Part shown: positions 1 through 33,167 of the stretch, in pieces | Position numbering within the stretch: position 1 is the stretch's first letter | How the letters are laid out: each line of letters begins with the position of its first letter | Source: Verrucomicrobiales bacterium | GTDB taxonomy: Bacteria; Verrucomicrobiota; Verrucomicrobiia; Limisphaerales; UBA1100 | DNA: 33,167 nucleotides | NCBI GenBank assembly: GCA_005809105.1 | Contig: SYLI01000076.1 | Span: forward strand, 1 to 33,167 | Direction: 5' to 3' | Position numbers and translations under genes: made by a program | Notes under the pieces: generated by a model | Told to the model about the DNA's origin: nothing | Seen by the model: only the letters and a program-made list of their open reading frames with translations | Databases searched by the model: none

Positions 1-535
1 AACGTAAACCCATTTTTTGGTTGGATATCTCTTTTCATGGTTTGTTTTCAGGTTGTTCGCACGAAACCCTTCTCCACAAGGGCTGGGCCTCATGCGCGTT
101 TGCACCCAGTTAACCCACCAAAAGCAACAGGTGTGCCAGTGGGTGTTCTGAATCAAGTTTGGAGAATCACTCGGAATTCGGGCGATGCGGGCGCATCTTT
201 TCTGGAGAAAAATCCCAGCCGATTGCTATTGGAAAAACACCCAGAAAACGATGGCGCAACAGGCACGCCAGATGTGTGAGCCTCATCCTATAAGTCGATG
301 TAGCTGCAAGATTTTCAAAATAGCCGGATGGAAGAATCCTGCACTGGAAACTGCCGTTCGCCCGCCAAAGTCAGTGCTGGCGGATTATGGTTACTTGGAT
401 GTAATCGCCCACGGTTTTTGGAGAGTAGCCTTAAATCGAGGTTCAATGAATAAAACACAAAATGGCGCAGACAGCCTTGCGGATGATGAAACTGCGGAGC
501 ACCTGGAAGTTCACGAAAAACGCGAGCGTAACGCA
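1..535. other. Left-edge region without a recognisable gene
   Basis: No open frame here resembles a protein family I know. The stretch is visibly less GC-rich than the rest of the window. It lies downstream of the last lipoprotein gene on the minus strand, so it probably holds that operon's 3' end plus non-coding sequence. A short inverted repeat is visible (CCGCCA at 362-367 pairing with TGGCGG at 378-383), but no T-run follows it on either strand, so I do not call it a terminator. Small frames on both strands (for example 37-279 plus and 315-536 minus) lack recognisable sequence and look like chance. Confidence 0.5.
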
Positions 536-2893
536 CTACTCGGGCTTCATCTCGTGATAACGATCGATGGCGGGCTTCTCCAGTCGCGACACGCGGCCGT
601 TGGGCCAGCGCACTTCGACAAAGTCAACCGTGCCATTGGACCCCAGACCGAATTGGCGCTGGTTGGCATGCTGCGCGCGGAATGAATCGCCCGTCACTAG
701 TTGCGCGACGCTTTCCTGACCGTCGGTGCGGCGCAGGCGGATGCGCGCCCCCACCGGGGAATATCCGCGCCCGTGTTCACGCAGCCGCACGCCAATCCAG
801 TGGTGCTCGTTCACGCCATGGTTGCGATAGAGATGCAAGGTTTGGGGGCGCGACGCGTGCGCCGGATCCCAGCCGTACTCCACCATGAGCAGATCAGCCC
901 GGCCGTCCGAATCCAAGTCGTCCTGAATGAGGCTGCGGGCATCAAATTCCTGCCCCCAACCCATGAGGAATGCCACGTTGAGATAACGCCCGCCGCCCTG
1001 GTTGAGGAAAAGCACCTTGTGCTCGAAGCCGTTCCACGAAATTTCCTGCAACGTGGGGAAGGTGGTTTGGCTGAAGACCTGCCCCAGTGTCTGCGGCTTG
1101 CTGGACTGCGGCGTGTAGATGTCGTGCCTCCAGAAGGTGGTGCAGTAGTCCTTGACGGTCTTGCGGCTGAGATGGCCGTTGGCGACTGCGATGTCCAGAT
1201 CGCCGTCCAAATCGAAGTCGAACGCCGCGCAGCCCCATGACCAGCCGCTGCGCGCCAGTAAGTCGTTGTAGGGCGCCTGCCGCAGCCCCTGCGCGCCGCC
1301 CAGCAACAGCCGGTTGCCGTAGCCCAATTTCATGCGGTGGTCGTTGAGTTCGGGCAGATCCTTGCGCCCCAACCCCATCGCCTGCAGCCGCCGCGCCGTG
1401 GTCGATCCCATGCCGGTCATGTAAAGGTCCAGCCGGCCGTCGCCGTCGAAGTCGGCGATGGCGTGCGACATGCCAAATCCAAACCGGTCCTGCCCCATCT
1501 GGGCCGTGATGTCGGTGAACTTGCCCCGGCCGTCGTTGAGGTACACATCCACGCCGGCGAAGTCATTGATGGTCACCAGATCCAAATCGCCATCGCCTTC
1601 CACATCATAGAAGGACGTGCTGTAGGTTCGCCGCCGCTGCCTCACCGACAAGCCCGACGCCGCCGTGGCCTCGGTGAATCCGCCCTTGCCGTCGTTGATC
1701 AACAGGCTTGAGGGCCATCCATCGTTGGCATCGTAATAGGGAGTGGGGAACTGCCCGTCGTTGTAGGGCCCTTGATATTGGGACACCCACAAGTCCAGAT
1801 CGTGGTCGCCGTCAATGTCGCCTGCGGCGATGGCGAAGCAATTCTTGAGCGGCTCCGGCAGCGCAATCACCCGCCGCGCGCCTCCAAATTTGCCCGCACC
1901 GTCGCCTTCCACCAAAACCGGCATCGCATCGCGGGGCGTGAGGAACAGATCGGCATTTCCGTCGCCGGTAAAGTCCGCCAGCACGGCGCAGCTCACTCCC
2001 TGGAGCGGCTGCGTCAAGAGCGGTTCGGGCTTCATTCGTCCGCCCCCCTCATGGCGCAGCAGGAGGTTGCTGCCCGGCAGCACCACCTCCGAGGGCCCGT
2101 CGCCATCCAGATCGTAGGCCAAGAGCGGCATGGCGGGCGGATCACCCTGGGCTTGGGGCGCAAGCGACCGCACCACCTCCAGCATGGGCAGCGAAGCCCA
2201 TTGGCGCAGCGGTTCCGGGCCTGCGCGCTCCATCACGATGAGATCCACCGGCTCCAGGGTGTCGACGAGGCGCGCGCCCTCTTTGTCCGGCTGCGGCTTC
2301 CACGTCACCTTGAGTTTCCCGCGCGCGATGTATCGCATGGGCGGTTGCGCCTGCACCGCATGCAGCTCGAAGGAAAAGAGGGACTCGGCGCGGCCCGACT
2401 CGATGCGGAAGGACTGGTGGTGAAATTCGTTTTGCACGATGTCAATCTTGAGCGAGCCCAGCCAGTCGCGGGCCTGCTCGCGGGTGAAGACGCGCGGTGC
2501 GCCTGTGTGCGGCGTGAGTTGAATGCCCCAGTCGAGGCGCTGAACGGTGCCCGCCGCCGGAAGGCGCAGCGTGTCAAAGGAGAGCAGCTCGAAGGGGTTG
2601 GCCTTGGCGCCCTTTTCGCGCATCGCATCGGAGAGGGCGATGAAAGGCTCCTCGTGTTTCTGCGCCTGCTCCTCGCGCTCCCACAGGGTGCGGTCCAGTT
2701 CCGCGCGCTGGTCGAGCAGCACCTTGGCTTCGGCGCCGACGGCCCCCGGCTGGATCACCGGGGCACCCTTGCTCGATGGCGACGGCGGTTCGGGAGGGAC
2801 GGGCGGCTTGGGACGGCTGCACGCCACCCAGTCAAGCAATGCCAGCAGCAGAAGCAGCTTCAGGCTGCGGTGAAGCGGGGCCAAATCGTTCAT
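536..2893 (-). CDS. Seven-bladed FG-GAP/VCBS lipoprotein with ASPIC/UnbV domain (paralogue 1)
   Basis: A predicted outer-surface or periplasmic lipoprotein of 785 aa. The N-terminus is a signal peptide with a lipobox ending at Cys25 (WVAC). A Pro/Ser-rich linker follows, then a charged probably helical segment (about 55-95) shared with the next two genes, then a domain of unknown function. From about residue 260 there are seven calcium-type loops in the pattern DxDxDGxxD (DLDGDGPSE, DFTGDGNAD, DIDGDHDLD, DVEGDGDLD, DFDGDGRLD, DFDLDGDLD, DLDSDGRAD), as expected for a seven-bladed integrin-type propeller. The last 90 residues match the ASPIC/UnbV pattern (FGLG...VEVRWPNGR). Its ATG overlaps the upstream stop as ATGA. 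Unlike its two paralogues it lacks the MORN-like segment after the lipobox. The family fold is well supported; the ligand and role are unknown. Confidence 0.85.
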   Translation of the reverse strand: MNDLAPLHRSLKLLLLLALLDWVACSRPKPPVPPEPPSPSSKGAPVIQPGAVGAEAKVLLDQRAELDRTLWEREEQAQKHEEPFIALSDAMREKGAKANPFELLSFDTLRLPAAGTVQRLDWGIQLTPHTGAPRVFTREQARDWLGSLKIDIVQNEFHHQSFRIESGRAESLFSFELHAVQAQPPMRYIARGKLKVTWKPQPDKEGARLVDTLEPVDLIVMERAGPEPLRQWASLPMLEVVRSLAPQAQGDPPAMPLLAYDLDGDGPSEVVLPGSNLLLRHEGGGRMKPEPLLTQPLQGVSCAVLADFTGDGNADLFLTPRDAMPVLVEGDGAGKFGGARRVIALPEPLKNCFAIAAGDIDGDHDLDLWVSQYQGPYNDGQFPTPYYDANDGWPSSLLINDGKGGFTEATAASGLSVRQRRRTYSTSFYDVEGDGDLDLVTINDFAGVDVYLNDGRGKFTDITAQMGQDRFGFGMSHAIADFDGDGRLDLYMTGMGSTTARRLQAMGLGRKDLPELNDHRMKLGYGNRLLLGGAQGLRQAPYNDLLARSGWSWGCAAFDFDLDGDLDIAVANGHLSRKTVKDYCTTFWRHDIYTPQSSKPQTLGQVFSQTTFPTLQEISWNGFEHKVLFLNQGGGRYLNVAFLMGWGQEFDARSLIQDDLDSDGRADLLMVEYGWDPAHASRPQTLHLYRNHGVNEHHWIGVRLREHGRGYSPVGARIRLRRTDGQESVAQLVTGDSFRAQHANQRQFGLGSNGTVDFVEVRWPNGRVSRLEKPAIDRYHEMKPE

Positions 2894-5595
2894 GGCTTGG
2901 GAGAGGGGGCTGCTGGCTTCAACGTGTGATACTGATTGATGGCGGGACGATCCAGCCGGGTCACCTTGCCGTTGGGCCAGCGCACTTCGATGGCCTCCAC
3001 CTCCGAGGCGGCGCCCAATCCAAAGTGCTTCTGGCCCGACTGCTGGCAGCGCCAGCTATCACCCGTGACCACCGCGGCGCGCAGCCGCTTGCCGCCCACC
3101 AACACTGAGACTTGCGCGCCGATGGGAGAATAGCCCGGGCCGTTTTCATGCAGACGAACGCCAATCCAGCGGTTGGGCCCCTCCCACTCATTGCGCAGGG
3201 CGTGCAGATAATTGAATTGCTCGCCCTCCTGCTCCGACCAGCCAAAGCGGCCCACGAGCAGATCCTGGCGGCCGTCGCCGTCCCAGTCCTCGGAGAGCAC
3301 GCTGCGAGCGTCAAACTCGAATGCCACGCCCATCACCCAGCCGACATTGAGATACTGCTGGCCCGTGGCCGACAGCTCGTTCATGAAGAGCACATTGTGC
3401 TCAAACCCGTTCCACGAGATGGTGTCGAGCGGCTTGAGCGTCTCGGTGAACATCGAACTGATCACCCGGTTGGTCTGTGAGGTGCCCGTGTAGATGTCGT
3501 GGCGCCAGTAGGTGGTGCAGTAATCGCGGCAGGACTTGCGGCTGATGTGGCCGTTGGCGATGTAGAGGTCCTCGTCGCCGTCATTGTCAAAATCCACCGC
3601 GGCCGATCCCCACGCCCAGCCGGTGCGGGCCACCTGATCCTTGAGGGGCTGCTCGCTCAGCCCCCCCGCGGCGCCGTAGTACATGCGGTTGCCGTAGCCC
3701 AGCTTGAGGCGCTTGGCCTGATGTTCGGGAAATTCGCTGCGCCCCAGCTTGAAGCTCTCCAGCCGCCGCGCCGTGGTCGAGCCCATGCCGGTCATGTACA
3801 CGTCCCACAGCCCGTCCCGGTTGAAGTCGGCGATGACGTGCGACATGCCAAACGCGTGGCGGGTGTCGCCCAGCCTGGCGGTGTCGTCGGTGAATTTTCC
3901 ACGGCCGTCATTGAGGTAGATGTCGATGCCCGAAAAGTCATTGACGGTGAGAAGATCCAGATCGCCGTCGTCGTCGAGGTCGGCAAAGGACGCGCTGTAC
4001 GTGCGCCGCGTGCTCTTGGGTTCCAACCCTGCGGCCTTCGTGCCCTCGGTGAAACGCCCGCGCCCGTCGTTGAGCAGCAGAAACGAAGGCCAGCCATCGT
4101 TCGCGTCGTAGTAGGGCGTGGGCATCTGGCCCTCGCCGTAGGGTGGCTTGTACTGGCTCACCCACAGATCCAGATCGCCGTCGCCGTCAATGTCGCCCGC
4201 GGTGGTGGCGAAGGAAATCATCGGCGAAAGGCCGGGTACTTCCACCTGCCGTGCCTCGCCAAACCGCCCGGCAGCGTCAGCCACGTACAACAGCGGCGGG
4301 CCGAAGTTCTGCGCCACGAAAAGATCGGCGCGCCCGTCGCCGTCAAAGTCGGCGAGCACGGCCGAACCCACCTCGCGCGCCGGCGGCTGGCGGCAGAGGC
4401 TGTCCTTCTCGAACCGGCCGCCGCCCTTGTTCCAGAAAAGCAGGTTGGCATTGGCGATCACAATCTCGGAGCGCCCGTCGCGGTCCAGATCGTAGACGAG
4501 CACCGGCACCGCCTTGGGCACCACCTTGCCCTTGCCGCCGGCCTTCCAGCGCGGGGCGATGTCCGGCACATCCTTGCCGGTGTCAAACACCCGGTGCTCG
4601 GAAAAGGCCACCCGCCCCGATCGCTCCTGCACGCGGATCTTCGTGGCGTCCAGCCCGGTGATGGGGTAGAGCCCGCGCAAATCGGGCTGGGCGCCCCAGT
4701 CGATCTTGACGCTGCCATTGACCATGTACCGCGTTTCGCCGCGCGTGGCATGGATGTTGAATCGGAAGGACGAGCGGTAGGGCCCGCCGGGCGTCTCGCG
4801 CGCAAAGGTTTCCTGGTGCCACTCCGTCTCCACGACGCGCAGCCCCGCCTTGCGCTCACCCGCCAGCCACTGGCGCCATTGGGCGTTGGTGAGCCGCTCG
4901 CCGCCGGGTGCGTGCTCCGTCAAGGTGACGCCATCATCGCGCTTCTGACGCTCACCGGGGCGGCCCAGTTGGATGCTCTCAAAGTTCAGCGACTCGAAGA
5001 TCGCCAGGGGATCGCTTGAGGCGCGCAGCGCATCCCAAAAATCAATGATGGTCTCCTCGTGCTTCTGGGCCAGCTCCTCCTGATGCCAGAGGGTCGAGTC
5101 CAGCCGCTGGCGTTCCTGGAATTGCTGCTCCACCTCGCGTGCGAGCTCGTCCTTGAGATCCTCATAGAGCTTGCCGCCGGCGTAGAATCGGCGGACGACC
5201 AGCGTGCCCTCCTGGGAGTATTCGCGCGCCACCCCATCCATCATCCCGGCCTTGTATTGAATCTGCGCCGCCACCCTGCCATTGGGGTGCCACACGGTGG
5301 CCACCCCCTCGCGCCGGCCGGCGACGTAGCTGGCCTCGCCTTGCTTCTTCCCCCCGGCATGGGCCTCCACCATTCCCGAGTAAGGCGCACTGGTGCCCTT
5401 GAGATAATGCAGCCCGTCCGCACGCACCTCGAGGTCATCCACCTTGGGATTTGCGCGAACCTCCGGTTTGCCGGCCCCGTTCTTGCCGGCCTTTTCCTCG
5501 GGGTTCGTGGGGCGCGAGCAGCCCTGCAAGGCCAGGCTCACCGCCACCGCGAGCAGGGAGCACGCCGTTCTCACACATCGGGGGGTTGTATTCAT
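2890..5595 (-). CDS. Seven-bladed FG-GAP/VCBS lipoprotein with MORN-like repeats (paralogue 2)
   Basis: Predicted 901-aa lipoprotein. I place the start at ATG 5595, not at upstream in-frame starts, because it forms an ATGA overlap with the preceding gene and begins a clean lipoprotein signal peptide (lipobox LQGC, Cys26). Residues about 72-145 carry YwqK/MORN-like repeats (YSGMVEAHAGGKKQGEASY, GVATVWHPNGR, GVAREYSQEG). A predicted helical segment follows (145-190, containing LWHQEELAQKHE). The propeller has seven calcium-type loops (DLDRDGRSE, DFDGDGRAD, DIDGDGDLD, DLDDDGDLD, DFNRDGLWD, DFDNDGDED, DWDGDGRQD), and the C-terminus is an ASPIC/UnbV domain. Its family-specific insert DYCTTYWRHDIY and ISWNGFEHNVLFMN recur in both neighbours. 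It is clearly a tandem duplicate of them; function unknown. Confidence 0.85.
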   Translation of the reverse strand: MNTTPRCVRTACSLLAVAVSLALQGCSRPTNPEEKAGKNGAGKPEVRANPKVDDLEVRADGLHYLKGTSAPYSGMVEAHAGGKKQGEASYVAGRREGVATVWHPNGRVAAQIQYKAGMMDGVAREYSQEGTLVVRRFYAGGKLYEDLKDELAREVEQQFQERQRLDSTLWHQEELAQKHEETIIDFWDALRASSDPLAIFESLNFESIQLGRPGERQKRDDGVTLTEHAPGGERLTNAQWRQWLAGERKAGLRVVETEWHQETFARETPGGPYRSSFRFNIHATRGETRYMVNGSVKIDWGAQPDLRGLYPITGLDATKIRVQERSGRVAFSEHRVFDTGKDVPDIAPRWKAGGKGKVVPKAVPVLVYDLDRDGRSEIVIANANLLFWNKGGGRFEKDSLCRQPPAREVGSAVLADFDGDGRADLFVAQNFGPPLLYVADAAGRFGEARQVEVPGLSPMISFATTAGDIDGDGDLDLWVSQYKPPYGEGQMPTPYYDANDGWPSFLLLNDGRGRFTEGTKAAGLEPKSTRRTYSASFADLDDDGDLDLLTVNDFSGIDIYLNDGRGKFTDDTARLGDTRHAFGMSHVIADFNRDGLWDVYMTGMGSTTARRLESFKLGRSEFPEHQAKRLKLGYGNRMYYGAAGGLSEQPLKDQVARTGWAWGSAAVDFDNDGDEDLYIANGHISRKSCRDYCTTYWRHDIYTGTSQTNRVISSMFTETLKPLDTISWNGFEHNVLFMNELSATGQQYLNVGWVMGVAFEFDARSVLSEDWDGDGRQDLLVGRFGWSEQEGEQFNYLHALRNEWEGPNRWIGVRLHENGPGYSPIGAQVSVLVGGKRLRAAVVTGDSWRCQQSGQKHFGLGAASEVEAIEVRWPNGKVTRLDRPAINQYHTLKPAAPSPKP

Positions 5596-8213
5596 GGCCA
5601 TGTAATGTTGTGGTATTGACCCACGGAGGGATTGTCCAGCCGCTTCACCCGCCCGCCGGGCCAGCGCACCTCGATGGATTCGACGGCCGTGGCGTTGCCC
5701 AAGCCGAAGTGGCGTGTGAGTGAATGCTGCGTGGCGTAGGAGTCGCCGCTCACCACCGGCAGGGTTTCGGTGAACCCGGCGCGGCGCAGGGTGATGGTCG
5801 CGCCGTGCGGGGACACCGCGCCTTCGCGCAGGCGCACGCCAATCCAGCGATTGGCCTCGGGCCATTCATTGCGCACGACATGCAGGAATTGGTCGGCGTC
5901 CGAGCAGGCTTCACGCCAGCGGTGTTCGGCCACCAGAAGGTCGGGCCGGCCGTCGTTGTCCATGTCCTCGGCGGCGACGCAGCGCGAGTCAAATTCGTAG
6001 CCCACGCCCGCAAGGTAGCCCACGCTCAGCCAGCCGCGGTGGCGCTGGTTCATCAGCAGCACGTTGTGCTCAAACCCGTTCCAGGAAATGGTGTGCAGCT
6101 GCTTGTGGCTCTCGGCAAAGAACGCGCGCAGCGCGAAGTCCTGCTGCGGCGCGCCGGGCTGGGCGTAGATGTCGTGCCGCCAGAAGGTGGTGCAGTAATC
6201 CTTGGCGGTGCTTCGGCTGATGTTGCCGTTGGCGATGTAAAGGTCGCGGTCGCCGTCGCTGTCAAAATCCACCGGCGTGCATCCCCATGACCAGCCGGTG
6301 CGCGCCACCTGGTCATTGTCGGGCGCCGGTTGAAACCCGCCCCTGCCATCGCCCCGCAACAGCCGGTTGCCATAGCCCAGCTTCATGCGGCTGGTGTTGT
6401 GGGCGGGAAATTCCTCGCGGCCCTTGCCCATGTTGACCAGCCGGCGCGCCGTGGTGGAGCCCATGCCGCCCATGAAGATGTCCATCAGGCCATCACCGTC
6501 AAAGTCGGCCAACGCATGAGACATGCCAAAGCCATACCGCGCGTCGCCCAGCCGGGCGGTGATGTCGGTGAAGTGTCCCTTGCCGTCATTGAGATGAAGG
6601 TCGAGCCCGGAAAAGTCGCTGGCGACCAGCAGGTCCAGATCGGCGTCGCCGTCCAGATCCACCAACGAGGCGCTGTAGGTGCGGCGATTCCGCTTGGTGG
6701 CCAGCCCGGCTTCAACCGTGCCCTCGGTCAGGTTTCCCTGGCCGTCGTTGAGCAACAGATAGGACGGCCAGCCGTCCACCGCATCGTAATAAGGGACGGG
6801 GAATTTCCCCCCTTCGTATGGGGCCTTGTATTGAGCCGCCCAGATGTCGAGGTCGCCGTCGCCGTCCACGTCGCCCACCGTGGCCACCACTGTGTTGGAC
6901 AAGGGCGACGCCGTGACGCTCGCGCGACGCGGAGCACCGTCAAACCGCCCGGACGCGTCGCCAAGGAACAGCGCCGGCGCTTCGTTGGACGGGAAGCAAA
7001 GCAGGTCCGCAATGCCGTCGCCGTTGAGGTCTGCCAATACCGCTCCGCGCACCTTGGCGACAGGGGCGGCGCACAGGCGCGAGGGTTCAAACCGCCCCCC
7101 GCCCGCATTGCGGTAGCGCAGGTTGCAGCCGGGAAGAAGAATGTCGGGAAGCTGGTCGCCATCCAGATCGCGCACCAGCAACGGCTCCACGTAGGCGCCG
7201 GCCGCCGCCTTGGCCAGAGGATTATCCTTGCCCGGATCCAGCCGCGCCCATGTCCGGAAGGGAGCCTCGCCGGGGCGATTCATGAGACGCGCCTGCATGA
7301 GGGTGATGCGGCCGGGCTTGGGATGGCCCGCGGCGTCCTTCTGTGCCGTCCAGCTCACGCCAATCTTGCCACGCAACAGGTAACGCCGCCCGGCGTCACG
7401 CGCGTGCATGTGGAAGTTCAATTCAGAATAGGGCGTCCCACCCTCGCCCTTCGCGGTGAAACGCTCCTGATGCCACTCGGTTTCCTCCAGTTGAACCCCC
7501 GAAGCGCGCAGGCTGCCCAGTGCAGCCCGCCATGCCGCTGGTGTCAGGGTTTCGCCGCCGGGCTCATACTCCACCAACTCAATGGAGGCGTCGTGGCGCG
7601 CGCCGGGCTTGGGGCGGCCAAGCACGAGCTGCTCAAACGCGAATTTCTCGAAGGGCACCCATTTGTCGGCCGCGCTTCGCTGCTCATCCCAGAGGGCCAC
7701 AAACGCCTGCTCGTGCGCTTGGGCCAGCTCCTCCTCGGTCCACAGGGATTGATCCAGCTCGCGCCGCTGCTCTTCCATCCGGTCCACCTGGGCCCGCACG
7801 GCGGCGCCCAGCTGCGTTTTCAAAAGCTTGCCGTCCTCCCAGTTTTCCTCGCGCACGATGCCTCCACCGGCATCAAACTCCCGGCTGAGGCCATGCTGCC
7901 GTCCCCCGGCAAAGGTGAGTTCAAGGTACCGCCATCCTTGCTCATTCCAACGGGTGACCACGCCGTCGAATTGACCACCCCGCATGGCTGCACGCAGCCG
8001 CGGCTTGCCATCGGGATACACCAACTGGGCCACGCCGCTAAAGGGCTGGGACTTGCCCCGCGCATAAAAGACGCCGTCCGCCCGTTGCTCCAAGGACTCC
8101 ATGGCCACGGGCGCGTCGGCTGGGGCGGGGACGGTTGGGGTGGGTGGCGCCGAAGGGTCGCAAGCCGCCAGTCCCAACAGCACTGCCACGCACCATTTGC
8201 CGACCGGATTCAT
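5592..8213 (-). CDS. Seven-bladed FG-GAP/VCBS lipoprotein with MORN-like repeats (paralogue 3, first gene of operon)
   Basis: Predicted 873-aa lipoprotein and first gene of the three-paralogue operon. ATG 8213 is chosen because the lipoprotein signal peptide starts there (MNPVGKWCVAVLLGLAAC, Cys18); the in-frame extension upstream runs through a terminator. A Pro-rich linker leads to MORN/YwqK-like repeats (about 58-130: FSGVAQLVYPDGK, FDGVVTRWNEQG, HGLSREFDAGG), then a helical segment with LWTEEELAQAHE. The seven propeller loops are DLDGDQLPD, DLNGDGIAD, DVDGDGDLD, DLDGDADLD, DFDGDGLMD, DFDSDGDRD and DMDNDGRPD, followed by an ASPIC/UnbV tail. The insert motif DYCTTFWRHDIY is present. No Shine-Dalgarno is visible; a candidate promoter ends 7 bases before the ATG. 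Role unknown; such propellers commonly bind ligands or partners extracellularly. Confidence 0.85.
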   Translation of the reverse strand: MNPVGKWCVAVLLGLAACDPSAPPTPTVPAPADAPVAMESLEQRADGVFYARGKSQPFSGVAQLVYPDGKPRLRAAMRGGQFDGVVTRWNEQGWRYLELTFAGGRQHGLSREFDAGGGIVREENWEDGKLLKTQLGAAVRAQVDRMEEQRRELDQSLWTEEELAQAHEQAFVALWDEQRSAADKWVPFEKFAFEQLVLGRPKPGARHDASIELVEYEPGGETLTPAAWRAALGSLRASGVQLEETEWHQERFTAKGEGGTPYSELNFHMHARDAGRRYLLRGKIGVSWTAQKDAAGHPKPGRITLMQARLMNRPGEAPFRTWARLDPGKDNPLAKAAAGAYVEPLLVRDLDGDQLPDILLPGCNLRYRNAGGGRFEPSRLCAAPVAKVRGAVLADLNGDGIADLLCFPSNEAPALFLGDASGRFDGAPRRASVTASPLSNTVVATVGDVDGDGDLDIWAAQYKAPYEGGKFPVPYYDAVDGWPSYLLLNDGQGNLTEGTVEAGLATKRNRRTYSASLVDLDGDADLDLLVASDFSGLDLHLNDGKGHFTDITARLGDARYGFGMSHALADFDGDGLMDIFMGGMGSTTARRLVNMGKGREEFPAHNTSRMKLGYGNRLLRGDGRGGFQPAPDNDQVARTGWSWGCTPVDFDSDGDRDLYIANGNISRSTAKDYCTTFWRHDIYAQPGAPQQDFALRAFFAESHKQLHTISWNGFEHNVLLMNQRHRGWLSVGYLAGVGYEFDSRCVAAEDMDNDGRPDLLVAEHRWREACSDADQFLHVVRNEWPEANRWIGVRLREGAVSPHGATITLRRAGFTETLPVVSGDSYATQHSLTRHFGLGNATAVESIEVRWPGGRVKRLDNPSVGQYHNITWP

Positions 8214-8220
8214 GAGCAAG

Positions 8221-8249
8221 AGGATAGCACAGGCACTTCTACAGATCAA
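8221..8249 (-). promoter_or_regulatory. Candidate extended -10 promoter giving a leaderless mRNA for the lipoprotein operon
   Basis: On the minus strand, TTGATC (8249-8244) and TATCCT (8226-8221) are separated by exactly 17 bases. TATCCT is preceded by TGC, an extended -10. Each hexamer matches four of six consensus positions. Only seven bases separate the -10 from ATG 8213, so a normal start site would fall at or next to the start codon, consistent with the lack of a ribosome binding site. The -35 overlaps the end of the upstream terminator's T-run. The call rests on consensus matching only. Confidence 0.4.
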
Positions 8250-8289
8250 AAAAAAGCCACCGCAGGGACAAGGATCCTGCGATGGCTTT
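8248..8289 (-). terminator. Rho-independent terminator of the DUF1501 transcription unit
   Basis: On the minus strand, a 14-base arm (8289-8276, AAAGCCATCGCAGG) pairs with 8266-8253 (CCTGCGGTGGCTTT) with one T:G wobble across a 9-base loop, followed directly by an uninterrupted run of eight T (8255-8248). This is a textbook intrinsic terminator. It lies about 150 bases after the stop of the DUF1501 gene and 34 bases before the next start, so it separates the two minus-strand operons. The bases between it and 8437 contain nothing else I can recognise. Confidence 0.85.
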
Positions 8290-8436
8290 GGAGTCTGCTG
8301 ACGAGAGCCAAGGGAACACAGCCTTCGCCAACATAGGATGAGCTCTTTCAAGCCACCCATGTGCTTCGTAGCACACCCCGGAGGCGCCCTCAAGGCGCAA
8401 GGGAGGGTTGTGAACAAGTTGTCGCCCCTTGCACCC

Positions 8437-9909
8437 TCAGGCGAGGATGCCGGAAATGGGATGGCCAAAATCCATCTCGAGGCGCTTGTGCCCGGGCACT
8501 TCCAGAGTCCGCGCGTCCAGCCCCAGCTGATGCAGCACCGTGGCGTGGACATCGGTCACATAATGGCGGTGTTCCACCGCGTGGAAGCCCAGCTCGTCGG
8601 TGGCGCCGTGAACCGTGCCGCCGCGCACCCCGCCGCCGGCCATCCAGATGGAGAACCCGTACGGGTGATGATCGCGACCGTCGCTGTTCTCGGCCCCCGG
8701 CGTGCGCCCGAATTCCGTGGCCCAGACCACCAGCGTTTGCTCCAGCAGCCCGCGCTGTTTGAGGTCTTGCAACAGGCCAGCGATGGGCCGGTCCACCTGC
8801 GCAATGCGGGTGCTGTGATTTTGTTTGAGCTTGGAATGCGCGTCCCAGCCGTCGTCGTAAATCTGGATGAAGCGCACGCCGCGCTCCACCATGCGCCGCG
8901 CGCCCAGCGCCATGCGCCCCATGCGCTGCGTCTCGGGCTTGTCCAGCCCGTACATCTGCCCGGTGGCGGCGCTCTCCGCCGACAGGTTCATGACCTCGGG
9001 CACGGCCATCTGCATGCGAAAGGCCAGCTCGTAGGATTGGATGCGTGCACGCAGCATAGCGTCGCCCGGATCCGCTGCGCCCGCCAGCCCGTTGAGCTCG
9101 CGCAAGAGCTCCAGTTGCGCGCGACGCTCGGATTGGCTCACGCCCGCGCCGGGAGTGCCAAAGGGCAGGGGATTGGCGGGGTCCACCGTCAGCGGCACGC
9201 CCGCATGTTCCGGGCCCAGATAGCTCGCACCGTGCGCACCCACGCCCCCGCAGCATTCGCCGGGACCGCCGCCCATCACGACGAACTGCGGCAGGTTGTC
9301 ATTGAGCGTGCCCAGCCCGTAGCGCACCCACGAGCCCAGGGAAGGGTGGAGGCCATCAAAGATGTGGCGGCCGGTGTGGAACTGGAGCTGCGCGGCGTGG
9401 TCGTTGTCGGTGGTCCACATCGAGCGCACCACCGCCAGCTCATCGGCCTGGCGCGCCAGGTGGGGCCACCAGTCGCTCACCTCCAGCCCACACTGGCCAT
9501 GCCGCCCAAACCCCACCTGAGTGGGGTAGAGCTTGGGCATCAGCGACCGGGGAACGCCGGCAAAATCCCGAACGTTTTTCCGGTAGTACGGAGAGTTTAA
9601 CACCGCCGGGCCGTGGGGCGATTCGTCGAGCGTCATCCCCGCATACCGGGCGAGCGCGGGCTTGGGGTCGAAACTCTCCAGATGGCTTGTGCCGCCCAAC
9701 ATGAAAAACCAGATGACGCTGCGCGCCTTGGGCGCGAACTGCCGGTGGTGCCCGGGCGGCGCGCCGGCGGCCGAAGCGCGCGCGTCGCCATGCAGCAGCT
9801 CGCCCATGGCCAGGCCCGCCAACCCCGTGCCGAAGTCGCCCAGAAACGCACGGCGCTTCATTCGTCCGCAGGTGGGCCTTCGCAAATTGGAAATCCCGGG
9901 CGGCATCAT
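8437..9909 (-). CDS. DUF1501 family secreted protein (alkaline-phosphatase-superfamily fold)
   Basis: About 490 aa. A twin-arginine-like N-terminus is visible (MKRRAFLGDFGTGLAGLAMG, Arg19-Arg20), suggesting Tat export. Family hallmarks include MLGGTSHLESFDPKP near the N-terminus, and AEFGRTPG and GRDHHP in the C-terminal half, the last two typical of the metal-site region of DUF1501 proteins. The family is abundant in Planctomycetota and Verrucomicrobiota and usually sits beside a DUF1549/DUF1553 gene, as here; its reaction is not established. Start choice is uncertain: ATG 9909 lies just after the upstream stop with a weak GAAGGG upstream, whereas ATG 9942 (11 residues longer) would overlap the upstream gene by 23 bases. 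The gene is followed by a strong terminator, so it ends the operon. Confidence 0.88.
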   Translation of the reverse strand: MMPPGISNLRRPTCGRMKRRAFLGDFGTGLAGLAMGELLHGDARASAAGAPPGHHRQFAPKARSVIWFFMLGGTSHLESFDPKPALARYAGMTLDESPHGPAVLNSPYYRKNVRDFAGVPRSLMPKLYPTQVGFGRHGQCGLEVSDWWPHLARQADELAVVRSMWTTDNDHAAQLQFHTGRHIFDGLHPSLGSWVRYGLGTLNDNLPQFVVMGGGPGECCGGVGAHGASYLGPEHAGVPLTVDPANPLPFGTPGAGVSQSERRAQLELLRELNGLAGAADPGDAMLRARIQSYELAFRMQMAVPEVMNLSAESAATGQMYGLDKPETQRMGRMALGARRMVERGVRFIQIYDDGWDAHSKLKQNHSTRIAQVDRPIAGLLQDLKQRGLLEQTLVVWATEFGRTPGAENSDGRDHHPYGFSIWMAGGGVRGGTVHGATDELGFHAVEHRHYVTDVHATVLHQLGLDARTLEVPGHKRLEMDFGHPISGILA

Positions 9910-9919
9910 GAGGTTCCCT

Positions 9920-12900
9920 TCATCGGATGGTGACGAAGTCATGGTGATTCATCAGCACATGCACGAAGTTCTCGCGCGCCCGCAAGCCCGGCTCGGCCGA
10001 CGCAGGCACCCGGGGCGATGGCCCCGCAGCAAACCCGGCACCCGAGGGCTGCGCCAGCGCCACCGATTGGGCGCGCAGAAACCGCGCTCCCGCCGCAATT
10101 TCTTCGCGAGTCGCCGCGCGCGAAAGCACCGCCTCGAAGGAGGCGACCACAAACGCCTCCTCGGACGGCGCCTTGGGCGCCAGCGCACGCGCGAGGGTTC
10201 GCGCCTGATTTAACGCCAGTTCGCTGTTCATCAGCACCAGCGCCTGTTGGGGCATCACGCTCTGCCCTCGCCGGTAGCATTCGGTGGGATTGGCCAGATC
10301 AAACGCCTCGAGCATCGGCATCTGGTGATCGGGCGTGGTGCGAAAATACAGGCTGCGCCGCGCCGAGGTCTGCCCCGATGTATCCGGCAGCTCCGCCCCG
10401 CCCATCGTCAGATCCAAGCCACCGGCCACCGCCAGCAAGCCATCGCGCACCACTTCCGCCTCCATGCGGCGCGGGTTCATGCGCCATAACAGCCGGTTCT
10501 CAGGATCGCGCAACGCCTGGGGTGCCGCGCCCGCCACCGAGTCCCTCCGGTACGCCTGCGAGGTGACCATGAGCCGGTGCAGCGGCTTCATCCGCCATCC
10601 GTTCTTCATCAGCTCCACGGCCAGCCAGTCCAGCAATTCCGGATGGGACGGGGGCTGCCCCGCGACGCCGAAATTGGCCACGGTGGGAACCAGCGCCTGC
10701 CCAAAATGTCGCAGCCAGATGTGGTTCACTGCGACGCGCGCCGTGCGCGGATTGCGCTCATCGCACATCCACCGTGCCAGCGCCAGACGCCGGCCACTGC
10801 TCTGCTGCGGGTAGGCCGGCCCCAGGGGCGTGGGCAACGCGCCGGGGTTGGCCAGTGCCGCCTCCGCCGCGGCCAGCGCCTTTACTGCGGCCGCTTTCTT
10901 GGCGGCGTCGCCGGCTTCGAGCACGGTTTGCCTGGCCTTGGCGAGATTCCATTGAAGCTCTGCGAGGGCCGCCGCGCGCGAGGTTGCAGCGGCATCGAGC
11001 GCGCCGGCCACGCGCGCGCGTTCCGCCGCGACCCGTTTTTGAGCGCAGTCCTGCAGGGCCAATGCCGTGGCCACCTTTGCTCCGGCCAGCGCGTCGGCCG
11101 CGACCGCGGCGTCGGCGGCCGCATCCCAGCCCGCGCGCGTGCGCCCCGCGAAGGGCGTGGGCACGGCGACCGCGACCGATTGCGCGAGCGCAAACTCCGG
11201 CGGCAGCGCGGCCACGCGCAGGTTGTAAAACACCGCGGCACCGCTGTGAACCCACAGGGCAAAGCGCCCGTCGCAACGCGGACGCGGCATGGTGTAGGCC
11301 AGCGCCAGCTTGCCATCCACCCACACGTTGAGCAGCGAACCGCGCGCGGCGATATCCAGCGTCGTGGTTTCGTTGACACGGAGCGGGTGAGGGGCGATGC
11401 CTGCGGCCGGATAGGCCTCCTGCCCCTTCTCACGGTGGAAAGCCTGCACGGTGGAAGCGCCGCCGCTAATGGACGTGTACACGGCCTGGGCGTCGCGCAA
11501 GTCCACCGAGTCGAAGAACAAGCCCACCGAGCGAAAGTTCCCCGGCTCCAAAGTGCGATAGACCACGCGCGCGCAAAAGTCGCGCGGGATGGGGGTCTGT
11601 GCCTCGAGAGTGTGAAAGGTGCCCACGGTCTTTTGCGCAAGCCCCCCCGATTCGTGCACCCACGAGCCGCTGACGATGCGCCACACGTTGGTTCTGGCCG
11701 CCTTGAAGTCGTCCTCCAGAACCGCCCTTGGGCCGGCGGTGGCGTTGGCTGCTCCCGCGAGAAACGCGTCGCGTCCAAGCCGGGCGGCATGAAGCGCGAC
11801 CTCGGCCTTCCGATGCTCGCCTTGCGCCGACTGCACGGCCTTCGCGGCGTTGGTCAGCATTGTCTGCACGAGCGAGGGCTGCAGGGCCGGATAATACGCA
11901 TCCACCGGCAGCGTGACCGGAGCGATGGCGATGGGAATCGCACCCAACGCGGCCGGCGCACCCGGGATGAGTGGCTTTGATTTGTCCGGCTGGCGATCGT
12001 CGCCGCGCTGGAAAAGGTAGGTGGGCGCCTCGGGGGTCGCATCATAGGCACGGGAGAGGCCGGCCATCACCGCCTGCGGCTCGGTGTTTGCCGCCGTGGT
12101 GTCGGGCGCGGCGTCCACCAGATCGGTGCGCACCGAGTGGGGCTCGAAGAAAGCGCGGAACTGGTAATACTCCTGCTGCGAAATGGGATCGTACTTGTGG
12201 TCGTGGCAACGGGCGCAGCGCAGTGTGAGCGCCAGCATGCCCTGTGCGGTTTGCTCGACGGTTTCAAAGAGCCACACGTTGCGGTCAAACTTGTACCAGT
12301 TGCGCCCGAGATAGCCGGTGGCGCGCAGCACCGCGGGATCGGCGGGGGCCACTTCATCGCCAGCGAGCATCTCCGTCAGCATGCGGTCGTAGCCGCGATC
12401 CTGATTGAGCGATTCGATGATCCAGTCGCGCCAACGCCACAAGTGCCGCTGGCCATAGCGAATCTCGTTGCCCGATCCGTACCAGTCGCTGTACCGCCAG
12501 ATGTCCATCCAGTGGCGGCCCCACCGTTCGCCGTAGCGCGGGCTGGCCAACAGCCGGTCCACCACCTTTTCGTAGGCGTCGGGTGCAGCGTCATCGCGGA
12601 AGGCGCGCAATTCCTCCGGCGTGGGCGGCAGGCCGGTCAAGTCTAGGCACACGCGACGCAACAGGGCATCTCTGGGCGCAGGGGCCGCAGCAGCAATTCC
12701 CCGGGCGGCCCGCGCTGCGTCCAGAAACGCGTCGATGGCATTGCCTACGGCGGGCGCGCTGGCCGGCAATGCCGGGCGCTTGGGCGGCTGGAAGGACCAA
12801 TGCTGGCGCGGATCGGCCGGTGGCACTTCGTTCTCCGGGGCCACAGCGCCTCCTACAATCCATTGGGTGATGGCGGCCACTTGCTGCGCCGTCAGCGCTT

Positions 12901-13183
12901 CGCCCTCTGGGGGCATCCGTTCGGCGGGATCGTCGGATGCGATGCGCCGCAACATCGGGCTTGCGGCGGGATCGCCGGGCTTGAAGGCCGGGCCCGACTT
13001 GCCTCCACGCCTCAGCGCGGCAGCCGTGTCGGCGCGAAGGCCGCTCTTCTGCCGCAGTGCGCCATGACACTCGGCGCAGCGGGCGCGGAGCAGAGGCTGG
13101 ATGTCACGCAGGTAATCCACGGCTGCGGGCAACGGCCGCTCCGCAGCCAGCACCACCACGCAGACGAGTGCAAGCCGCCTCAT
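9920..13183 (-). CDS. Planctomycete-type cytochrome c / DUF1549 / DUF1553 protein with LamG-like insert
   Basis: A secreted protein of 1087 aa. Order: signal peptide (1 to about 20); PSCyt1-type c-heme domain with CAECH at 36-40 and a possible axial Met in ERMPP near 90; DUF1549 (about 150-350) containing a second CxxCH-like motif, CARCHDHKYDP at 323-333; a linker; a LamG/concanavalin-like beta-sandwich (about 488-660); a long Ala-rich likely coiled coil (about 675-760); and DUF1553 (about 785-1060, with ARVAVNHIWLRHFG). The family accompanies DUF1501 proteins and is thought to be periplasmic, with a redox or carbohydrate-related role that is unproven. ATG 13183 overlaps the upstream stop as ATGA. 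Family assignment is firm; the biochemical function is not. Confidence 0.9.
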   Translation of the reverse strand: MRRLALVCVVVLAAERPLPAAVDYLRDIQPLLRARCAECHGALRQKSGLRADTAAALRRGGKSGPAFKPGDPAASPMLRRIASDDPAERMPPEGEALTAQQVAAITQWIVGGAVAPENEVPPADPRQHWSFQPPKRPALPASAPAVGNAIDAFLDAARAARGIAAAAPAPRDALLRRVCLDLTGLPPTPEELRAFRDDAAPDAYEKVVDRLLASPRYGERWGRHWMDIWRYSDWYGSGNEIRYGQRHLWRWRDWIIESLNQDRGYDRMLTEMLAGDEVAPADPAVLRATGYLGRNWYKFDRNVWLFETVEQTAQGMLALTLRCARCHDHKYDPISQQEYYQFRAFFEPHSVRTDLVDAAPDTTAANTEPQAVMAGLSRAYDATPEAPTYLFQRGDDRQPDKSKPLIPGAPAALGAIPIAIAPVTLPVDAYYPALQPSLVQTMLTNAAKAVQSAQGEHRKAEVALHAARLGRDAFLAGAANATAGPRAVLEDDFKAARTNVWRIVSGSWVHESGGLAQKTVGTFHTLEAQTPIPRDFCARVVYRTLEPGNFRSVGLFFDSVDLRDAQAVYTSISGGASTVQAFHREKGQEAYPAAGIAPHPLRVNETTTLDIAARGSLLNVWVDGKLALAYTMPRPRCDGRFALWVHSGAAVFYNLRVAALPPEFALAQSVAVAVPTPFAGRTRAGWDAAADAAVAADALAGAKVATALALQDCAQKRVAAERARVAGALDAAATSRAAALAELQWNLAKARQTVLEAGDAAKKAAAVKALAAAEAALANPGALPTPLGPAYPQQSSGRRLALARWMCDERNPRTARVAVNHIWLRHFGQALVPTVANFGVAGQPPSHPELLDWLAVELMKNGWRMKPLHRLMVTSQAYRRDSVAGAAPQALRDPENRLLWRMNPRRMEAEVVRDGLLAVAGGLDLTMGGAELPDTSGQTSARRSLYFRTTPDHQMPMLEAFDLANPTECYRRGQSVMPQQALVLMNSELALNQARTLARALAPKAPSEEAFVVASFEAVLSRAATREEIAAGARFLRAQSVALAQPSGAGFAAGPSPRVPASAEPGLRARENFVHVLMNHHDFVTIR

Positions 13184-15633
13184 TTTTTCTCCACGGGCAG
13201 CCGGCTCTCCAGCGCCGCCGCCATCCGGCCCCAGTAGCCCACGGGGTCCAGGTTCATCACCTCGGCGTAGCGTGTGGCCGCCTGGGCATTCTCGCCGGCG
13301 GCTTCGTGCAAGGCGCCCAATGCCAGCCGCGCCTGAACCGCTTCCAATTCCTGAGGGTGTTGAGCCAGCACGCGCTGGTACGCCACCCGCGCCTCATCGA
13401 GAGCACCGCGTTCCTCCAGACAAGCTGCCAGTCCCAATTGCACGGTGGCAGCCACCGGCGGCAAGGGGCGCGATGCCAGCGACTGGAGTTCTCGTTCTGC
13501 GGCCTGCGGCCGGCCCTCGGCAAAGTGCATCGCCGCCGCCATGAGCTGGGCGCGTTGCGCGGTGAGCGTGCCGGGATGGGCCAGAGCCCATTGCGAGAGC
13601 ACTTCGCCGCTGAGGGCGTTGGTGCCCTGCATGAGCTGCCCAAGCCTGTCGCTGGCGTCGCGCTCGGCCGGTGGCAGGGGGCTGGTGTCCAACCGGCCGC
13701 CTCGCGCCGTCTCGGCCGCCAGACGTTGTTGCGCGCCCTGGTACACGGCCTGTTCTTCCTCCAGTCGCAGGACGGTCTGGTGATGGAGATTTAATTGGGC
13801 CTGCAGGCGCGTCTGCGTGGAGATGGTGGCATTGGTGTCCTTGATGGCCGCGGCCGTCTGCACCAGCTGTTGGCGCGCGGCATTAAGTTCGGCCTTGAGT
13901 TCGGACTGACGCCCGAGCTTGACGTCCAGAAGCATTTTCAGCCGCACCTGCTCCCATTCAGGCAGGAACCACGCCGGCGGCCGCACCTGCGGGCCGCGTG
14001 CCGGAGCCGCCGGCTGGACGATGGGCGCCCTCGCCGCTGAGATACCCTGCTGCCTCAGCCCTTCGGCGTATGCGGGCAGCAATGCGGTGGCATTGGCGTC
14101 GGTCACGGGCACGCGGCGCGCCAGATGGATCATGCGCCCGCCCGAGGGCGTGGCCTCAAACGCCGTCAGAGTGGCGTGGGGGGCGCGGGTGTCGGTGAGT
14201 TCACGCGCCGCCTGCTGCGCGTCGGCCAGCGCGAGGGGCGCCAGAGCAGGCCACTGCGTCTGCAGCAGCGAAAAGGGCGGCAAAGCCTGGAACGTCGTGT
14301 TCGCGTCCTGGCACATGCGTTCAAACCGGTCGCCCTGCTTGAGGCGCGCGGCGAAAATCTGGCGCAGCGCCTTGCCGCGGATTTGTGCGGCGGCCCACGC
14401 CTTGTCCACGCGACAGTCGCGCATGATGAGCAGCCGCCGGTTCTGCGGCAGGGCGGAGAAGGGCGGCAATGACGCCTCCTGACGTTTTAATAGCGCGACG
14501 AGACAAACGGCATCCGACTCGAACACCGGGTCGGGCCAGACGCGGTTTTCCGGCAGGCGCGCCGCCGCCTCGAACGTGTTGGACAGACCCGGCGGCGCCG
14601 TGGCGCCCGCCGCGCCGTCCAACTCCTCCACCCGCAGGGCGGGGCGGCCCGTGTCGGCGCGCACCGCCTCGCGCAATCGCGCCACGTCGGGCAGCGAGCC
14701 CACGAAGATCTGATCGGCCAGTTTCTGAATCCGCTGGTGGGCCAGGAGGGTCGCGCGAATGCGCCCCAGTGCCTGCGCTTCTGCGAGCGGCTTGCCCAAC
14801 GCGTCGGGGAAGGCCGCCGGCCCGTTGTCCCGGTAGATGGCCTTCGCGCTTTCCTCAATCTCAGGCGAGGGCGCGGCGGCCGCCGCGTCCAGAGCCGCGA
14901 AGGGCAATCGCACCGCAACCACACGCAGCGAAGGCGGCGGCCGGTAGCGCGCCGCGTGGTTGGTGTAAAACTCTGCCGCCACCACGTCGTCGACCAGTAC
15001 CTGATCCAGATGATTGGTCGCGGCGACCACCGTCACCTCCATGTAGAACTGCTCGTGGTCGAACTCGAAGAGCCGCCGCGCCACGCGCGAGGGGAGGAAC
15101 GCGCCACCAGCAGCCCTCACCTGATGGAGGTGCGACATCGCCATCTCGGCCTGCGCAAAGCGGGCAAAGTCCTCGCCATCCAACCGGTGCGTGGAAAGCA
15201 CCTTGGCCGTGAACTGCTGGTGGGTCGTGGCGTTGGAAGGCCCGCCCCCGCCCGCGAAGAGGCGATCGGCCGCCGCCAGCGCCACCGTGGGGCTAAACCC
15301 AATGGCCAGCTCGCGCGCGTGTGCGAGGAGTCGGCCGCGGATGTGGGTGTCAAACACCCGACGGTCCATGTCAGGCTGGCCGTCGCCGTCCAGATCCTCG
15401 CCGGGAAGCCGATCGGGCGACTTGGCTCCCTGCAGCAGATAGCCCACGGCAAGCTCGCGGCGCGTGGCGTCTTGCTCCGGGGAGGACGGGGGGGCATTCG
15501 CGGGCGTGAGGGCGGCCGTCGCATTCTGCGAGGGAGGCGGGGTGACGGCAGGCTTTGCAGGTTCGCCCGGGCCACATGCCAGAAATCCCCACACGCCCAA
15601 GACGAAGCACCAGCACCACCGCGCACGCGCCAT
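13180..15633 (-). CDS. Putative SurA/PpiD-like periplasmic foldase lipoprotein with C-terminal TPRs
   Basis: 817 aa. The N-terminal lipoprotein signal has a lipobox at FLAC (Cys20), then a Pro/Ala/Ser linker. An EF-hand-like loop DLDGDGQPDMD follows near residue 80. The middle resembles chaperone and parvulin regions of SurA/PpiD-type isomerases (VLVDDVVAAEFYTNHAARYRPP, then VRLPF), but a clear catalytic parvulin core is not obvious, so it may act as a foldase without isomerase activity. A likely coiled coil lies at about 570-660, and the last 120 residues look like TPRs (LGLAACLEERGALDEARVAY, LGALHEAAGENAQAATRY). The stop overlaps the start of the cytochrome-like gene (ATGA), suggesting it helps export or fold the two proteins encoded after it. 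The family call is tentative. Confidence 0.5.
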   Translation of the reverse strand: MARARWCWCFVLGVWGFLACGPGEPAKPAVTPPPSQNATAALTPANAPPSSPEQDATRRELAVGYLLQGAKSPDRLPGEDLDGDGQPDMDRRVFDTHIRGRLLAHARELAIGFSPTVALAAADRLFAGGGGPSNATTHQQFTAKVLSTHRLDGEDFARFAQAEMAMSHLHQVRAAGGAFLPSRVARRLFEFDHEQFYMEVTVVAATNHLDQVLVDDVVAAEFYTNHAARYRPPPSLRVVAVRLPFAALDAAAAAPSPEIEESAKAIYRDNGPAAFPDALGKPLAEAQALGRIRATLLAHQRIQKLADQIFVGSLPDVARLREAVRADTGRPALRVEELDGAAGATAPPGLSNTFEAAARLPENRVWPDPVFESDAVCLVALLKRQEASLPPFSALPQNRRLLIMRDCRVDKAWAAAQIRGKALRQIFAARLKQGDRFERMCQDANTTFQALPPFSLLQTQWPALAPLALADAQQAARELTDTRAPHATLTAFEATPSGGRMIHLARRVPVTDANATALLPAYAEGLRQQGISAARAPIVQPAAPARGPQVRPPAWFLPEWEQVRLKMLLDVKLGRQSELKAELNAARQQLVQTAAAIKDTNATISTQTRLQAQLNLHHQTVLRLEEEQAVYQGAQQRLAAETARGGRLDTSPLPPAERDASDRLGQLMQGTNALSGEVLSQWALAHPGTLTAQRAQLMAAAMHFAEGRPQAAERELQSLASRPLPPVAATVQLGLAACLEERGALDEARVAYQRVLAQHPQELEAVQARLALGALHEAAGENAQAATRYAEVMNLDPVGYWGRMAAALESRLPVEKK

Positions 15634-15639
15634 GATGGG

Positions 15640-15668
15640 AGGCTATCCGAACGCCCGGGAGCTGGCAA
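15640..15668 (-). promoter_or_regulatory. Weak candidate promoter before the SurA-like gene
   Basis: Minus strand: TTGCCA (15668-15663, five of six -35 matches), a 17-base spacer, then TAGCCT (15645-15640, three of six -10 matches), with six bases left before ATG 15633. The geometry is the same as at the lipoprotein operon promoter and would again give a leaderless mRNA. The -10 match is poor, so this is a suggestion only. Confidence 0.25.
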
Positions 15669-15677
15669 CGGGAAGCA

Positions 15678-16187
15678 TCAGCGCCTGCGAGGAGCCGCAG
15701 CATCCACCAACTGGCGCACCTCCCAGAGTCGGTGCACTTGCTTGAGAAGCAGGAAGCCAAGCACCAGAAAGGTCGCGCCGATGCCCAACACCGCCGGGGA
15801 GAAGTGGTCTCGCAACTTGAGTAGGTGCCACAGGCCGCGGTATCCCGCCAGGTAATAGCCAAAGGCGAATGGCACCAGGATCCCCGCCGTGGTGAGGGCG
15901 AACCCACGCCAGCGCGGCAAGCCCGCCGCAAACGCCATCGCGGTGTAGGCGTAGAGGTAAACCGCGGCCATGGAGAGGATGGACAGCAGCAAGAGCGGCA
16001 GGTAATCGGCCGCCCACAAGCCCTTGCGCACGGCCTGCACGAAGGCAAAGCCCGCCACCACCCCCAACGCAACCAGCGAAAGCGTGGTGGCCGATCTGGT
16101 CTTGGCGGCGAGCGAGTCTCCCGGAGATGCCACTTCGGGCGGATCCCCAGTGGAACCGGGAGGGACGTTGGGCTTGTGCCGGCTCAC
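15678..16187 (-). CDS. Small four-helix membrane protein, function unknown
   Basis: I do not recognise the family. With the start used here it has about 169 aa. A polar Pro/Ser-rich N-terminus is followed by four strongly hydrophobic segments (about 33-52, 60-88, 94-112, 127-147) and a short basic tail ending APRRR. The only ATG in the frame is deep inside a helix, so a non-ATG start must be used. GTG 16187 is my choice; TTG 16223 (8 bases after the upstream stop) and GTG 16301 (overlapping the upstream gene by about 70 bases) are alternatives. It is the last minus-strand gene of the phosphonate locus, so a role in handling or displaying the lipid product is possible but unproven. Confidence 0.6.
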   Translation of the reverse strand: MSRHKPNVPPGSTGDPPEVASPGDSLAAKTRSATTLSLVALGVVAGFAFVQAVRKGLWAADYLPLLLLSILSMAAVYLYAYTAMAFAAGLPRWRGFALTTAGILVPFAFGYYLAGYRGLWHLLKLRDHFSPAVLGIGATFLVLGFLLLKQVHRLWEVRQLVDAAAPRRR

Positions 16188-16230
16188 GCCAGCCAACGTA
16201 TCGGGCGACCGGTGCCGCAGCAAGAGGCCT

Positions 16231-16989
16231 TCAATGGCTGGAAAACTTTTGCGTGGCGTGCTCCAAATCCTCGGGCGTGTCAATTTCGATCCAATCCTCA
16301 CTCGGATCGAAGTGACAGGCGACGGGGTGGCGCGGCAGGAATTGATTGAGCAGGTGCTCCCAGTTTAGAAGCGCGTGCGCGGGATCGGCCAGAAAGCGCG
16401 CGGCGGCGTCTTTCAAGGCTGACCGTCCTGCGGCGCCAAACTTCAGGATGCCCATCGCCTCGCCGGCAAACCGGTGCTCGCGCAGTTCGTCGCTCGTCAA
16501 TGCGCGCTTGTCCACGGTCTTCCACACCCTTTCCGAATCATCGACCAACACCTTGGTGCATTCGATGTCATCGGGGCTGCCTGCGCCCACCAGCAGGGCG
16601 TCCTCGTGCGAAGCCGCGATGAACCGCTCCAGGATGTGCGGCGCGTACATCAAGTCCGCGTCAAAGATCAGCACGCCCTCCGCGTCGTGACACAATCCCA
16701 AGTGAAGCGAGTGCGTGTTCCCCTTGGTCGCGTACTCCACGTTGTCCACCCAGTGCAACCGCACCCCCTCGGCACATCGAGCGGCGGCCGCCCGCACCAG
16801 CTCCTGCTGGTGGCCCACGACGAACACCGCGTCGCGCACGCCGCAGGTGCGCAACGCCGCCAAGTGCCGGTGCAAGAGAGTGCGCCCGTGCAGCTCCAGC
16901 AGGATTTTCGGGTGGCCGAATTGCCCCCCCATCCGCGTGCCGCGCCCGGCCGCGAGAAAAATGGCGGTGTGATCTGCCGCTCTGCCCAT
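16231..16989 (-). CDS. LicC/PntC-like cytidylyltransferase
   Basis: 252-aa soluble nucleotidyltransferase with a complete set of family signatures: LAAGRGTRMG at 12-21 (nucleotide loop), HPK at 26-28, NVEYATKGNTHSL at 83-94 (as in LicC-type phosphocholine cytidylyltransferases), FDADLMY at 109-115 (metal-binding aspartates) and WIEIDTPEDL at 233-242. The family joins CTP to phospho- or phosphono-alcohols and amines, giving CDP-choline or CMP-AEP. In a locus that makes 2-aminoethylphosphonate, CMP-AEP is the obvious product, but a fused nucleotidyltransferase is also encoded at 20283-21890, so the division of labour is unclear. The start lies 3 bases from the upstream dioxygenase stop, indicating one operon. 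Confidence 0.8.
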   Translation of the reverse strand: MGRAADHTAIFLAAGRGTRMGGQFGHPKILLELHGRTLLHRHLAALRTCGVRDAVFVVGHQQELVRAAAARCAEGVRLHWVDNVEYATKGNTHSLHLGLCHDAEGVLIFDADLMYAPHILERFIAASHEDALLVGAGSPDDIECTKVLVDDSERVWKTVDKRALTSDELREHRFAGEAMGILKFGAAGRSALKDAAARFLADPAHALLNWEHLLNQFLPRHPVACHFDPSEDWIEIDTPEDLEHATQKFSSH

Positions 16990-16992
16990 AGC

Positions 16993-17973
16993 TCAGGAAC
17001 CTACCCAGAATCGGCTGTACGTGCGGCCCAGTGGCCCGGCCGCGTCGCCCTCGGCCAGCCGGCGCTCGATGGACACGGCGAGCGGCGCGTCCTCAAAAGG
17101 AGTCCGCCCGTGAAAGATGCTGCGGTCATTGACAATCGCTGTCTCGCCTGCGCGTAGCGCATAACGGAACTGGTGGGCCCTGTGGCCCAGCGCGGCGTCC
17201 AGACAGTCCATAGCCTCTTGGCTGGCCGAATCCACCGGCTCGTTCGTTTGGCGCGCCGCCTGCTCAATGTAGTCGCGCAGGTATCGCCAGAGAGGCAGGC
17301 CCTGCGCCAGTTTGAGGATGGGTTCGCGGTAGTACTCGCCCGGGCGCACGCCCTTGTATTCCCAAACGCGCTCGCGCTGGAGCGCCGGCAGCGCCCACGA
17401 CGCATGCTCGCACAAATGCCGGTACACCGTGTGGCCGTCAATCAGGATGCTCTCGCCTCCCATCGCGGCGGGCGCTACGCAGCTGAGCAGAAAGAATTCG
17501 TAGCCCTCCTTCACGTTCACCCCGTCGGTGTGGAACGACCCGCCTTGGTTGGTCTGAGAATAGCGCGCTCCCCGCTCCATCTTCCCGCCGCGGTCGGCGA
17601 TGATGTAGAAGCGATGGCCCGCCTCGTTCTGCGCCAGCGGCCGCCCGAGCGCCTGACAGATGAGCCAGGGCGCGGCCATCTGCTCTTCCATCGTGAGCCC
17701 GGGCACGGGCCCCGCCACCACGAAACGCGCGCCGTGCCGCGCCTCGCGTTCCATCGCCTGCACGTCGCCAAGAAAAGCCGGCAGCGACGCGCGATCGAGC
17801 CCGATCTGCTCGAGTTGCTGCACCGCCTTGAATTGCGAGAACACGCGCTGCGCGCCCAAGTACGCGCGCACCTCAGCAGCGGCGGCCGCGCCAAAATCGT
17901 GGCGCACGGCTGCGGGATTGAGCGTGGCATCCCAACCAGCGGGCAGGTTCATGGGGAGAGCTGGGGCATTCAT
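16993..17973 (-). CDS. TauD/TfdA-family Fe(II)/2-oxoglutarate dioxygenase
   Basis: About 326 aa with start ATG 17973; a GTG eight codons earlier is possible but adds only a hydrophobic leader. The iron-binding facial triad is visible as FHTD (His148, Asp150) and the distal SIFHGRT (His288), with Arg residues downstream (SIERR) that could hold 2-oxoglutarate. Members of this superfamily hydroxylate sulfonates, carnitine precursors and, in known cases (PhnY, TmpA), the carbon next to the phosphorus of aminoalkylphosphonates. Here the gene sits inside a biosynthetic phosphonate locus, so hydroxylation of AEP or of its lipid conjugate is a reasonable inference. The substrate cannot be read from sequence; a gamma-butyrobetaine-hydroxylase-like function is the main alternative. 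Confidence 0.8.
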   Translation of the reverse strand: MNAPALPMNLPAGWDATLNPAAVRHDFGAAAAAEVRAYLGAQRVFSQFKAVQQLEQIGLDRASLPAFLGDVQAMEREARHGARFVVAGPVPGLTMEEQMAAPWLICQALGRPLAQNEAGHRFYIIADRGGKMERGARYSQTNQGGSFHTDGVNVKEGYEFFLLSCVAPAAMGGESILIDGHTVYRHLCEHASWALPALQRERVWEYKGVRPGEYYREPILKLAQGLPLWRYLRDYIEQAARQTNEPVDSASQEAMDCLDAALGHRAHQFRYALRAGETAIVNDRSIFHGRTPFEDAPLAVSIERRLAEGDAAGPLGRTYSRFWVGS

Positions 17974-18024
17974 CACTACCGGCGGCAAAGGCAACACGGC
18001 TGGCGCCTGCGGCGCAATGCAAAA

Positions 18025-19053
18025 TCAGGCACCATGAGTGGGCCCTGCGTCGTCACGCACGCGCTCTCGCAGGCCGCGCAGCGACGCCTCGCTGGTGTAG
18101 AGCAGCAACCAGCCCAGCACCGTGTACACCACATCGCGCCCGCGCCGGATCACCGCGTACTGCTTGCCCAGTTCCAGCGGATAACCAAAGAGCGTGAAGA
18201 GGCCAATGACGCTAAATTCCTGCACCCCCAGCGCGCCGGGCACCACGGTGTTAAATCCACGCGCCAGCCCGATGAACGCCTCGATGGCAAAGGCGTGATG
18301 CCATTCCACGGGCGTGCCCAGAAGGTGCGACGCCACGAGAATCTCCACCGTGTCGAGCATCCACCCGCCAAAGTAGGTGAGGGTGCACGCCAGGAACTGG
18401 CTGCGGTCGCGCCGGTAGAACTCCACAATCTGCTCGTCCAGATGGCGCAGCTGATCCATGCGCGCCTCGATCCAGTGCACCATCACCCCCATGCGCTGCA
18501 CCACGCCCGCCAGCGTGCGCGTCATGCCCCTGCTCTGGAGGGCAAAGAGCAGCAGCATCACGCCCAGCGCCCCCGCTGCCAGCAGCCCAAAAATCCACTT
18601 GGCCGTGTTTTGTTCGGAGGGCAGGCTGTACGCCGCCACCACCGCCCCACAAACGAGAAACGTGGACTGCGCCACCGACTGCGCCGTCTTGGATCTCACG
18701 GCGGCTGACGTTGCCGTCAGCCCGGGCACACCGCGCTGGTGCAGCAGGTACACCTTGGTGGCCTCGCCGCCCACGTACATGCTGGGGATGACGTTGTTGA
18801 CGGCCTCGCCCGCCAGCCGGATGCCCCACAGCACATGAAAGGCCACCTGCTTGAGGCCGTCGCGACTGAAGGCGAAACCCCATCCGGCGGTGTCCACCGT
18901 GAATACCAAGCCGTAGGGAGCGAGCACCAGCAGCCCCCACCAACCCAGGGTGTGGAAGGCGCCCTGGATGTCCTTCCAACCCGTCGTGTGCAGAAATAGC
19001 CCGAAGAGCGCCAGCCCCACCAGCAGCAGTAGGATGCGCACGCCGCGTTTCAT
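18025..19053 (-). CDS. UPF0104 / lysylphosphatidylglycerol-synthase-type membrane protein
   Basis: 342-aa polytopic inner-membrane protein. ATG 19053 overlaps the upstream stop (ATGA) and starts a typical first helix (MKRGVRILLLLVGLALFGLF). Family marks include PSMYVGGEATKVYLL in the first half and NTVVPGALGVQEF near the C-terminus, both characteristic of the LPG_synthase_TM/UPF0104 family, whose members include MprF membrane domains and stand-alone proteins often found beside lipid or glycan genes. It lacks the soluble aminoacyl-transferase domain of MprF. Coupled to a CDP-alcohol phosphatidyltransferase, it may flip or scaffold the lipid product. The role is inferred from context only. Confidence 0.82.
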   Translation of the reverse strand: MKRGVRILLLLVGLALFGLFLHTTGWKDIQGAFHTLGWWGLLVLAPYGLVFTVDTAGWGFAFSRDGLKQVAFHVLWGIRLAGEAVNNVIPSMYVGGEATKVYLLHQRGVPGLTATSAAVRSKTAQSVAQSTFLVCGAVVAAYSLPSEQNTAKWIFGLLAAGALGVMLLLFALQSRGMTRTLAGVVQRMGVMVHWIEARMDQLRHLDEQIVEFYRRDRSQFLACTLTYFGGWMLDTVEILVASHLLGTPVEWHHAFAIEAFIGLARGFNTVVPGALGVQEFSVIGLFTLFGYPLELGKQYAVIRRGRDVVYTVLGWLLLYTSEASLRGLRERVRDDAGPTHGA

Positions 19054-20150
19054 GCCGAGCGCGCCCGCAACCCCGCTGCCGCGGCATCGCGCCGCTGCAC
19101 CCACCACGCCAGCATCCAGAACACGTGCGTGCCCACCGCGGCCATCCAAAGAAACCAATGCACGCGATCGGCCAGCGCGAGCGCCAGGAGAAGCACGGAG
19201 AAATCGCGATTGGTGGTGCGATCCAAGAGAGCCTGCAGCCGCCCACCGCCTTCGCCGCGCAGCAAGCCAAGCAGCACCACGGCAAACGACATGGCCGCAC
19301 CGGCCGCCGCCACAATCCCCAGCGTGCGCGCGCTTGAAGCCAGTTCGGGCCGCGTAGCCAATCCAAATCCCAGCGCGAGGAACAGGCAGAGATGGACAAT
19401 CTGGTCGCCCACCAAGTCCACCCACTTCCCCGCGGGTGTTTCCTTGTGCAACACGCGTGCAAGCTCGCCGTCCACGCAGTCCACCACGGCCGACAACTGC
19501 AGCAAGGCCGCGCCCCAAACCAGCCACTCGTGCGTGCCCTTGAGGCACAAGCCCGCTGCAGCAACTCCCATCGCCGTGGCCACCACCGAAACTTGGTTGG
19601 GAGTCACCGGGGTGTGGATGAGCAACTTGGAGATCGGTCGGCCGGCGGGGCGGTTAAACACCCGATCCACGACGCCATCGGTGGCGCTGCCCATGGAATC
19701 CCACAGCGCGCGCTCGGCTTGGGCGGCACCCGCCTCATCGTCCACCAGCCGGGCGATCCCTTGCGCCTCAACTTGCGGGGCGTGTCGCAACGACTCGTCC
19801 ACCGAACCGGCCCAATGCGTGGCAATGCCCGCGGGCAAAGGCGCTTTGCAGCGCGTGGCCAGACGGCCTTGAACCTCGATGAGGCGACGCACGTCGCACG
19901 CTTGCACGAGTACATTGCCGCCCAGCAGCAACGCCGCGCCTTGCCATGAGGGCAACGTGGCGACAGGCAGGACTTCGATGCCCAGTTGCTGGCTACGTCG
20001 CAGGATCGGCAGCGCGTCCTTGCACACCACCCAGATGGGCGAGCAGCCGGCGCGATGCGCCGCGATGACCTGCCGGTCCAGCAACGTCAACGCCGCCAGA
20101 GGGCGCGGGCTTGCGGCAGGCTCGAAGAACAGGATGGCCGGGACGTTCAC
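19050..20150 (-). CDS. CDP-alcohol phosphatidyltransferase with N-terminal nucleotidyltransferase-like domain
   Basis: 366 aa if GTG 20150 is the start. The C-terminal half is a membrane CDP-alcohol phosphatidyltransferase with the full motif D224-x2-D227G-x2-AR-x8-G-x3-D245-x3-D249 (DCVDGELAR ... GKWVDLVGD) and several hydrophobic helices, preceded by TPVTPNQVSVV typical of the family. The N-terminal ~130 residues resemble a nucleotidyltransferase fold (domain order as in bifunctional inositol-phosphate cytidylyltransferase / DIPP synthase), but no glycine-rich nucleotide loop is visible, so this half may be inactive. The likely reaction is transfer of the phosphonate headgroup from CMP-AEP to a lipid alcohol. 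TTG 20171 is an alternative start, but it would lie within the candidate -10 element. Confidence 0.82.
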   Translation of the reverse strand: MNVPAILFFEPAASPRPLAALTLLDRQVIAAHRAGCSPIWVVCKDALPILRRSQQLGIEVLPVATLPSWQGAALLLGGNVLVQACDVRRLIEVQGRLATRCKAPLPAGIATHWAGSVDESLRHAPQVEAQGIARLVDDEAGAAQAERALWDSMGSATDGVVDRVFNRPAGRPISKLLIHTPVTPNQVSVVATAMGVAAAGLCLKGTHEWLVWGAALLQLSAVVDCVDGELARVLHKETPAGKWVDLVGDQIVHLCLFLALGFGLATRPELASSARTLGIVAAAGAAMSFAVVLLGLLRGEGGGRLQALLDRTTNRDFSVLLLALALADRVHWFLWMAAVGTHVFWMLAWWVQRRDAAAAGLRARSA

Positions 20151-20161
20151 GGAAATCGTGA

Positions 20162-20204
20162 GGAATAGCAAAGCCCTTTGCCGTGCGCCAAATCAAGGCA
20201 TTTG
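20162..20204. promoter_or_regulatory. Divergent intergenic control region with two inverted repeats and a candidate minus-strand promoter
   Basis: Between the divergent phosphonate arms, the minus strand carries TTGGCG (20191-20186), an 18-base spacer and TATTCC (20167-20162) preceded by TGC. Inside the spacer is a perfect 6-base-arm inverted repeat, GCAAAGCCCTTTGC (20168-20181). A second repeat, CAAAT-6 bases-ATTTG (20189-20204), overlaps the -35. This is where a repressor would sit. No convincing -10 box for the plus-strand arm was found: TTGTCA at 20202-20207 is a good -35, but the bases 17 downstream are not a -10. The bound protein, if any, is unknown and no regulator gene is in the window. 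Confidence 0.3.
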
Positions 20205-20282
20205 TCATCTCCCGTACCCTCGCCCAATGGCAAACTGCGGCATTGCGTCCCGCAGCGCCGGGCGATTGAATGCGCGCGGTTC

Positions 20283-21890
20283 ATGACCAAGCCACAACAG
20301 TTCCGGCAACTCTTGCGCTCTGGACGCACGGAGTTTTTGATGGAGGCCCACAACGGGCTCAGCGCCAAGATCGCGCAGGAGGCCGGCTTCAAGGGTATCT
20401 GGGCCAGCGGCCTTTCGATCGCCGCCGCGCTGGGCGTGCGTGACAACAACGAGGCCAGTTGGACGCAGGTGCTTGAGGTGGTGGAATTCATGGCCGACGC
20501 CACGGACATTCCCATCCTGCTCGATGGGGACACGGGCTATGGCAACTTCAACAATCTGCGCCGGCTGGTGCGCAAGCTTGAGCAGCGCGGGGTTGCCGCC
20601 GTGTGCATCGAGGACAAGCTCTTTCCCAAAACCAACTCGTTCATCGACAGCGAGCGCCAGCCGCTGGCCGACATGACGGAGTTTGCCGGCAAGATCAAGG
20701 CCGCCAAGGATGGCCAGCTTGATGCCAACTTTGCGGTGGTGGCCCGGCTGGAGGGGTTCATCGCCGGCTGGGATTTAACGGAGATGCTGCGACGCGCCCA
20801 CGCCTACCACGCGGCCGGCGCCGACGCGCTTTTGATCCACAGCAGAAAGTCCACACCCGATCAGGTGTTGGCTTTCGCCTCGGCGTGGGGGGCGCGCTGC
20901 CCGCTGGTCATCGTGCCGACCATGTACTACAGCACGCCGGTCGAGGTGTTTGAGGCTGCCGGCATCAACCTTGTCATCTGGGCCAATCACAGCCTGCGCG
21001 CCAGCATCGCGGCCATGCAGCAGGCCTGCCGCGAGGTCCACCGCGAACGCTCGGTGCGCAATCTGGAGGACCGCGTGGCGCCGGTGCAGGAGGTGTTCCG
21101 GCTTCAGAACGCGCAGGAACTGGCCGAGGCCGAGGACCGCTATCTGCCGCGCAATGGAGCCGCGCCCAAGGCGGTGGTGCTGGCCGCCAGCCGCGGGTCG
21201 GAGCTGGGCGAATTCACACGCCAACAACCCAAAGCGATGGTGTCGGTCGGCGGCCAGCCGCTACTGCACAAACTGGCCGCTCAGCTGCGCAAGGAGGGCG
21301 TGCGCGACCTGGTGGTGGTGCGCGGCTTTGCCAAGGACGCGGTGAACGCGCCGGGCGCGCGCTTCGTGGACAACGACGAGCACGAGGCCACGGGCGAGCT
21401 CTATTCACTCTCCCGCGCGGCGGTGGAACTTGAAGGCCCGCTCGTCGTGTCCTACGGCGACATCCTCTTTCGCCGGTTCATCTTGGCCATGCTGCTGGCC
21501 ACCGATGATGATCTGGCCATTGTGGTGGACGCCGCATGGCGCGAACGCAACTCGCTCAACGGCTTTGAGGATTACGTGCGTGCCACGCGGCCGCACACCT
21601 TGCAGTACTGCGAAGACAAGGTGTTTCTGAGCGCGATGGACCGGCAGTTGCCGCCGGAGACCGTGCACGGCGAGTGGATTGGCCTGCTCAAGGCCAGCGC
21701 CGCGGGCACCCAACGATTGAAACTGGCGCTGCAAGAGCTGGCGACACGCCCCGATTTTGCGCGCCTTACGATGGCTGATCTCTTCACGCATCTGCTGGCG
21801 CGTGGCGAACCCATCCGCGTGCTTTATACATCGGGCCACTGGCTGGATGTGGACAGCCTGGAGGACCTCTCGCGCGCGCAGGCGTTTTAA
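20283..21890 (+). CDS. Phosphoenolpyruvate mutase fused to a nucleotidyltransferase domain
   Basis: 535-aa fusion. Residues 1 to about 280 are a PEP mutase of the isocitrate-lyase superfamily: GVRDNNEAS (51-59), DGDTGYGN (81-88) and the diagnostic [10 protein letters not shown] (110-119), which separates mutases from lyases. It converts PEP to phosphonopyruvate, the entry step of nearly all phosphonate biosynthesis. Residues about 295-535 are a nucleotidyltransferase domain: [10 protein letters not shown] at 301-310, QQPKAM, YGDILF at 391-396 and DVDSLEDL at 522-529. Mutase-cytidylyltransferase fusions of this order are known to make CMP-AEP. The nucleotide loop departs from the usual AAGxGxRxG (Ser for the first Gly, Glu for the Arg), so activity of this half is less certain. 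ATG 20283 is chosen because the mutase fold starts there; no Shine-Dalgarno precedes it. Confidence 0.92.
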
Positions 21891-21897
21891 TCCACCC

Positions 21898-23046
21898 ATG
21901 ATCTCCGCCGCCGCCTTCATCGAGCCCCTGCGTGCGCAGGGCTACTCACAGTTTGCCGGCGTGCCCTGCTCCTACCTCAAGCCGTTCATCAACTACGTCA
22001 TCAGCGATCCGGCGCTGGACTATCTGGGCGCCTGTAGCGAAGGCGAAGCCGTGGGCCTCTCGATGGGCGCCCACCTCGCCGGGCGTAAGACCGTCACGAT
22101 GTGCCAGAACTCCGGGCTTGGCAACATGGTGAACCCGCTCACTTCGCTGAATTTTCCCTTCCGCATTCCCACGCTGCTCATCACCACTTGGCGCGGACAA
22201 CCTGGCGTGCCCGACGAGCCGCAGCACGAGCAGATGGGGCAGATCACTCATCGCCTGTTGGAGACGATGGACATTCCCTGGCGTCCCTTTCCCGACACCG
22301 AGGCCGCCATCGCCCCCGTGATTGCCCAAGCGCTGGCCAGTATGGAAGAGCGCTCGCGCCCCTTTGCGCTGGTGATGGCCAAGGATTCTGTGGCGCCACA
22401 CAAGCTCGCCGCGCCGCCGCCCTTGCAGCGCCCGGCGTGCGCCACGCGCTTCTGGCCCGACACGCAGGCCTGCCTTAACCGCACGCAGGCGCTCGAGCTT
22501 GTCCTTGGTGCGTTGACGGGTGATGAGGCCTTGATCGCCACCACAGGCATGACCAGCCGCGAGCTCTTCTCGCTGGCCGACCGCGCCAACCACCTGTACG
22601 TCGTCGGCGGCATGGGCACGGCCTCAGCCATCGGGCTGGGCCTGGCGCACGCGCTCCCCCGCCAGCGTGTGGTGGTGATTGACGGTGACGGCGCCGCGCT
22701 CATGAAGCTTGGCACGCTGGCGACCGTTGGTTTTTACCAGCCCAAAAACCTGCTGCATGTGATTCTGGACAATGAGTCGCACGACTCCACCGGTGGCCAG
22801 CAGACCGTCTCGGGCAGCACGCAGTTTGCCGCCGTCGCCGCGGCCGCCAGCTACCGCCACGCCGCCGCCGCCGCCGCGCCCGCCGACGTCCTCGCGGCGC
22901 TGGGTGAACTGCGCGAGAGCGAGGGGCCGTCGCTGCTTCACATCAAAATCCTCAAGGGGTCGCCCAAGGACATCGGCCGGCCCACGCTCAAGCCGCACGA
23001 AGTGAAGGAGCGCTTCATGGCATTTCTGCGGGGGCGCCCTTCATGA
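21898..23046 (+). CDS. aepY: Phosphonopyruvate decarboxylase
   Basis: 382-aa ThDP enzyme that decarboxylates phosphonopyruvate to phosphonoacetaldehyde, the irreversible step that pulls the unfavourable mutase reaction forward. Visible marks: N-terminal GVPCSYLKPFINY and ACSEGEAVG (region of the ThDP-activating glutamate, about residue 50), TTWRGQPGVPDEPQHEQMG at 96-114, and the ThDP/Mg motif GDGAALMKLGTLATVG (263-278) continuing to LDNESHDSTGGQ (290-301), which is characteristic of the phosphonopyruvate/sulfopyruvate decarboxylase family. ATG 21898 follows the mutase stop by 7 bases, and the stop overlaps the transaminase start as ATGA, so the three form an operon. Sulfopyruvate decarboxylase is an unlikely alternative given the neighbours. 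Confidence 0.93.
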   Translation: MISAAAFIEPLRAQGYSQFAGVPCSYLKPFINYVISDPALDYLGACSEGEAVGLSMGAHLAGRKTVTMCQNSGLGNMVNPLTSLNFPFRIPTLLITTWRGQPGVPDEPQHEQMGQITHRLLETMDIPWRPFPDTEAAIAPVIAQALASMEERSRPFALVMAKDSVAPHKLAAPPPLQRPACATRFWPDTQACLNRTQALELVLGALTGDEALIATTGMTSRELFSLADRANHLYVVGGMGTASAIGLGLAHALPRQRVVVIDGDGAALMKLGTLATVGFYQPKNLLHVILDNESHDSTGGQQTVSGSTQFAAVAAAASYRHAAAAAAPADVLAALGELRESEGPSLLHIKILKGSPKDIGRPTLKPHEVKERFMAFLRGRPS

Positions 23047-24167
23047 GCGGTGCCGCCGACAAACGACTCTTTACGCCCGGCCCCATCAACACCAGCCGGG
23101 CCGTGAAGGAAGCCATGCTCCGCGACATGGGATCGCGCGACGGCGAGTTTCTGGCAACCGTGCGCGAGATCCGCCACGAGCTGCTCCGGCTGGCCGGCGC
23201 CACACAGAGCGCAGGATATGAAGCGGTGCTGCTGCAGGGCAGTGGGACGTTCGCGGTAGAGTCGGTCATCTCATCGGCCGTGCCCGAACACGGGACGCTG
23301 CTCGTCGTCAGTAACGGCGCGTATGCCGAACGCATCGGCCAGATCGCTGCGCGCCACCGCATCCCTGCGCGCTTTTTGCGCTGCGCTGAAAACGCCGCGC
23401 CCGACATAGCGGCGCTCTCCGCCACGCTGGCTGACCCTGCCATCACGCACGTCGCGGTGGTGCATTGCGAAACGAGCTCGGGCATCCTCAATCCGCTCGA
23501 CGCCATCGCCGAGCGTGTGCGCGAAGCCGGGGCCGCGCTCATCGTGGACGCGATGAGCAGCTTTGGCGCCTACCCCATCTCGCTGCCCTCACTCTCCGCG
23601 CACTTCATGGTGTCCTCCGCCAACAAGTGCATCGAGGGCGTGCCGGGGTTCGCCTTCGTTCTGGCGCGCCGCGAATCGTTGCTGGCTTGCCGCGATGTTG
23701 CCCGCACCGTGAGCCTGGATCTCTGGGCGCAATGGGACGGAATGGAGCGCACCGGGCAGTTCCGCTTCACGCCGCCGACGCACGCGCTTTTGGCCTTCCG
23801 TCAGGCGCTGGATGAATTGCGCGCCGAGGGCGGCCCCACGGGACGCGCGGCGCGGTACCGCACTCGCCACGCCGCGCTGGTGGCGGGCATGCGCGCCATG
23901 GGCTTTGTCGAGCATGTGGTGCCGGCCTTGCAGAGCCACATCATCACCACCTTCCGATGCCCATCGGAGGCAACGTTTCGCTTCGCCGACTTCTACGAAA
24001 GGCTCTCCTCGCGCGGGCTGGTGATTTACCCCGGCAAGCTCACGCAGGGCGACTGCTTTCGAGTGGGCACCATCGGGAGGATCACCGAGGAGGATATCCG
24101 CGCGCTGCTCGCGGGCATCCGGGAAGTTCTGGCAGAGATGGGCGTGGCCGTGCCGCTGCGCCACTAG
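23043..24167 (+). CDS. phnW: 2-aminoethylphosphonate aminotransferase, biosynthetic direction
   Basis: 374-aa class V PLP-dependent aminotransferase. Key features: FTPGPINTS at 10-18, LLQGSGTFAVES at 63-74, HCETSSGILNP at 141-151, VDAMSSFGAYP at 168-178 (Asp169 toward the PLP ring) and SSANKCIEGVPGF around Lys195 (the expected Schiff-base lysine). PhnW homologues usually degrade AEP with pyruvate as acceptor. Behind a PEP mutase and a phosphonopyruvate decarboxylase, this one most likely runs the other way, aminating phosphonoacetaldehyde to AEP. Length is normal for the family (about 370). It starts within the decarboxylase stop (ATGA). Its stop TAG shares the palindrome CTAG (24164-24167) with the stop of recD on the other strand, leaving no room for a terminator. 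Confidence 0.93.
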   Translation: MSGAADKRLFTPGPINTSRAVKEAMLRDMGSRDGEFLATVREIRHELLRLAGATQSAGYEAVLLQGSGTFAVESVISSAVPEHGTLLVVSNGAYAERIGQIAARHRIPARFLRCAENAAPDIAALSATLADPAITHVAVVHCETSSGILNPLDAIAERVREAGAALIVDAMSSFGAYPISLPSLSAHFMVSSANKCIEGVPGFAFVLARRESLLACRDVARTVSLDLWAQWDGMERTGQFRFTPPTHALLAFRQALDELRAEGGPTGRAARYRTRHAALVAGMRAMGFVEHVVPALQSHIITTFRCPSEATFRFADFYERLSSRGLVIYPGKLTQGDCFRVGTIGRITEEDIRALLAGIREVLAEMGVAVPLRH

Positions 24168-25957
24168 GCGCGGCGCAGCGCCTCGGCAAGCCCGCCCGCG
24201 CGGCGAGTCGGTGTCTCAATGGCCGCGGCGAGCAGCTCTGCGGACGCCACCAGCGTCACCTTGCGGCGCGCACGCGTCACCGCGGTGTAGGCCATCTCCC
24301 GCGTCATCATGGAATCGGCGCCCTCGGGCAGCAGCACCAGCACCTCGTCAAATTCCGACCCTTGGGATTTATGGATGGTCAGCGCATACGCCGTCTCGTG
24401 GGCCGGCAGCCGCGAGGGGTCGAAGGCCCGCATCGCACCCTTGGCGTCCGCACCCGCGAACCACACGCACCGTCGGCCCTCATCGTCAGGCCAGGCCACT
24501 CCCAGATCACCGTTAAACAGCCCCAAGGCGTAGTCGTTGCGCGTAACCATCACCGGCCGGCCCCGATACCAGTCGCCCGCTTCTGCCAGTCCGGCCGACC
24601 GCAGCCGGGCTTCCAGCCGCTCATTGATGGCCGGTGCCCCCCACGGCCCCTGCCGCAAGGCACAAAGAATCTTGGCCCGGCTCAGTTCGGCATGAGCCTT
24701 CGCGGGCGTCTCCGCCGCACACGCACGCCCGAAGGCCTCTTGGAATGGCGCTAGAATCGCTGCAATCCCGGCCGCCGTGAGCGGCTTGGGCTCCCACGTC
24801 ACGCCCGTCAACGAACCCTCGCCAAGTTTTCCACGCACATCCCCGGATCGGCCCTCGCGAATGCCGGCGGCCAACTCCGAAAGTCCCGGGCATTCCCGGA
24901 ACCGGTGATTGACGTTGAGGTGGACACGGCAGTCTGCCAGCGGCCCCTTGTCATCGGCCGGGGGCAACGATTCGCCCGTGGCGGCCTCGATGTGCCCTTG
25001 GACGTCGTTGGGATAATCGCGACTGCACGCCGCAAGGTCAGCCAGGATGGAGCCGGCCTCGACAGGCGCGAGTTGGCCAGGATCGCCCAGGAGGAGGATG
25101 CGAGCATGGGGTGGGCAAGCGTCAAAGAGCAGCGAAAGCATCCGCTGATCGGCCATCGACGTTTCGTCCACGACCAACACATCGCAGTCCAGCGGGAATC
25201 GGGCGTGGTGGCGGGTGCGCCGCCCGTCCGCAGACACACCCAGCAGCCGGTGGAGTGTTCGGGCGCCAGGCAGCTGGGCACGCGCCGCATCGTCAAGGTT
25301 GGGACGAATCATTTCATCCAGACGTGCGGCGGCCTTGCCTGTGGGCGCGGCAAGCGCGACGCGATGGGGCGCGAAGACTCCCAGCGAAATACCCATGCCG
25401 AGGATGCGCCCCGCCAGCCACGTCTTGCCGGTGCCCGGGCCACCGGTGACGAGGGCAAGTGTTCGCGTCAGGGCGAGGTACGCGGCGATCCGCGTGCGGT
25501 CCATCCCGTCGGGGCCCGGAGAGCGTGCGCCCAGGTGAAACTCGCACGCGGCGCGGAACGCCTCTGCCTCCAGCGTGCAGGGTGGTTGCGCGGCTCGCTG
25601 CAGGATGGCCCGCGCCAGCGCGCACTCGTCTTGATAGAGTTGGTGCAGATAGAGCCGGTCGGCGCCATCCAGAATGAGCGGCTTGAATTCTCCGGGCGCA
25701 CCCACCAGCCGGCTTTTGCGCAGCTCTTCCAGCGAGAATCCGGCGGGCAGCAGCGTTGCCGACGACGCATCACGAAGGTCCAAGCACACATGACCTTCCT
25801 GACGCCGTTGCGAGAGCAGGGCGGTCACCGGGCCGATGGTCGGGACGGCGCCGCCATCCAGTCGCGCCAAGAGCGCCCCCAGAACACGGTCCAGTCGGCG
25901 CGATGGGTCGTTATCCATCTCGCCGTGCTGGCCGCGGGGAAGAGTCAACAGGTTCAT
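24164..25957 (-). CDS. recD: Exodeoxyribonuclease V alpha subunit, RecD helicase
   Basis: 597 aa, the usual RecD length. A SF1B 5'-3' helicase: an N-terminal domain, Walker A GGPGTGKT at 172-179, APTGKAA at 204-210, Walker B VVDETSMAD around 262-270, GDPGQLAPVE at 291-300, and the C-terminal UvrD-like block ALTIHKSQGSEFDEV with YTAVTRAR. In RecBCD it is the fast motor that moves on the 5'-ended strand at double-strand ends. ATG 25957 overlaps the recB stop as ATGA, supporting this start over the internal Met14. The stop codons of recD and the opposing transaminase share CTAG. Confidence 0.93.
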   Translation of the reverse strand: MNLLTLPRGQHGEMDNDPSRRLDRVLGALLARLDGGAVPTIGPVTALLSQRRQEGHVCLDLRDASSATLLPAGFSLEELRKSRLVGAPGEFKPLILDGADRLYLHQLYQDECALARAILQRAAQPPCTLEAEAFRAACEFHLGARSPGPDGMDRTRIAAYLALTRTLALVTGGPGTGKTWLAGRILGMGISLGVFAPHRVALAAPTGKAAARLDEMIRPNLDDAARAQLPGARTLHRLLGVSADGRRTRHHARFPLDCDVLVVDETSMADQRMLSLLFDACPPHARILLLGDPGQLAPVEAGSILADLAACSRDYPNDVQGHIEAATGESLPPADDKGPLADCRVHLNVNHRFRECPGLSELAAGIREGRSGDVRGKLGEGSLTGVTWEPKPLTAAGIAAILAPFQEAFGRACAAETPAKAHAELSRAKILCALRQGPWGAPAINERLEARLRSAGLAEAGDWYRGRPVMVTRNDYALGLFNGDLGVAWPDDEGRRCVWFAGADAKGAMRAFDPSRLPAHETAYALTIHKSQGSEFDEVLVLLPEGADSMMTREMAYTAVTRARRKVTLVASAELLAAAIETPTRRAGGLAEALRRA

Positions 25958-28900
25958 TTGCGGGGAACTCCCAAGGCTTCCGCAAGCGCTTCGATGCGCG
26001 GGCGCGGCGGGCGCTCAAAAAAAACACCGCGGCCAGGCTGGCCCTCCGTGATGCCGCGGTTAAACACGTAAAACACCCCGCCAAAATCGCGCTCGTAGTC
26101 GTAGCCGTGATGGCGGCGGCGCAGGTACTGGTCGAGCGCCACCATATAGAGGTGGTACTGCAGCAGGTAGAGATAAGGCGGCGTCGCCATGGCCCGAGAC
26201 AAAGATGAGGGGTCGTAGGCGCCCAGCCTGTTGGACTTCCAATCGAGCAGATGAAACTGCCCGCCGCTGCGAAAGACCAAGTCCATGGACCCGGTCAGGT
26301 AGCCCTTCAGGTCGGAACACGAAAGGTGGCCGATGTGATCCGGGAAGCTCGCGTCCACCTCCGGACTGCCGTGGCAGGAAAACACGCAAGCGAGCTTCGC
26401 GGGGTCCACGACGCTCCTGGGGAATGTGAATTTCAGTTCATGCAGTCGATCATGAGCGGGCACATTCCCCAGCCGGAGGTCGGTGTCGGCGCGCAAGGAA
26501 GTGTTCATCATCACGCGCACGTGCTCGCGCATCGCCTCGGTGTGGGATCCAAACCCATCGCGTGCCAGCCTCTCGTCCACGAGCCCGAGTGCGGCAGGGT
26601 CCCCTGCGGCTGCCCCGGCGAAGTCCAGTTTTTCAAAAATGCCATGCAGGCATTTGCCAAATCGCGTGCTACCGCGAATCGCGTGCAGCCCCGTCGGCTG
26701 GGCGTCCTCCTCAGGCGCGCCACGGTCTTCATCGTGGTCGGGCATCTCATCGTGGCTGACCGACCCTTTGGCGTGCTGGGTCAGGCGGGTAAATGACTGC
26801 ACATCCCACGCAGGTTTGATGTGCCTCGTGGATGAGCGCGCCTTGAGCGCATCGGTGGAGGCGGACACCCATCCGCTCCAAGCGCGGGCGTGCGCCACCG
26901 GCAACCAGCCTGCCTCGATGGTCTTGACGCCCAGCGTGGAATCGACCGACTTGGCTGCCAGCTCATTGCAATCTTTCTCCACGGCCTCGACGTACTCCGA
27001 GTGCAGCTTGAAGGGTGGAACCTTGTGGGGATCACTGCACCAGTCGGGATGCAAGAGCCAGCCAAGCCCGGGCATTTCACGATCCCTCCCAAGGGGGCCA
27101 GTGACCACATAGCAGCGGTTTTTGGCACGCGTGAGGCCGACGTAGAGCAGACGCAACCGCTCGGCCAGCGCCTCTTGCTCCGCCAGCAGGCGGTGGGCGT
27201 CCGCATTGGCAGAACCCATTTCCATCTGTGCGCGGCCCGGATTGTGTTCAGGGTCGGGGTGAAACACAAACCCATGGGTGGGAGTGGGGGTGACATCCCA
27301 AGCGTAGGGCAGGAACACCACTGGATATTCCAGCCCCTTGCTGCGGTGCACGGTGACGATGCACACGGCGTTCTCGTCGCTCTCCATGCGAAGCTGGGAC
27401 TCCTCCATGCCCGACTTCGCAGAGCCCTGGCGCTTGAGCCATCGCGAGAGCCGGGCCGGCGCCGCCTCGTGTGCCGGCGCCGCCTCGTGCAGCAATTCGG
27501 CAAGCTGGAACAGATTGGTGAGCCGCCGTTCCCCATCGTCGAACTGCAATAGGCGGCTTCGAACATCGCGTTGCCTCAAGAGCCTGCGGAACATGCCAAG
27601 CAATCCCTTCTTGGCCATGCACTGGCGCCACTCTTCAAATATGATACTCGGATCTGGGTGCGCGTCCTCTTCACCTCGAGTGTGCGCATCGGCGGGCCGT
27701 TGCCGGCCAAGCATGTCGGTAGCCAAAGCCAGCTTGACGGCGCTCGCATCCCGGGGCGCGGCGAGGGCGTCGAGCAGGCGGATGAATTCCTTCGCTTCGT
27801 GCGTAGCAAAAACGCTCTGTATAATCCTGAGCACCGCGGGCACCCGGCGGTGTGCCAGGGCGGCCTTCATGGCGTCGGCTTGATCATTGGTGCGCACCAG
27901 GACGGCGATGTCCCTTGGCTGGAGCGGCTGGCATTCGCCGCCGGGGGCACGCAGGGTCTCCCCGCTTTCCAGCAAGTCCACGACGGCCGAAGCGATGACC
28001 CCGGGGAGGTCTTTGCGCGCCTTGTTGGCGCTGACTGGCTGGTCGCCCCGCCGCTCCTCCCCGGCAAGGGGCACGGGTTCCTTTGTGGTTCCCGGCCAGT
28101 ACCAGAGCTGCAAGGGCGCCATGCTGTGCGGGTTTTCCAGCTTGGGATGCTTGTATGTCTGCGCCCAGGCTGCGGGTTCAAAACGGATCTGCGGCTGCAA
28201 AAAGGGACGGCCATCAGCCTTTTTGCGATTTTGAAAGAGGTGATTGACGGCGCTCACCAACGCCGGCTCGGATCGATAGTTGACCCCCAACAATCCCCCA
28301 GAACGGGCGCTGCGCGCGGCGTCAAAATAACTGAACACATCGGCGCCGCGGAATCCGTAGATGGACTGCTTGGGATCGCCGATGAAGAAGAGCGAGGTCT
28401 GGCCGGTCTGGAAGATCCTCTGGAAGATGCGGCACTGCAGAAGGTCGGTGTCCTGAAATTCATCAATGAGCACCGCAGGGAATTGCTGGCGGACACTCTC
28501 TGCCAGAGCGTCGCCCCCGGGAGCCGCCAGTGCTGCATCCAGTTCGGAGAGCAGTTCGGGAAAACCCAGCACACCCTCGCGCCGCTTGATCTCCGACACC
28601 GCCCGCTGCGCCTCCCGCACGAAGTCCAACCGCACCGCTTGCACATATCCGGCCGCAGCATCCCACAGCGCACCGCAGGCGGCCAGCAACGGCAGGCATT
28701 CCGCAGGTATCGGCGGGGCCTTCTTCTTTCGCGCCCCCTCCAGGGTTTCGAGGCGGAACATCAAGAGGTCGGCAAAATGGTCGGAGGAGGACTTTCCGCG
28801 GGCGATGGCATCCATGCTGGCCAGCGCGCGCGGCACTTCAACATCCAGCCGATAAGTGGGCTGCGTTTTCCTCTGGGTAAGGCCCGACTGCTCGCTGCCC

Positions 28901-29619
28901 AGGTACCTGCCCACGGCGTCCGCCGCTCCCGGCCACTGATGAGCCGCGTCATCCCAAGCCGCCGTCAGCAAGGAGCGCCATTTGTCCACCGGACGCTGGT
29001 CGGGGCCCAGCACTTCCATTTCCGGGTGCGCCCGCGACGATTTCAGTAGTGACACCCATGCATCCGGCCCGATGCTCCCGCCGCTCTTGGCTGGGCCCTT
29101 GGCCTTGGGGTACAGGGAGGACAATTGCAACACGCAGGCCGCGCGCGAATCGGCCGCCGTTTCCCTGCGCCAGCGGTCCTGCGCCAGCCGGCTTACATAC
29201 TCGGACTCATCCTGGACCAACTGGAACTTAAAGGGCCGGCCGCACTCGAAGGCCAGATCGGTGAGTACGCGCTGGCAAAATCCGTGGATGGTGTAAATGG
29301 GCGCGGTGTCAAATTCCGCCAGTGCCAGCTTGAGGCGCATCGCGGCGGCGGAGTCCAACGTTGGCGAAGCCAGCTCGTCGGCCAGCTTTTTTTGAATGCG
29401 CCCGCGCAGTTCCTTGGTGGCCGCCTTGGTGTAGGTCACGGCAAGAATCTGCCCGACGGTGAGGATTTGCTGGCCGGCATGGCGGGGCTCCAAAAGCAGG
29501 CGCAGGAACAGGGCTTCGATGTTGTAGGTCTTGCCCGTACCGGCGCCCGCTTCGATGAGCGTCGTGCCGGGCCCCAAATCAGCCTGTTTAACATCGAAGG
29601 CTTTTGCAGGCGCGCTCAT
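25954..29619 (-). CDS. recB: Exodeoxyribonuclease V beta subunit, RecB helicase-nuclease
   Basis: 1221 aa, close to the enterobacterial length. SF1A 3'-5' helicase motifs: Walker A EAGAGTGKT at 23-31, VTYTKAATKELRGRI at 61-75, IYTIHGFCQRVL at 108-119, Walker B LIDEFQDTD at 384-392, GDPKQSIYGFRGAD at 414-427, then VHRSKGLEYPVVFLPYAW and LLYVGLTRAKNRCYVV. The C-terminal PD-(D/E)XK nuclease is intact (GSMDLVF then LLDWKSNRLG, Asp and Lys near 1126-1128). It is therefore expected to be both motor and nuclease, and to load RecA. It is joined by ATGA overlaps to recC upstream and recD downstream. Confidence 0.95.
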   Translation of the reverse strand: MSAPAKAFDVKQADLGPGTTLIEAGAGTGKTYNIEALFLRLLLEPRHAGQQILTVGQILAVTYTKAATKELRGRIQKKLADELASPTLDSAAAMRLKLALAEFDTAPIYTIHGFCQRVLTDLAFECGRPFKFQLVQDESEYVSRLAQDRWRRETAADSRAACVLQLSSLYPKAKGPAKSGGSIGPDAWVSLLKSSRAHPEMEVLGPDQRPVDKWRSLLTAAWDDAAHQWPGAADAVGRYLGSEQSGLTQRKTQPTYRLDVEVPRALASMDAIARGKSSSDHFADLLMFRLETLEGARKKKAPPIPAECLPLLAACGALWDAAAGYVQAVRLDFVREAQRAVSEIKRREGVLGFPELLSELDAALAAPGGDALAESVRQQFPAVLIDEFQDTDLLQCRIFQRIFQTGQTSLFFIGDPKQSIYGFRGADVFSYFDAARSARSGGLLGVNYRSEPALVSAVNHLFQNRKKADGRPFLQPQIRFEPAAWAQTYKHPKLENPHSMAPLQLWYWPGTTKEPVPLAGEERRGDQPVSANKARKDLPGVIASAVVDLLESGETLRAPGGECQPLQPRDIAVLVRTNDQADAMKAALAHRRVPAVLRIIQSVFATHEAKEFIRLLDALAAPRDASAVKLALATDMLGRQRPADAHTRGEEDAHPDPSIIFEEWRQCMAKKGLLGMFRRLLRQRDVRSRLLQFDDGERRLTNLFQLAELLHEAAPAHEAAPARLSRWLKRQGSAKSGMEESQLRMESDENAVCIVTVHRSKGLEYPVVFLPYAWDVTPTPTHGFVFHPDPEHNPGRAQMEMGSANADAHRLLAEQEALAERLRLLYVGLTRAKNRCYVVTGPLGRDREMPGLGWLLHPDWCSDPHKVPPFKLHSEYVEAVEKDCNELAAKSVDSTLGVKTIEAGWLPVAHARAWSGWVSASTDALKARSSTRHIKPAWDVQSFTRLTQHAKGSVSHDEMPDHDEDRGAPEEDAQPTGLHAIRGSTRFGKCLHGIFEKLDFAGAAAGDPAALGLVDERLARDGFGSHTEAMREHVRVMMNTSLRADTDLRLGNVPAHDRLHELKFTFPRSVVDPAKLACVFSCHGSPEVDASFPDHIGHLSCSDLKGYLTGSMDLVFRSGGQFHLLDWKSNRLGAYDPSSLSRAMATPPYLYLLQYHLYMVALDQYLRRRHHGYDYERDFGGVFYVFNRGITEGQPGRGVFFERPPRPRIEALAEALGVPRK

Positions 29620-32600
29620 GGGGTCAACTCATGCGCCCAGATGGGCCCATACACCTCTTTGGCCAGATCGGCGAAGTGGGAGTCCAGTGGCGGCTGCTGA
29701 TCGCGCCAGAGCCGCAGCCAAAGGTCGTAGTACTCATCCTCCGATTCTCCCCGCTGGTGGTCATTGCCCTCCCAGATTGTCTGCGCTTCTTCCATCGGAT
29801 CCTTGATCTTCTGAGGGTCTTTGCTGGAATTCTCGTGAATGGCCTCGCTGTACGCGCAGGAGCTCTTGGGAAACAACGGCAGGGGTTCGGCCAGTCCCGA
29901 CTCGCGGATTTTCAGCAGCGCCTCGAGCAGGGTCGGCGCATCCTCCGGCCTGCTCAAGGTGTGCACCTCCATCGTGTTGTCCTTCGCCCAACCGGCCAGC
30001 ACCGTCACGTGAGACTCGTCCATCCGCGGCTCTGCACAGTGCCACGCCAGGTGCCTCAACCATCCCTCGATCCAATCGCGTCCGTCGATGGGCGCGCAGC
30101 GGGCGATGATTTGTTTCCCGCCCGCGAATCCCCCCAAGGCGCCGCTCAGTCGACATGACCCCACGCTTGCTTCCAGCACGGGAGCGCTATCGAGGTTGGG
30201 CCGCAGCGACGCTGCCGCAAGGCAGTCTGCGAATCGCGCCACGAGGGCTTCTTCGCCGTGGTAGATGACGTCTCCTGCGTGACTGTGGGGCAGGGTGCCC
30301 TCGGCGCGAATGGCCGCTTGCAGTTGTTCAGGCGTGAGCCTTGCCGGCGCGTCATCAAAGTGCCACTGGAGCAGCCGGCGGCGGAGCCCGTGCCGCTCCA
30401 GTCGCCCGATGACAAAGGGTTCGACATCGCTCAATGGGTCCTCGGCCCCGGCATTCCACATTCCCGCGGTGCGCTTCAGGTACTCGCGAATCGGGTGGCG
30501 GAAGAACCTGATCAACTCATTCAGCGTGACGGTGGTCCCGCCCGGGAGCGGGGCACGGGCCACGATGCGCGCAGGACCCGGCGCCGCCGCCTGCCGCCCG
30601 GCCGGCCCCTGGCGCAGCCTTTCGGCGGCCGCAGCGTTCGCCGCCGAATAACTGAAAAGTTCAGGACGGCTGCCATCGAAATACGCCGGGCTGAAGGCCT
30701 GCAGGCGATGTACTCGCACCAGTTGTGCACGCGCCGAGCCTTGGGCAAACGTGAAGCTCTCGTCCAGCGCGCTCATAAGCTCATGGACCACCACCGAGGG
30801 CGGCTGCTCGGAGTCATCGCTCTGCGACTGACCAAGGTAGCTTAAGTACAACACCTCGCGCGCTGACAGGAGCGTCTCAAGCATGAGGTAGCGGTCGTCG
30901 TCGCGCGGGGACCGGTCGCCGCGTCGCCGGGACTTCGTCTGCAAATCCAAGCCATCCTGCCGTCCTGCGCGGGGGAATTGGCCGTCATCAAGTCCCAGCA
31001 CGCAGATGACCTTAAAGGGCACATTGCGCAGGGGCTTGAGAGCGCAACACGTCACCGCGCCGCGTAAAAAACCGTCCCTCGACTCACCCTTTCCCAACCG
31101 CGCCTCCAAAGCGGCGCGAACCGGCTCGATCGGTATCGGGCCCTGCAACTGCTTCGAGCCCTCTTCCAGCGCGTCCAGGGCCGCCCGGATCGTCCGTTCA
31201 TCGCCCAGCTCGTCCTTCTCGCAGGCAAAGAGCTGATTAAAGAGCGTGGCGAGGACGTCGGCCCACTGGGCCAGCGTGCGTGAGCTGCCCAGGCTGCCGG
31301 TGGCCTCGCGCAACGCCGCCGTCAGCTCATCCATGGCCGCGACGACACGCGCAGCGTCTGCATCAACTTCCCCCAAGGGAAGAAGCCCTTCGCAAAGCCG
31401 CTCTTCTTCCGCCTTCATGATGGAACCCAGCAGCACGCGATCGAGCCCCCAGCGCCAAGTGTTCTGCGGATCAGGCGGGGCGCCGCTTTCGGCGCGATGC
31501 GCGACGTCGTATCCCCAGTGGATGCGCACCTCGCGGCACAGATCGTGGAGGCGTTGGACATCCGCCATCTCCAGCCTGAACCGCTGGCGCACCGCGCCCG
31601 TCTCCAGCAGCGAGAGCACTCCGGAGACCGGCATCGGTTGAGCCCATGTTTCGAGCAGCGTGAGGAAGGAGGAAATCACCGAGCTCGTGTGCCGCGGCGA
31701 ACGGTCGGCCAGCGTGTATGGGATGCGCTGCGCCTCGTCTTCTGGATTGTCAAACACCGCGCGCAGATGCGGCGCGTAGGCTTCAATGTCCGGGGCCATC
31801 ACCACCACGTCGTGCGGCTTAAGGTCAGACATTTTAAACAAATGCAACAGCCAGTCATTGAGTACCTCCACCTCGCGCGGGCGGCTGTGGCAGGAGTGAA
31901 TCTGGATGGAATCGTCGACGGGAGCCGGACGGCGCGGGCCAGTGGCGTCCACGTTGTAGATATCGCGCTGGAGCTGCGTGAGCAACGTGTCGCCGGAGGA
32001 CGGAGCGCAATCATTTTGCGGGGCATCCACCTGGAGCTCATCAAGCAGAAGGTCTTGAAACTCGCGACCGTTCCTGCCCCACGACTCCAACAAGCGATGG
32101 CCCCTTGCGGCGGGGGCGGCCGCCGGGGGGGCGTCGCGCCATTCGCGCGATTGTTCGCGCTGGGTCAGCAGGTCGGTCCACAGGTGCTCCGTGGGTTGCA
32201 TTGCCAGGACGTGGATGGGCTGAACCGTTGCGGCGGCGCGAATGACGCGAAGGTACGCTGGCGGCAGCATGCCCAAGCCAAAGAAACAAACAGTCCCCGG
32301 AAAGGGCGTACGCGCCCGGTCAGGCAAATCTTGGAACCGCTGATGCTGGGTGACGGGATCCTGCCCCAGTTTCTGCCGCAGTTGCCACCACAGCGCGCCC
32401 TGCCATTCCGTGTGGCGCCCGGCCAGCCAATCGGCCACGAGCTCCTGCCGATACACCATGTACTGGTCAAAGAGATGGGCCAGTCGCTGCGCCAATCCGT
32501 AGGCTTTCATCCCGTCGGGATCGTCGCCCAGATACGCGGCTACTTCCGAACACGGCGATCCCTTGGCCCAGATGTCCATGAGCGCCCACGTCATCGTTTC

Positions 32601-32867
32601 GGTGGAATACGCCTCGAGCTTCACCGCTCGAGAGCTGCCGGTGAGACAGCGGGTGACAAAGTCCTTGGGCAAGAGGAATTCGACTTGAGCGCAAATCCCA
32701 TGGGCATCAGCCAGCCGCAGGGTGAGCCAGCGTTGGACGCCCCAATCCTGCACAACAACCGTCTGTGGGGCGAAGGCGTCGGCGGGCGTGGCCTCGTCCA
32801 GAAGCTGCACCAGCAGCTTGGCGAGCCGATCCAAGTCGTTGCTCGCATAGAGGCGAACGCCGGCCAT
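29616..32867 (-). CDS. recC: Exodeoxyribonuclease V gamma subunit, RecC
   Basis: 1083 aa. RecC is an inactivated helicase-like subunit that splits the duplex and scans for Chi. Family marks: VRLYASNDLDRLAKLLVQLL at the N-terminus, QDWGVQRWLTLRLADAHGIC followed by VEFLLPKDFV, CFFGLGMLPPAYLRVI, IQIHSCHSRPREVEVLNDWL, PHDVVVMAPDIEAY, and LRNVPFKVICVLGLDDGQFPR. No Walker A is seen, as expected. I place the start at ATG 32867, where family similarity begins; GTG 32888 would add seven residues but would overlap a candidate -10. It is first in recC-recB-recD, with ATGA coupling to recB. The species' Chi sequence cannot be inferred from the protein by eye. Confidence 0.93.
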   Translation of the reverse strand: MAGVRLYASNDLDRLAKLLVQLLDEATPADAFAPQTVVVQDWGVQRWLTLRLADAHGICAQVEFLLPKDFVTRCLTGSSRAVKLEAYSTETMTWALMDIWAKGSPCSEVAAYLGDDPDGMKAYGLAQRLAHLFDQYMVYRQELVADWLAGRHTEWQGALWWQLRQKLGQDPVTQHQRFQDLPDRARTPFPGTVCFFGLGMLPPAYLRVIRAAATVQPIHVLAMQPTEHLWTDLLTQREQSREWRDAPPAAAPAARGHRLLESWGRNGREFQDLLLDELQVDAPQNDCAPSSGDTLLTQLQRDIYNVDATGPRRPAPVDDSIQIHSCHSRPREVEVLNDWLLHLFKMSDLKPHDVVVMAPDIEAYAPHLRAVFDNPEDEAQRIPYTLADRSPRHTSSVISSFLTLLETWAQPMPVSGVLSLLETGAVRQRFRLEMADVQRLHDLCREVRIHWGYDVAHRAESGAPPDPQNTWRWGLDRVLLGSIMKAEEERLCEGLLPLGEVDADAARVVAAMDELTAALREATGSLGSSRTLAQWADVLATLFNQLFACEKDELGDERTIRAALDALEEGSKQLQGPIPIEPVRAALEARLGKGESRDGFLRGAVTCCALKPLRNVPFKVICVLGLDDGQFPRAGRQDGLDLQTKSRRRGDRSPRDDDRYLMLETLLSAREVLYLSYLGQSQSDDSEQPPSVVVHELMSALDESFTFAQGSARAQLVRVHRLQAFSPAYFDGSRPELFSYSAANAAAAERLRQGPAGRQAAAPGPARIVARAPLPGGTTVTLNELIRFFRHPIREYLKRTAGMWNAGAEDPLSDVEPFVIGRLERHGLRRRLLQWHFDDAPARLTPEQLQAAIRAEGTLPHSHAGDVIYHGEEALVARFADCLAAASLRPNLDSAPVLEASVGSCRLSGALGGFAGGKQIIARCAPIDGRDWIEGWLRHLAWHCAEPRMDESHVTVLAGWAKDNTMEVHTLSRPEDAPTLLEALLKIRESGLAEPLPLFPKSSCAYSEAIHENSSKDPQKIKDPMEEAQTIWEGNDHQRGESEDEYYDLWLRLWRDQQPPLDSHFADLAKEVYGPIWAHELTP

Positions 32868-32880
32868 GGATGGGGGGTTG

Positions 32881-32911
32881 CTTATCACAAGGCTTGGGTC
32901 GTGCCAGTCAA
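32881..32911 (-). promoter_or_regulatory. Weak candidate promoter for recCBD
   Basis: Minus strand: TTGACT (32911-32906, five of six -35 matches), a 19-base spacer, then GATAAG (32886-32881, four of six) preceded by TGT as an extended -10. Thirteen bases remain before ATG 32867, giving a leader of only about six bases. The spacer is longer than ideal, so confidence is low. No other promoter-like pair is visible between recC and the VOC gene. Confidence 0.25.
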
Positions 32912-33013
32912 TTATTTAGATCCATCCCCACCACGCTGATCTTAGCATGGGGGATAGGACAACGGCAGTCCTAGCGCGGAAAACACTGGCGAAATGAAAG
33001 CCACCACGGGGGG

Positions 33014-33167
33014 CTACGCCGCGGGCGGGGATTGGCTCGGCGCCGCCCCACAGTCACGGCCCGCAATCTCGGCCTCCGTAAGATCTTCCTTGTGCGTGGC
33101 CACTGCCCACAAGTGGCCGAAGGGATCGGCCACGACTCCGGAACGGTCGCCATAGAATTGATCCTGA
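33014..33167 (-). CDS. VOC-family (glyoxalase/PhnB-like) protein, C-terminal fragment cut by the window edge
   Basis: Reading the minus strand from 33166, an open frame of 50 codons ends in TAG at 33016-33014. Its translation begins QDQFYGDRSGVVADPFGHL and continues WAVATHKEDLTEAEIAGR, the characteristic C-terminal strand and tail of PhnB-like VOC proteins, in which a late Glu/His-type residue and the HLW segment close the metal site. The tail after that is short, Pro/Ala-rich and poorly conserved. The 5' part lies outside the window. Members are small metal-dependent or resistance-type proteins; substrate unknown. The gene points toward recC, but the intervening gap suggests separate transcription. 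Confidence 0.75.
   Translation of the reverse strand, partial: QDQFYGDRSGVVADPFGHLWAVATHKEDLTEAEIAGRDCGAAPSQSPPAA

Follow-up and report, generated by a model that had tools for sequence, protein, structure and literature searches.

Among the described systems closest to the proteins treated here are CRTAC1 and the prokaryotic selenoproteins. CRTAC1 is a secreted animal protein that is not known to be catalytic. Planctomycetota, Verrucomicrobiota and Acidobacteriota have many FG-GAP/ASPIC proteins, which are usually annotated as CRTAC1-like and have no function assigned. Of the prokaryotic selenoproteins, 119 families were tabulated in May 2026, including those of Haft and Tolstoy 2025; most of the characterised families have a thioredoxin-like fold, and no FG-GAP/ASPIC propeller is among the 119 (PMC13188914). 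Full-text searches of the literature gave, among the papers listed, no link of FG-GAP, UnbV, ASPIC, CRTAC1 or VCBS to bacterial selenoproteins. It is likely that the putative propeller selenoproteins S1 and S2, which are introduced below as sister families of the proteins of this locus, are new to the literature.

The window, that is the whole stretch of 33,167 nucleotides that was analysed, carries three adjacent propeller genes:

536..2893, minus strand: gene A, 785 aa; lipoprotein-like signal, NTF2-like domain, seven-bladed FG-GAP propeller with a Cys insert, ASPIC/UnbV tail
2890..5595, minus strand: gene B, 901 aa; lipoprotein signal (LQGC), MORN-like repeats, NTF2-like domain, seven-bladed propeller with a Cys insert, ASPIC/UnbV tail
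5592..8213, minus strand: gene C, 873 aa; lipoprotein signal (LAAC), NTF2-like domain, seven-bladed propeller with a Cys insert, ASPIC/UnbV tail

The longer open reading frames at 2890-5865 and 5592-8552 are upstream extensions of genes B and C. The A/B and B/C junctions overlap by 4 bp each and all three genes lie on the minus strand, which bears out the tightly coupled operon that had been proposed in the initial annotation. The same holds for its description of three paralogous seven-loop propeller lipoproteins with an ASPIC/UnbV tail: FG-GAP_3 of Pfam matches all three proteins with E 1e-35 to 1e-38 and UnbV_ASPIC their C-termini with E 1e-14 to 1e-16 (53-59 bits versus a cut-off of 23.4), the alignment has exactly seven loops of the D-x-[DN]-x-D type in each protein, and the pairwise identities are 46.0, 46.4 and 47.7%. 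The lipobox-like signal sequence is clear in B and C and weaker in A (WVAC). Gene A has no MORN-like repeats, and the N-terminal repeats of gene C align with those of gene B. None of the NCBIfam models matched the window proteins or the S1 protein of the same genome.

An AlphaFold2 model of protein B, built from 65 sequences, reached a pLDDT of 91.4 and a pTM of 0.85, and the solved structure nearest to it is murine CRTAC1 (9etn; VIA Z 35.5, 2.8 A over 454 residues; Foldseek E 1.5e-26). The likeness covers the seven FG-GAP-type blades together with the UnbV_ASPIC tail, whereas the lipoprotein signal, the MORN-like repeats (in B), the NTF2-like domain and the Cys insert are additions of the window proteins. 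Residues 140-345 of B are predicted to share the NTF2/ketosteroid-isomerase-like fold, with a VIA Z of 11.9 over 124 residues to 3rob and with NTF2/KSI-like folds making up most of the match list, and no Pfam family matched this part of the window proteins. The domain is conserved across the whole subfamily and carries an invariant E258-x-H260 (B numbering). An N-terminal block LWxxEExAQxHE that had been noticed as shared by the trio is indeed present in all three proteins, but it is not specific to them, being the first helix of this subfamily-wide domain.

Upstream of the triplet and in the same direction lie further genes:

8437..9942, minus strand: DUF1501 gene, which precedes the triplet in sister genome G001 as well
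9920..13183, minus strand: PSCyt1/PSCyt2/PSD1 gene (planctomycete-type cytochrome c), syntenic in G001
13180..15633, minus strand: TPR-repeat protein with a YbgF-like C-terminus

In G001, which belongs to the same genus, the propeller genes and the genes upstream of them, three each, are in synteny with the window. Each propeller gene of the window shares about 70% identity with its counterpart there, and the tree joins every window gene to its own orthologue at full support, which places the triplication before the split of the two genomes. Tandem arrays of 2-4 copies are found elsewhere in the family, with four copies in G003, four in G019 and two or more in others. In the tree the four copies of L102 group apart, together with L096, and arrays thus seem to have been expanded more than once. 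The paralogues are therefore co-conserved and not scattered single genes, which supports the initial annotation on this point. The TPR protein is a candidate partner of the propellers, a homologue of it being located directly beside the four-copy array of G003, where DUF1501 and PSCyt genes are missing. Among the 77 named loci (L092-L168), sulfatase-like genes occur within three open reading frames of a propeller gene in 17, mostly on the same strand, and PSCyt and pilin-like neighbours are frequent; all three kinds are common in these phyla and were given no weight as clues to function. Farther along, the window carries RecD- and RecB-type genes (24164-25957 and 25954-29619) and a third large open reading frame (29616-32888) that may be recC; the three together would be a cluster of the RecBCD type in a genome of the Verrucomicrobiota.

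The insert of about 62 residues sits between propeller blades 6 and 7, and its position in the three genes is as follows:

998..1183, minus strand: insert of gene A, aa 571-632; conserved Cys584, codon TGC
3370..3558, minus strand: insert of gene B, aa 680-742; conserved Cys693, codon TGC
6045..6233, minus strand: insert of gene C, aa 661-723; conserved Cys674, codon TGC

The motif DYCTT[FY]WRHDIY ... ISWNGFEHxVLxxN with its lone cysteine, as first described from the letters of this DNA, was found in all three proteins, and all three conform to the wider subfamily motif D[YH]C..[FY]W..[DE] followed by SW[ND]G[FY]E. That the insert lies outside ordinary FG-GAP/ASPIC proteins was confirmed, as none of the other ASPIC proteins encoded in this genome has it. 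By sequence comparison, the insert defines a subfamily across several phyla and is non-standard for ASPIC/UnbV proteins; members come from assemblies that bear the names of Verrucomicrobiota, Planctomycetota, Acidobacteriota, Gemmatimonadota and Latescibacterota, and further ones in assemblies named as Myxococcota, Hydrogenedentota, Kapaibacteria and Gammaproteobacteria. The metal-loop motifs aside, some of the best-conserved positions in the family lie in the insert, and His residues near the Cys site are mostly conserved. R764, W697 and W728 (B numbering) are invariant, as are E258 and H260. In 51 relatives that were selected by motifs elsewhere in the protein, with the Cys site unused, the position is Cys in 48 and Glu in the other three. 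The Glu type (DYETxFWxHD) forms a clade of 15 sequences in the tree that is nested inside the Cys group and has one origin, and it reads SYGGYEKN where the Cys type reads SWNGFEHN (members include L061, L136, L163, L164 and L168). Asp takes the place of Cys in at least six further paralogues (EDYDSIYWRHDIY or similar; L056:4771-7659, L057:10306-13191, L039, L040, L042 and L037), and those of L056 and L057 are near a Cys-type copy; the Asp paralogues are possibly catalytically different or inactive partners. There is no second conserved Cys in the insert of the Cys forms, so an internal disulfide is impossible there. In the model of B, a short helix (693-698) begins with Cys693, and the N-terminus of a short helix is a common setting for a reactive Cys or Sec.

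The genome of the window encodes, outside the window, a distant paralogue (on contig G000:C46) that reads KPDG-UGA-PCLWQ at the insert. It belongs to S1, one of two sister families with an in-frame UGA: S1 proteins have about 930 aa and PDG-U-[PS]CLWQ at the site, S2 proteins about 1200-1300 aa and mostly GDL-U-S..WR. Such S-type genes were found in 27 of the 293 genomes of the order (Verrucomicrobiota), and the in-frame TGA is present in all 34 copies that reach the site, with coding sequence on both sides; a 35th match, an N-terminal fragment, covers query 161-442 and so stops short of the site. Each copy has one TGA, with the exception of an S1 gene in G157 (G157:C62:1217-3511, L197) that has two, one of them at the conserved site; in that genome neither SelA nor SelB nor tRNA-Sec was found at the thresholds used. 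As gene callers read UGA as stop, an S-type gene will probably have been annotated as two fragments. In profile alignments with hhalign, C693 falls on the UGA of both S1 (E 6e-63) and S2 (E 5e-61), which is why the window Cys is regarded here as the Cys side of a Cys/Sec pair. The window genes themselves, with TGC at the position in all three and no in-frame UGA there, are Cys forms and not selenoproteins. Cys orthologues of S1 or S2 were sought in the fetched loci and none was found, so the Cys/Sec exchange is one between sister subfamilies and not within one orthologue group.

Phylum-wide, a search of a sample of 337 Verrucomicrobiota genomes at E 1e-60 gave S-type genes only in the genome of the window, and within Verrucomicrobiota S1 and S2 thus look confined to this order. 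S2 is also present in some Planctomycetota (L101:12456-16358 and L133:12248-16012), each gene with an in-frame UGA and each directly downstream of a window-type Cys gene, an adjacency that suggests a Cys/Sec propeller pair. At its C-terminus S2 has a domain with a WCxPC motif that fits the models of AhpC-TSA/Redoxin and ResA, and TPRs together with this AhpC-TSA/ResA-like domain are found in the Planctomycetota S2 as well as in the verrucomicrobial S2 proteins that were examined. S2 in this respect resembles thiol-disulfide oxidoreductases of the ResA/TlpA type, with the difference that the domain is fused here to a selenocysteine-type propeller; the window proteins do not have it. Of the hints that the Cys/Sec position may be thiol-reducible, this fused WCxPC domain is the best.

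A 6-bp hairpin starts 11-14 nt past the UGA in both families, with GGCUGU-CGUGUC-ACAGCC in S1 and GCGGCA-GGUCG-UGUCGC in S2, of which variants occur; the apical loop is of the GGU type in most S2 genes and CGUGUC or CGUGGC in S1. All cells (100%) pair in the S1 and S2 stems, as compared to 18-72% in slid controls. Covariation comprises two pairs with both-sided changes in ten cells for S2, and one pair in two cells for S1. Conserved amino acids within the S1 hairpin keep the same codon at a rate of 0.72 versus 0.41 elsewhere in the gene (0 of 20,000 resamplings), and the corresponding constraint is weaker in S2 (P 0.044, two columns). In 75 Cys-type genes the S2 stem has at most 4 of 6 pairs and the S1 stem reaches 5 of 6 in one gene; as the stems are not formed in these genes, the codon constraint on the W-R/Q residues does not explain the hairpin. 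An Rfam search of the S1 locus at a permissive threshold gave chance matches only, and no library model thus covers the SECIS-like hairpin of S1. A recoding of the UGA as Trp or Gly, and also a reading of the UGA genes as pseudogenes, were rejected on the conservation and hairpin data.

On the contig of its own genome (G000:C46, L078), the S1 gene is placed beside a complete set of genes for tRNA-Sec, SelA, SelB and SelD:

2349-5141, plus strand: S1 gene, ends 4 bp from selB
5145-7058: selB
5145-10518: Sec operon selC-selD-selA-(transglutaminase-like)-selB

After selB, the transglutaminase-like gene, selA, selD and tRNA-Sec follow on the minus strand. A transglutaminase-core gene is described in the Sec operon of the Rhodopirellula planctomycete P2, an arrangement that the text of that source calls unknown elsewhere (PMC4807772). 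The operon on C46 is a verrucomicrobial one that has a transglutaminase-like gene, too.

SelA was found in 20 of the 27 S-type genomes versus 69 of the 266 others (one-sided Fisher P 1e-6, kinship being ignored). Two of the seven S-type genomes without SelA (G020 and G181) have tRNA-Sec 1.6 kb from S2, so that SelA or tRNA-Sec is present in 22 of the 27; the remaining five, with neither SelA nor tRNA-Sec nor SelB above the cut-off, are incomplete or fragmented assemblies (67-93% complete). In G000, G001, G016, G201, G236 and G244, selA lies within about 5 kb of an S-type gene, and in G247 at about 10 kb. Both Planctomycetota genomes with S2 (L101 and L133) have SelB and tRNA-Sec. A formate dehydrogenase alpha subunit of the window's genome (G000:C43:22841-24847, L199) has one in-frame TGA (RA-U-HSPTV) and is an independent selenoprotein candidate, serving as a positive control. 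S1 and S2 are thus like known prokaryotic selenoproteins in having a UGA, a SECIS-like hairpin, sel genes and Cys-form relatives, and there is a strong case that their UGA encodes selenocysteine.

With a probability of roughly 60%, the triplet is the Cys form of an exported CRTAC1-like family in which the insert Cys is an active-site residue, likely for thiol/selenol chemistry, and for which S1 and S2 use Sec. The insert between blades 6 and 7 would be the active-site element and the Cys at the N-terminus of its helix the functional residue; in S1 and S2 selenocysteine would occupy the same place, being put in at the UGA by means of the SECIS hairpin and the sel operon. The chemistry would most likely be redox, by analogy with other Cys/Sec pairs, and it would act on a periplasmic substrate or on one at the surface or outside of the cell. 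The oxidised residue may then be reset by a thioredoxin-like partner, which in S2 would be the fused domain. The tandem copies may be versions of one enzyme that are specialised, perhaps with separate specificities, or they may form a single complex as its subunits. The broader proposal goes slightly beyond this and is held with a little less confidence, although it is still favoured: the CRTAC1/ASPIC propellers would include a large unrecognised enzyme superfamily with a catalytic Cys/Sec between blades 6 and 7, S1 and S2 would be new selenoprotein families in it, and triplets like the one in the window would be Cys-based members.

The replacements at the site make it conceivable, though less likely, that the residue at the Cys/Sec/Asp/Glu position binds a metal or is the covalent nucleophile of a non-redox enzyme, for instance a carbohydrate lyase or hydrolase on a propeller scaffold. 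Acidic residues in otherwise similar paralogues, namely in the Glu clade and in the Asp copies, suit metal binding or the part of a hydrolytic nucleophile no less than a redox role; the mostly conserved neighbouring His would agree with it, and the fold matches of B include propeller enzymes such as aldos-2-ulose dehydratase (Z 20.2-20.3). The sulfatase genes near named loci point in the same direction, but sulfatases are very common in these lineages and their vicinity is thus weak evidence. Selenoproteins with an assigned function, however, are mostly redox enzymes (PMC13188914), and the fusion of S2 to a thioredoxin-like domain argues for the redox reading as well.

It is rather improbable that the triplet encodes non-catalytic ligand-binding lipoproteins in which the Cys has a structural role or serves for attachment, a reading close to the set of ligand specificities proposed in the initial annotation. 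FG-GAP/ASPIC propellers do resemble CRTAC1 and lectins, tandem paralogues are frequent among surface binding proteins, and in Acidobacteria the gene adjoins a TonB-receptor-like gene, but the sister families appear to pay for selenocysteine at exactly this residue, and the high conservation within the insert likewise counts against this reading. The Cys/selenocysteine pair points to chemistry at the insert, beyond ligand binding alone. That the UGAs are ordinary stops, sequencing errors or part of another reassigned code, with no selenoprotein at all and an accidental link to the Cys, is very improbable, as the same UGA is found in 34 copies of the order, flanked by coding sequence and followed by a covarying hairpin, as tRNA-Sec and SelA/B/D are encoded beside the S1 gene of the window's genome, and as this S1 gene also ends in UGA, which is thus not a general sense codon.

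The preferred reading, an active-site Cys or Sec in the insert, has consequences for the whole group of proteins. The conserved Cys/selenocysteine position turns the vague annotation as CRTAC1-like into a testable active site, and an active site in the insert is thereby suggested for a protein class that has been thought to be only a binding scaffold. If this is true, the propeller scaffold would be added to those of the selenoproteins, and it also suggests what some of the sel operons of Verrucomicrobiota that sit beside S-type genes are used for.
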